From: Isoetes taiwanensis
Taxonomy: Eukaryota; Streptophyta; Lycopodiopsida; Isoetales; Isoetaceae
DNA length: 64,000 nucleotides
Assembly (NCBI GenBank): GCA_021234155.1
Contig: JAJEKV010000008.1
Location: forward strand, 17,088,006 to 17,152,005
Direction of reading: 5' to 3'
In this document: piece after piece, positions 1-64,000 of the stretch
Layout of the letters: every line of letters begins with the position of its first letter
How positions within the stretch are numbered: position 1 is the stretch's first letter
The notes under the pieces: model-generated
Told to the model about the DNA's origin: nothing
The model's input: the letters and a program-made list of their open reading frames with translations, nothing else
Database searches by the model: none
Translations under genes and position numbers: made by a program

Positions 1-216
1 CAACTCGAAATAGTGCCTGAAGCTCTTCTTGATCGAGCTTACAAACAAACCAGAAGGACTCAAATGTTGCAATACTTGGTTAAGTGGAAACACTTACCAC
101 CGAGGATGCTAATGCGGGTGATGAAGATAGACCTTGACAAGCACTATCCGGATTTCATGGGGAATCTCAAGATCGCACCATCAACGATGCTATCAACCCC
201 GGCAATGTACGGGTAA
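1..216 (+). pseudogene. Ty3/Gypsy pol C-terminus (chromodomain-like end), left-edge fragment
   Basis: This is the last part of a Ty3/Gypsy polyprotein that enters from the left edge. The frame at 13-216 contains QYLVKWKHLPP followed by a stretch ending near HYPDF, the pattern of the chromodomain-like tail found after integrase in many plant Gypsy elements. The same segment recurs at about 36090-36290 in the second element of this family, where it is also frame-shifted. It is followed by an untranslated stretch, a purine tract and the 3' LTR. The copy looks decayed: the usual ATWE-type segment after KWK is disrupted. Family assignment is secure; the chromodomain label is by family pattern only. 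Confidence 0.75.
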
Positions 217-865
217 GCTTAGAAGCCCCATTACCGTGGGTGCCGCCATAGGGGATGCATCGTAGATAATAACAAGTAGCCGATGATGAGATCACCTTGT
301 GTTCTCTAGGACGGGTGTCATTAATAGCTTAATTCCACCACAACTTGTTGCAAAAACATATAGTTGATAGGCCGCTTCCTCTCGGGCCACAATGGGAACT
401 TGACCAATCCCTATGCTGCAAGGAACCGCAAACCATAGACATGATAGATTCCCTGATAGATAGTATGTTTTTTTCTTTAAGTATTCTAAGGGGGTGGGCC
501 CTTCAACCACAATTTCATCATATGTACTAACACACTGGTATGTGCCAAGAAGCGACGCGCCCCGCCCATGCTAGAGGGTTACCATGACCCGAACTCTTCG
601 GGTTTGTTTTGCCTACATGTTTTGTTTATCTTTCCACTGATGTTGGTATTGGACTTGGGTCCTTAAACTGTTTGATTATGATAATCATGTTGAATGCACC
701 ACAGTGCTTCAAATGTTTTGCAAACTTTAAAGTTTTGAATATATATATATATATATATTACTTTTCGGAAAAAATATCGGATTACCTTCCTTCATAATGT
801 ATTTCGTTGTACATTTCTAACTAACCCCAATGCTGAGGACAGCATAAATTCTAAGGAGGGGAGAA
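217..865 (+). other. Gypsy 3' untranslated region with polypurine tract
   Basis: No coding frame is supported. The stretch is alignable by eye with 36291-36926 of the second element (shared blocks include the CTCTAGGACGGGTGT region and the AATGC-GAGGACA region). It contains an (AT)n run at about 739-757. It ends in a purine-rich tract (AAGGAGGGGAGAA, 853-865) directly before the LTR, which is the expected plus-strand primer site. Confidence 0.7.
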
Positions 866-2438
866 TGTGACGTTCCAAGTATTTATACGATGTACGTATA
901 AATATTGAACACGTCACTCGGTATAGGTACGCCACCTGGGGTATGATAACCTAGGGGGTTGGCCACAATGGATTTAATTAGCTATGTTAACCAAATTATA
1001 AAGGATAATTATCTAAAGACATGTGATTAGGTCAATCCATAGTGGGAAGGCGCCATTTGGCATAACCCGGGTGGCCAAAGATGAGGGTTGCTAAACTAGG
1101 GCCACCAAAGGGAAGCCATCCTCATATTAGCCCACTTTCGACCCAAAGAAAGCGCCAGAGCAGCCGAGCGCCAGAAACAAGCTTGTTGTTCGTCCCCAGA
1201 TCGCCAAACACCCTTTCGCTGTTGCTGTTACCCCAGTACAGCCCCATGGAAGCACCCCTTGACAACGGGTCCAAATTCCAAACTCCGTTAGTGGTAGTTA
1301 GTTTGCAAATTGTAGAATAATACCGTATTCTTTTTCTCGATAGTTTTGGGTGAGATTAACCTTCTTTGGTAATTAGGAATACTTTTCAATTATGAATGAT
1401 GCCCCGTTATGGGATGGTCGATGTCTCTATGAGTCGGTTTAGTCGCCCAAAGAAACGGGATTAAAAGGGGGGGTAGAGGCCTCCCGAGCTTGAGTATAGA
1501 ATGCTCCTAGTACTTTCTTTAACACCCTAGTAGTTTCGCCTGTGGCACAAGAGCCCACCGGGTCATAGACGCTTATGGTCCGGGCTTAGCACCGCACAAA
1601 GGACACAAGGGTGAAGTAGGGGGTGGAGTCTTGCAACGAGCATAAAAGGCTCCCGAGACTCCTACAAGGGGCTAGGGCCTGATAGCCGGTCACGGGAGGG
1701 CCGGGTATGGGTCCGACACTCCTGGTGTAGTGGTGTGACCCGTATGGGGCACCATGCACTTTGAGTAGATTTAGGTGAGTAAGTCGGGCACGGATGCTGG
1801 GGTCGCCGACGCAAGACGCAGTCCTCTAGCTCACCCATGGAGCCACCGTGGATCCCGAAGGGGACGCCTCCCCAACCTCGCCTCATCGACCACCGTGTCA
1901 TGAACCCCGAGTAGGCTCAAAGGGTGATACCTTGAGACCGCTGCTTCCTGGCTATAGCTGGCCATAGCGAATCGACCCATCCGCAAAGTGTGCACTGTGA
2001 GGGCCGGATGGAGTGGACAACCCTAGCCGATGTTCTATGCCAGCCAACACCATGCCAAGACTCCTGTCCGCTGATCTCTTGAGGCCCAACCGCCACGATC
2101 CTCACCGAGTCCGAGTCGGGTAGAACCCGAGGTTTGGGTGTTTTCTTAGCTTTAGATGCATATTCTTTGCCGCTGGTATTTGATGGATGCCCACCCTTCG
2201 TGGTGGTTATTTATATGTGATTTATGCCGTGTGCTAACCCCTCAGATTCATGCTTCCATGACGTAGGCTTCATCCAAGGCGTGGTCGAATGACCCCTCCA
2301 TGTCCTTCACCCGAAGCCTCTATGTAGACGCCCAGGTTAGATGGAGGGTTCCCCGCCGTGGGGCAGATGGTCGCCATGGGAGGGAAAGTCCCGCATGTAT
2401 ACTTAAATCGGGGTCATATATATTCGTGGAGCGCCACA
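866..2438 (+). repeat. 3' LTR of Ty3/Gypsy element, copy 1
   Basis: The LTR begins TGTGACGTTCCAAG and ends ..GCGCCACA, giving 1573 bp with TG..CA ends. It is homologous over its length to the LTRs at 16881-18470 and 36927-38451. A TATA-like CATAAAAGG lies near 1640 and may be the U3 promoter. The element body lies to the left, mostly outside the window, so the target duplication cannot be checked; the five bases after the LTR are CCGAC. Confidence 0.85.
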
Positions 2439-4184
2439 CCGACCTCTCGGGTTAGCGGTGAGTTCTACGTAAGGGATTTGCATTGGAGCCAAGACCATAT
2501 CGCTGGACCTGCTTCACCTTGTCTATGTCCAGGGCATCCGGATCTTCCCTTGATCCTCAAGTGCCGGCAAATCTATTCTCTCGTTGGAGATGGGGATGCT
2601 GAGATAGGAGATGGAGCGGGTGAGAAAATTTCATCATAGGAGAGAGCAGGTGAATGTAAACATGCTAATGCATAAAATGCTAATGCAAGTATCAACCCAA
2701 GTATAGAAGCCATTCCTAATTTACGAAATGGATTCCATAACTTTCCTATATATGCTTTAAAACAAGTCATATTAGTCGAATGATCCAGTGTTTATTATAT
2801 TTCAAGAAACTACAATAGCATGTTAATCTATACACTACAAAAAAAACTCAATAAATACAAAAAATACTAAAATCATGTTAGATTAGTTAGAATAAATACA
2901 ATAAATACAAATGGTATAGAAAGCATGATAGAAGTATAGGAAGGAAGTGGCTAGGTGAATGAAGTTGCAAGGCTATGCCATACTAAAGATATGAATTAGT
3001 ATAAAACTCAAGCAAAATACCATATAGATACACTAGGGTCTTCCAAACTTTGACTTCAGGGCCGTTTACACTTTTGACTTGTGGTCTCCTTGGCAAAAGA
3101 CAAGTGACGTAGTTGTAGAAAATTCTTCAAATAATTCCATCTTTGGCCTTTTGCAAAGACGTTGCATTCACATCACACTTGACACATCCAATGGCAATGT
3201 TTAGTAATTGCAGCAAATGTTGAAATTTTCACCCATACTAAATCTATTATGTTCATGTATATATTATAGAATAGAATAGAATAGAATAGAATAGTATTAA
3301 GAATGTCATAAGTTAATAAGCAACATCTACCCTTTTTTTTATAGAGAACTAGCAAACATGCACCATCATGGTCTAGGAGAAGTAAAAAAACCTGGGGAAA
3401 TGCGTGCACTTAAAATTTGAACATTGACCTGCACTTTGTAAGTCTTAGAAAGCCATCCTTAGGAGTCATGCCTTGACTCCAAAAGAAGAGAACATAATTG
3501 AAAGAGTTAGCAACTCGACCTAGGATGTGCATGTCTACCTTCCTTTCACTTATTTCAAAAGTTAAAGAGGATTATGTTAGACCATAGAATGTTACTTGTG
3601 TAATGTTTTATAGATTATTAGAATGAAATAGTTATAGTTTTAGCAAAACAAAATGGAGCTTGAATTCTAGAAGGCATAGTCATTATAAATTGTCCTAAGA
3701 TATGCCATTAAGATAGTCATAAAATTGCCACTATAATAAACCAAGCAATTGGGACTCCTTTCATAGTTGAAGTCTCCCTCCCTCCTTCCCTCCTTGCATG
3801 GAGTTTATTTACTTTATTAACATTGTCATGAATATATAAGTAACCCATTATATTTGCATCTTTGTAAACTATTTTTGAACCTTTCTCTACAATAATGTTC
3901 CATCTCACTACAAGAGAACAGTGATTTATTGTCATTTTTTTGTCACTAAAATAATGTGTTAAAGAATTGATACAAAAATGACAATAACAATGACAAAAAT
4001 AGCGAGGATAAAGCCATCTTGGATAGCCATTCATCTGGCTGTTTACGAATCCTGGCAACAAAGTTCAGGGTCTGATACAAGTCCTTGGCTTCAAGAGGGA
4101 GCATGCCAGCCTCAGCCAATAATATTGAGAAATAGCTAAATGAAATAATGAGAGGCCACATAGAAGATACGAGGGAGAGGAGAG
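2439..4184. other. AT-rich stretch, no confident gene
   Basis: I see no coding region I would defend. There is a (TAGAA)n microsatellite at about 3266-3294. A minus-strand frame at about 3946-4185 encodes a gene-like stretch (AEAGMLPLEAKDLYQTLNF, then RIRKQPDEWLSKMA) with ordinary amino acid composition. It may be an exon of an unidentified gene or gene fragment. It runs directly into the left end of the foldback element at 4185. Confidence 0.4.
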
Positions 4185-4307
4185 ATGACATATTCAACAA
4201 AACTTGGACTTATTCAGATTTAAAAGATAGCACTTCAAGGATGCTATTATAAGAATATATGTATTGTTATATGTATTGTTTAATTCTTCTTGATTACATT
4301 ATTTATA

Positions 4308-5165
4308 AGTTTTAATTAGATAAGTTTATCCTTAAATTAAAGCCTTAACAGTCATCAAAGCATAAAATTGCTTTTCAAAACTAATTTTCACTTGAATCTA
4401 TTTAGAATTAGACATTTCAAGAACATAAAATTTCAATTTTCAGTGATTTAACAAATTTAATGTTAACAATCATGATAATTTCTAAATGAAATATGATGGT
4501 TTGATAAGTGATGACTTAAAATTATTATAAGAATTTCACAAATGCGGATGTATCTTCAGCTTTGCGAAGATTGAAGTCAACCTACAAAAGCTCTTAATGA
4601 GCTTCTCACAAATGATATGGGAAAAACTGCACCTTAACCGTGATGCAGCCTCAATGGAAGGCTGCAAAGCAATATGTACAATAAAAACTATAAAAGACTC
4701 AAATGACAGAAATACAGACAACTTAAGCAATTAAAATACTTACTTGGCAGTACTAACTTGAATACACAATAGAGAATGAGCAGATTCAGCTTTAGTAGAT
4801 ACGTCTCGTTCAAATAAATCACAGCCAATCTAAAAATAGATATGAATTGGTATAACATGTTAATGTAACAAAATTATCATAAAAGAGTAAAGTTATTACC
4901 ATGAGATGGTTTGCGGCTCAGACCATTTATAAGTTTTAATTAGATAAGTTTATTTTTAAATTAAAATTTTAACAGTCATCAAAGCATAAAATTGCTTTCC
5001 AAACTAATTTTCACTTGAATCTATTTAGAATTAGACATTTCAAGAATATAAAATTTCAATTCTCAGTGATTTAACAAATTTAATGTTAACAATCATGATA
5101 ATTTCTAAATGAAATATGATGGTTTGATAAGTGATGATTTAAAATTATTATAAGAATTTCACAAT
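4308..5165 (+). repeat. Direct repeat pair of about 235 bp (4308-4540 and 4928-5165)
   Basis: The two blocks are nearly identical, both starting TTTATAAGTTTTAATTAG and ending ATTATAAGAATTTCACAA, with a few substitutions and 1-2 bp indels. They bracket a unique segment (4541-4927) and lie inside the foldback element. The arrangement suggests that the central segment was captured, or arose by internal duplication. Confidence 0.8.
4541..4927 (-). pseudogene. Exon-like segment captured inside the foldback element
   Basis: On the minus strand, 4740-4831 reads as an open stretch preceded by a TTTTTAG acceptor and followed by GTAAGT-like sequence (AAGTAAGTA). Its translation includes IGCDLFERDVSTKAESAHS. 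A second open stretch (about 4560-4670) follows a TTGCAG acceptor and includes PSIEAASRLRCSFSH. The two are joined by an intron-like T-rich gap. I do not recognise the protein. The splice-like borders suggest host exons carried by a transposon, but they could belong to an unrelated pseudogene. Confidence 0.35.
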
Positions 5166-5621
5166 TTACAAGCTTTGACACTTTTAAAAACACTTTAAGA
5201 AAAATTTTAGTTTGAAATTTATTAAATTATAAAGTTAATGTTTTAATTATAACTATGAATAATTGAAAATATATTGAAAATTAATCAATAATAAACTTTT
5301 CAATTTTTTTTTATTAAAGCATAAGTGTATTATTTAATTAATTTCAGTCTAAAATTTTCTTTAAGTATTTTGAAAAATAGCATTTAATTATACTGAGTCT
5401 TTCTTACATGAAAATTTAATTGTAAATAGATTAAAGTGAAAATTAGTTTAGAAAGCAATTAAATACTTTAGTAACTATCAAAAATTTTATTAAAAGATAA
5501 TTAAGACAAATTGTTAAAATCAATAAGAGTTAAAATATATATAATCTTATCATGGGATCCTTGAAATATATTTATTAGATTTGAATAAGTCCAAATTTTG
5601 TTAAATATGTCATTATCCAGG

Positions 5622-5745
5622 AATTATAAAACCCCCACCCTAAAGGGTTTTCGAGGGAAAATCTTAGCAGTAATAAGTTTGTTGATGAAATGTACATTTG
5701 TACATGAGCAAAGGACAAGGGCAAAGCTATAACAACAAAGAAGAT
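5622..5745 (-). mobile_element. LINE 3' hairpin fragment, minus strand
   Basis: Read on the minus strand this contains the LINE-tail module seen elsewhere in the window: TTATTACTGCTAAG, CCCTCGAAAACCC, then GGGTGGGGGTTTTA. The foldback element directly to the left may have disrupted the distal half of the outer stem. No coding sequence could be assigned to this copy. Confidence 0.6.
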
Positions 5746-6011
5746 GGTTGAAAGCTCTCAAAGGTCTGATACAAGAATCACCTATAACATCATTTATCAA
5801 ATCTAGTCGAGCTTCTGAATGGCCTACATGGAAAACGAAGAGAGGGTACAAGAATCCTTTTAATAAGCATTCTAGAGATGGCTCACAGAAATATGACAAA
5901 GACTCGATAGATAGGCTTCTCATCATCTCAACAGATTTTCTACAATGCTTGATAGTTGGTAGCCGCACACCTTACTCACACAAAAAAATGAAAACAAAAA
6001 GAAAACTAGAG

Positions 6012-7000
6012 TTGAATTGAATTGAATTGAATTATCATCCACTGAGATCAGATGGCCTATGGGATCCAAACAACAAAAAATAGTCGGTTACTATACAGAT
6101 TATTAAATAAATAAATAAAGGGTCTCGAAGGGTTTTTGAGGGAAAAGCTTTAATAGTAATAAGTCTGATGATGAACTGTACAATTTGAATGTGTTAACAT
6201 AACGACCAAGAGCACAATTGCGCTCCCATGTCTATTATCTCTTGGATGTAAGATGCCAGTGTGCCCGCTGAAGGTATATTCATAAGTACATATAGTGGTT
6301 GATTGGATGTAACCAGCCTGCTCTTATATGTGAAAACAGGGCAGTGTTGAAAGGTGTGGCTCTCATCTTCAATAAGCCCCACCTAGCAGCATTGACAGAC
6401 CTTAGTTACTCGCTCTTCTCAGCTCCCTCTAATTGTCTCGATTCTAAAATGGTGTGCTTCTATGCAAATGGATGCAATCACTTTACGTTTTTTCATGGGA
6501 AAATGTGTTATAAGTAGGCTACTTACCCCTAGCAAGTGTAGGATTAATCTGGCTTTTGTAGTAGGATGCCTTTACTAACTCTAAAGCACTATATTATACC
6601 AAAGCTTACTTTGGAAACATGCATCCAGATACAGTTTGAGACGATTGTGATCCTCATTGTTATGCACCTATATGCACTTCTGTTCCTATACGTTCCATCT
6701 GGAGAATCTGGTGGCTCGTTTTTTCTTCCAACATGCTTTAAGGCATTGGGACCTATGGCCATGATGTAGGCAAAGCTTCGAAGACGGGAGTTTCCCATGC
6801 TGACCACTTCTGATAGTAGATGATGTGATGCTCCAGAGTAGCTCTTTGCAGAGGATAGTGGACTTGACTCCAAGTGCTCAAGTTAGAAAACCATTTGTAC
6901 TTGTTCCAAGTGTTAAGTGATGTTACCCCCCATATTTCCACTCCATACAGAAGTATCGGCTCGACCAACACCCAAAACAAGTGTGGCTAATATGACCAGT
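6012..7000 (-). mobile_element. 5'-truncated LINE with (AATTC)n tail, minus strand
   Basis: Minus-strand frames at 6753-6980 contain EPILLYGVEIWG, a typical sequence of the C-terminal region of non-LTR reverse transcriptases (PVLLYGCEVWG-like). Frames at 6589-6873 (WSAWETPVFEALPTSWP and neighbours) continue it. The 3' end lies at the left. There is a hairpin at about 6096-6167, the terminal core GGATCCCATAGGCC..GATCTCAGTGGATGATAA, then a pentanucleotide repeat at 6012-6035. The coding region is short and interrupted, so this is a dead 5'-truncated insertion. The upstream limit is uncertain. Confidence 0.65.
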
Positions 7001-7556
7001 CGTACATCATTGCTCTATTCTGTTTTGCATTGCATAGAAATCCTTCAAGCCTGTCATCACTCGTTGCCTAATATCGGTATCTCAATATGTGGTGGTAGTG
7101 AACTCCACTTTGCATTGCAAGTGTCTTCGATAGGTTCTTTTGAAATAAATAAACATCTCTGAGTTTGAGTTGGATAGAGATAGACATCAAGTCTACATCG
7201 AGAAACTAGTTATTGCAATGGGCACAGACATATCTGACACTTTTGATTATAGCCAGATATATACAGATGAGAAGCTAGATGCACAATATGCCCAAACTAT
7301 ATCTCAAGTGCTCGTAGGCAGCCAATGGACTATATTTTCAAGGGTTTCTAAACTATATTTTAACCCGACTAACTAAATTTCTTGAATTTTATGAGAGACC
7401 ATGATACAAGGCCTTGTGCTTTGATATTAGCAAATGGGAGTTTGGGTTTTTCTTTTTTTTTTTTTTTGGGGTTGGATAGGATCAAAAATATCCTCAAAGC
7501 CACATCACTCACATCGAGCCCGTGAGCGTTACTCCATAATCCGTGAAAGCTTACAT
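7001..7556. other. No supported gene
   Basis: Possible remains of the LINE described at 6012-7000. A plus-strand frame at 7170-7376 of 68 codons has no recognisable features. A T-tract lies at about 7450-7466. Confidence 0.3.
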
Positions 7557-8587
7557 GCATTTGCCTTGGCAAGTTCAGTCTAAACACGATATATAGGACT
7601 CTCAAGAGTAACCTTAGAGATCACCCCTACTACTGCCTAAGATTCGGTCTATTGGTGAACAAGCGAGCCTCCTAGTTGGGACTACCTTGAGTTTCCTGCC
7701 CCTCAAGCATGCCATACAGTTCTCTAGCCTTGCTGATAGTCATCAAACATGCCCCTAAGCTCCCAGGTCAAGACGAAATAGCCATAATAATGGTCAAACT
7801 CATGTCTAACCCTCTATGGGTGGTACAAAGTTAGCATGCGGGCTTAATTTGGGCGTCAAATAGGGTTCGATAGGCCACAAGACAAGGAGCATATTACTAA
7901 TGCATCAATTCTAATCTCTAGGCCAAGGATTTAAGTAGCTTAAGGTTCTTTGTATGCATGCATGATGAACATCACACCACATAGGTCATAGATCTAAAGA
8001 TGAGAGATATACTCAAGAGAACACAAGACATCGACTTAGCTAGTAAATCGCCAAGAGGGATGCACTTTATTTGGATAATGGGTTTGGTTTCCTTATCAAC
8101 ATGTCAAATTGTTAACGGGATGCCGAAGCAAGGAGGAACGGGAGCAATGGTTAAGAAAACCCTAAACATGGCATGACTGGTTTTATATAGGACGTGCATG
8201 ACTAATGAAGGGACCTGCTATGGCCAATTATGGAAGATATTAAAGAAAGATGGGGTCATTTTCAAGACCACAAAATGTGGTCGAGTGGTTGTCCTAGCTA
8301 GTTAAAGTCTTGTGTACCATTCTACTTTGTTCTAAGATATCACAAGGAAGTTGGCAAGAAAATGTAGTGGCATTTTTTTGAAATTGCTTATGGCAAAAAA
8401 GAGCAAAATGGATAAGGAGTAGTTCTAAAGCAGATTATCGTCAGGGAACATCTTAAATATGATGGAAAAAGATAAGAGTGCACTAGATGCCTATCAGTTC
8501 TTAAGAGTTTGCCACTAGGATCCAACCTCAACAATTGATGTTGTATTTGAGATCTAATTCAAAGGTTGTAATTGATGTTGTATTTGT

Positions 8588-8738
8588 TGATCATTACCGC
8601 AAAGGTTTTTCCTTGAAAACCTTTCGAGGCGTGGGTTTTTAATCCTAGTAGTAATGATTGTACTAGCCCATTGTATGGGTCCCATGACCTATTGGTCTCC
8701 GTGGACGTTAAAAAAACTATTCTATTCTATTCTATTCC
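8588..8738 (+). mobile_element. LINE/SINE 3' tail with covarying hairpin and (TATTC)n end
   Basis: The outer stem ATCATTAC (8590-8597) pairs with GTAATGAT (8651-8658). It encloses TTTTTCCTTGAAAACC and GGGTTTTTAATCC. Then come GGGTCCCATGACC, ATTGGTCTCCGTGGACG, an A run, and (ctatt)n at 8717-8738. The terminal block matches the end of the LINE at 51055-56634 and four other places. No coding sequence is attached within the readable part, so this is a severely 5'-truncated LINE copy or a SINE using the same tail. Confidence 0.75.
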
Positions 8739-10191
8739 TTCAATTTTGAGTTAGTATTTAGATGATCTTTAAGAGGTTGATCATAAACCTGAGCATTTGA
8801 AGTATGCTTACTTAAACTACCAAAACTAAATCTCATATTCGATTTTATCTTTTAGACTAATCTATCCCTTGTTATGTGCCATATCCCAAGTGTTTCATTA
8901 TCATATAATGGACCCTTGCTCTTTTTAATAATCAACATTAGAATCATGGCAGACTACTTTTCTTAACCAACTATGCCTTGCGAATGATATGCATTAAGGG
9001 TGGAATCATAATAGTGGGTGCCCAAAAATAATATTTTTGTGTCTTGGATGGGGTTAGGATGCCCAAGAAATTCCAGATCACACCCTGCCCCAAGAATGAA
9101 TTGCCACATCGGAAACTTCTAACAGATGATGCAGCAATAGATGAACCCCAAAAAACACGTCTTGCATCTCTGATTTCGTTCTGGAAGTGTTGAAATCTCT
9201 GAATATCCATGGGTTCGCTATTTGCCTTTATATCAAGTTTGTTCCCCTATTCAAGCAACGATTTTGGGCCGTAGGTTGATCCAGTTTGGATTTTTGCTAA
9301 GCATCAACTTCCTTTTGCAAATCTGGCTCCATTCTGTGAATCCGTTGTTGAATCATTCTAATCCGAGCAGCTGCTGAAGCAACAAGAGCCCTAATTTTAA
9401 TTCTTCGACTTTTTCGCTTGCAACGTGGCTTTGAAGTGGTGGGGGCCAAGATCTTGGTTAGGGGGTAACCCCGTCCCCGGAATATACACCCCACTAGGAA
9501 GTATTGTGTCCTGGGCACTCTCAGTGTGATTGTGCCTGAGAATTCAAAAAGCAAACATTTTGACCAAGTCCATATTTGGTCGGATCCTTTATGGGCCTTA
9601 ACCTTCTCATTTGGAACGACACAATCTTGCAACTTAATCATTGAATCAATGTATGGGGGAAAAGAAATTGGGGACCAATTTCGGCCCAATAAGGTGGGGT
9701 CCCAACCGTGATGCAGAGTCGAGCTGGTCACCTTTCGACCGAAATTGGGACCCAATTTTTTTTTATCAATATGGAAACAGGGGAGCAAAATTTCCCCCTT
9801 TCCCCTGCGGCCATAGCTGCGTTGATGCGCTCAGGGATCGAGGTCGCTGATGATGCTTTCGAGGATCGCTGCTAGTAATAAAAAAAAACTGGATCAACTC
9901 ACTAAAATCTGAGCCTCGCCAAGAAGATTTACAAGAACGTAAACCCAGCACGATTGTAGGTAATAGAAATAGGGGAGTTCTTCGCCTTTTGGCATATTAT
10001 CGAGCATTTTTCCAAAGAACACTACCTCGAGATCTTGGTAAAATCCTAAGAACAACTACCGCGGATCTAAGCTTTACATGAAGATTTTGCGTATCTCGGG
10101 AGATTTGCGCACTAAGATCCAGAGACCGGTAAAATTTGCTTGTGCATTCGAAGATTTGCTCAAGATCTGCATGCGAACTCGACCGCCGACC
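8739..10191. other. Spacer of the inverted repeat; one unassigned minus-strand frame
   Basis: The longest frame is minus-strand 9297-9788 (163 codons). It ends in a basic, helix-prone stretch (KPRCKRKSRRIKIRALVASA). I do not recognise it, and its composition and lack of context make it a weak gene candidate. A second minus frame at 8971-9210 is also unassigned. A T-run at about 9758-9767 and an A-run near 9880 flank part of it. Confidence 0.3.
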
Positions 10192-10450
10192 CTAACTTTG
10201 TACCACCCATAGAGGGTTAGACATGAGTTTGACCATTATTATGGCTACAAACTGCCTTGACCGGGAGCTTAGGGCATGTTTGATGACTATCGCAAGGCTA
10301 GAGAACCGTATGGCATGCTTGAGGGCAGTGAAACTCAAGGTAGTCCCAACTAGAGGCTCGCTTGTTCCTTAAAAGAGTAGGGTGATCTCTAAGGTTACTT
10401 TTGAGAGTCCTATATTCAGAAAGTTAGACGAACTTGCCAAGGCAAATGCA

Positions 10451-11472
10451 AACACAAAGGGAGCAGAGGGCGGATCGGCATCTCTGAAGAAAACAGAGAA
10501 AACAAACAGGGGAAACCTGCTAAACCAGTCATCCAGAATTGGAAGACCCAACTTCCATTCCGGATTGTAGGGGGCTGACACGTGTCAGCAGCGGAATGGA
10601 TGCCAGGGAATAATTGCGACCCTGTTTCCATATTGCAATATAGAAAGAAACCACGGGCCCTTATGTTATTATGCAATAAGTCATAATGGACTAGATTCTT
10701 AATGGGCCTAACCTCTCAAAAAAAAAAAAAGTTTATTCTTTTGATTCATATATGTGTACCTAATTTGACTCGTGTCCTTCATGTACTCAACATGAAACAT
10801 TATCAAGCTTCAGATATTTACATATTGCATAGTCTACGAATATACAAGCTAGTCCAATACATGTGTTTCTAAGTGGCACTAGCTCCGTAACTAAGACATG
10901 TTTCTATGTATGACACTTGAAATTGAAATTTGATTAAGGCCTTATGTAAGACCCTCGGGTCCAAGAAGACAAATTTTAACATATACATGTAATCTTAGGA
11001 GACGATGCAACAAACAATCTTGGTATGCTCCAAACCAACTCACCATCCATACCAAGACATTTGTCCACACCAGAGAGCATTTGTCCTCACCCATGATCTA
11101 GACGTCCATAATTTTCAATTGAATTCATGATTTCCTCACCCATGATCTAGACGTCCATAATTTTCAATTGAATTCATAATAAGATCAATCAGTATAAAAT
11201 TCATGTGGTATATGCTTCCTGCCTTAAAAGAAATAAAAAGACAATAGAGAGAAAGATTATGGACCACAAAGTTTGGTGGGGTTAATCTCTTTTGAAAGAA
11301 TTAGACAAACATAAAATCCAAACTAACTATTCAACATATAAACTAATATTCCACTGCCAGAAGTAGTCACAGGCCAGTAAAACAAATCCATTATTTAATG
11401 CAGATTATTTACACTATTTGTATTGCTTCAAATTAAACAACTACTTGATCAATCAAACCCGAGACATCTGAT
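10451..11472. other. No gene; short tandem duplication at about 11086-11187
   Basis: The stretch is AT-rich and noncoding. A block of about 49 bp beginning CTCACCCATGATCTAGACG is repeated twice in tandem (about 11086-11134 and 11135-11187). This is downstream of the CASP-like gene and may include its 3' untranslated region. Confidence 0.6.
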
Positions 11473-12276
11473 TTATGTCTTATGATACTCAAATTGCACC
11501 ATTCCAGATTGAGCTCTGCTGCTGAAGAGATGATATGCAGAAATTATGGATGAGCCAGCAAAGGACAGCATTGCCAGATAGGTTATTATCAGAGCTGCTC
11601 CCGATTGATTACAAAATCTGTCGAAGTATGAACAAATCTTGCCCCATGCTGCTTGTTTTGATCCATGCTTTCCTAAATATGCCACCTCCGTTGATGCTGC
11701 AGCTGCTCCTAGTAATAAATAAGCTATTGCCTGCAAAAAAGAATGAGCATTCTGAGTTCTAGTTTTTAAATCACATGCATGAAAGAACATTGGTTGCTGA
11801 AATTTGGATTTTTTTTGCCTACTTGATCCAGCAGAAATATAGTCCATGACAGAGCATCTCCCCCGCCAGGGCGTTCAATCCAAATAAAACTTAATCCGCA
11901 TTGCACTAAAGCATATGCAGCTCCAATTGCCGTCGCTCCAACAAGATACCTGCATTATCATAACGTTACTAGCGGAATACAAACAAAATTTTGAGCTTTA
12001 GGTAGAGATAACTTACACAAAAGCTTTAGAGTAGTTGTATTTTGCGCTTCTTGTTATGTAGACGCCTTTAAATCCAGGAAAAGGAATAGGAATGGACTCC
12101 GTTTCTTCGGCCGTTACCATTACGGCGAGAGCTGTGACACAAAATATTATCGCAAGAAGGCGGAGTAAAAGATCCAAAATTTTGAGCTTCCGGCCACGGA
12201 TTTCTGGATCTTTAGCTACTCTTTTAGGGCTAATTGCCTGTGTTACTGGAAGCCTCACTTCGCCGTTTCCCGACAT
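11473..12276 (-). CDS. CASP-like four-helix membrane protein (3 exons)
   Basis: Predicted 214-residue protein of the CASP-like family (DUF588/PF04535), small plasma-membrane proteins related to those that form the Casparian strip membrane domain. Exons on the minus strand are 12276-12017, 11949-11823 and 11730-11473. Borders are GTAAGT, CAG, GTAGGC and TTTGCAG, and the phases join without a stop. Four hydrophobic helices are visible: near residues 36-55 (LLLRLLAIIFCVTALAVMVT, with the family arginine), 86-110 (FVYLVGATAIGAAYALVQCG), 121-144 (containing the family aspartate in LLDQAIAYLLLGAAA) and about 174-198. Both tails face the cytosol in this family. The start chosen is the ATG giving MSGNGEVRLP; an in-frame upstream ATG (12351) would add 25 residues of unlike composition. 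The gene appears intact and is the best host gene here together with the glycosyltransferase. Confidence 0.88.
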
Positions 12277-13555
12277 TTTCAAAAAAAGGAAAGAAACAAA
12301 TAAATGCAAGAATCTAAATAGGAAGCTATGCCCTGTTCTGTCTTTGCGCAAGTTATCAAGCTTTCACTTCGTATAATTGCAAAGAATCCTTCAAAACACA
12401 CACTTGTATCGAACTGTAAACTCCAATCTAAGATATGCAAGAATCAACCGCCGGAGCAAAGATTATCAGATAATACTAAAAAAATGACAAAATGCAGCGC
12501 TAAAATCTTCAAAAACAGATGCTCCAAAGCTGCGAAGTTCTCAAAGAACTGGTTAAATCGAGACTTCCTTGGAGCACTTAAATATATACTGAAATCGACT
12601 TTAAACAAACAAATTTTCCCAAAGAAATCTGAGATCTTATGCGTTGTATGAAAGTTACCAGATTAAAAAACAGGTGTAAACGCGAGGATAGAAAGCGATT
12701 TTGTGCCAGGTTATGGCAGAACAGTAGAAGGAATTCCGGCAGCAGAAATGAGGAGTTTGAACGGATTGCAGCGCCTTTCTTTCCGGCGCTAATTTGGCGG
12801 TCAACTTAGAGGCGTCTCTAAATTTGGAGTTACGTTGGCCACTCCAAGGCTGCCGCGTGTCAAGTCAAGCATGTCACACGTCACTCATTCATGGGGTTGT
12901 GTGTTGCTTTTTTGGCGTGGGTGGGGGGTGCTTTTCTCTTCAAACAAAAATCATTTCATCTCATTGTATGTGTCAAGTGCAATGTCTACCTGGCCATAAT
13001 ATGGGCACCATCTGGATGCTGCTTTTGCCCTCAATAGGATTGAATTGACTTTTACGTGACGTGGAGCGGATTCTACACATCAGAGGGCTGGCAAGAATGC
13101 CTGACCGCTCTCCATTCCACGACGTCAAGGTAAGATTTACTTGATTCTACAGGTCTCTGGAGGCGATTTGTCGGGTTCCTGCAAGTTCTTGAATCATTCT
13201 TATCAAGAATGCATATCTAAGAAACACAGAAAATAGAAGAGTAACACAAAAAACCTAGTTCTATTCAGAATGAAAACCAGTTACACAAAGGAGGCGATGC
13301 TCAAAATAGACTGACGCACCATCATGCTAAAATTAGAGAATTGCGTTCATGATACATGGACTTCGAAAATATATTTAGCTATCACAACTTGTAGATGTGC
13401 ATATTTCCAATACTCTCCCTAAGTCATGACTTTGTTATTAGCCTCCTGTATAACCAGTTTGCTTGAAACAAACAAACTGCAATTAAAACTGAAATTCAAC
13501 TTGAAATGGATACAAAGCAAGAGGATGCTTCATACCTTTAAACTAAAAATGAACT
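12277..13555. other. Upstream region of the CASP-like gene
   Basis: About 1.3 kb without a supported gene. The part next to the gene (12277-12800) probably holds its 5' untranslated region and promoter; I cannot identify a convincing TATA box. Plus-strand frames here are shadows or chance. The right part (13250-13555) is AT-rich and leads into Copia-derived sequence. Confidence 0.5.
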
Positions 13556-14806
13556 TCAACTTGAAATGGACACAAAGCAATGCTTCATACATTTAACCTG
13601 CAGTGAATACAAACCAAGAGAACTCAAGAGCTTCAGATTTTCATCATGCTCATCTTCTCGAGCCATTTGTTGTTGCCTTTTTCTTCTAAGAGGTTTTGTG
13701 AAGACGTCAGTTGTCATGAGATGAGTTTTCAAATGTTTGATTATGATTTTGCCCTCTTCCACCTTTTCTTTAGAAAAGTGAAATTGAATTTGAATAGGAC
13801 GGACGGACGGATAGACAGACAAACAGACAGAAGCACACAGCTGTTTGGTTATCATTGAAGATCAATAAGTTCTTTCTGTTCTGCTCCTATCTCCCTCAAG
13901 AGCCGCCTTAACCGCATTCTTTATATTCTAATTTATATAGGCTCACAGTCATGGGCTTCTGCTTCTTACTGGACCAACCAACTACTTTCTCTTGCAGCTT
14001 GAAACGCCAATTCATGATTTCCTAGTCAGCATTAACATATGTTCATTGTTTTTGGTGTCGCAGATGCCAAGACACATGGTAGAGTGCAGGTACCGAAGAC
14101 TACACTTCACTGTCTGGCAATGTGAAGCATGAGGATCTTCCATGAACTGACTTACAGTAATCATGCTTTCTGGTATGTCTGGACAACTGCAGACCATAAC
14201 ATGCATGAGAGATCCCACTATACTTTGATAGGGCAGAGCAAACATGTATCTTTAGACTTTGCCCTAGGTAAAAACAGGTACTCACTAGTTTGGAATGAAC
14301 CATGTGCATCTTCAATGTCCAAATACTTTTTCATTGTGGCTGAAGGATCTGAAGATGCCATCTATTAGATGGAAGCAAGATTTTAAAATGCAAGAGCAAT
14401 TTATACACAGAAGAAACAAAGCACCCTGGCTTGATACCCTGATGGCAACTCTATATAGCTAGCTCAATTTGTGGGCCAGAATCCTGTGACAAGAATGCAA
14501 CAATACGAGTCCAAATTTCTCTATCCCATCTATACAACAAAAATTTTGTTCCAAATACTTCCGATGACATGAGATGACCAGACTCATACCAAGCTGCAAT
14601 AGTGCTTATACCAGCTGATATCCATCGTCGTTGTGTCTTTGGATGAACAACAATACCTAGAGACACAATCATTCCCAAAGGTGTCTTGCAAAGGATTCCA
14701 CTAGCATGGAGTCGACAGCTGAAGACATATCTCGATATGAAAAAGAGACCTAACAGTCTCCCAAGTAGCAAGCAACCCCTTTAGAAAGGGAGAAGTGTTA
14801 GGATAT
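13556..14806 (-). pseudogene. Ty1/Copia pol fragment (RT to RNase H), decayed
   Basis: On the minus strand, 14012-14245 contains YQSIVGSLMHVMVCSCPDI and CSLRYLHSTMCLGI, the conserved segment between Copia reverse transcriptase and RNase H. 13556-13855 contains QFHFSKEKVEEGKIIIKHLK and TTDVFTKPLRRK, the typical C-terminal end of Copia RNase H. The normal RNase H core between them is missing, so the fragment is internally deleted. A GGAC/GACA microsatellite interrupts it at about 13797-13828. The plus strand at 14806 begins TGTTAGGATATG; this could be the inner edge of an LTR of the same element (TG/CA boundary), but no second LTR was found. Confidence 0.75.
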
Positions 14807-15322
14807 GATGTATATGATAATGCAAAGCCCAAGGATGGATAGGCTTAATGGTAGCCTTATGAAATGGAAGACAATGCTCTCTTGGCTTGAGGTTGATGAT
14901 GCAGTCAATTCAATCATCCTTTCAATGAGAATGCCATCGATCCGAGCTATCAAATCGGTATTCTCGAATAGGGCGAGCATGCATGCATGCATTGCATGCA
15001 TTTTTTGGGGCCCTGGTTCATTTGGGGATCGCTGTTTCTTGCAGGTTCTTCATCGACTTCTCATCGACATTTTCTCCTCTCTCAGCAGTTTCCTTTGACT
15101 CCCACCCACCTTCCCTTAATTTTGTATATTATTGTACATGTTGTTTTTTGTCGCGTGGCACGGGTGACCTGTCCCTCGCTTTTCAAGGTTGTTGTTTTCT
15201 TATCTTTGTGTTCTAGTTTGATGTGCAGGTACAGGGGGATGCACGACTCCACCTTCTTCAGGCTTCGTGGGTTTCTTTGTGGGAGTATTTTTTTTCAGCC
15301 TTACATTGTATCCAAGCCCCTT
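14807..15322. other. Possible Copia LTR remnant, and a segment shared with 62383-62462
   Basis: No gene. The block at 14933-14985 (GCCATCGATCCGAGC...GGCGAGCATGCATG) matches the reverse complement of about 62411-62458, indicating a dispersed repeat. A TGCATGCATGCA run follows at about 14979-15001. The rest (15002-15322) has open frames without features I recognise. Confidence 0.4.
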
Positions 15323-15401
15323 GCCGAGGGCTTATCACTAGGGTTTTTTCTCGAAAATCCGAAAGAGCAAAGTTTTTTAATCCCAGCGATAAGCTCTCGG
15401 C
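15323..15401 (+). mobile_element. LINE-tail hairpin, isolated copy
   Basis: GCCGAGGGCTTATC (15323-15336) pairs with GATAAGCTCTCGGC (15388-15401), a 14-bp stem with one G-U pair. Inside are GGGTTTTTTCTCGAAAATCC and TTTTTTAATCCC, the same inner module as in the LINE tails at 8588, 38811, 42660 and 56490. No microsatellite or terminal core follows, so it is either truncated or part of another element carrying the module. Confidence 0.65.
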
Positions 15402-16489
15402 AGGTACATTTAACTGACATCTGTAGAATTGTTTTGGGGTTCAGATGATATAACTGGTTTCCTTTGTTTTTTCATTGTGGATAGCTTGCAAATATGCAGC
15501 TACCCACTCTCAACCATTGTAGAATTCTACTGAGAACTAGATGTGAGCCCTAATTCGAGAATCCTCCAAATAAACTTTGATATCACCATCTTACATTAGA
15601 GGTGAAACAAATTAAAAACGGTATGATTATATAAGATTGTCTAAGGTTTTTTGTGGTATTCGTATGAAAACACCGTAAATGCTGATGGTGGCATGCTGGA
15701 TTCAAAACATAAGCATCTAGAGGTGTCCCTTTTTTTTTTTTTTTTTTTTTTGTGTGAAGAAGGGATGGCGCCTTATTGCAAATCCTTCACATGGTTTGCC
15801 ATTACTGGACTGTGCAAGTGTCAGATCATATGCTTTTTGTTGTATTGCATGTGAAATTTGCAACAGAGGGAAAAAGCAGGGGATTTGCCTGGAAGATTGC
15901 AGGGAGTGTGTATATGGAATAGGGAAAGATTCTAGGAAAAATGAGGATAAATATACAGTTTTCCTTGTTTTTCGCCATGTCTGGTTGAGGCCAAGAACTC
16001 GAAGGTTCTTTGCTGCTTCATTCTTTGAGAAGCCAAGCTTAAATACGGCCTATTGTTGCTTGTTTTTGGCAATCAGTAGAGGATTCAAGCATAAGGTTTT
16101 GGTGCATGTTCTTTTCGACTTTAAGTAGATTAATTCGTTCCTCTATTTAGGCCGATGACTCTATTATGTTCTTTCCGACCTTAAATATGTTAATCCATTC
16201 CTCCGTCTAGGACGATGACTTCGTTTAATAAGCTGTCTGTGTGATTTTTATCAGGATTGAAGCATGGATATCCTTCTATTTAATGCGGAATAGTTTGTTT
16301 AGGTTGAATGAACAACCCCTCTGAGTTTTGGAGGATTATAATTTATCATATTACCAGCCCTCCCGTTTTTTGGAGGTTAGCCGAGCTAGTGTGATGGCTT
16401 ATATTTCTGATTTGATGGGTTGTTTTTTCAGGTCGTCTCGCACCAGAGCGAACTCTTACTTTTTTAAGTCTTTAATGCCTAATTGATTC
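15402..16489. other. No supported gene; T-tract and 60-bp duplication
   Basis: There is a T-tract of about 22 bases at 15729-15751. A block of about 60 bp (TTCTTTTCGACTTTAAGTAG... and TTCTTTCCGACCTTAAATAT...) is duplicated in tandem at about 16107-16216. A plus-strand frame at 15754-16128 (124 codons, cysteine-rich centre) has no recognised family and no support from context. Confidence 0.4.
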
Positions 16490-16870
16490 TATTAGTTTCC
16501 TTTTTTCTAAGTATTTCATTTTTATTTATTGAAGGACGTCATTCGATTCATCATCGCATCATGAATACATTCTACATGTCAATGGAAGCCAATCCACTAC
16601 CATTCCTTTTTCCTAAGTATTTTATTTTATTTTTTAAGTAAAGGACGTCATTCGATTCATCATCACATCATGAATACATTATACATCACTTTATTCTACA
16701 TGTCACGTCATGTGGAAGCCAATCTACTACCATTCCTTTTTTCGAAGTATTTTATTTTTTCAATCCACTACCTAAGCATGAATACATTATACATCACTTT
16801 ATTCTACATGTCACGTGGAAGCCAATCTACTACTATTCCTTTTTTTGAAGTATTTCTTTTTTTCAATTCA
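16490..16870 (+). repeat. Tandem repeat, three to four units of about 110-130 bp
   Basis: Each unit contains CTACCATTCCTTTTTTC, a TATTTTATTTTT run, GACGTCATTCGATTCATCA, CATGAATACATTATACATC and TCTACATGTCACG...GGAAGCCAAT. Units are unequal in length because of internal deletions. The array ends directly at the Gypsy insertion site (target duplication CACAA at 16876-16880). Confidence 0.8.
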
Positions 16871-16880
16871 CTAGGCACAA

Positions 16881-18470
16881 TGTGACGTTCCAAGTATTTA
16901 TACGGTATACGTATAAATACATTGACACGTCACCCAGTATAGATACGCCACCATGGGGTATGGTAACCTAGGGGGTTGACCTGAAAGGGATTAAATTAGC
17001 TATCATTAAGGATAATAACCTATGAAAGCGCCACCTGGCCAAACTCGATTGGGAAAGTTTGGGAAAGCACCACTTGGCCAAACTCGATTGGCCAGCATGG
17101 GGATTAATAATTGGATCCATTAAGGTGGATCACCACCCCCATATCAACCATAATCGAACCAGTTGAGCGCCCAAGGAGCAGTTGAGCGCCCAAGGACTGT
17201 TGCTGACTTCCCCAAATCAATCAACAAACACTAGTCAGTCACGCCACCTAGTTACAAAGAATATGGAAGCACCCTCTACCATAATGGTTCCAAAATTAAA
17301 ACACGGGTTAGTAGTAGTTTAGCTTGTGAATTGTAGTATAGTACTTCAAGACTCTCTTTCTCGATTGCCTTTGTTGAGATTAACCCTTCTCCGGTAAGTA
17401 GGATTACATTTCAATTATGAATGGTGCTCTGTTAAGGAATGATTGATGTATCTATGAAGTATTTCTGGTAGCTTCCATTAAACAGGGGGTTTAAAGGGGG
17501 TAGAGACCTCTGAGCTCATATATGATAGTATGCTCCTAGATAGAGCCCCTCGTAATATTCCCATTAGATGCGGCTGCGGTACAAGAGACCACCGGGTCGT
17601 AGACGCTATGGTCCGGCTAGCACCGCAGAAGGGACACAAGTGGTGAAGTGGGGGTGGGGTCTTGCAACAACATAAAAAGGCTCCCCGAGACTCCTATAGT
17701 GGGCTAGGGCCTGATAGCCGGTCACGTAGAGGACCGGTATGGGTCCGACACTCCGGGTGTAGAGGTGTGATCCGTATGGAGCATCTTGCACTTTGAGTAG
17801 ATTTAGGGTGAGTAAGTTGGGTACGGATGCGGGTCGCTGATGCGCATGTATTCTCTAGCTCACCCATGGAACCATCGTGGATTCTAGAAGGGGACGCTTC
17901 CCCGACCTACCCCATCGACCGGGCGCCATGAACCCCGGAGTAGGCTCAAAAGGGTGATACCTTGAGTTCTGCGTCTCCTGGAGGCTATAGCGAAGCCATA
18001 GCGTGGATCGACCCATCCGCAAAGTGTGCACAGGGAGGGGCGGATGAAGTGGACAACCCTAGCCATGTTCTATGCCGGCCTAACGCCAAAGTTATACCTC
18101 TGCCTCACTGATCTCTTGAGATCGAGCCGCCGGTCCATCCTCACAGAGTCCGAACGGGGGTAGAACCCGGGGTTCATGGTGTTTTCTTAGGTTTAGATGC
18201 ATATTCTTTATCGCTGGTATTTGATGGATCGCCACCCTTCGCGGGTGGTTATTTATATATATTTAGGCCGCGGTGCTAACCCTTGTATTCATGCTTCCGC
18301 GTGTTAGGAGCCCATGGAAGTGGGCGAATGACACCTCCATGTCCTTCACTTTCGAGCATCTCTACGATGGCCCTGTCACGGAGGGGCCCCGCCTCATGGC
18401 GAGATGGTTGCCATGGGAGGGAAGTCCCGTGATGTATACCCACGGGTCGATATATTCGGGGCCGCCAGCA
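16881..18470 (+). repeat. 5' LTR of the giant Gypsy element
   Basis: 1590 bp, beginning TGTGACGTTCCAAG and ending GCCGCCAGCA. A TATA-like CATAAAAAGG occurs near 17671-17680, in the same relative place as in the other two LTR copies. The block beginning TGTGACG carries the short inverted motif ATACGGTATACGTAT (16910-16924), also visible in the left copy. Confidence 0.88.
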
Positions 18471-18486
18471 GTAGTCAGAGGCCGGA
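18471..18486 (+). other. Candidate primer binding site (initiator Met tRNA type)
   Basis: Directly after the 5' LTR the sequence reads GTAGTCAGAGGCC. This is similar to the plant Gypsy primer site TGGTATCAGAGCC but with several changes. Position supports the call; the match is imperfect. Confidence 0.45.
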
Positions 18487-19238
18487 TTTCGATTGCTCGA
18501 ATCATAGCACCCACCAAACCCTAAGTCGTTAATTCGGTAGTTAGGTAGTAGCTAATCTAGAGTGATTGTTTAGCTCTTTGATGTTTGGTCCTGTGCTAGG
18601 TTGATGTAGTAGGGTGTAAGTCTTAATAAGTTTAGGGCAACTGGAGACCCCAAGTTTGGAGGGGTTATAAATTTTGTAGGTAGTTCAAATGAAGGAGAAA
18701 GTGGTTCCATTGGATCTATGTACCCCAAATACCCTAGGACAGTCATCGCTGGCGGAAAAATGGTTACAGGAAGGCCCGAAAGTCAACCCGGGCGCCACTT
18801 GCTTTTTGTCGCCTTGCAGTCGCGGTGGGAGAGCCTAAAATGCTGTCGGCGCCCGACCGGCATCGTCATGAGTCAACCCAGGCCCGAAGTCAAGCTTCCG
18901 CCGCTTTGCCTTCGTCGACTTCGGCCGCGGTGGGAGGCGCCAGAGAATGCCGTCCTACCGACCGATTTTTCCGCGTATTCCCGCCGTATAAATATTTTAT
19001 AATAAAAAAATAAAAAGTTAATAAGAAAAATTTTAAAATTTTTAAAAGTTAGCCGGCCGTTAAAGTTATTATCTCCGCCTTGCCTTCAAACCTCGCCGGA
19101 TCCAAGCGCCGCCATAGTCTTCGGACTTGACCTCGCTTTCTTCGCCCTAGTTCTTCGCTAACCCTAGCGCCTACACTACCGCTTCCCTAGCAGCAAGAGC
19201 CCTACCGCCTGTTCCCCTAGACCTCAGCGCCATAAACC
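18487..19238 (+). promoter_or_regulatory. Leader of the Gypsy element with an internal promoter-like region
   Basis: No frame is supported. Two imperfect GC-rich copies of about 115 bp lie in tandem (about 18772-18880 and 18883-18962), each with GCCCGAA(A)GTCAA, a CGCGGTGGGAG block and GACCG at the end. They are followed by CCGCCGTATAAATATT (18981-18996), a good plant TATA box, and an AT-rich stretch. The C-rich segment up to the ATG at 19239 resembles a plant 5' untranslated leader. This would be an unusual internal promoter for an LTR element and may have come with the accessory frame downstream. Confidence 0.4.
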
Positions 19239-19734
19239 ATGGCCAACACCAAGAGCACTGTGGACCCAACTACCCTCACCATAGCCGAGGTTTATGCTTT
19301 GATCGCCTGGAGATATGGCTCACGACCACCCCGCCTTCATTGACATACTTTTGGACGAGTTGGTAAACCGATTCGAGAACAACGATAGGATCCCCTATCC
19401 AATCTACCATTTCTCGGAGCCGTTCTTGGTCAGATTGAACCTTCGCCAGCTTCCTTACACCATGGCCGAACAACCTGACTTGGTCATGATGTTAATAAAG
19501 TTTTATCCTCCCGAATGTGAAGGCCACACCGAGGAGGAGGACATACGGAAGAAGGCCGACCGTATTAGAAACTTGGCCAGGGAGGATGACCAAAGGGAGA
19601 TAGAGCGAGCCGATACGGCGGCTCGAGGAAGGGAGTACCGGTATCTTGGAGATGGAGTCGCCGCTATTGATGGTCGCCATCAACTTCCCTCAGACAATGG
19701 CATGAAGCTTCCCGCAGCTTCATGTGGGGAATAA
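19239..19734 (+). pseudogene. Accessory frame A, N-terminal part (unknown domain, then charged helix)
   Basis: The ATG at 19239 opens MANTKSTVDPTT... and after about 24 codons a single frameshift leads into the long frame 19315-19734. That frame starts with a folded-looking part (DHPAFIDILLDELVNRFEN, then FSEPFLVRLNLRQLP). A strongly charged region rich in E, R, K and D follows (EEEDIRKKADRIRNLAR, then REIERADTAARGRE), likely helical. I do not recognise the domain. It probably continues, through further frameshifts, to the histone H3-like segment ending at 20489: no separate start is evident between them. The MANTKST start resembles the MARTKQT start of histone H3, which may be chance. Confidence 0.5.
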
Positions 19735-20199
19735 TCCCCGATATCAGGCCTCGATTACTTAACGACGATCCGCATTGACATGAATCGTAAGACCCGACCG
19801 ATACCATCCAACTCCTTCACGCAGTTGCAGCACAACAAGATGCATTAGGTTGAAGAAGACCTTAGAGAGCCCGTGAGTTCCTGAAGAACAGAGAGGATCC
19901 AAAGGGAGAAAGAGGAGAAGGCCCTGCAAGAGCAGCCCACCAGCCAGGGGAAGGGGATCGGGAGGGGCAGGCCCAACCCCAACAGAAAGCATACGACCGT
20001 GGAAGCACCGTGAGGAAGTTCAGAGTCCGGAAAGTCCTAATAAGACAAGGAAAAGCCGAGGGACTTCTGGGGCTTTTGGGAAGAACGCGAGCTCCAGTCG
20101 GAGGCGTGAGCGGGTGGATGCTTCCCCGTTGTTGGGGCCAAGACGGCATTCTCACGACAGAGGGGCCGCCTCTCAACCCTCGCCCCACAACCAAAACCC
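19735..20199 (+). pseudogene. Accessory frame A, basic linker
   Basis: Frames shift several times. The best reading is rich in K, R, S, G and P (KGRKRRRPCKSS, GRGRPNPNRK, NKTRKSRGTSGAFGKNASS), the composition of a disordered, DNA-binding or nuclear-localising tail. It leads without an obvious stop or start signal into the histone-like segment. Indels make the exact frame uncertain. Confidence 0.4.
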
Positions 20200-20489
20200 C
20201 ACCGGCACCGACCCCAAGATCGCCGCCCCGCCGGAGATCCGTAAGTTTCAAAGTCCACGCAACTCCGATACTAAGCTCCCCTTCGAGGTTGGTTCTGGAG
20301 ATCGCCCAAGAGTTCAAAACCGACCTCCGCTTCCATTTTTGCCATCTTGGCACTCCAAGAGGCTCATGGAGGCCTATCTGGTGGCACTCTTTGGTGATGC
20401 CAATCTTTGCGCCGATCCACGCAAAGAGGGTCACCATAATGCCTAAGGATTTAGCCCTCGCCCGCATGATTCGGGGGAAGCATCCTTAG
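20200..20489 (+). pseudogene. Histone H3-fold segment carried by the Gypsy element
   Basis: Across two to four small frameshifts, this stretch reads through histone H3 from about residue 37 to the C-terminus in the right order. Pieces are KPHRHRP (20199-20219), EIRKFQ, KLPFE, LVLEIAQEFKTDLRF (20288-20332), AILALQEA (20340-20363), EAYLVALFGDANLCA (20367-20411) and IHAKRVTIMPKDLALARMIR, ending KHP-stop at 20489. These are the alpha-N, alpha-1, alpha-2 and alpha-3 helices and both loops of the H3 histone fold. LALQEA and the MPKD loop are closer to canonical H3 or H3.3 than to CENH3, while RMIRGKHP replaces the usual RRIRGERA end. Normal H3 tail motifs around K4, K9 and K27 are not recognisable. 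It lies between 5' LTR and gag, in the same orientation. Whether it is part of the element in other copies cannot be seen here. Confidence 0.85.
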
Positions 20490-20692
20490 CACTTTTTGCA
20501 GGTTTTCACATTGTAAATATTTTTTTTGATATTTAATAAAAACTTTTTATTTTGTATTAAAAACCTTTTATCTTGTATTAAGTACCTAAAATGCCGACGC
20601 CAAAGATAAATAAAAGGGGTTAAAAATGATCTTCAAAGTTTCATTTCATTTGCTATATCTGTTTTTCTTCCTTCCTCCTTCCTTCCAGCGCC
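20490..20692 (+). promoter_or_regulatory. Spacer with polyadenylation-like and splice-acceptor-like signals
   Basis: After the H3-like stop comes an AT-rich stretch with TTTAATAAAAAC (near 20530-20541) and TTGTATTA repeats, as in plant 3' ends. A pyrimidine tract TTTTTCTTCCTTCCTCCTTC and TTCCAG then sit directly before the ATG at 20693. Together they look like the 3' end of one unit and a splice acceptor in front of the next, so frames A and B may be expressed separately or by splicing. Confidence 0.4.
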
Positions 20693-21283
20693 ATGACAGC
20701 CACCGACCTACTTGCATGGTACCAAGATGGAGAGCATTGGGATCCGCAAGTGCCCTTCGACCTGTTACGGCCCTTGCTATGTCAGCGCCTTGATCTCATC
20801 ACTAATATGCAGTGGCACCCAGACTATGCCGGATTCCTAGAGTTTTACACAGAGGAGATGCTTCTTTTGTGTATTCCTCTTGGGGATCCTCCCCAGTTGT
20901 ATCTAGAACGGGATGTGGTCCGGGATATGCTAGGGGGTGACACCCACGCGTATGATGTGCTGAAAGGAAAGCTTAGATGCGACAAGCACCTGCCCGTTGT
21001 GCAACATCAAGGGCGACAATATCTTGAAGTTGCCTTTGCCCTAGCCATCCTCATGGATCAATACGTTGAGGATGAGACTTTGCCGGCAGAGAAAGGAAAA
21101 CTTCCTGAATCTTCCGAGGAGGGAGAAGATGAACATATAGGTATGGGTGACTTCGCCCGTTGGAAGCAGTTGGCGAGGAGATGCCACTCACGAACAAGTC
21201 AAGACGCTTGTCGTGGGCTAGACGCCCTTCCAGTTGTGTATCACCAAGGGCAAGAATATCTTCTCTTGGATGATATCATCTGA
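20693..21283 (+). CDS. Accessory frame B, intact 196-residue protein of unknown function
   Basis: This is the longest undamaged frame in the giant element, from ATG at 20693 to TGA at 21283. The first half is hydrophobic-aromatic (LLAWYQDGEHWDPQVPFDLL, WHPDYAGFLEFY, LLLCIPLGDPPQLYLERDVV). A motif occurs twice: LPVVQHQGRQYLEVAFA (about residues 101-117) and LPVVYHQGQEYLLLDDI (about 179-195). They are separated by an acidic segment (ESSEEGEDEHIGMG). This looks like an internally duplicated small domain, not gag or pol. No signal peptide or membrane helix is evident. The frame probably once continued past 21283 (open fragments to 22060). It stays open while its neighbours are frame-shifted, which may mean later decay or chance. 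I do not recognise the family. Confidence 0.55.
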   Translation: MTATDLLAWYQDGEHWDPQVPFDLLRPLLCQRLDLITNMQWHPDYAGFLEFYTEEMLLLCIPLGDPPQLYLERDVVRDMLGGDTHAYDVLKGKLRCDKHLPVVQHQGRQYLEVAFALAILMDQYVEDETLPAEKGKLPESSEEGEDEHIGMGDFARWKQLARRCHSRTSQDACRGLDALPVVYHQGQEYLLLDDII

Positions 21284-22070
21284 CCTATCACATGATGGCC
21301 GGATTTAAGCGCCCGCGTAAGGACCATGTACTCTATGAGCTAGCGGAGTACTGTATGGATGATTTCATCGACTTCGCCCCTATTGAGCTTCCTCCTGAGG
21401 TGCGCAGCTTATCCAATTCCACCAGAGACCATAGAGCCACCGAGACTTTGCTACGGGCCGAACTGGGTGATGCGAGATCCGGCCTCTCGGCTTTCACCGG
21501 ATGCCTTTACAGCCTATGGACCTCATGTCCCAAATATTAATATGGTCGAGGTTCCCTCCAGCCTGATGAGGAGGGAGAGGATCTATACCATAATCCCGCT
21601 CACTTGAAGGAAGAGCAGCAAGAACTCAAGGGAAGAAGAAGTCCCTATGGACTTAGACAAGGAGGTGGCCACGTGAGACCCCGCAAGGGAAGGTATTGGG
21701 AAACCACCTCACCGCTTCTTCTTATCGCCTTTCGACAGGGGCAAGTTCTTTTTATAGCCCGAGATTTAGGGGCGGAGGCGAAGCTTCATGGTGGACCCTC
21801 CGTGTTTTCTTTCCACATTGGTCGGCACAAGAAGCTTCCCTATCGTGACGCTTACTTATGTACTCACGACGGGATCTTGCCCCCACGGCCTTGGACCAAG
21901 ACATTGCACCCCTGATGAGTATGAAGCTCCCATACACGCCCCCATTGGCTGCTGCCTATCCGCCGAGGTTGCTTCCATTGCGGCTGCCACAAGAGACCCA
22001 GGGGTGACTCTCCACGACACCGATCCGCCCGCCGCCACCTCCTCGCCTATGGATGAAGAGGGGGACCTAA
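21284..22070 (+). pseudogene. Continuation of accessory frame B, broken
   Basis: Short overlapping plus-strand frames (21292-21540, 21359-21607, 21604-21915, 21788-22195) can be read in series across frameshifts. One contains YLCTHDGILPP and another a proline-rich segment (KLPYTPPLAAAYPPRLLPL). Composition resembles coding sequence of the same kind as frame B. No family recognised. Confidence 0.35.
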
Positions 22071-22279
22071 TTGTATTACGATTTTGTATTATGATAGTTG
22101 TAAAATTTTGGTTTGGCATTTTCTTTAGCCATTCTATAGTTATGATATACCATCTTCTTATCAATTGTGACTATTGTATCAATGAATACAATTAAAATTG
22201 TTCTCTTCCATGATGCTTCTTCTATCTATTGGAGTTTAGGGTATAATGAAATTGTTCAATGTTCTATATTCATTTCTAT
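22071..22279 (+). other. AT-rich spacer (3'-end-like)
   Basis: TTGTATTACGATTTTGTATT and TATCAATGAATACAATTAAAA resemble plant polyadenylation regions; similar spacers occur at 20490-20692 and 22754-22990, each after an accessory frame. Confidence 0.4.
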
Positions 22280-22753
22280 CGCCTTGCGGAAAGAGACACT
22301 TTCAAGAATATGAAGATAATTACCGACCTGATAAGGAGGGATGATCCAGGCCTGGACCAGACTATGGCCAAAGGTATGGGAGTACCCGAATGGGACGAAG
22401 GTTACTGAGATAGAACCCGCACCACCGGGGGAGCCCTATGATCCAGCCAAGGGATGGAGATAGTTAAGATTCTCGTGGAACGGGCCTTCGAGGACCTGAA
22501 GCAAACTCTTCACGCGACATGGGACTATTGGGACATGTCAAGGCACGGCTTTCGAGGATGCCAACTACCACCCTGGCAAATCTTCTATGCATTAAGGAGG
22601 CTTTTCAATCTCCTTATTATTAGCCCAACGCTAGATTACCAACTGTTATCGCCCGTGCCCGGGCACATTACAAGCTCGTTAGGGTCAGACGTGAAAGTGT
22701 TCGCTACTCAATCTTGTACCCATTTGCAAAACCCTAGGCCCAAATCTCTTTAG
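22280..22753 (+). pseudogene. Accessory frame C, broken, unknown
   Basis: Open pieces include ERDTFKNMKIITDLIRRDD (from about 22285) and, in another frame, the stretch 22454-22753 beginning MEIVKILVERAFEDLKQTL. They suggest a third small coding unit of mainly helical character before gag. I do not recognise it, and at least two stops or frameshifts interrupt it. Confidence 0.3.
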
Positions 22754-22990
22754 CTTTGTTCTTGTGATGTTATATGTGAGTTGAACTTTAAATGTCCAAT
22801 GTATAATACCTGTCGCCCTTGTATTATGTCTTTGTATTAACTTCCGTCACTACCAATGTAATCAATCTTAATGTAATGACTGCTTTTCACTGTAATAAGG
22901 ATCTTTGCCATTGTACTTTTTCTTGTATTCTTTTCTCTAACCTATCCAAAATGGCATTTTTTTTGTGAGACCTTATGTCACCATAAGTCG
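22754..22990 (+). other. AT-rich spacer before gag
   Basis: Repeated TGTAAT/TGTATTA-type motifs (near 22800, 22856, 22872 and 22893) as in plant 3' ends; no frame supported. Confidence 0.4.
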
Positions 22991-23715
22991 GCTTTATACC
23001 TTTTTATGCCGGATATAGATTTGAACGAATGTGCCCGCGCGACACCCTCAAATGCCGGGAGACTAACACCAACAGAACTTATGTTAATGAAGAGACAATT
23101 AGGCGAAGTTACAAGCTTATGTGTTGCACGCCAACCCACCACAAAGATATACAAGAAGACGGACCGGAAGTTACCTCCGCTACCCCCAAGTCCACCTCCA
23201 CCACGCCAGCCTATACCGAGACCAGCCAGATTCCGCATTGAGGGGGCCCCATTCTAAACGCCATCTGAGTTCGCCTAGGGATAGTGCCACCTCCTCACAA
23301 TCAGCCCACTTCGCGGTCCTCTCGAGTCGCTTCAGATTATCCGGGTGGCCATGCAAAGCCGGACAAGGAGTACCGTAAAATGATTGACACGGGCCATTAC
23401 TAGTATATGGAAGAATAGGAACTCGCCCGCTTTGATGGAAAATCTAGAGGCGGACTGAATGCAGAGTCCTGGTTGGATGAAATGAAGGAGTTTGGAAAAT
23501 CCTATGGTATGACAGAAAAGGATATAGGAAAGGTTTCCACCACAAACCTTACAGGAGCTGCCCGTATATGGTGGAAGGGCTATGCGAGCCAAGCATCCGG
23601 ACGAAGCGTGCAAGTTCAAAAAGTTTGCCAAAGCTTTTTAAGTCGCATTATGTGCCCTGTGGCGCACAAATGCCAACAAATCCGCACCTTCTACGTTTAG
23701 AGCGGGAAAGGGTAT
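22991..23715 (+). pseudogene. gag, 5' part (capsid), interrupted
   Basis: Frames at 23006-23257 give a proline-rich N-terminal region. From 23410, FDGKSRGGLNAESWLDEM then GKVSTTNLTGAARIWWKGY match the Retrotrans_gag (PF03732) pattern F.G..aesWL followed by L.G.A..WW. The next conserved piece, LRLERER near 23692-23712, is cut off at 23715. Its continuation is found 8.85 kb downstream at 32569. Several frameshifts are present besides the insertion. Confidence 0.8.
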
Positions 23716-23924
23716 CACACTCACCCCGGTTTTTGGTCCACTGTTGAAAACATCAGTTTTGGTAGGTCTACATGTCCCGTTTTCAAAGAATCCTACATGT
23801 GGATTTGTGGAGGTATGGTTTTGTTCGATAATGGTGTTCTTTATTCAAAGAACTAAAACATCCACCTGTTGTTTTGTAAGTTTCTTCTATTGTGACATGT
23901 CATTTTATAATACAATCCAATCGT

Positions 23925-24410
23925 AGGAAAGAATACTTGAATTTCTACATGTCTAATAATTCTATTGTCACACGTCTTTATAGATGTAGGAAAGAATATT
24001 TGATTCTCTTACATGTCCTATACTTCCATTCACATGTGTCTTTATAGTAGTAGGACAGAGTACTTTATTTGCTAAGGCATTGTAGGAAAAGAATACATGA
24101 ATTACTTACATGTGTAATACTTCTATTGTCACATGTCTTTATATAAAGTAGGAAAGAATACTTGATTCTCTACATGTCAGATGCTTCCATGTCACATGTC
24201 TTTATAGTAGTAGGACGAGTACTTTTATTTGCTAAGGAATTGTAGGAAAGAATACATGAATTACGACACGTATAATACTTCTATTGTCACATGTCTTTAT
24301 AGAAGTAGGAAAGAATACTTGATTCTCTACATGTCCTATCCTTCCATATCACGGGTCTTTATAGTGGTAGGACAGTAGTACTTGATTTGCTACATGTGAT
24401 GCACGCACAC
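23925..24410 (+). repeat. Subterminal repeat array of about 62-bp units
   Basis: Units begin GTAGGAAAGAATACTTGATT and run through CTACATGTCCTATACTTCC to CACATGTCTTTATAGTA. A shorter unit of about 33 bp (GTAGGACAGAGTACTTTATT, GCTAAGG) is interspersed, giving a higher-order period of about 160 bp. Position next to the left end of the TIR element fits the transposase-binding subterminal repeats known for CACTA elements. Confidence 0.75.
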
Positions 24411-24639
24411 GATCACATGTCCTTCCATGCAAGACAAGTCACTTCAACTACTTCAATTACTTAACGCCTATTTTTGCATAATAAAACCATCAAGAATTTG
24501 ATTTGTATTCCTTGACTGGTGCGACCGACCCAAATAAATCCATAAGCATTAATGTCATAGGACCAATGCGAAAATCCTAACAATATCCTAACATCATCAA
24601 GTCCATGTCCATGTCATTCATATCTTGCCTTGGTCATTC
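24411..24639. other. Spacer in the TIR element, nothing recognised
   Basis: Unique-looking sequence between the subterminal repeats and the first minisatellite array. Confidence 0.4.
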
Positions 24640-25525
24640 ATGCGCTGGAGCCTACGTGGCATGTTGAAGCCTTGCGGCATGTTGGAGCCGTGGGTGGCTT
24701 GTTGGAGCCCCAGGTGTCATGTTAGAGCTCACGTGGCATGTTGGAGCCCAGTGGCATGTTGCGACCTACATGGCATGTTGGAGCTGATGGTGGCATATTT
24801 GAGCCACGCTGGCATGCTTGAGCCTAGGGTGGCACGCTGGAGCCAACTTGGCATGTTGGAGCCTATGTGGCATGTTGGAGCCCGTGGCATGTTGGAGCCT
24901 AGGTGGCATGCTAGGGCATGTTGGAGCCTATGTGGCATGTTGAAGCCTTGGTGGCATGTTGGAGCCTAGGTGGCATATTTGAGCCACCTTGGCGTGCTTG
25001 AGCCTAGGTGGCACGCTGGAGCCAACTTAGCATGTTGGAGCTCACATGGCATGTTGGAGCCCGTGTGGCATGTTGGAGCCTAGGTGGCATGTTGGAGCCT
25101 AGGTGGCATGCTAGGGTGGCATGTTGGAGCCTACGTGGCATGTTGGAGCATAGGTGGCATGTTGGAGCCTACGTGGCATGTTGGAGCCCACGTGGCGATG
25201 CATGTTTGAGCCACCCTTGGCACGCTTGAGCCTAGGTGGCAGGGTTGGAGCCACCTTGGCATGTTGGAGCCCAGGTGGCATGTTGGAGCCTAGGTGGCAC
25301 ATTGGAGCCTAGGTGGCATGCTAGAGCTCACGAGGCATGTTGGAGCCTAGTTGGCATGTTGGAGCCTACGTGGCATGTTGGAGCCTAGGTGGCATGTTGG
25401 AGCCTAGGTGGCATGATTGAGCCACCTTGGCATGCTTGAGCCTAGGTGGCACGTTGGAGCCAACTTGGCATGTTGGAGCTCACGGGCATGTTGGAGCCTG
25501 TGGCATGTTATAGCCTAGGTGGCCG
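24640..25525 (+). repeat. 19-bp minisatellite array 1
   Basis: Dozens of copies of a 19-bp unit with consensus GGCATGTTGGAGCCTAGGT, with frequent variants (GCCCACGT, GCCACCTT, TTTGAGCC). Because 19 is not a multiple of three, all reading frames show repeated MLEPRWHVG-like peptides on the plus strand; these are translation artefacts. The same unit in the same orientation makes array 2 at 27935-28705. Confidence 0.92.
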
Positions 25526-25529
25526 GACC

Positions 25530-27700
25530 CAAAGAGACGGACATCACAAAGGTTACCGAGGCAGCTTTCCTACGGTTAACTCCTCCCGGAGGGCAAATGC
25601 CAATGCCTCCCTTCCGGAACCCGCCTCCTATCCGACCGTTGAATTCTCCATTCGTAACTTTCTTCGAAAGGTGCTCAAAAATTCAAGATCCAGAACATAT
25701 CAAAATCATAAAGTGTCCTGCAATCGTACGATCGTAGAAACCCAAGTGTTTTGTCGCTTGGGCAGTATAAAGGCTTTAATGGAGATTTGACTTCGCCATA
25801 TCGCGCCCAAAACAAATAAAATTACCCTAGGGACCAAGTTACACGGGTCATTTTTGCAAAGAAAAGAAACACGAACCCTCTACATGGCAAGATTCGCACC
25901 CTCCACTAAATTCACTACGAACGCAGTTGGACATGAGCTACTTTGGCGCTTCCGAGAGCAGGGGTGGTCTTCGCCCACCTAAAATTGGTCTCCGTGGTAA
26001 TGTCGATGTTTTGAGTCCGCTTAAGCGAGTCGATCACGCCCGAGGTGGGACAGCTTGGTTCGTCCGTCCGGCCAAGGACCCTCCGGATAGGACCTTTGGG
26101 ACGAACTTTTCCTCGAAGGTTTTAGGGCTCGCTTCTCAAGGCCAACGCCCTCCCACTACCTCATGACATTGTGCAAGATCCCGGGTCCAACTGGGCTTAG
26201 AGAGGACCTTTTGGGGCAAACCGCTTTAGGAAGGTTTAAGGGTCCATCTTCGGTGTCCACACACCCCTCCCTTTATATGATGACGTCAGATCTTGGCCGT
26301 CGACTAGGATATGGCCTCCAAAACGAAAACCCCGTGTGTTGCTAGGTTATTGAAGGGTTTACATTATGGAGGTCGAGTTTTAGTCGGTTGCATTTGGGAC
26401 ATGGTCCGTTTGCTGAAAACGCCGCGAAATAGGAACTGATGGAATGAGGTTTGGATTTATCCTCCTCCCAAAGTGTGGCAATTTGAAGTCAAGAGCCTTT
26501 TGCAAGAGGCAAAATTGTTTGGGATCATTCGGGATGGCCAATAGATCCAAACTTTGTTATTTTAGTTGCTATGGCTCCTCATGCATGTTTAGAAAAGGTG
26601 CACCTAGTTTTCAAAACGACCATCGCGTTTTCAAACGTAAACCCTATGTGTTGCTAGGTTATTGTAGGGTTTACATTTCGGAGGTCAAAACATGGTCGCT
26701 TTTCCCGGATAACTAGGTGCACCTTTTCTAGACATGCATGCGAGCCATAGCAAATCGAAATAACAGAGTTTGGATCTATTGGCCATCCCGAATGATCCCA
26801 AACAATTTTGCTAATGCAAAAGGCGCCTTGACTTCCAATTGCCACACCGAGGAGGATAAATCCAAACCCCATTCTCGCCAGCCCTATTGCTTACGCTTAT
26901 CGCAGCTTTTCGGACCATGTCCCAAATGCAACCGATTAAAACTCGACTCTCCATAACGTAAACCCTTCAATAACCTAGCAACACACAGATTTACGCTTTG
27001 GAGGCCATATCCTAGTCGACGGGCCAGATCTTGCGTAATGTCATCATATAAAGGAGGGTGTTGACGCCGTAAGATGGACCCTAAAGGCCCTCGCCACGGA
27101 CGCAACTCTCCCACCGAATTGTGAATTGACTCGCCAATGGACTCAAACGACGACATTACTCTAGGGACCAAGTTTCAGGGCGTGACCACCCCTTCCCAAG
27201 AAGCCAAAATAGCTCATGTCCAACACGTTCGTAGTCAATTGGCCAAAGAGGTGGCTGCAGAATACTGCCATGTAGAGGGTTCGTCTTTCTTTCGTTGCTA
27301 AAAATGACTGTGTAACTTAATCCCTAGGGTAATTTCATCATTTCGGACGACATGGCGAAGTCAGATCTCCATTCCGGAGCCTTTGTACTGCCCGAACAAC
27401 AAAACACTTGGGTTTCTCCACGGTCGACCGCAAGACGCTTCGCGGTTTGATAAGTTCCACCGGATGGATCTGGAATTTTTTTGAACCTGCTCGAAGCAGG
27501 TTACTTGAACGGCAGATTCAATGGTTGGATAGGGAAACTGAGCTTTGGGAGGGGGGTCATTGGCATTTGCGCTCCCAGAGGAGCGCTGGTAGGAAAGGTT
27601 GCATCGACAACCTTTCTGAAGTCTGTCTCATGGAGTGTGGCCTCTCCCCTCTAGTGAGGAAGCGCGCAAAGTCCTGGCCTGGTTCGATTTGGGGAAGGGT
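25530..27700. repeat. Large palindrome (arms about 25530-26640 and 26700-27700)
   Basis: The right arm is the reverse complement of the left. For example, AAGAGCCTTTTGCAAGAGGC at 26492 faces the inverted copy at about 26815; GGCCAATAGATCCAAACT at 26536 faces AGTTTGGATCTATTGGCC at about 26767; the CTAGGGACCAAGTT block at 25830 recurs directly at 27160. Outer parts match through the CCCAAGTGTTTTG block (25741 and inverted about 27402). The arms differ by substitutions and by deletions of up to about 200 bp. The centre lies near 26660-26700. Transcripts would form a hairpin of roughly 1 kb. No coding frame is convincing in either arm. Confidence 0.8.
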
Positions 27701-27934
27701 GTCAGCGCTTTAGTTCTTCAAGATCCCTCTATTTTATCCCTTGCCAAACCTGTCCACAAAAAATTCCAAAGGTTATCATAGTTCTTGCATAAAGTCCTAG
27801 TCATCATGTCCACATCATCACCATCTAGCCATGTCACCCAACATTTGCCAACATCACCCAATGAAAAGACCAAAGATGGACATCTTTTCATTTTTAGCCT
27901 AGTCAAAACTTGGCCTTGCTTACTTGGCATGCCA
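27701..27934. other. Spacer between palindrome and second minisatellite
   Basis: No feature recognised. Confidence 0.3.
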
Positions 27935-28705
27935 TGTCACCATGGAGTGCCTAGGTGGCCTAGGTGGCATGCCTGAGCCACCTTGACATGTTGGAGCCTA
28001 TGTGGCATGTTGGAGCCTAGGTGGCATGTTTGAGCCACCTTGGCGCGGTTGGAGCCCTAGGGTAGCATGTTTGAGCCACCTTGGCATGTTTGAGCCGAGG
28101 TGGCATGTTGAGCCCACGGGGCATGTTTGAGCCACCTAGTATATTTGGAGCCACCTTGGCATGTTGGAGCCTAGGTGGCATGTTAGAGCCCACATGGCAT
28201 GTTTGGTCCACCTTGGCATTTAAAAGCCTAGGTGGCATGTTTAGGCCCCGGACTTTCAAAATGCTTAACTAGCAGCTTCTGGATTTCCACCACGCCCCTC
28301 AAAGATCCCCATAGATCTATGACACACAACAAATTTGATAACCGCAGCGTTCGCTTGTGGAATCACCGAAAAGGAAAAATTGTGGTTTTACAAAGAAACT
28401 TCTATCGCCAAGATGTGGAATCTGGCCTTTAGAGCCATCTTGTCATGTTTGAGCCACCTTGGCATGTTAAAGCCTAGGTGGCATGTTGGAGCCCACATGG
28501 CATGTTTTATCCACCTTGGCATGCTGGAGCCACCTTGGCATTTCAGAGCCTAGGTGGGATGTTTGAGACACCTTGGCATGTTGGAGCCCACATGGCATGT
28601 TGGAGCCTAGGTGGCATGGTGAATCCCACGTGGCATGTTTGAGCCACCTTGGCATGTTGGAGCCTAGGTGGCATGTTGGAGCCAACCAGGTGGCATGATG
28701 GATCC
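27935..28705 (+). repeat. 19-bp minisatellite array 2
   Basis: Same unit (GGCATGTTGGAGCCTAGGT and variants such as GGCATGTTTGAGCCACCTT), interrupted at about 28258-28435 by unrelated sequence. It has the same orientation as array 1, so the palindrome is bracketed by direct, not inverted, arrays. Confidence 0.9.
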
Positions 28706-30139
28706 TCGGGGTACAACATTTGAACCATAACAAATAACGTATGAGATCAATCAAACCTGAAAAACAGAGGTTTAACAAAATTTTGATAGTCGGGTGCTTT
28801 TCTTTGGTTTCCCAATACTTAAAAAACGACTTATTTTTTATGGCTTACAATATAAGGAGAGTCAATCCTGTAAGAAATTGTCATGTTATAACTATGGTTG
28901 GACATGTATCATACACAGGTTGACTACAAAAAAGTTGTGGCAACAACATTTAATCAGGTTAAGCTAAGGTTGAGCTAACCTAAGTATTATCTAAGTAGTG
29001 CTTGAAGCACGTTTGAAATTGCATATAAGGCAATGGTTAATAAACCATTGGGCATACTTAGAAGATCGTTATAAGAACGACACCTTATATGTATGAAGGG
29101 GGAAATATGATTTGATGAGCTTGGCAGACGATGTTGTAATGATGAGCAAAGGTTGCGATCGTAAGACCTATATATTATACAGGGATCTAAGGTTGCACAG
29201 ATATGAAGGTGCAGAGACATGTGAACCTGATACTTAACCTAGGTTGCAGAAGGTGAATTATTATTGTGCATAGGGTCAGAATTCCCTAAGGTCGAAATAA
29301 GGAAACCTAAGGCGTATGGTTAATGGTTCGATAAAAAACCAATGGTTAACCAATGATATATTTGGCGGTCAAATGTCAAGCTTAAAAAATGCTAGCAAGT
29401 GACCAAGTTAGAAATGAGAAGCTTGAGGCGAATCCGGTGACGGATCAAAGTTGGATCTGGTTAATAAACTAAGTATAAGAAGGATTGTATTAGAGTGACA
29501 TCTTAACCGTGAAAAATAGTGCCGGATCCATAAGTTTATGGATGCCGTATCTGTCGGGTTAAGATAGCTTATTCTAATGAATTCGATTCATAAAATATTG
29601 CTACAAAGGCCCAAATATTGTATTTCAATGGTTTAAGGTTTTCATTTGCACTAAAGTTGTAATAAACTTTGTGTAAGATGTGATAAGAATTGAGGAAAGG
29701 AAATTGGATATTGATTGATCTATTTCTAACCAAATTCTATCAAATCCTTCTTAGAAATCACGACTGCTTTTTTTATCCGGTACTTTGATCACAAATTGCT
29801 TTCTAGCTTCATCTTTAATCAGATATTTTGTATTTATGCAATCAGAATTATTATTTTCGTTTTTCTTCTAGTCTAAGTGACTTCGACCCTCGGACGTTAA
29901 GGTCGATAATATCCCCGCGTAATGGCTCAAAAATGGCCTAGTGGCCATGTGGCTAGGAAAGTCCGAGGCATTGTGACGCTATCTAGCCCATATGCTAGAA
30001 AGCCTCAACGTTGTCATTTGTGAAGTTTAAAAAAAATAGGCATTATAAATTTGTATCACATCCAACCGCGAGATGAGTGGCTAAGATTATGATCCAAGTC
30101 ATTGGATCCTATTGGCCCATATTAACGACTGAGATTAAC
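28706..30139. other. AT-rich interior of the TIR element, no gene
   Basis: No frame longer than about 75 codons and no recognised motif. The composition (many TTAAG/AACC alternations) resembles LTR or untranslated sequence, but no terminal repeats were found. Confidence 0.4.
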
Positions 30140-30670
30140 TAGCCAGATTTGATCCGTGCCCTCCAATTTTTGCCGCTTTTATCTCCCTCCTTTTGTTCCT
30201 TGGCTTTTCGATCGGACGTGGGTTCACCCTCCTCCTCCCATGCCTCTCGACCATGCTCCTCCGCCATGCTCTTCTTGGGCGCTTTCCTTCCTTGCTTCGT
30301 TTCCTTCCGATGGCATACGATATCAAGGAGGAAAACGCCTCTACCGATGCATACGATATGGCATACGATATTAGATATTGGAAGGAAGGCCAAGTATTCG
30401 AAGGCCGTTTTTTCCTTGACAAGACATCATCATCTGTATGGCCTTCTTGCGGGGACATCTCTCATGCTCCCCTTTGCTTCTGCGATTCTCTCCAAAGTGG
30501 CCCTTGATTGCACCTCCTGCTCTCTTCCGATCCAATCTTCTTAGCAGCATTTTCTTCAAATCGCAAGCATTTTCTTCAAATCGCAGGTCGCACCATTCTC
30601 TTCAGTCACCTATATCAGTTGGATCTGCCTGAGTTGGATCTGCCCAGCTTCTTTTCTTTCATAATTGTTA
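30140..30670. other. GC-richer gene-like segment, possibly captured host sequence
   Basis: Several overlapping frames exist on both strands (for example plus 30149-30544, minus 30135-30458, the latter very basic). A short GCATACGATAT motif occurs three times near 30313-30372, and GCATTTTCTTCAAATCGCA is repeated in tandem at about 30548-30588. No family recognised. Capture of host gene pieces is common in CACTA-type elements, but nothing here proves it. Confidence 0.3.
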
Positions 30671-31739
30671 TGAGAATAGGTAATTTGACAGGTGAGAATT
30701 TATGCATTTTTTATTACATGTTAATAACTTATCAATGATGTCTAAGATGCAATTGATTTTCGTATGCCAGATACAATGATCATCTCCAACATGCCAGATA
30801 CAGGATCATCTCCAACAACCTTTTCAGCACTCAGGCTACTCTGCTACTCTGCTACACATCTACTCAAGCACTCATGCTACTCTGCTACACATCTACTCAT
30901 GTCAGCCTCGATAATCCACAAGCCTCTTCTTGTCATAGCAGATATCCTCTGCTAACCTTGATATTGCAGAGATCAAAAGCTTTTGGTTGTGCAACGGGCT
31001 GCATCTGATCTTTCAAAACTTCTTATGGTACAACAAAAACCTCTTCTGGTACAATGACGAACAAAATATCTTTCCACTATTTTTTATTTATTCCATATTT
31101 TGCTTTTGCTTCCCTGAATAACTATTTACAGGTTTATCTGCGTTTGCAGCCTTGTACTAGCAAGAAGAGAGAGATCATTGGACAATGCTTGTAAATCTTG
31201 TGACAAGAAAAAGTCGCAAGGCTCACATCTCGGCCTTCTTTTTGTAAAGATAGTAGTACAAATCTCTACTTCCTCGCTTTTTGAAGAATAGTACGATGTT
31301 GCAAGCCTTGTTTATTTGGTAAGTATTTGTGTTTTGCAAAAGATGTAAGATCTTTTGATCAAAAGGGATGGTAGCTTATGATTTTCCTACTTTTAGCCTT
31401 TGTTCTTGGCAATGTTGTAGCAATATATTCTAAATATCATTGTTTTCTTTGTACCATTGATGTCCAGTATAATTTTCTCTCCGAGCAAAGATTAAAATAT
31501 CAGAAAACAAGAATGTAAAATCTTGTTTCAAAAAAGAATGGCAACAATTAAGTTGTATTTTTTAAATCAAATGCATTTAAATAAATGCAAACCACCAAAT
31601 AAAAAAAAAACAACCATTATATAAGAGCTATGCACAACCTTAATAAAAAATAATATCTAAAAATAACAATACACTTTTTCAACATGTATTTCATTGGAAA
31701 AACACGTCCTCTCTTAGAAAAACACCTACCCAAAGACTA
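30671..31739. other. AT-rich interior; small tandem duplication near 30838-30905
   Basis: A block of about 40 bp ending CTCTGCTACACATCTACTCA is duplicated. Otherwise no supported feature. Confidence 0.4.
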
Positions 31740-32300
31740 GGAAAAACTGCCATATGACAAGATTTGATTAGTTAAAAAGATGTCCACGTGTAAAGGAGTG
31801 CCACGTGTCAAGATTTGATTGGCTAAAAAAGATGTCGACGTGTAAACCAAACGTGTTGTTTTTGTAAACTTAAAAAAAGTCCATAGATATTTTATGTTGA
31901 TTTTTTTGCAAAAACAATACTTGGAAATAACTAATTTAAGAAATAACGTGTCTATTTTTAATAGCTACATATAATATTGAGGAAAAACAATGTTCGAAAT
32001 AGCAATTATTTTAAATGCTACATGTGGATTTCTTTAAACACTACGTGCTTTCCCTAAGAAAACAATGACAACTTTTAAAAACTACAAGTAGAGGAAAAAA
32101 ACAAAACGCATAGAAAAAGAGAAAAAGATATGTCTTTTTCCCTAAGAAAACAATGACAGCTTTTAAAAACTACAAGTAGAGGAGAAAAACAAAATGCATA
32201 GAAAAAGAGAAAAAGATCTGTCTTTTTTATTTCTTCATCATGTAGTAATAATGTCGTGAATCTACGCTGTGTAGTTTTCAAAAAACAATGCATAACTTCT
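31740..32300 (+). repeat. Right subterminal repeats of the TIR element
   Basis: Two kinds of short tandem repeats are present. AAGATTTGATTAGTTAAAAA / AAGATTTGATTGGCTAAAAA units carry CACGTGTAAA (31758-31850). Two 85-bp units share ACTTTTAAAAACTACAAGTA, GCATAGAAAAAGAGAAAAAG and TGTCTTTTT (about 32067-32150 and 32153-32230). Position mirrors the left subterminal array. Confidence 0.65.
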
Positions 32301-32568
32301 TAAAAACAACAAAGGACAAAAAAAAAAAACCACATGTAGAAAAAAAAAATAAAAAAACAATAGTGAAAAAAAAGGACACGCTGACAAAAACAAAAAGTCT
32401 GGAAAAACCACGTGAGGGATGTTTTGCCAAAAACCACCGCCTCTTTGTGCAAATCCGGATAAACGGGCCACGTGGACTTTTGGGGCCCATTTTGGTGTTG
32501 TTTTTGGCATAAAACAACACTTCCGCATAACTAAAAACAACTGCGGACCAAAAATTGGGGTCGCAGTG

Positions 32569-33300
32569 TATGCCTGTTCAGGCATACACCGATGAATTTA
32601 TGCGCTTTAAGGTCGTATGTTCCCAGATGAATGAAAAGAGGGCAAAGGAGGGTTACATTGAAGGGTTGGCCCCATCAATTAAAACGAATGGTTAAGGCCA
32701 TAGACCAAATCGGGCTTTGTGTGAGGCCGAGGCTAAGGCATTGAGCCCTCAAGAGGACACACCAAGGAACCAAAGATCCGGCCCCGCTTCCTTACTCACA
32801 CAGCCCAATGGCCGCCCACACCTTACAAACCCCCGGCCAAGTCCGCGGCCCTCTCCAGAACTCTTATGGTCACGAAAAGAAAGTCACCTTCAAAGATGCC
32901 GTATAAAACGTAACAATGTCGGTAAGGAAGTTCTAACCTCTTACATTTCTATTCCCAAAGAGGTTCGAGAGCAGCTCCGCCAAGATAAGGCATGCTACAG
33001 TGTATGCGGCCCGCACTTCATGCATTGTCCTTATGTCACGCAGACGCCTACCGGCCATGGCCCGACCTCGACCGACGATCTTGAGTCAACACTACCTTCC
33101 GAGGAGGAGGCTCCCGAAAGTATATTCACGATGCGCCTCATATCCTTGCAAAACAGAAACCGGTAATGCCGAAGTCACCACTTGTCATTTCCACCATAGG
33201 TCAAGTAGATGAAGCCTTTTGTAATTTTATGGAAACGGAAGTTACCTTCAACGCAGCCTAACGGAGCCTCGCTGGACTATAAAAGGTCAACCATTCAACC
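32569..33300 (+). pseudogene. gag, 3' part, and protease region
   Basis: Reading resumes with VQAYTDEFMRF and KRAKEGYIEGLAPSI, the well-conserved end of plant Gypsy gag after LLxLxQG. A stop falls shortly after. Downstream frames (32717-33166) hold a basic, proline-rich segment. The region around 33150-33260 precedes RT and should hold the protease, but no DSGA-type motif is readable. Confidence 0.7.
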
Positions 33301-34240
33301 CTATTATATAGTCTATGTCCACCGTGCAGCTTAGATAAAGCTATAATGCAAGGAAAAGCTCCTCTCAGATCATTAGACTTGCCTCCATTGAGTCGGATGC
33401 TAAAATGTAAAGTAATCGATACCTTGCCGAGGGGATTGCCGATCTTCTCCGAGAATTTGGTGATCTTTTTCCCGATGAGATCCGCTTCCTCCTTTTAGAG
33501 GGGTAGGATGTGAAATAGCTTTAGAGCCCTAAGTACTAAGCCTACCAAAGAAGGCCCCGCATCGTGATGAGTCCCCCAGAGTTGGCGCAGAGCTTAAGAA
33601 GCAACTTCGGGAGTTACTAAACCTAGGTTTCATTCGACCTAGTGTTTCAAAATTTGGCCCCTATTCTTTTTTTGTTAAGAAAAAGGATGGCTCCTTGAGG
33701 ATGTGTATTGATTATCGGCAACTCAACAAGCATACCATCAAGAATCGCTATGCTTTGCCTAGAGCGGATGACCTAATGGACCAGATTGTAAGGGGCCAAA
33801 TATTTCAAAGATTGATTTACGCCCCGGATACCATCGATAAGGATTAAAGAGGAGGACATCCATAAATCTGCTTTCCGCGACTAGATATGGGCATTATGAG
33901 TTTACCGCTATGCCTTTTGAATTAACTAATGCCCCAAAGAACTTTCATGCGATTGATGAATGATGTCTTCCACAATACTTGGATGATTTTGTTGTTATTT
34001 TCTTTGACGACATTCTCATCTATAGTAAGACCCTAGAGGAGCATGAGAAAGATCTTAGATTGGCCCTACAAAAAGCTAAGACGCCATCGCCTCTTTGCCA
34101 AGTTCTCAAAGCTTAAGTTTGCCACTCAAGGTCGATTATTTGGGCCATGTCATTTCGGGCAGAGGGAATTGCTACATCCGCAAAGATAGAGGCCGTGGGG
34201 AATGGCCTATTCCAGAAACGCTTCAAGTCCAAGTTTCTTG
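33301..34240 (+). pseudogene. Gypsy reverse transcriptase
   Basis: 33590-33790 reads [40 protein letters not shown] and [16 protein letters not shown], the conserved fingers-palm start of Ty3/Gypsy RT. 33890-34080 reads RYGHYEFTAMPF, FVVIFFDDILIYSKTLEEHE (with the catalytic DD), then HRLFAKFSK. At least five frameshifts and stops separate these pieces, so it is inactive. Confidence 0.88.
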
Positions 34241-34990
34241 GGATTAGCAGACATTATCTAAATTTGTAAAGGATTTTGCAAAGATTGGCGCACCTCTTAC
34301 AAATCTTACAAAGCATGAGAAAGTGAAGGATTGGATGGAACACCGGAAGGCAAAAAGTTCGTGGGAGTTTCCAACAGCAAAGATGCCTTTAACATCAGCA
34401 CTAGTTCTCACATTGCCCGATCCCGAAGGATATAGTGGCAACGGATGCCGCGAAGATTGCCACCTGTGGAGTCCTAATGCAGGAGGGGAGGGTTATTGCC
34501 TATGATTCCAAGAAAATGAACGAGACGGAGCAGTTGATACCCTACCCATGATCGTGAATTGTTAGCCGTTGTCCGCGTCTCCGCTGGATATGGAGACACT
34601 ACCTTCTTGGTAGAAGATTCCAGCTTGGATACGGATTATCAAAGCCTCCGTTATTTATCCACCCAAAATTAATCTCAACCTCCGCCGAGGAGATGGATGG
34701 AATTCTTGGAGGAGTATGATTTTGAGATTATGTATAAACCTGGAAAGCACAATGTGGTTGCGGATGCGTTGTCACGCCATCCCTTGGTAATCCGAACCCA
34801 TTGTAATGCAATTTTTACACTCACCAGTGAGTTTGGGAAGCGAGATAGAATGCACCTTTGGCCACGATTCCGAAGTTCCGTGATGTTTGGGATAGTTTGG
34901 CTAAGGAAGCTCGCGACAGATAAGGAGCAGAAGCCCTTCGCTCAGATAAGAAAGAGGGCAACTTGTTATATTACAAAGATAAGTTGTGTA
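34241..34990 (+). pseudogene. Gypsy RNase H and tether
   Basis: PLTNLTKHEKVKDW is followed by RNase H pieces (ALVLTLPDPEG, ATDAAK with the catalytic D, GVLMQEGRVIAYDSKKMNE). Then come the DRELLAVV region, [19 protein letters not shown] and ADALSRHP, the usual end of Gypsy RNase H. Frames change several times. The spacer after 34800 matches the variable linker before integrase. Confidence 0.85.
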
Positions 34991-36050
34991 CCTGAGACTT
35001 GAGTCCGTAAGCTCATTCTCCATGACACGCATTAAAACAGCTCTATAGCCGACACGCAGGTTTTATGAAGACCTACTTCAAGATTCGCTCACCCACTTAC
35101 TCGCCTTCTATGAAAAAGGACATTGCCGCCGTACATTAAGCAAAGTCGGAACCAAAGCCGAAAGCGCTTAAGGATTCCGTAGCGAAGCGTAACCTCCGGA
35201 TGTGCCCAACGCTAAGTGGGAAGTGGTAACCATGGATTTCATTGTGGGCCTTCCACGCTCTCCGCGGATATGATGCGTTATCGGTAGTGGTCCACAAATT
35301 GTCGAAAATGGCTCATTTCTTGCCATGTCGTACCCCGGACCGCGCCCTCGATATTGCTCGCTATTTGCCAAGGAGATCTTCGATTACACTAATGCCACGA
35401 AGTTATTATATCCGATATAGGGATCCCAAATTAATAAGTGCATTCTCGAGAGATTTCTTTGCCACCATCCGCACCAAGCTTGTTATGAGTACGCATATCA
35501 TCCTCAAACAGATGGTCGACAGAGCGCACCAATCGCATTATAGAGGATATGCTACGGTTATGTGTGGGAGTAAGCAATCACAATGGGTGACTATATTTAT
35601 CCGTCGAGTTTGCCTACAACAAAGATGAAACAGAGTCTTCCACAATGTCTCCCTTTATGATAAATTATGGTTACCAATGTCTTACTCGCATTACATGGCA
35701 TAACCCCGCTTCTAAAGTCGAGGTTTCTCAATAACTCCTCTTGGAGATGCAAGCTCGGGTCAAGAAGTTCGTGGTTACTTGTTACGCACGCAAATGTCGT
35801 GGAGAGTGTAGCCGATAAGCAATGTAACCCCACGCGTTTTCCGTGGGTGAATCCGGCCAGGCTTAAGATTAAGGTAAAACAAGCCAAGCTTAAGATTGGC
35901 AACCGCAAGAAGTTGGCACCCGATACTGGGCCGCTCAAAATTATTGAACGTGTTGAGAGCAGCATATCGCTTGATTTGCCACCCCGCTTGAAGATCCACA
36001 AGGTCTTTCACGTGAGTCTTCTCAAACAACACACCCCGATCCGGTGAGGA
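34991..36050 (+). pseudogene. Gypsy integrase
   Basis: GFMKTYFKIRS near 35060 is the zinc-binding region. The core includes VTMDFIVGLPRS (35228-35260, first catalytic D), YDALSVVVHKLSKMAHFLPC, DRDPK (near 35421, second D in one frame), FFATIRTKLVMST and the TDG region with an E downstream. The C-terminal part reads GPLKIIERVESSISLDLPP and IHKVFHVSLLKQHT. The DDE residues can each be found but in different frames. Confidence 0.87.
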
Positions 36051-36290
36051 GGTTTTGGATACCCCAACCCTCCTAGAAATGACAGAGGAGCAGCCGAGAT
36101 AGTGCCCTAAGCTCTTCTTGATCGGCTTATAAACAAACCGTAAGGACTCAAATGTTGCAATACTTGGTTATGGGGAAGCACTTACCGCTTGAGGATGCTA
36201 CTTGGGTGATGAAGATAGACCTTGAGAAGCACTATCCGCACTTCATGCGGGAATCTCAAGGTCGCACCATCAACGATGCTATCAACCCCG
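36051..36290 (+). pseudogene. Chromodomain-like pol C-terminus, copy 2
   Basis: Homologous base by base to positions 1-200 of the window (EALLDRAYKQTRR-like and QYLV-KW segments), with extra stops. Marks the end of pol. Confidence 0.7.
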
Positions 36291-36926
36291 GCTGCAGAAG
36301 ATTGGAAGCTTGATTGCCAAGGGTAGTGCTCTAGAGGGGTAGATGCATTGTAAACAATAATAGTTACCGGCGATGAGATCACCTTTGTGTTCTCTAGGAC
36401 GGGTGTAATCACAATGTTGACCTGACCACGACTTGCTTGGAGAGCATATAGTTATAGGCGCGCTTCATCTCGCTACAATGGGAACTTTGCCATTCCCTAT
36501 GCTGCAATGAATTGCAAACCATAGACATGATAGGTTCCCCGGTAGATAGAGTTTTCTTTTATTTATTATAAGGGGTGGTCCCTTCAACCACAATCTAATT
36601 ATACATACCGATATATTGACATGTGCGGGCCGCTGAGCGCATGCGACTCCGCCCATGTTAGGAGGGTTGATGATGACCCGACTTCTTCAGCTTTTGTTTT
36701 GTCTACACGCCTTGTTATGTTGTTACTCGATGTTGATACTCCCGTCCTTGAACTTTAATTATGATAATCATGTGAAATGCACCTCTGCTTAAGCCGCTCT
36801 AAACTTTAAAGTTTTAATATATATTACCTTCTGAAATAAGGAATTACCTTCCTTCATAATATCATGTCCTATTTTTTGGTATCTAACCTTAATGCCGAGG
36901 ACAAAGATTAATTCTAGGAGGGAGAA
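36291..36926 (+). other. 3' untranslated region and polypurine tract of the Gypsy element
   Basis: Noncoding, alignable with 217-865. Ends in the purine-rich tract TAGGAGGGAGAA directly before the LTR. Confidence 0.7.
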
Positions 36927-38451
36927 TGTGACGCTTCCAAGTATTTATACTTTGATATGTATAAATACATTGACACGCCACCCAAGATAGATATCACCAC
37001 CATGGGGTATGGTAACCTAGGGGTTGACCTAAAAGGGATTAAATTAGCTATGGTAATTTAATCATTAAGATAATAACCTATGATTAAGGAAATTAATAAT
37101 TAAGAAGGATAATTAAGCCAATTATGGTTTGGGAAAGCGCCACCGCCAAACTCGATTGGCGGCATGGGGATTACTAATTGATCCATTAAGGTGGATCACC
37201 ACCCCCATATCAACCATAATCGAACCAATTGAGCCTAAGGAGCGATTGGAGCCTCAAGGACTCAAGTTTACTTCCCAAATCAACCGAACAACCACTACAC
37301 ATCGCGCCACCTAGTTACAAAGAATATGGAAGCACCCCACGATAATGGTTCCAAATCAAACATGGGTTAGTAGTAGTTTAGCTTGTGAATTGTAGTATAG
37401 TACTTCAAGACTCTCTTTTCGATTGCCTTTGTTGGGATTAACCCTTCTCCGGTAAGTAGGATTACATTTCAATTATGAATGGTGCTCATAAGGAATGATT
37501 GATGTATCTATGAAGTATTTCGTAGCTTCCATTAAACAGTGGATTTAAAGGGGGTAGAGACCTCTCGAGCTCATATATGATAGTATGCCCCTAGATAGAG
37601 CCCCCTCGTAATATTCCCATTAGATGCGGCCTCGTACAAGACCGGTCAGACGCTATGGTCCGCTAGCACCGTAGAAGGGACACAAGGTGAAGTGGGGTGG
37701 GGTCTTGCACCAACATAAAAGGCTCCCGAGACTCCTACAAAGGGGCTAGGGTTCGATAGCCTGGCCACGAGGACCGGTATGGGTCCGACACTCCCGGGGT
37801 GTAGAGGTGTGATCCAGATGGAGCATCTTGCACTTTGAGTAGATTTAGGGTGAGTAAGTTGGGTACGGATGCTGGGTCGCTGATGCGCACGATTCTCTAG
37901 CTCACCCATGGAACCACTGCGGATTCTAGAAGGGGACGCTTCCCCACCTCGCCTCATCGGACCGGGCGCCATGAACCCCGGAGTAGGCTCAAAAGGGTGA
38001 TACCTTGAGTCCAAGCTTTCCTAAGGCTATAGCGGCCATAGCGGATCGACTCCATCCGCAAAGTGTGCACAGTGAGGGGCGATGGAGTGGACAACTCTAG
38101 CCGATGTTCTATGCCAGCCAACGCCAAAGTTATACCTCCTCCGCTGATCTCTTGAGATCGAGCCCAGTCCCATCCTCACAGAGTCTCGAATCCTGGTAGA
38201 ACCCGGGGTTCGGGTGTTTTCTTAGGTTTAGATGCATATTCTTTGGCCGCTGGTATTTGATGGATGCGCCACCCTTCGTGGGTGGTTATTTGTATATATT
38301 TAGGTCGTGTGCTAACCCTTGTATTCATGCTCACACGTAGGAGCCCATCGGCGGGCGTAATGACACCTCCTCCGTCCTTCACTGAGCATCTCTACGATGG
38401 CCCGGCCGACGGAGGGCCCCGCCATGGCGTCAGATATATCAGGGAGCCACA
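36927..38451 (+). repeat. 3' LTR of the giant Gypsy element
   Basis: Begins TGTGACGCTTCCAAG and ends GGGAGCCACA; 1525 bp. Followed directly by the target duplication CACAA (38452-38456). It is shorter than the 5' LTR because of many small deletions and lacks part of the block before the end (about 38425-38435). Confidence 0.88.
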
Positions 38452-38456
38452 CACAA

Positions 38457-38640
38457 TATGCTAGGAGCTGCTTTGTATGTGATGTTTAAGGTCTCTACCA
38501 TAAGACCAGTTAGTCGTACTTGAACCCTGACCTCGGGGCAATGGATTTTTAAAGTCCCTATTACTAGACCAATATTGGCCAGGTTTGAACCCGTGACCTC
38601 GAGTGTGGCGATTTAAGGTCTTGCCACTAGACCATATGAA
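38457..38640 (-). repeat. Three tandem tRNA-like units (SINE head)
   Basis: On the minus strand, three units of about 60 bp follow one another. Unit 1 is TGGTCTAGTGGCAAGACCTT ... GGTCACGGGTTCAAACC (38634 to about 38578); unit 2 TTGGTCTAGTAATAGGGACTT ... GGTCAGGGTTCAAG; unit 3 AACTGGTCTTATGGTAGAGACC. Each carries an A-box-like TGGTCTAGTGGCAAG and the first two a B-box-like GGTTCAA. They lack complete tRNA cloverleaves, so this is a tRNA-derived SINE or promoter repeat, not tRNA genes. No tail or target duplication was found. Confidence 0.55.
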
Positions 38641-38810
38641 GAGCAAAAAGCATTTCATATTATTGCAACTATATGTTTCTTTCATTTGGCGTTCCATGTC
38701 TTTTTCTAAATGAATCGTCTCCTCTCAACTTCCATTCTGTGTTTCCTCAATTGTTTATTCAACAATATCAATTATGACCGCCCAAGCTTTCCTTTGGAGG
38801 CCTCGGACGA

Positions 38811-38880
38811 AAGTTTATCATTATGGGTTTTCTCAAAAACCTGAAAGGGTGAGATTTTTTATCTCGATGATAAATTTTCA
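38811..38880 (+). mobile_element. LINE-tail hairpin, isolated copy
   Basis: AAAGTTTATCAT (38810-38821) pairs with ATGATAAATTTT (38867-38878) apart from one internal mismatch. Inside are GGGTTTTCTCAAAAACC and GATTTTTTATC. Same inner module as the other LINE tails, with a different outer stem. Confidence 0.6.
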
Positions 38881-39479
38881 TTGCCTCTTGTTTGCCCTTC
38901 CTATTCTGCGCCGTCTTAATTAAAGGGGCCAGGTTTGTTTTTATGGCTGGTTCCCTTCAATATTGGATAGTTCGATAAGTTGTTGTAGTTGATTCCCCAC
39001 TTAGATATATTTTTTAAGATATTTGCACACTGTTATGATGAAAGATATATCTATCTATCAGCTAAATTCTCCCTTCCAAATGAGTCTCTCATTATAATGC
39101 TAGGTTATTATTACACAAAAGTTCTTACATTATATGAAAACATTGCTTATAAGATAAAATATTTTTAACTTCAAAGTGTAATGCAATAGCTTTCCACACG
39201 AGGACAATCAACACAACCTCCAACACCTCCTTTATGGTGCTTTTAATAGATGTGATCACATTGTATTCATTTGCGGCGGCGTTGGTTATCTGACTTGCAA
39301 TGTTAGCTTGTCATAAATGAATATACTTAAGACATCATATTATGGACTAGTCAACTCTGTTTGTTGTTTCTTACTGTGTTTGTTCTTTCTTTGTAGAATT
39401 AAAAAATGTATTTTAAAAGACTAGTTTAGTTGTTATGTATACACAATTGAATACAACTAAATTTTATCTTCAATTTACA
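38881..39479. other. No gene; region downstream of the glycosyltransferase
   Basis: AT-rich, noncoding. Probably includes the 3' untranslated region of the gene ending at 39480. Confidence 0.5.
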
Positions 39480-41149
39480 TCATGAGATATCAATGGATCT
39501 CTCACAACTATGTGTAGCTTTCCTTATGTCATTAATGAGCATTGTTCTATTTTGGAATCTTATTAACACATCTTCCATCCACTTTGAAAGATGAGTTTCA
39601 TTAAGCCCAACATTTGAATCCTTATAGAAATCAAAACATTTGGCACTGTCATTAGGGTTAGGACAATCTGCTCCTTCATTATCATTCCATGTTCCTTCAT
39701 GTTGCAAGCCTACCCAGCTAGATAGCCAAGTAAATACATACTGGCCAACTCCAGCATACTCAAGCCATCCTTTAGGGAACATTTCAAGGATAGAGCCTCC
39801 CCTTTGCATGAAGATCATGTTGGTGACTTGTGCACCATGGACACTAAGGAGGATATCAGTATGACGCATGAGGTTCACCTGGGTTGAAATATCAACAAGT
39901 AGTAAATGAAAATAATCATTAGATACTAAATTGTATATATGCAATAATAAAAAGAGGTACCATGAGTTTGCTAGAAAGAAAAGAAGACAAGTACCTGTTG
40001 ACAAAAAGTAAGATTTGCAACATGGACAACTTGGAGGTTGCAACCTTGGATCTTGTGACATTGATCTTGCACAACACTTGCAACAGCAGAGACATTCTTG
40101 AAAGCCCTGGTGTGAGATCTAGCCAATATAGTAATATTAAATCCATCCCTAGTATTCCTTTGCCCTACTTCTAAGTTACAAAGCTTATAACTTTCACACC
40201 TGACGAAATCAAATATCTTATTCATTTTAGGTATGGACACACTTCCCAAACCTCTCCTGTGGACCACAGCATGTTCAAAACAAGCTGGCTTATCATCATA
40301 GTGCATCAAATCAGGCTTTAATTCTTGGCCGAAGGCGGCGAGGACAACTTTTGACACCCAATCTCCAATATGGCCATAGATTTCACCCCAATGGTATAAT
40401 ATGAGATGATCTGGCACAGAAAAATTGTTCCTTAGTCTCCAATCTACTAAACTGATGAGAGCAGTCATGCCATGCCATGGATTAACATAATCCCAGTAAT
40501 TATCCACCACAAAGGTTAATCCAGGCACAAAGACTGCATTATGGGGGAGATAATCTGGCCATGCAAATGCATAGCTATTTTTGGTGCCATCTGTGGTGTG
40601 GCTGCCCTGGAGGCACAGTATTCTTCCATGGGAAGAATTTGAAGGAAATTCAAATTCTTCTGGAGAATCAAATCTGCTCTTTCTGTATAGGCTGCTCATA
40701 AACCATGTGTTGTTGGCATCTGTGAGGCCTGATGCTCGGGTATCTTTCAGAGGAAAAAAGGTTGTAGATTGGATCAGTCTCTGCTCCACAGATTCAACCC
40801 TTTCTGTTAGCTCTGATGTGTTTGATGCATGGCTCTGATGATCCTGCAGCCATGCTGCAGCCTGCTTCAGGCAATCTGATGATCCTTCTGATGATCCTCT
40901 GCTTTTTACGCATTGCGCGATTTTTGCCACAACAGTGTCTGGCTCATCTGTGCCTGTAGAATTGGCCTGCATGTAGAACTGCTGCAGCATTCTTCCTCTG
41001 TGCCATGCCTGGCCCAAATCTCCCCACTTCAAATCTGATACTCCCACATAATTCAGCTTGTTCATGCATACCATCAACACCTGAACGATTATCAATACGC
41101 CCAACAACGCTGTTGTATATCCAACCTTCTTGCTTTTGCATCTGCCCAT
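39480..41149 (-). CDS. Family 61 glycosyltransferase (DUF563), type II membrane protein, 2 exons
   Basis: Predicted 517-residue Golgi glycosyltransferase. Exon 1 is 41149-39995, exon 2 is 39878-39480; the intron is 116 bp with GT and CAG borders, phase 0, joining ..CQQ to VNLMRHTD. Residues about 10-30 (TTALLGVLIIVQVLMVCM) form one membrane anchor after a basic start (MGRCKSKK), the type II layout. A helical stem region follows (ELTERVESVEQRLIQ). The catalytic part has VVDNYWDYVNPWHGM, ILARSHTRAF and DILLSVHGAQVTNMIF then EMFPKGWLEY, the GT61 signature (HGA..TN.IF...G...E..P). The family transfers xylose, arabinose or GlcNAc to glycans and xylans; the exact acceptor cannot be told. Several N-glycosylation sites (for example NNTW, NSSH, NLTF) are visible. 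No damage was found. Confidence 0.88.
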
Positions 41150-41329
41150 TTCGCTTCCCGAAAATGCCCACGATTATTGGCCATCTTATACTATTTTTTC
41201 GATCTCGAAACCTATGGCCTGGATTTTGCCACCTCCCACCCCGTTTATCGAGTTGCATGTGATGGCTTGAAATTAAGAACATGCCCACCCATGCTCCCTA
41301 ACATGTCAAGCCCCTAATTCCAGGTAAGG

Positions 41330-42245
41330 TGTCGCATAGTCCGAAATCTTAGTCACACCTACTCAACCCGTTGAATTCGTCACAATAATGTCGATTGCTC
41401 ATTTTCATCATCAAAGTCTGCACACAAACCCGACAAAATGAAACCAGCTAAGCAATATGTACAAAATGGCTACTGATGTTTAATTCTCAAACATAGAGTT
41501 CGAGTCTGTGTCTAAATATATTATATTCATCATAAAATTTAACCATGTATAAAATCATATTCTATTCTATTCTACTCTATTTCTTCTTATTACTTTTCAT
41601 TGTTTCATGTTGCATAAGAAGTAAAATATGTTTTCATATATTATAATAGTTTATTTGTGTTAAATAAGTTTCTAGCAGATACCAAGAACATGAATGTAAA
41701 CAAAAAGAGCCGAAAAGAGCTCTACTCAAATCGATTCAAAATAGGAACTTCTTTAACCCATAAAAATGCCATTTCTTAGTCCCAACTTTTTAATCATACC
41801 TTCCCAACCCATTGAATTTGTCATGGCGCATTGCCCATGTTCGTTATCAAAGTCAACATACAAACCCGACAAAATGAAACCAGCTAATATGTACAAAATG
41901 GCTGTTGATGTCTAATTCTCAAAAATAGGGTTTGAGGCATGCACCTAGGCAGAATAAATTTGTGCTTAGATATATTATATTCATCGTACAATTTAGCCAC
42001 ATCTCTATTTTTTCCTATTACTTTTCATTGGTCTCAGTGGACGATAAAAAAAACTATTCTATTCTATTCTATTGTTTAGCATGTTGCATAAGAAGTAAAA
42101 TATGCTTTCATATAGAATAATGATTTATTTGTGTTAAATAAGTTTCTAGTGAACCAAGAACATTAATGTAAACAAAAACAGTTGGAAAAATCTATGCTCA
42201 AATCGATTCAAATAAAACCACTTTAATGATAAAAATGCCATTTCT
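41330..42245. repeat. Tandem duplication of about 455 bp upstream of the glycosyltransferase
   Basis: Blocks 41345-41780 and 41805-42245 match. Each has CAACCC(G/A)TTGAATT, ACAAACCCGACAAAATGAAA, GTACAAAATGGCT, TTAGATATATTATATTCATC-like sequence, GCATAAGAAGTAAAATATG, TTATTTGTGTTAAATAAG and CAAATCGATTCAAA. The duplication starts about 200 bp upstream of the predicted ATG of the minus-strand gene, so it doubles its distal promoter. The second copy alone holds the 44-bp insert at 42031-42074. Confidence 0.8.
42031..42074 (+). mobile_element. 44-bp ultra-short LINE-tail insertion
   Basis: GTCTCAGTGGACGATAAAAA followed by A and (CTATT)n is inserted between TTTTCATTG and TTTAGCATG in the second duplicate; the first duplicate has the uninterrupted TTTTCATTGTTTCATG. 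ATTG is present on both sides (42027-42030 and 42071-42074), consistent with a 4-bp target duplication. It matches the last bases of the LINE family. Confidence 0.7.
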
Positions 42246-42573
42246 ATTTGTAATTTCATCAAATTTCAACTTGAAAATACTAATTCCTTTCAAATGTTTC
42301 CAAACAGAATGCGTTCAATTTAGAATTACACCTTGAATTTAGAATGCGTTCATTATCATGCTCTAAATATAGTATAAAACAATGTTGGATTGTAAATGGG
42401 CTAGGGGGAGCATCACCAATATTGGACCATGGTCCAGATGGTCCAATTCTGGACCAAATAAGAATTTACCAATAGTGGATCAACATATGATTATTGTCAC
42501 AATCTAAAGCATTGCATGAGGAAGATAAGAAAATGAATAACCATCTAATCTTAATCCACAGTTTGGGTTTTCT
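42246..42573. other. No gene; short inverted GGTCC motifs
   Basis: Around 42422-42460 the motif TGGACCA / TGGTCCA occurs several times in both orientations. Nothing else recognised. Confidence 0.35.
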
Positions 42574-42740
42574 ATAAGAATAAGAATAAGAATAAGAATA
42601 AGAATGATTTTTTATCGTCCACTGAGGCCAATCGGCCTATGGGACCTACAAGGAGCGCAGCAAACTTATTACTGTCCGGGTTAAAAAACCCCCGCCCCGA
42701 AGGGTTTTCGAGGGAAAAACCGTGGCAGTAATAAGAATGC
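42574..42740 (-). mobile_element. LINE 3' tail with covarying hairpin and hexamer repeat, minus strand
   Basis: Read on the minus strand: CAGTAATAA/TTATTACTG outer stem (42666-42674 with 42726-42734), inner CCCTCGAAAACCC and GGGGGTTTTTTAACCC, then GGTCCCATAGGCCGATTGGC, CTCAGTGGACGATAAAA and (CTTATT)n at 42574-42605. This is the best preserved copy of the LINE end in the window. Confidence 0.8.
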
Positions 42741-43220
42741 TGTCAAACTGTACAAGTATACATCAATGTATATATACATGTCAAGTGTGTGCACGAGGAC
42801 ATATCTGATCTCGCATGTCCATAACCTCCTGAAGGTATGATCCCATAAGGGAACTATTGACTTCTATTTCAATAATAACCATATACTAGTAAGGGGTGCC
42901 CGGTGTTGTCGGGCCTAAGTACGTTTCTATGAGGCAACCATGAAGCTCTAGACATTTGTAACATGTAGCTATATTTGAGATGGAGGAAGAGAGAAATAGG
43001 AGAAAGGAGTTAGTAACGGTTGCCTCGGCATTGCCGAGTTTTGGCAACGAATGTTGGGTTTGCTATGTAGTGGGTGTCATAGCTAGACTTTAGTAGTAAT
43101 GCCCTTTGTTGCAATTGTGTTTAAATACTTGTTCTATAAAGAGTGGCTAGAGAGAAAGTTGTACGAAACATCAATATAAACATGGATACTAACCGTCTCA
43201 TCGATACATCATCTATGGCT
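42741..43220. other. No supported gene
   Basis: Probably the rest of a truncated minus-strand LINE copy (near 42741-42790) and noncoding sequence. Confidence 0.3.
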
Positions 43221-43295
43221 CAACTAAATACTTGACTTGCAAGGATGTTTTCTTTCCTTTTTTTTTTTTCTTTCTCTTCTTTTTTTTTTTTTTTC

Positions 43296-43326
<31 letters not shown>

Positions 43327-43600
43327 GGGGAGGTATCTACGATTTGCTATCTATGGTACATTTATGGGTGTGACATCAATTGAATTTAGTGCTAGGCCAC
43401 CTATAGTTGAGGAGGTTTGCCTCAAGCCTTTTTTTCAATCCCTCTTCCATAAGTGGCAGCAAAAGAGGGAGGCCCAGGTTCTGATGCTGATGAACTATAT
43501 GACATTTACAGTCGAGGAGCTAGATGAACTTTTGAACATCTTCGGCCAATCTGATGTGGTAGACCTTACCATGCAGGATGTGATTGAAGCCAATCTGTGA
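43221..43600 (+). other. Pyrimidine tract followed by an unassigned open frame
   Basis: A T/C tract of about 90 bases (43237-43326) precedes an open stretch to TGA at 43600. It encodes SARPPIVEEVCLKPFFQSLF and YMTFTVEELDELLNIFGQSD. Composition is protein-like and the tract could serve as a splice acceptor region, so this may be a terminal exon or an exon of a pseudogene. I do not recognise the protein. Confidence 0.3.
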
Positions 43601-43900
43601 CATTTCTGTTGGATGCCAGATCTTGTCTACTGGCTTTATTTAAGCTTTGCTACTTAGTTATAAACATAACTGTATGCAGCCAATATGGCTTATTTCTTTC
43701 CTTATGTTTTTTCATACGGGAAGGGCCTTTTTTTGTGACAGTTATATATCTTCCCCATACGGAGGATTCAGACATGATGTATTCCCACCTTGCCTTAAAA
43801 AAAGGGGGGAGGGGAGACATGTTGAACCCCTAATGAAATGTCAAATAATGTTATCATGTTGAATTGGTGTCAGGATACCCATGTTGTGCGATGGGCTCCA

Positions 43901-44155
43901 ATGGAAACCTCCCTAACTTTCCATGGAAACCTCCCTAACTTTCCATGGAAACCTCTCCAACTTTCCGTGGAAACCTCCCCAACTTTCCCTCGAAACCTCC
44001 CCATTTTTCCCCGAAACCTCCCCAACTTTCTCCGCATTAGAAAAATGGGAGGGAGGTTCCATGGAAACCTCCCCAACTTTCTTGGATGACCTGGGGAGGT
44101 TTCCAATTAAGAAAACAGGGGAGGTTTCCATGGAAAGGTGGGGAGGTTTCCATAA
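43901..44155. repeat. 22-bp minisatellite turning into its own inverted copy
   Basis: Units of about 22 bp (ATGGAAACCTCCCTAACTTTCC and variants) run from 43901 to about 44085. They are followed by the reverse complement (GGGGAGGTTTCCA, three times) to 44155. A single-unit hairpin of the same motif lies at 44292-44340. The same motif occurs at 50408-50505 and 61800-61850. Confidence 0.8.
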
Positions 44156-45049
44156 AAAAAAAGGCTCTTTAAATTTGCACGAAGACCAAGACTAGCCCCC
44201 GTGCATCTCGGTCCTCGCGTCTTAATGACGAGGCACAGTCCATCGGTGGTTGCCAACATTAATGACTATTTTTTTATTTTTTTAAATATTTTATGGAAAC
44301 CTCTCCAACTTTCCAAAGAAACTAGGGGAGGTTTCCACAAAATGTCTATAAATGACGAACTCTAAGATCCTGAAAAATGACGAACTCTAAGATCCTGAAA
44401 AGTATGCACAATTGGTTATGCTAGTATAATAAAAGAAAAACCATCTCGATATCCTTATAAAAATTGTAAAGTTGACCATGCAAGCAACCTAGAAGATTTT
44501 GCAAAACTCGAGTGAATTGATATGCAAGATATTGATTGATTGCACTTGTCTATTGGTGATCCTAGAGCTTCTAAAGGGCACATGCAGATGCACTTCCACA
44601 TCGTGCCCTTTATGCACAAGCAAGAACGTTTGCAATGGCACGCGCAAAAAGTTTTATGCCTTCCAATAAGATGTTAGATGAAAGAAAATTTTCCCAGATT
44701 ATGTATAACCACGGGCAGATACTCTTACCACACGGATCACAAACAAAACTACATCAAAATGTGTCTTGTGAGGCATTAAAGCCATGTCAAGAAGTTGAAC
44801 TAGAACTTGTGAAGAAGAAGCCAACTTAACATAATATGAAATAAAGTTCATAGCAATCAATGAGGCATTGGTGAAAAAATCCTAAATTCAAAGAATCAAG
44901 GGTTTTAATGTGCAAAATATTTACAATATTATTGGATTGGTTTGTGCCAATGTCCAACAAATAAATGATAAACATCAGCACGAGGGAACCTAATCAGATA
45001 ATTCGGAATATTTTTGTAGGGGTCGAGCACTTGTAATAGCATTTTTATG
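44156..45049. other. No gene
   Basis: Contains the small GGAAACCTCTCC hairpin at 44292-44340 and a duplicated AATGACGAACTCTAAGATCC (44350-44398). Part next to 45050 may be the 3' untranslated region of the NAC remnant. Confidence 0.4.
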
Positions 45050-46090
45050 CTACAAAATACTATCAATGCCTCTTTTAAGTCTGTCATAACCATTATGTGG
45101 CTGCATTGTTGCACCTGCAATAAATTGAGAGGAACTAAAGTCTTGCTCTGAAAAACGCGATTCGAGTTGCTCTGAAAAGTTGGTGTAAGCTAAAGGGCAA
45201 TTATTTACTATGCTGTCAGATCCAATTTCCATGGCTAGCTGATCAGGCACATAGTAAAAAATGTCCTCAAAAGAAATATGTCCTTCACCATTATTATTAT
45301 CTTTGGTGGAGCGTTTGTGGCCTTGAGGGCACTTAGAGCTTTTTCATAAATTTTGCACAAGACAAAATCATCATCTGCAGTAAAAAGAGTACAAATGTGA
45401 GTAAAAAGAGAACAAATGTGAATAAACAACATTCTGCAAAAGAGCCACAACAAAGAACCCCATTTTCCAGCCAGAGGCAGTGCATAAACAAATAAGCTCA
45501 TTAAGCTATTAAAACATTTTCAGTTGCATGTCATCTCAGATAGATTTTCCAACTGGAGGTGCAAGATATAAGCTTACTCTTCTAGATGTGGAAGTGCATG
45601 TGCATATTAAACAAATACATAAATGTAATCAATATGAGAACAACTATTCCATATCTCAAATTATAATTGATGAAGATGCTGAAATGCATATGCATATTAT
45701 GAAATTAAGTAATAACTATGGAATAGCAATCCCATTCAAATTATTGATGATGATAATTGCTAAACAAGCATTCATTTTCACTGATGTTCATGAAAAAAAT
45801 ATAAACCGCTTGCATTTTTAAAAAGAAATGCACAATAAAACATAATTCCTATTACTTACCCGAAGAGATCCAGGCTTGCTATTGTTGGAAGAGATTCAGG
45901 CTTGCTATTGTTGGAAGGGTTATTGCACTGAGCCTTATCAGATTCATGAAGCCTATATTCATGCATAATCCAGTTAGTCTTTACGCCCTGGGTAGCCCTG
46001 CCTTGGTAAAAAACCAGAACCTTCTTAATCCCAACAAGGGACCCAGATTTCTGCTCATAAATAGGCTTATGAGTTCCGGTACAATCCGAT
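45050..46090 (-). pseudogene. NAC transcription factor remnant (two exons, 5' part missing)
   Basis: Exon 46090-45860 encodes [40 protein letters not shown] and EYRL, NAC subdomains C-end and D. Exon 45374-45050 begins DDDFVLCKIYEKA, subdomain E (DDWVLCRIYKK pattern), followed by a C-terminal region ending KRGIDSIL-stop. Splice borders (GTAAGT and CTGCAG) are good, but the frames do not join: a 26-bp tandem duplication in the first exon (45866-45917) and a missing base near 45302 shift them. Subdomains A and B (LPPGFRFHPTDEEL..) are not found in the window. NAC proteins are plant-specific DNA-binding regulators; this one is probably a 5'-truncated pseudogene, unless some shifts are sequence errors. 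Confidence 0.75.
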
Positions 46091-46165
46091 CTGTAATTTC
46101 AAAAACAAAATCATTCCATATTCCTTACTCATTCTACTCAGTTGGCAAGTAGTGCAGGAAGAGGC

Positions 46166-46370
46166 TGTTAAATATCAGCAGCGACATGCAGAACCAAAAT
46201 ACTCAGAGTGCAGAGAAAGGTTGTTTGTTTTACTGATTAGAAACTGATACATCCAAAGTTCCATGATAATAGGAGCACCGCATGGAGCTCCTAATAGAAT
46301 AGCACACCTTGCTAATTCTGGCATGTATCTACGTAAGGTATATTTTGCTAACATTATACCATTGTCAACA
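46166..46370 (-). repeat. 3' LTR of the Copia element
   Basis: 205 bp, TG..CA ends on either strand, 204 of 205 positions identical to the right LTR by eye. Confidence 0.9.
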
Positions 46371-46624
46371 TTCCCCCTCAAAATATACCTGATCTATCAG
46401 AGTTTCAGCAAAATTAAATCACTATCTAATTTTTACTTTTCACATGAATAGGATGAAAAACAACTAACTAGAACAAAAGGAACTTCCGTCAATAGATTGG
46501 AAATATCTTCCAATCAAAATCAGAATGCCTTCAGAGATGCAACTTCTTCAACTTCAATAAGGCTCCAAACCAAATTTATGCTTCAGTCTTCTTTGCACTC
46601 CTGCAACATTCCTTGCACAAAACT

Positions 46625-49380
46625 TTAAACCTGTAACATGCCAATAGCTGCAATGCATTTCATGAATTGCTTCTTGCCCAAAGCTTTAGTGAATACATCT
46701 GCAACCATTTTGTCAGTTCTCAAATGTTGCACAACAATGTGACCTTCACTTACCTTTTCCTTGGTGAAATGGAATTGAACCTCAATGTGTTTGGCACTAG
46801 TAAAGTTCGTTGGGTTCTTCACAAGGGAAAGGGCAGCAGTATTATCATTATAGAGTACTGTAGCTTCATGTTGTGGCACATATATTTCTCCAAGCAACCT
46901 CCGTAACCAAATGCACTCTTTTGCAGCACTGCACAGAGCCATATACTCATATTCGCATGTGGAAGCTGCAGTGGACTTCTATTTTCTACTGCACCAGTCT
47001 ATCACTCCCCCTTGCAGGAGAAAACAATAGCCAGTTCTAGATTTTCGGTCACTTTTGTCTCCTGCATAATCAGCATCTGCAAAACCTTGAAGCACAAGTG
47101 GAGAACTGACCTTATGATAATAGCAGATTCCCATGCTGGGCGTACTTTGCAAGTATCGAAGAAGTCTCTTAAGAGCTAACCAATGCTGAGGTGCAGGATT
47201 ATCCAAGTATTGACTCAAGGTAATAGTGGCCTGAGCAATATCAGGCCTAGTACAAACCATGAAATGCATAAGAGAGCCAACAATACTTCGAAATGACAAT
47301 CCCCCTAAATCATCACACTTATGAGAAAGCCGCAAGAGATGGCATAGCGTAAGTAGCAGGAGTAACTACTCCCTTTACCATCGCATATTACGGGCATGCA
47401 ACAAGTTCAAGATAGACTTCTTTTGATGAATCTTAATGGTTTGATGGTGCTGATCACGAACTACTTGGATGCCAAGAAAATAATGCAGAGGGCCCAAATC
47501 TGTCATACTAAACCTTTTACTCAATGCATCCTTAGTATCTTGCATCATGTCAAACTATAAGCTTGCGTAATAAGATCATCTACATATAAAACAATGAGAA
47601 GAAGCGAATCATGATACCTCTTACTATATACGTTCCAATCTGCCTGACTTCGAGTGAACCCTTGTCTTGTCAGAAACTTATGAATTGTATGGTACCATTG
47701 TCGAGGCGACTGCTTCAAACCGTAAATCGCTTTCTTCAATTTGTAAACAAGATGATCTTTATGTCGGAACAACGAACCCTGGTGCTTGCTTAAGATAAAC
47801 TTCCTCGTCCAATTTACCATGAAGGAATGCTGTTTTAACGTCCATTTGCTGTAGGTCTAAGTTCAAAGCTGCTGCCACAGCCAAGACTGTTCGAACAGAG
47901 CTTAATCTTGCAACCGGTGCAAACGTTTCATGATAATCTACCCCTTTTGTTTGCAAGCATCCCAAAGCTACAAGGCGAGCTTTGTACTTGCTGATTTCAT
48001 TTTGATCATTATACTTTATCTTATAAATCCACTTAGAATTCACTGCTCTTTTCCCTTTTGGTAACTCTGTCAATTCCCAAGTGTCATTGTCAAGCAATGA
48101 CTGATATTCCTCCTGCATGGCTGCCTTCCAAGCATCTTTGTTGCTACTATTCATAGCCATTGCATACCCTTTAGGTTCATCTGGTAACACGTTGTTATTA
48201 AAAGCAATATACCCAGAGGTCTTATCTCGTTTAGAATTAACATACTCCTGCATGCGATGAGTTATGCGCTGGGTTCTTGCTGATCGCCTCAATCCATCTT
48301 GAGCAAGATTGTCACTAGGACTCAAATCGTCCAACTCACCATCGTTGTCTTCAGGTTCTGATGGGATTTCAAATCCTTCATCCGCAACATCATGCGCTTC
48401 AACATGCTCATCACAAGAATCAGAATCACTATCTGATCCAGAGTCATGACTCAGATCATAGACCTTTGGCCCAATCCCTTTACCAAAATTAAAATTGTTT
48501 TCATCAAAGGTCACGCTTCTTCTTATAATCACCTTTCTAGTAGAAGGGAAATAGAGCCTATATTCTTCAGAATACCCAACAAACATGCATGGCAAAGCTT
48601 TGTTAGACAATTTATTACGTTTAGCATGAGCAAATGCATTACACCCAAAAACCTTCATATCCACAATCTCGGGTTTTCTTCCTGTCCATAGCTGCTCTGG
48701 CACAACATTGGCAGTTGTGCACAGCTTCTCCCCAAAAAGAAGGATCAATATCATTTCCAAATAGCATGGCCCTGGCACATTCCAAAATTGTCCTGTTCTT
48801 TCGCTCAACAACTCCGTTTTGTTGATGCTCATGTGCAACTGACTTTTCATGTTTGATTCCATGTTCTTTACATAAGGCATCAAACTTCCCATTCACAAAT
48901 TCTCCTCTCTGATCAGTACGGATTTGCTTAAGCTTCAAATCAGTTTGGTTTTCAACCAAGGCTTTCCATTGGACAAAATATCCAAATACTTCAGACTTAC
49001 GCTTAAGGAAATAAACCCATAGTTTCCTGCTGAAATCATCAACAATCAAAAGGAAATACCTGTGGCCTCCAATTGATGCAAATTTAGCTTTTCCCCATAC
49101 ATCCATGTGCACAATTTGAAGGCACTTTTCTGCTCGATGTGCTCCTCCTTTGGGAAACCGCTTCTTGTGCATTTTCCCCAACATGCACCCTTCACACAAC
49201 TTATCAGAGCCTCAATCTTTGGTAAACCATCTACCAATTTATGCTTATACATCTCTTTCATCAATGGGTAATTAGGATGGCCTAATCTCTCATGCCACAA
49301 CTGGCTTTGATCCAATGTGCTAGCACTTAGGGCAGCCTTTTGAGACCAACTCAACCTGTATAAGCCTCCATCTCTATCTC
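46625..49380 (-). pseudogene. Copia pol: integrase, reverse transcriptase, RNase H (frame-shifted)
   Basis: On the minus strand in order: LWHERLGHPNYPLMKEMY (GAG-pre-integrase, about 49300), integrase core with HMDVWGKAKFAS, FLLIVDDFSRKLWVYFLK and the DQRGEF and EHQQNGVVERKNRT blocks (49199-48800). Then the C-terminal part (VFGCNAFAHAKRNK, FVGYSEEYRLY), RT (WKAAMQEEYQSLLDNDTWEL, VNSKWIYKIKYN, QMDVKTAFLHG, VLYVDDL with the catalytic DD near 47570), and RNase H (FADADYAGDKSDRKSRTGY, HFTKEKVSEGHI, DVFTKAL). It is interrupted by at least four frameshifts or stops (near 48890, 47800, 47540, 47335-47340, 46980). Ends at 46625. Confidence 0.92.
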
Positions 49381-49440
49381 CAAGGGCAGATCTGTTACAC
49401 TCTCTGTGAATTTGTCCTCAGAGTCGATGCTTTGACACCA

Positions 49441-49645
49441 TGTTAAATATCAGCAGCGACATGCAGAACCAAAATACTTAGAGTGCAGAGAAAGGTTGTT
49501 TGTTTTACTGATTAGAAACTGATACATCCAAAGTTCCATGATAATAGGAGCACCGCATGGAGCTCCTAATAGAATAGCACACCTTGCTAATTCTGGCATG
49601 TATCTACGTAAGGTATATTTTGCTAACATTATACCATTGTCAACA
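49441..49645 (-). repeat. 5' LTR of the Copia element
   Basis: 205 bp, one visible difference from the other LTR (ATACTTAGAG versus ATACTCAGAG). Confidence 0.9.
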
Positions 49646-49650
49646 GAGGC

Positions 49651-50394
49651 GAATCTGGTGACTCGTATTCATGCTGCATTAGATAGGATCTGTGGTCCTC
49701 ATCAGAATTGCAAATGCAAAAAGCCCTAACAGGGTTTTACTCCCGATTCATAGGCTTGCGATCTACCACAAGTGCTCCACCATTTTTACTGCCATAAATC
49801 GACAATACAAGCAAGATTGAAGAACTAAAAGTTTCTATTTATGCTCAGAACTTGTTTCACAAATCAGGGGCAGGAATGGAGCTATGTTTTCCATAGCCGT
49901 AGGCGGCAAATACAATCGCCCATAGGGTCTGGTCATAAGGCAAGGATTCTTCCCTGTCAATCATAAAAAATGGAAGGGTAATGGCAAAAAATTCATACCA
50001 AATTACAGCTTTCCTTGTCTTGCCCTCCATTAAGAGGCCTCAATCCTCAATCCCGCTTTTTCTGTTGCTTCAAATTTCCTGCAGCAAATCCTGCCTTAAC
50101 TCCGCCTCTTCAAAATCGCCTCAATTCCTGCTTCAAATTCGCATGCCTCAATTCCTGCTTCAAATTCGCACCTTCTGCTTCAAAATCACTCCCTTCTGGC
50201 TGAATCGAGAGGTAAATCGCCAATTGGCTGAAGGATGCCGCTCCAGGAATCCAATCGCACTATGAATAGAACTGAAAAGGCAGCATGCAAAAATAGAATC
50301 TGCTACAAAAAGAAGAAATTACATCAAGCAGTGCACATTAAATCTGGGCTAATTATGAATGGAGGCTATTCGTAGATAAAAAGTATCATTATTT
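49651..50394. other. Possible upstream part of the NAC locus; short CTTCAAATTCGC repeats
   Basis: No NAC N-terminal domain is readable. At 50088-50190 the motif CAATTCCTGCTTCAAATTCG is repeated two to three times. A minus-strand frame around 49880-50030 (EESLPYDQTLWAIVFAAYGY) is open but unassigned. Confidence 0.3.
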
Positions 50395-50510
50395 TTAATA
50401 TTCTATGGAAACCTCCCCAGGTTAGCAAGATTGAAAACCTCCCCAGGCTTGGCTGAAAACTGGGGAGGTTTTCATAGGAAGAAAATTTGGGAGGTTTCCA
50501 TTCTTAGGAC
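50395..50510. repeat. Palindromic GGAAACCTCCCC repeat, copy 2
   Basis: ATGGAAACCTCCCCAGG and GAAAACCTCCCCAGGC on the left face CTGGGGAGGTTTTCAT and GGGAGGTTTCCAT on the right, a compact palindrome of the family at 43901-44155. Confidence 0.75.
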
Positions 50511-50682
50511 TAACCCAAATCGGGCGTATATAATTTGAACGCACGTTGTGTGCATAGGCAATAGTCCTAGAAGCAACATGTGAAACTGTGAAACTAATTT
50601 CTGTAAGCGCATTTGTGGAATAAATGAAGTGTGCCATCGTGAAATAGATGAGTGCAAGTTTATATGGCGTTATGTAGGGTTG

Positions 50683-50930
50683 TGTGATATCGGTGTAAGG
50701 AAGCTCTCATAAGCAAATTGATAGGAAAGGTTGTATTGAAGTACCATTTGTATGATATCGGTATAAGGAAGCTCTCGTAAGCAAATTGACATGAAAGGTG
50801 GATCAATAATGAGTTATTGTGGTATTCAAGTACCATGTAGAGTTGTGTGATATCGGTGTAAGAAAACTCTCATAAGCACATTGACGTGAGAGGCGGATCA
50901 ATAATGAGTTATTGTCGACAACAATAATTG
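50683..50930 (+). repeat. Three irregular tandem copies (GATATCGGTGTAAGGAAGCT...)
   Basis: Copies start at about 50687, 50755 and 50848, each with TGATATCGGT(G/A)TAAG, CTCTC(A/G)TAAGCA(A/C)ATTGA. The last two extend through GGATCAATAATGAGTTATTG. No coding content. Confidence 0.75.
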
Positions 50931-51054
50931 CAAAAGGTGTAAATTGTCTTGATTTATCTCATGTTCAAAATAGCACTTTTAATGTGCACGTAACTCGTAT
51001 CATTAAACATTCCTATAATTGCTACATTTTTATAGGTCCCCTTTTGTTCTTGCT

Positions 51055-51150
51055 TTCTAGCACCCTCTCTCTAGCACCCCTCTCTCTAGCCCCTTCTCTC
51101 TAGTGCCCCTCTCTCTAGCCCCTCTCTCTAGCCCCTCTCTCTAAGCCCCT
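51055..51150 (+). repeat. CTCTCTCTAGCCC minisatellite at the LINE 5' end
   Basis: Seven or more copies of a 12-15 bp unit (CTCTCTCTAGCACCC, CTCTCTCTAGCCC). Confidence 0.75.
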
Positions 51151-51252
51151 CACTTTGCCCTTGCATAGACCCCTTGATTTGCCCCTTCCGGCTTTTTCTC
51201 TCTCTAGGGTTTACAATCTCTCTCTAGACCCAAAAATCCCCCAAACCCCCAA

Positions 51253-51545
51253 AAGGTGCTTTCTTGCCGCGTTTACGAGTCCCCAAATTGGATTCTAAGC
51301 ACCCTTTAGGCAGCCCGTGGGACCCACAAACTTTGGAACCCTCAAAACCCCCAAACCCCCAAAAGGTGCTGCTGCGTTTACGAGTCCCCAAATTGGATTC
51401 TAAGCACCTTTTAGGCAGCCGAGAGACCCGTCAAACTTTGGAACCCCCAAAACCCCAAACCCCCCAAAGGTGCTCTTCCGCGTTTTTGAGTCCCCAAATT
51501 GGATTCTAAGCACCCTTTCCGGCACGAGACCCCTCAAACTTTGGA
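51253..51545 (+). repeat. Three 5' monomers of about 105-115 bp in the LINE
   Basis: Each unit has AAAAGGTGCT, GCGTTTACGAGTCCCCAAAT, TGGATTCTAAGCACC, AAACTTTGGAA and a C/A-rich end (AAAACCCCCAAACCCC). The last ends just before the ORF1 start. The arrangement recalls promoter monomers of some mammalian L1 elements. Confidence 0.8.
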
Positions 51546-51549
51546 AGTC

Positions 51550-53110
51550 ATGGCCACGAAGAAGATGGGCCAGCCTGAAAACCCAAGGCGAGGGGTCAGC
51601 CAGGCAAAGGGTCCCGATCAGCCCTCATGGACGGGGAGAGTCATCCTCCATGAAGAAGGAGGCTCGGGCTAAGGCTAAGCCCCCCGGGCCGAGGCCAGCC
51701 CGGCCCCAAGGGATTGATTGCTCGCACCACACAGAACTCCCCGCCTCTCGGCAGAAATTGGAGCCACGCCAAAGCGGGAGTGGAGGCTAACGGTTTCGTA
51801 TTGAGGCTAACAGATTACCCGGCCGGGGCATGGCGCTGGAGATGGAGTCCCCACCCCCATGTGCTCAAAAAGGCAACCGGTGGTCGAAGAACCGCGATCA
51901 TAGGTCTGAGGAGACCCGCCGCGCTGCGTGGAAGATGGCCTTGGCCTCGCACACTTCGAGCAAAGAATAGGCGTGCAGAGGTCACGACATGCGCCCCTAG
52001 GCTACTGTGTTCATCACTCACGGACACCATGACCGCGGGGAGAGGGTACGCATAATCACGGGGAGGCGATAGTCCGCGATTGTCACCGGCTTGTCGGTAG
52101 AGCAGCCACCTCCATGTACGGGGAGGCCTTGGCTGCTCTTGCGGGCGACCCGGTGCGGCCGGGATCTTCATAGTAAGATCGGGCGGCAAGCCCGGCCCTC
52201 GGCGGCCGTGTCTTTGAGGCTAAAACGCTCTGCGCTACTCAGAGCACGGAGGCTCCGGGGTTCGCGGGCAACCATCCATAAACGAGCCGGTCTCCCTAAG
52301 GTTCATAGTTAGCTGCAACAATAAAGGCGAGGAGATGGCCAAGCGGCCCGGCCGAGACCCTCAAAAGGCATGTGCTCCCGCTTCCCAGAGGCGAGAGCGG
52401 CTCGAGACCCTTCCCGCCACAACCTCCCGCATGGGGCGGCCGGCCCCCGCCGCTGCTTGCCCGCGCCTCAAAACGCCCCGCCATCCCGGCCACCACCACT
52501 CCACCCCCACGGCCCTCGCCCACCTTTTGACCCTCGGGCAGCCGCAACCAAGAGCGCAGCGGAGAGGCCTATCCGTAGTTCGAGGTACGCCGAGCAGCGG
52601 GGAAGATCGCCCACAACATCCGAACACATTCTCGGACGGGATGACATTCCCCGGCGGTTCACATTTCGAGCAAGCGTCGCCATGGGGCTCAATGGCTGGC
52701 CGTGACCGGGTGTCATATTCACGGTTGCGGATGCACAGTGCGTGATGCCATATGCGCGCCAGGCCTTTGAAGGGGACATCCCTCGCGTGGATCGGGACCT
52801 CACACCCGCATACCGTGAGGCACGCAGGGGATGAGCTTGTCGGGGTCGGAGGCATTACGCCACGAGGAGGATGCACATTTTCCGGCCGACTGCCTATCGC
52901 TGCAGAACCATGACCCCAACCGGGTGATCCGGGTGACGCGGGGCCACGCCGCTTCTCCTACCACGGCCCCCCCTTCTCCTGCTCCTACTCCTGCTCCCTC
53001 ACGACCCACGGCCTCCCACCATGTCATCCTCCGCTCCTTCTACTTCTCACTTTCGGCCTGCGCTTCCCGTCCTCTCCCCGCGACTCAGTCACGCGATACC
53101 ATGGCTGGCG
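51550..53110 (+). pseudogene. LINE ORF1 region
   Basis: ATG at 51550 (MATKKMGQPENPRRGVSQAK) opens a basic, proline- and glycine-rich frame, which continues through frameshifts. A cysteine/histidine cluster near 52700-52740 (CHIHGCGCTVRDAIC) may be a zinc-knuckle remnant. Function expected for LINE ORF1 is RNA binding. Identity rests mainly on position before the endonuclease. Confidence 0.5.
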
Positions 53111-53118
53111 ACAAATAG

Positions 53119-54000
53119 GAATTGTGCCTCGGGGTGGTCTCATGGAATTGTCGAGGCTTCCCTTGGCAGAAGGGGGACAGTCTAAACTCCGTGGCAGCCG
53201 ATATGGATCTCATCTTTCTCATGAAGACATGGGAGCATCTTTTGAGCACAAAGCTACTGATCTGCCGGGTTACCAACATTTCTCGGTCTTCAATACCAAT
53301 ACAGGACAGAGGGGTCATGGTGGAGTGGCTTGCTACTACCGGACAACCTTGGCACATTCGGTTACCCTCCAGAAGATAGACGGACACAACCTGGTACTTG
53401 TGGGTTCGTGTTGCATAATCCCGGTGGCAACCCTCTTTTTACGGCGCTGTTATTTCCCTCACGCAGAGAGCACCTTCTATCGCAGCCACCCCGATGCGGA
53501 TAGGGTGGACCCTTATGTCGATCTATATGATGACATACAGCAGCACCAGCAGTTGGGTAGGGTCGTCCTTCTTGGAGATTTCAATGCAATCTTACGGAGT
53601 AGAGCAGCCCATGCGACTTGACCCCCTTGACGATGTCCCCGCATCTACGCCCCATGAACCAACGGCCACGAGGATCGGATGACGACCAAGTCACTCACTT
53701 TGGCGCATGCATACTCCTGCTATGTGGTATTTTTGACTTGATAATTTGCAATGGCATTACACGGTGGCCCTGATTCGCAAGTGCACATGCGAGGCAGGGA
53801 CAATGTCGGGGGTCTAGTGTGGTGGACTATGTGCTCGCGAGCTATGCTAAGATATGCATCTCATCGGGCCATTTCCTGGTGAGCGCGAGCATACGGGATG
53901 AGGAGGTCGACTCGAATCACCTCCCACTTTATTTGGACCTGGTGGCAAGCCGCCCGAAACCCCACTATGCTAGCCCCTCGCCATCCTCGGGGCGACTAGA
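53119..54000 (+). pseudogene. LINE endonuclease (APE type)
   Basis: GVVSWNCRGFP (53135-53165) matches the WNCRGL start of LINE endonucleases. VVLLGDFNAILRS (53563-53600) holds the catalytic D and N. VDYVLAS (53820) and DSNHLPLYLDL (53911-53943) match the conserved D.vl.s and SDH.PL end. The pieces lie in different frames. Confidence 0.88.
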
Positions 54001-55560
54001 TTATGAGCAGAAGCGGAGGACTCACGCCGAGATGCTCATGGGCGCCCTCCCGGTAATTCTGCGGACCCCCACACTAGAAGCGGCCGGACCGGTGACAGTC
54101 AGCTATTACCACGTGCAGGTAGCGGGTGCTTTGGCGGACACCCCAGCGTCGCGCTTCGAGGGTCAACAACATTCCAGCGTAATTGATGGTTTGATGCAGA
54201 GTGTAAAGAATGCAAAAGCGGCAGCTCCCGTCACGATACGGATCCGTGTGCCCGCGGAGCCACCACCGCGATCTGGCGCCCATCACGGAAAAGGGAGACA
54301 AAGGCGCGGTACCTTGCCGGCATCGGGGAGATGTTGACTCTTCCGGACACTCATCCTCGAACCTTTTGGCCTTGAGAGTGCTCGAAGGCCAGCCCACCTC
54401 TGTGGGGACATCACACGGGCAGTAGGAACGGTACTTGCAAAGCGGCTCTATGACCCACCCGGGGGCCGCGTGCGCCCATACCCCCCACGGGATGGCCCCC
54501 CCATTGGTTCTCGTGGCAATGGGAGTCGGCTAATGGGAAGGCAACCTCGATGGTATCGCGTGCCGAAGTTACTCAAATGGGCGGGCGGGTCGCTTGTGCC
54601 GATCCTCACTACCCCGCTCCATGAGCATTGCGGGAAGGTTTCCCGACAATGGACCACAAGCGGGGTTGTTCCCATTCACAAAAGCAGGCGACCCACATTG
54701 TCCGCCAATTCTGGGACAATCATGGTCACCGATTCGATATTTGCCAAACTGTTATCGGGCATTCTCGGCGATGGATTGACCGGGCGAGGCAAAATAGGAT
54801 GTCGAGCCCTCACACAAGCGGGCTTTAGACCCCACCAAATAACGATTGACCATATCTTCACCTGCTGCGGGCGATTGAAGACAGCGGAACCATCGGCGGG
54901 ACTTGTATTGTCGCTTTGTGTGGACTTCGAAGGCTCTTGATCTACTTCCCTCTGAAAAGTCAGAGGGCTAGATTGCGTCAACTAAAGGCTGCCGCTGTTC
55001 ACGTATGAAATGCCATATACTGTGCAGTATGAGAGTTATTTTGGCGAGGGATCGCGATCGGCCGGGCCAAGCATTCACCAAGAGTATCGGTCCCAGGTTG
55101 CCCCCCTCTCACCAACACTTTTTGGCCTCTACATTGTCGGTTAGAGCCCTCGCTTCATCGAGCATGGGGGGATGACATACGACTTTTGCACCACAGGTCA
55201 TCCGCCCGCTCATCTATCGCGGACGATGTTGGCCTGCCCCACACCCGAGCTATGCGCGTCTCATCCGGATGTCAGTAGACACATTTTGTCGCCACTGAGA
55301 CATCTTGCGTGAATCGGCCAAGACCGGGTGGTCCTCATATCCTCTTCACGTCACCCCATGCCTCCCTCCTGCACTCACATATCGGGGGGGCTTTTGTGGA
55401 GGTTACGCCCACCTACAAGTACCTAGGGGTGGAGTTCCCCTCCTCGCTCTTCCGGGAGGCGTCTATCCGCTTATGGGTGACAGCCAGTGGAAAGCTTTAT
55501 GCCATCTTGAGAACAACAAATCCACCGGCAGAGCTCTATGATTAGGGCCATCAGTCACAT
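54001..55560 (+). pseudogene. LINE reverse transcriptase
   Basis: TSGVVPIHKSRRPTL (54658-54700) corresponds to the start of the RT domain. ALTQAGFRPHQITIDHIFT (54809-54865) is the GFR.. block, LSLCVDF (54912-54932) the first catalytic D. YADDV-like SIADDVGLP (near 55218-55236) lies downstream and TYKYLGVEFPSS (55412-55447) is the tyK.LG block. Several frameshifts and stops are present. Confidence 0.85.
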
Positions 55561-56399
55561 TTGTTTGAGACCACTGGGAGCACGCCCTTCCATCAGTCGA
55601 GGTTTGGGGCCCTCGTCTCTTTGGTGACTGGAATGACTTGGGCAGTGCGAAGGCATTTTTGGCACGGGCACTTGGGGTGAAACCTTCCGGTCCCCTATCG
55701 ATTCCTTGCTGCGAAATCGGATTCTTGCCACTTCAGTGGGCAGCCCTTGATGAACACATCGTCTATTTTGAAGGAAAGTGGTTACTATGGGTGATGCTCG
55801 GCTCCCTTTTGAAAACAAACTGTGGCAATGGGTCATGGCTCGGGGCCCTGTTGGAGGGGTAAGAGATCGATGGCTCGCCCGGATGGAACGTCGGCAGAGC
55901 ACAGTGCGTCGCAGGTGGACCTGGCCGACGATCGTGGCGACTGCGGGAGTACCTAGATGCTTGCTTCCTTGGCAAGCTCACGGGACCCCCGCGCTCTAGA
56001 GCACGCCAAAACGACCCATTACAAGGAGCACATCAACCGTGTTAGCGGGGCCCACAGCTCTACCTGCGTTCCCAAACTGCCCCTTTTGAAAAGCGCGGAC
56101 TCATTGCCTCCATTCCTGCGGTGCCCACCATCTTCGTGAGGCGAGGCGGGTGGATTGGGGAGCCCCGCGGGCGAGCTCTGTCGGTCTTTATCAAATAGGT
56201 GCCATTGAGGATGAGTCTCACACTTTCGAGTTGCCCAACGTTCAAGAAGATCCGGGCGAATCGCTCCCCTTAGTGCGGCGGACTTGCCCTTACATTTGCC
56301 GATGAACACACCGCCGTCGATGCGTGCCACAGTCGCATATCATTCGGAGGTAATCTGATCCGGGGTTACCTTTGCCCCCTTGGCTCACCGATTAGGGCA
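55561..56399 (+). pseudogene. LINE ORF2 C-terminal region
   Basis: Fragmented frames (55638-55862, 55778-55999) continue the element. A segment near 56190-56300 (GAIEDESHTFEL, CPYICR) corresponds to the region where plant LINEs have a C-terminal zinc finger. No complete motif. Confidence 0.5.
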
Positions 56400-56634
56400 C
56401 TACGGGTCTGGTGCATGACTATATATTTGGGTGTTTTTGCATTTTATATGTTAGGACGGTTTGTCAAGAGGGGTGATTGTTTGCCACGGTTTTCCCTCGA
56501 AAACCCTTCTCGGCGGGGGTTTTAATCCCGATGTCCGGCTTCTTTGTGTTTTTTGTATTGGGTCCCATAGACCCGATTGGTCTCCGATCACGATAAAAAT
56601 ACCTTCCTTCCTTCCTTCCTTCCTTCCTTCCTTT
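56400..56634 (+). other. LINE 3' end: inner hairpin module, terminal core, (CTTC)n tail
   Basis: GGTTTTCCCTCGAAAACCC (56500-56515 region) and GGGGGTTTTAATCCC form the inner module. They are followed by GGGTCCCATAGACC, CGATTGGTCTCCGATCACGA, TAAAAA and (CTTC)8 at 56602-56634. The outer stem is not preserved here. Confidence 0.8.
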
Positions 56635-57969
56635 AACAGCCATTAATAATGTCAAAGCTTGTAGAAAAATTGAATTCACTTTCAAAAGCATTCCATATAT
56701 GTTTTATATTTTCCATCAACTCTTTTGACGATAAATGTTGGCATATAATGTAGCATTTGATATGTAACCTTGCAACGTAAAGTTGGGGGTTTTTTTTTTT
56801 TTTTTTTTTTGGGAGGGAGGGGAGAGGAGGGGAGACTCCCCGGATCACTATGGCCAACTTTCGTCCCTGTTCGACGGGTCAGTCTCGCAGTCAGGCAGGC
56901 TTATATCATTACGCCGATGAGCTTACCTTTGCGCACCTCTGTTACTCTTTAGGAGGCATCCACCCGGGGGGAGGGGGAGGGGGGCATTTTGACTTATGTC
57001 GAGCCCATATCAAAGCAAAAATGTCATGCGGTTGGCTTCCTCTCCTCCGACGTTTCCTCTGCTTTGGCTGATAACCAGTTTGTTGGATTTTCGTGGCTGG
57101 GATGATGCCATGTGGCAGCGAAATGCTCTCCCCCTAACTTTACATAGGAGAATGGGTGCCCTCAGGCCCCTACATGGGGTACGGACTAGGCTCACCCTGC
57201 CAGGCTCGCCAGGCCCTTACCCAGCGTAGGGAACTGCAAGCGCCCATTATCTCTAACATTAAGCATTTAATAGATTTCACAAAGGTATATGTCAATCTAT
57301 GCAATGTATCATTGCTAATATGGCATTTACATATTGAACAATTTCTTACATTGCCAATGTGCAAAGAAAAAGCTCAGAATGGTACAACATTGGCAAAACC
57401 ATGGCCCATCGAGCAAAATAACTGACATTTCAGTGTATTGCAGCAATGATCTTGGAAGGCTAGAACTGAATTTTTACTGCTTTCAAAAGTGACTTTCTAG
57501 TGCTTTCGTACTATACTGTTGGTTTGTTCATACTATGTGATGAAATAAGAGCAAATTATCTTACCTTAAATGGAGAATTCATGAACTGCCCATGGTATCC
57601 TGAATAAAGAAAGTACAAACTATGACATGCATAAAGAAGAAATGTAGACTTATTGTCATATACTCTAAAAATAACCAATTTGAAGATGGTGCAGAGAGCT
57701 TTAGGCGATGGAAGATTGACTTATATGCATAGCACCTACGTAAGACAATGGTTATGAAATCTTGTATACAAATTGGTCTTTCGGCAAAAGTTGGGCGAGC
57801 GGACTGGGAGTGGAGGCTAAAAGAGAGAAGGCAAAATTCAAAATTCGTATTCGATACTCCCGTAAGGTCAAAATTTGTGTTCAATAGCCACAACCAGTAT
57901 CCCGCAAGGGGGAGAGGGAACGCCGCATGCGGTGTTACATGCGGCATTCTGGGCACATTTCCCAATACC
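56635..57969. other. No supported gene; T-tract at 56790-56810
   Basis: The segment 56810-57230 is GC-rich and has open plus frames without recognisable motifs. It may be an unassigned retroelement piece starting at the poly-T/G tract (reverse of a poly-A tail). 57240-57969 is AT-rich with no support for a gene. Confidence 0.35.
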
Positions 57970-58080
57970 TTGTCTTTTTAAAAAAGAAGATTGGTAGTTC
58001 ACTTAGCAAAGTTGCGTGACTTGCAATTAAAAGGTTGCGAATTCGAGCCTAGCTTTGTGCAATTATCCTTTTGAATTCAT
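57970..58080 (+). mobile_element. tRNA-derived SINE head
   Basis: TTGGTAGTTCACTTAGCAAAG resembles a pol III A box region, and GGTTGCGAATTCGAGCC 34 bp later resembles a B box (GGTTCGAATCC pattern). No full cloverleaf can be drawn, so a tRNA gene is excluded. Downstream the motif TATGGTCGTCAC..TCATCC and GAGTCTTCAAA is repeated (58117-58220). Confidence 0.5.
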
Positions 58081-58378
58081 GTGATGACCATATTTGTATA
58101 TACGAGTATAATACTCCTATGGTCGTCACTTCATCCCCCTCCTATGACGGCGCCGAGTCTTCAAATACCCGTATGGTCGTCACATCATCCACATCCTACG
58201 ACAGGTTGAGTCTTCAAAGCTGAAGCCGGAGTAGTGAGACTTGGTTGTCTGGGTAACTTTGATGGAGATAATTTTATCAGGAGCATCAGATTTCGGGCAG
58301 CTACACAAGTCTGGTCGCTTGGGGAGTATCCTTCACAATCAGCCAAATAATAAAGACAATGCGGTAGAAACTTGAGGT
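58081..58378. other. Short repeats, no gene
   Basis: Two copies of a block of about 60 bp (CTATGGTCGTCACTTCATCC and GTATGGTCGTCACATCATCC ... GAGTCTTCAAA). Confidence 0.45.
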
Positions 58379-59560
58379 CTAAAATTTCTTGAACTTAAAA
58401 TTCTCATGATTATCAATCTCGATTGGTGGTGGATGTGTAGTTAGTCGATCTGGAAATTGATTCAACATATATGATTCCAACAAAGAGACATGGACACCAG
58501 ATGAAGTCGAAACTGATGGCGGAAGCTCTAGACAGAAAGCGGCATCACAAACTTGGCCAATCATCTTATAGCGACCCAAGTACCGATAGTTGAACTTGTT
58601 ACAGGGATGAGCTATTGGCAGATCGCGATGAAGAGTCAAACAAGATCATCAACTATAAAAGGAGGAGCACCTTCACAGTGCTAATCTGCGTGATAACGAT
58701 AACCTGCGTGATAACGATAACTTGCTTGGTCCTAGAGAAGATGGTGCTGAAGATCATCCTGGAGCGTGCGGAGCTTCTCAAGCCGGGCCTCGGCACTGGG
58801 ATTGATTGAGTCATATCCAGGAGCAATGAAAAACCACCAAAAATGCATGCCAAAACGAGCAAAGAATGGTGTCTGGCCTTTGGAAGCATGGACAGAATTA
58901 TTATAAGCAAATTTTCCAAGGGGTAGCATATCAACCCAGTCATCCTGTTGATACTTGATGAAGGATCGCAAATACTGCTCAAGTGTTTGATTAGTGCGTT
59001 CCACTTATTCATTGTGTTCTAGGTGATGTCCGAAAGAGAGTGAACGTTCCACATGCAAGAGTTACAGAAGACGCTTCCAAAAACTAGCAACAAACTAGGG
59101 ACTGCAGTCATTGACAATGGTATCTGGTAAGCCATGAAGTCAGACTATCTTTTGAAAGCAAGAGAACGATAATGGCTTCAATAGAGATAAAAGTGCTGCA
59201 AGGAATGAAATATGTCATCTTGAAAAAACGATCAATGACAACAGGATAGCGTCATGGACCTGAAAAGATGAAAGCTCGACAATGAAACCCACTGAAATAT
59301 GCTTCCAAGGACTGGTTGGAACTGGTAAAGGCTGAAGCAGGCCATGTGAAAAGCGCTTGGGAGCTTTCACGACAGCAAGTGTCACATGAGCGTTAAAACA
59401 TCTCAGCAGTGTTGCGGAGACTTGACCACTAATAATCTCGAGCAATGAGTTCCAGAGTCTTGGCAATCCCAGTGTAGCCAGAATATACAGCAGTCAATTT
59501 TGAGCCTCAAAATGATCATAGTTCAACCGCATTCGCTAAGGAGATGATGTTGTGCCAAGA
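58379..59560 (-). pseudogene. Ty3/Gypsy integrase fragment of a second family
   Basis: On the minus strand from right to left: HGLLQPLPVPTSPWKHISV with GFIVEL (59330-59270), MERTNQTLEQYLRSFI with DWVDMLPLGKFAYNNSVHAS (59004-58900), then CNKFNYRYLGRYKMIGQV and AFCLELPPSV, VHVSLLESY (58590-58440). This is the core and C-terminal part of a Gypsy integrase, distinct in sequence from the element at 16881-38451. Stops and frameshifts interrupt it; no LTRs were found. Confidence 0.85.
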
Positions 59561-59569
59561 TGGCAACAA

Positions 59570-60080
59570 TTACAGAGGTTTGCAAGTCATGCTTAATATT
59601 AATTTTAATCCAACAAATAGAGATAGCATGACCCCCATGTAGACATATGTTCCTATGCTTCCATATGTTCCATAAACTAGTAAAAAAGTATTATAAAACT
59701 CATCTCCATTCATCAAGAAATCAATCAGATTGTTTGGTTTACTTATAGAAAGAGTATCATCACACCAAGTCCATAAAGGATCCAAATATGCTCCGTAGAT
59801 TCAATATGATTACAACCAAGGGGGCAGTTTGTAAGTATAGGATTGAGACCAGATTTATGTCTACTGGGATTGAAATGTCTAGCCACACTCTCCAAGTTAG
59901 ATAAGCTTTTGTTGGCCAATAACCATATGAAATAAGAAACCTTAGGAAGGCCAATATACTATCAAGCCAGAAAGGATTTTGTTTAGGGTCATCTTCTATC
60001 CTCTTCTTCTTCTTCGACCATTTTACTGGCCCTTTTATAAGCTTTTCTTCAATAAGAGAAGGCACGGGCTTTGTTCTCCT
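59570..60080 (-). pseudogene. LINE C-terminal zinc-binding fragment (zf-RVT)
   Basis: Read on the minus strand across frames, 59900-59740 gives CPLGCNHIESTEHIWI, the CP.C....E...H.W pattern of the zf-RVT domain at the end of plant LINE ORF2. Preceding frames (LTWRVWLDISIP, GYWPTKAYLTW) fit the region upstream. Fragment only. Confidence 0.55.
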
Positions 60081-61284
60081 TACCCCTTTGTAAATTAGTC
60101 TGAGTATTCTAATATCAGTGACAACCTTTTCTATAACACTTATTAGAGTTCAAGGCTCTATCTCATTAAGCAAATCAGTCAAGTCTACTTTCATCAGCCA
60201 TATGCAACCTCCAAAGTTACCTTGAATGTGCCTCAAACATGTATGGGAAGTCCGCCCATGCCTAAATCCATGAGACCGGAGAGAAAACCGAGGCTCAAAT
60301 ATTGGCTCATGAATCATAAGCAAAGCTCCTGCACAATTACAGCTTGGAAATCTAGAGTGGGAGGTGGGTTCCTCTTCTTCTTGGGTTTTTCTATGACCCC
60401 AGGCTCCTTTGGCTTCTTCGGCTGTATAACATAAATCTCACCTATTCCACCCCACCTGTAATTTGAACTTACCACCGAATCTCTCAATGCCTCAAGCTGG
60501 GTCAAAGTAAAAGTATCAACACAGGCCTTGAAGGAAAATAAATTCATGTTGCAGCAAACCCTCTGGTAAGTTGTGATCCAAAGGTCAATATTTTCTAGAT
60601 AGCAACTTAAATGTTTGTATACTGCATCTGGATTCTGGTAACTAAAAATCCACAGTTGTGTGCATGTGTCAACAGTTCAAAAATTGGCAGCAGACCCGAT
60701 TGATCCAGGGTCACAGAAACCGACCTTCTCCTTTGCCAGACACGCCATTCCTGTGCCGAATGATTGGATTGAGCTGCATCTTGCTATATTTTTAGCTTCA
60801 AGGAGTGCCAAGGCATGTCTGATGAGGCTGAGGGGCAGGCTACGCCATGCTCTAAGCAAATGCATTAGGCACTCCCTTCTACCTAATGGAGTCAGAGGTG
60901 ACAATCATAATGACGCTTTCCTTTGTATTGCATCGACCCCCTTAGTTGAGCTCAGATATGGAGTTGTGGCAATTTTCTTGTGTTGGTTAGCGAATTTGCA
61001 CAGCGGCTGCCCAGCAACACTGGCGACCGCCAATTTACAGGCAACAACAAGTTTGGAGTAGTTTCTGGCATATTCTAGGCATATTCTGGCATATGCTTAG
61101 AATATTCCAAAATCCCACATGAGCTAGGGTTTTCCCCCTAGGGGCAACCCAAAAAAACTGAGAAATATATCTGATTGTTGGAAAGGCTAAACACTTTTTG
61201 AATAATTATTTCAGTTGCAGATTCTTAATGATCATATTTCTTAATGTCCAATATCCAACCCTTCAAAGTAAACTATGGATTTCC
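60081..61284. other. Unassigned; several frames, none convincing
   Basis: A minus frame at 60314-60547 (ending in a lysine/proline-rich stretch) may continue LINE ORF2. A plus frame at 60660-61061 (133 codons) contains cysteine pairs but no recognised motif. I would not call either a gene. Confidence 0.3.
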
Positions 61285-61440
61285 CCAATACCATATTTGG
61301 TTGGTTGTTGGCCAAGACGTTCGCAAAGGTGCATATGAGAGAAGACCAGTTTATCAGATTCCCCCAATACCATGTTTGGTTGTTGCCCAAGACACTTGCA
61401 AAGGTGCATACGAGAGAGGACCAATGTATCAGTTTTGTTT
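61285..61440. repeat. Tandem duplication of about 80 bp
   Basis: CCCCAATACCATATTTGGTT...GCAAAGGTGCATATGAGAGA and CCCCAATACCATGTTTGGTT...GCAAAGGTGCATACGAGAGA follow one another. Confidence 0.8.
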
Positions 61441-61794
61441 TCGAATTTCAACATTGGAATGATCATGGCATCTTGGTATAGAATCTTACCAAACCCTTTT
61501 TTGGGTATGCTAGTCATCCAATCTGAATTATAGAAAGTGCTAAGTTGCCTTCTGAAACCCAAAAAATGTTTGCTTTTCTTTTCTTTCTCCAATTTATAAG
61601 GCATGAGTTGCTGCGTATCATAGATGGATTGCTCACAAATTTGATCGTCGCTCCTCTTCTTAATCGATTATGGCGCTACGACAAAAAAAATAGAAAAGTT
61701 CTCTGAAAAAAGGGGAATAAATATGACCGTCCACATTAATTTTCGGCTACTTATGACTTGCTACTATCGTAGATCATGAAGATCTCTTTTTATA

Positions 61795-61860
61795 AAACTT
61801 TATGGAAACCTCCCTAAGTTAGCACATGTGGAAACCTCCCCAGGCTTCAAAGGAAAGCTG
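61795..61860 (+). repeat. GGAAACCTCCCC repeat, copy 3
   Basis: TTATGGAAACCTCCCTAAGT and GTGGAAACCTCCCCAGGCTT, the left half of the palindromic repeat also seen at 50395 and 43901; the inverted half is missing. Confidence 0.65.
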
Positions 61861-62295
61861 GCCAGTCTGTGGCAAAGTCAGACTATCTGGCATTAAGGAT
61901 GGGTTTTACAGCCGTAAGCACTGAACTCAGTTCTGTTAGATGTCTAGATTTTTTAAAAGAGTGATGCACTGCCTTGAATTTAATAGCTTCAATTTAGCTA
62001 GGTCAAAACAAGTTAGACACAGAAACTTAATTGGTACTACATATGATGATTTTTTGTGTTCACATCAATGCAACCCGTGAAGCATGATGGCCTCATCTAG
62101 CATGTCAGTAGAGCAACAATGTGTGAAATAGCTATATCCTATTCTACCATTTTGAGAACCATAATTGCAAAGAGATAATTTTTCGATACTGTTGTGCAAA
62201 ACAATTTTAGAAGCATTTAATTTGCAAATGTAGCACCTCTAACAAGATATGTCTACCGGTGTAGGGAACACCATACAGGGGACAAATATGACTTC
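61861..62295. other. No gene
   Basis: Nothing recognised. Confidence 0.3.
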
Positions 62296-62432
62296 CATTC
62301 TAGAAGGAGCTCGCATGAAAACGACAAAAACCTCCCCGATGAGACGTTGATGAAGAACCCCGCCTAATATAGCGATCTCCCAAAGAAGGCATGCATGCAT
62401 GCAAGACATGCATGCTCGCTCCTTCTAGAATG
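62296..62432. repeat. Imperfect 22-bp inverted repeat with 93-bp loop
   Basis: CATTCTAGAAGGAGCTCGCA (62296-62315, extending to 62317) faces its inverted copy at 62411-62432 with two mismatches. The right arm and the following CGATCCGAG..CGGATCG palindrome (62434-62454) are shared with 14933-14985. A small hairpin RNA is possible, but a transposon terminus is equally likely. Confidence 0.6.
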
Positions 62433-62668
62433 TCGATCCGAGGGCTCGGATCGATGGCATAGTTATATGGTCCGCTCTTTGGAAGATGAATTTAAGGATG
62501 TTGTGGTTATAAGGTGTGCATACATCGTTTTTGGGCCATTTCTCATTCGACTGCTTTGATAAGTTGCTCAACTAACTATGATCTTGATACATTCCTCTAT
62601 GGTGGTTATTTGTAGTACTGTTCGTGTTTTGTAATGTTCATGATGAGTACAATGTAAATTGTAGGTCT

Positions 62669-63858
62669 GATAGATGAAAATGTGTTTCTTGGCGCTCAGC
62701 GGCTAGGGCGGCCGTGAGAGAAGGGCCGCCCCTCTCTCTCTCCTTCTGGCACTGCCGCATCAAATTAGAAGCTTACTAGGGACGTTTTCGGATGCTAGCA
62801 GAGGAATTGGCAGGCTTATGGAGGAAATCTTGCAATTTGACTCATGTTTTTCCTTGGAGTAGCTTTGTGGCGGATCCTTCCAGGTTTTGTGTTATGCCAC
62901 TAACGTGGCTTTTCTTCTCTTTGCTTCCATCGAAGCATAATGTTATCTGTCCCGGATTGGGAAGAATCAAGCAAATCCGACAGGGGAGGCAGATTCTTTT
63001 CCTTTTATGCAGAGGCACACCGAAATGGCGAATCTTGGCCTATAAGGTGGAGTAGATCTGATGCTAACCTGGTAAGATAAGCTGCTTCTGGTTTTAGCAT
63101 CGAAATTCTTAGTTTTGAGGTTTTGTCCTATGAGGCTGCTATTTCCTTCTCCTGTACTTTCTTACTAGCAGAAAGATTCAGGTTTACCAAGATTGATCAG
63201 AATTTTCTTTCAAATCAGAAGGTTTCTTGTGTGATTTTTAGAAGTATTAAGGACAGGGCAGAATACTGTGGTAGAATACTGTATGACAGGGCAGAAAATT
63301 TCTTCAAGTGCTGATACTTGATTTAAATTCCAAAAAAACCTGGTGCTTTCTCAAGTATTCATGCTTGGATAGCCGCTCAAATACTGATGTTTGAGTGTAC
63401 ATTTTGGTACTGATAAGCCAAATTACAGGTTTCCATTCCAAGTACTGATAAGCTTGGAATAGGTTCACTCGATACTGATATGTCGAGATACTTGGAATTT
63501 CATACTATACTGATGCAGTTATACATATATCCAGAGCTTAGCATCGAGCAATACCATATAACTTCCTCCACTTCTTATTACTTTTGGATCTTATGCTGTG
63601 AGTCTTCAGATATTGAAAGATTTTTCGGGAGCCTTCTTTCCTAGCATCATCTTGGCTATATACTCTGGTTACCATATGGGAGGATTCTATGCGCTTAATT
63701 TATATCAGCTTATAGAGCAGAATAAGTTTGGTGCACATAAAGGACGAAGATGTTGAGATTACTCCTATAGTAATCCTTTATGTGTTTCTAAAACAATGTA
63801 CTTCTTATTTCATATAATAAAAAATTTCCCGTTCTCTCAAAAAAAAAAAATAAATAAA
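62669..63858 (+). mobile_element. Poly(A)-tailed retroposon of 1.19 kb with 14-bp target duplication
   Basis: TAAATTGTAGGTCT occurs at 62655-62668 and again at 63859-63872. Between them lies a unit with a GC-rich start (CGGCTAGGGCGGCCGTGAGA, CTCTCTCTCTCC) and a 3' end ATATAATAAAAAATTT ... CTCTC followed by A(12) and (TAAA)n. This is the mark of LINE-mediated retroposition. It encodes no recognised protein; the longest frame is 62792-63055 (87 codons). It could be a retrocopy of a host transcript, a long noncoding RNA, or a non-autonomous retroposon family. Confidence 0.82.
63304..63487 (+). repeat. Row of short hairpins with a shared loop
   Basis: Six stem-loops in 184 bp. TCAAGT/ACTTGA around GCTGAT (63304-63321); CAAG/CTTG around TATTCATG (63352-63367); CTCAAA/TTTGAG around TACTGATG (63376-63395); TTTGG/CCAAA around TACTGATAAG (63403-63422); ATTCCAAG/CTTGGAAT around TACTGATAAG (63435-63460); CTCGA/TCGAG around TACTGATATG (63468-63487). 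Stems are perfect and all different; loops are nearly constant. A further TACTGATG without a good stem follows at 63508-63515. Confidence 0.8.
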
Positions 63859-63872
63859 TAAATTGTAGGTCT

Positions 63873-64000
63873 CTTGTGTTGGGCTTTGACAAACAAGCTC
63901 ATCTACAACAATCACTAAAACGTCTTGTACATTGCAGGAACAAATTTATATTCCTGGATTTCTCTGTTGCCTATGGTTGTAAGTTCATTAATCCACACTT
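63873..64000. other. Window end, nothing recognised
   Basis: Short noncoding flank beyond the retroposon's target duplication. Confidence 0.3.

Follow-up and report, generated by a model that had tools for sequence, protein, structure and literature searches.

A histone H3 fold joined to a novel domain in the first long open reading frame of an Isoetes taiwanensis chromovirus

A decayed chromovirus in the window

The window analysed here is a 64,000-nucleotide stretch of Isoetes taiwanensis DNA (assembly GCA_021234155.1, contig JAJEKV010000008.1, positions 17,088,006 to 17,152,005 of the forward strand). It contains a decayed Ty3/Gypsy element of chromovirus type (Table 1), whose LTR pair is aligned by self-BLAST at 16873–18401 versus 36919–38429 with 86% identity; the K2P distance is 0.148 over 1529 columns, with the poorly aligned outer end counted in. 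Directly after the 5′ LTR, copies L009, L010, and L020 read TGGTATCAGAGC, and L027 is one base off, as judged by eye; we take TGGTATCAGAGCCG at this place to be a primer-binding site of the initiator tRNA-Met type.

Table 1. Features of the element copy in the window, numbered from the first letter of the window
Feature	Position	Strand	Basis
5′ LTR	16881..18469	+	begins TGTGACG...; self-BLAST
Probable decayed primer-binding site	18470..18486	+	by eye; L009, L010, and L020 read TGGTATCAGAGCCG at the site
ORF1, broken in the window copy: novel N-terminal domain, charged helix, basic linker, histone H3 fold	19239..20489	+	sequence, tblastn
H3 fold with frameshifts; begins near H3 residue 37 and runs through to the C-terminal end and stop codon	20194..20489	+	tblastn, Pfam
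ORF2, second accessory ORF, broken in the window copy	20693..22080	+	438–455 aa in L016, L023, and L027
gag start, cut by the nested insertion	23381..23715	+	PF03732, E 0.034 in the window and E 2e-16 in L011
Nested insertion, 8.85 kb, with 19-bp minisatellite arrays	23716..32564	.	copy comparison; apparent 7-bp duplication
Remaining gag-pol, fragmented	32565..36121	+	SH3_Tf2-1 detectable in the window copy
Chromodomain remnant, C-terminal end of the integrase	36122..36310	+	PF00385, E 0.0031, below the curated cut-off
3′ LTR, outer end diverged or lost	36925..38430	+	self-BLAST, copy comparison

Three of the four copies compared (L009, L018, and L020) align across the nested insertion with a 7-bp overlap, which is what a target duplication would give. 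Without this insertion the window copy measures about 12.7 kb and is therefore long, not giant. The initial annotation had described a giant Gypsy retrotransposon; the LTRs and gag-pol domains sustain the assignment to Gypsy, but the length comes mainly from the 8.85-kb insertion at 23716–32564, so that giant size is not a property of the family. The minisatellite arrays inside the insertion occupy 24646–25523 and 27958–28706, and a large palindrome (0.85 kb, 81% identical to its own reverse complement) lies at 26235–27085.

An H3 sequence was used as a tblastn query against the window and matched at 20286–20480 (E 5e-12) and, in another frame, at 20213–20413 (E 0.002), with only two further matches in the window, both at E above 6. 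The H3 reading opens at 20194 with KPHRHRP, and its stop codon is 20487–20489. With the Pfam Histone profile PF00125, one broken window frame reaches E 1.4e-5 and 25.8 bits, just under the curated cut-off of 26.4, and the unbroken natural copy L028 gives E 1.9e-40. These tblastn and profile matches confirm the H3 fold that had been read between the 5′ LTR and gag, and the two frames of the tblastn matches agree with the frameshifts proposed for it.

ORF2 ranks with the best conserved stretches of the element's DNA, copies being mostly 90–95% identical to the window copy; its frame in L023 has no Pfam match at E 0.1. In the window, SH3_Tf2-1 (PF24626) is found at 35664–36044 with E 8.2e-10, and the pol fragments at 32696–33163, 33533–33844, 34248–34502, and 35230–35625 have no Pfam match at E 0.1. 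Natural copies yield Pfam matches to gag, CCHC, RVP_2, RVT_1, RNaseH, INT, and SH3_Tf2-1, and the LTRs with the order gag-PR-RT-RNaseH-INT are present as pieced together from several copies, no single one having it in full.

A chromodomain above the cut-off (PF00385, E 6.3e-8) ends the open frame of L061, which lies downstream of L044 and belongs to a group-B element (see below); the chromodomain is C-terminal to INT. By eye, its cage positions read I, W, and L, the first and third aromatic residues being missing, and the element chromodomain would accordingly appear to be of type II. The type II-cage chromodomain of L061 (398–2536) is found in an element that also carries H3. The distance from H3 to RT is about 2.5 kb near L044 versus about 4.6 kb in L009, and because of this shorter distance ORF2 and its spacer may be missing near L044.

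Elsewhere in the window, positions 1–2402 hold the 3′ part and LTR of another family copy (77–79% identical to the main copy), and a Glycosyltransferase family 61-like host gene is located on the minus strand at 39480–41149. The Copia-type element (RVT_2) at 46166–49645 is probably young, since its 205-bp direct repeats are 99.5% identical. Possible LINE-like endonuclease and RT fragments were noted at 53124–54940 by eye only.

ORF1 and its family in the genome

The assembly searched comprises 1,658,258,908 bases in 1110 contigs, and Gypsy elements make up 10.7% of it (PMC8566536, in part); the word histone was not found in the text of this genome paper. Among the 40 scored of 1212 first-look candidates, the window H3 DNA has 39 other matches at 85–88% identity, and 20 of these 39, with 10 kb taken around each, are referred to here as the DNA-chosen copies. 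All 20 have the N-terminal part of ORF1, and within the 10 kb all 20 have ORF2, whole or as a piece, 16 an upstream LTR, and 15 gag. The order of parts is that of the window, apart from copies with rearrangements or interruptions, L014, L016, and L017 among them. Because this first set had been picked by H3, copies were also picked via ORF2: H3 lies upstream in 39 of 40 ORF2 matches, the window being among the 40. Of the 39, 23 adjoin a listed H3 match, and 16 of the 17 other ORF2 matches carry H3 at an equal distance upstream. Relatives thus hold the H3 segment at a matching place, and the condition named in the initial annotation as refuting its reading, a private later insertion, does not apply.

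Two motifs of the element's own H3, AILALQEA and ALFGDANLCA, have 906 and 721 exact matches in the genome, respectively, and the controls have none each. An H3 protein search, with 150 scored of 9022 candidates, gave 15 canonical H3 genes and 135 others at 71–86% identity; 129 of the 135 are without an internal stop, and 48 of these 129 lie in open frames of at least 400 aa. The element with the fused ORF1 is common in the Isoetes taiwanensis genome, and the fusion is family-wide and often unbroken.

ORF1 is one open frame of 417–421 aa, stop to stop, in L014, L027, and L028 (3 of the 20 DNA-chosen copies), and an unbroken frame of 407–453 aa in 19 of the 20 copies picked because their frames are long, the latter lengths being counted from a start codon picked by the analyst. 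An N-terminal domain of about 165 aa is followed by a long charged helix, a basic linker, and 100 H3 residues from about residue 36. The canonical H3 tail with K4, K9, and K27 is missing in 17 natural ORF1s, where a different linker and domain stand upstream of about residue 36; the unknown domain and basic linker originally described for the window copy are thereby seen in its relatives as well. Three groups of ORF1 can be distinguished (the main group, group B with L043–L045, and L048), which are about 30% identical once H3 is left out.

For the N-terminal domain, the databases searched gave no relative, and no match in structure libraries was convincing; AlphaFold gives a mean pLDDT of 81.7 for the N-terminal 236 residues. 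The H3 part modelled without H4 is of low confidence (pLDDT about 39–52). As judged from its sequence, the C-terminal part is a histone fold of H3-specific type. The best PDB sequence match for residues 308–419 of L040 is H3.3 (E 2.5e-53), and Foldseek ranks an H3 chain from a nucleosome first (85% identity, E 1.6e-5), a match that rests on sequence because the TM-scores are only 0.08–0.22. In seven copies, the fold differs from host H3 at 12–17 positions, i.e., it is 83–88% identical. CENH3 has a longer loop 1 and a strongly diverged fold. A CENH3 identity was considered and rejected: in 22 copies the fold is 100 residues long and has no insertion relative to host H3, and the differences in the seven copies are as few as given above.

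Selection, capture, and the histone surface

The H3 fold of the element is under strong purifying selection. Over 153 pairs of 18 main-group ORF1s, dN/dS has a median of 0.029 in the H3 fold versus 0.114 in the N-terminal part, in a set biased low because the copies were chosen by H3 similarity or an open frame; in the 20 DNA-chosen copies, the difference rates at codon positions 1, 2, and 3 are 0.032, 0.018, and 0.087. A less biased set of 16 ORF2-chosen copies, which includes dead ones, several of them with stops or indels, gives a pN/pS of 0.14 and codon-position differences of 0.057, 0.036, and 0.191; the signal of selection is weaker in this set, yet the fold is still constrained.

Between the element H3 and the host H3 genes, pS is about 0.93, synonymous sites being saturated. 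The capture is therefore old, and gene conversion by host genes does not account for the conservation of H3. V89I, T107A, and I124L are common to 22 unbroken element H3s and absent from nine host genes, and in an H3 tree the host rows fall on one side of a branch at 98/95, its bootstrap not being settled. An old and probably single capture made H3 the C-terminal portion of the first long ORF. The family-wide fused frame supports the earlier proposal that a host-type H3 had been captured in fusion with a unique domain; on balance, and as part of the best explanation as a whole, we suspect a host H3 of the H3.3 type.

Across 22 element ORF1s and nine host H3s, 65 of the 100 fold positions are identical, among them K56, R69, R72, R83, H113, K115, T118, and D123. 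These invariant residues presumably include contacts to DNA, H4, and the other H3. The chaperone site (residues 87–90) reads FAIL in 20 of the 22 element H3s and HAIL in L048. F87, present in 21 of 22, is unlike the host H3.1-like and H3.3 genes; H87 is kept by L048 and by L057, the sole H3.3-like gene among the nine host genes. In Arabidopsis, H87 confers the assembly specificity of H3.3, deposition of H3.3 in ddm1 mutants blocks DNA methylation of heterochromatin, DDM1 promotes the swap of heterochromatic H3.3 for H3.1, and T80V has been proposed to make the variant MGH3 resistant to DDM1 (PMC10529913, in part). Three of six viral single H3s have TAIL or SAIL at the chaperone site, and all six are considered probable partners of host histones in nucleosomes (PMC9145170, in part). 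T80 and D81, which are DDM1 contacts, are unaltered in the element H3, which therefore does not copy MGH3.

Possible role and relation to known systems

Host silencing of retrotransposons works largely through H3 and its tail. The intact ORF1 protein probably helps the element deal with plant chromatin, and this role would probably be directed against silencing. We lean towards an explanation in which ORF1, through its captured H3.3-type fold, pairs with H4, enters nucleosomes, and anchors its N-terminal module on chromatin. The element would make the ORF1 protein, whose H3 fold would pair with host H4; H3–H4 chaperones would load it into nucleosomes, and the N-terminal module, replacing the H3 tail, would thereby be held on chromatin. 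More speculatively, ORF1 could serve as a placeholder H3, deposited on transcribed DNA of the element itself. Nucleosomes of this kind would be without H3 residues 4, 9, and 27 as methylation sites and would resemble H3.3, which opposes re-silencing. An H3.3-like histone made by the element would have an obvious use, because H3.3 blocks heterochromatin methylation until the DDM1-promoted swap for H3.1.

The family-wide position of H3 (upstream in 39 of the 40 ORF2 matches), the two motifs with 906 and 721 exact matches, the 129 of 135 stop-free non-canonical H3s, the dN/dS of 0.029 and pN/pS of 0.14, and the 65 fold positions shared with host H3 all argue for the nucleosomal role; H87 in L048 points to H3.3, and FAIL/HAIL is comparable to the viral TAIL/SAIL (PMC9145170, in part). 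On the other hand, F87 in 21 of 22 copies could alter chaperone use, the T80V of MGH3 is absent, nucleosome assembly may be hindered by the roughly 310–350 residues that precede the fold, the H3 part modelled without H4 has a pLDDT of about 39–52, and the dN/dS sample is biased low, the less biased set being weaker (0.14) but constrained. Alternatively, ORF1 nucleosomes, or chaperone-bound ORF1, might bring the pre-integration complex to chosen chromatin in cooperation with the chromodomain integrase, the histone being a landing address and not a shield. The same element type does carry a chromodomain (in L061 and as a weak remnant in the window), apparently of type II, for which no partner has been identified according to PMC6317226 (in part). 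However, other type II chromoviruses manage without a known histone, and tethering seems rather unlikely to us.

We are more doubtful that the H3 fold and basic linker have no task beyond condensing or importing cDNA in the particle or pre-integration complex: both could bind DNA, and ORF1 sits upstream of gag, but H3 by itself is not known to wrap DNA, no other histone was found in the element ORFs scanned, and general DNA binding would hardly preserve the host H3 residue at 65 of 100 positions. Retention of much of the fold with an altered site 87–90 would suit a decoy that titrates host H3–H4 chaperones or H4 and weakens silencing globally without deposition; it would need high protein levels, and it has no need of the DNA-contacting residues, several of which are nevertheless kept. 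A decoy is improbable in our opinion. A functionless host fragment amplified along with the element, as in transduplication, would have a parallel in fungi, where transposons have amplified H3 and hundreds of copies are RIP-inactivated in P. fijiensis (PMC6710886, in part), and the window copy itself is dead. Such passive capture is contradicted by the dN/dS of 0.03, the pN/pS of 0.14, the third-position excess, and the open frames in diverged subfamilies, and its version with host H3 gene conversion by the pS of about 0.93; we give it very little credence. The window copy taken alone could look like a private later insertion of an H3 retrocopy, an idea refuted by the 39 of 40 ORF2 matches with H3 upstream, the window included, and scarcely worth retaining.

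As a long shot, the nucleosomal role could extend to an element that writes its own chromatin address: tail-swapped nucleosomes would keep transcribed copies open, the type II chromodomain would read ORF1 chromatin and not methylated H3, and new copies would land there. If ORF1 does act in nucleosomes, a long-kept, element-borne H3 without a tail would be a direct counter to host silencing and a natural experiment on what the H3 fold does without its tail. The element also makes the ligand of type II chromodomains a testable question.

Taken singly, the components have precedents: chromoviruses, Gypsy elements with extra ORFs, histones of viruses, and H3 amplified by transposons. None of the literature matches listed describes a retrotransposon ORF in which a selected H3 fold is fused to an unknown domain, and a search for the word histone gave nothing in PMC7264820 and PMC11963269, which deal with additional ORFs of plant LTR elements; as far as the matches listed show, a histone under selection would be new to retrotransposons. 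Plant chromoviruses (Tcn1, Galadriel, and SM-Diluvium and SM-Cranky of Selaginella) share with it the LTRs, the order gag-CCHC-PR-RT-RNaseH-INT, and a C-terminal chromodomain, and SM1-Galahad has a primer-binding site of the tRNA-Met type. However, the Selaginella elements are about 4.9–7.5 kb long with gag-pol, the two short extra ORFs of SM1-Galahad lie downstream, and the available parts of PMC2864245 and PMC3350952 describe neither a histone nor an ORF upstream of gag. An AlkB-type m6A demethylase ORF in Phalaenopsis Gypsy elements is likewise a host-derived functional domain fixed as an extra ORF, but it is an RNA demethylase of orchids and not a histone (PMC9289625, in part). Arabidopsis MGH3/HTR10 is an H3.3-type variant relevant to transposon silencing, yet it is a host gene with 12 changes including T80V (PMC10529913, in part), whereas the Isoetes element H3 keeps T80 and is without a tail.

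Single viral histones include the H4 of bracovirus and the H3 of xenomavirus, Dishui Lake phycodnavirus, and Sylvanvirus. These are also host-derived single histones and are expected to work in host nucleosomes; the H3s have 73–87% fold identity, some have extended or divergent tails, and three have V89I-type chaperone sites (TAIL, SAIL) (PMC9145170, in part). They belong to DNA viruses, whereas the Isoetes case is an LTR retrotransposon in which an unrelated folded domain takes the place of the tail and of which a single genome contains several diverged subfamilies. In fungi, a host H3 has similarly been multiplied by a transposon, but by a hAT DNA transposon, with copies RIP-inactivated in P. 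fijiensis and tens of copies, many potentially active, in Pyrenophora (PMC6710886, in part); the Isoetes H3, in contrast, is part of a fused ORF in an LTR element and is under selection.
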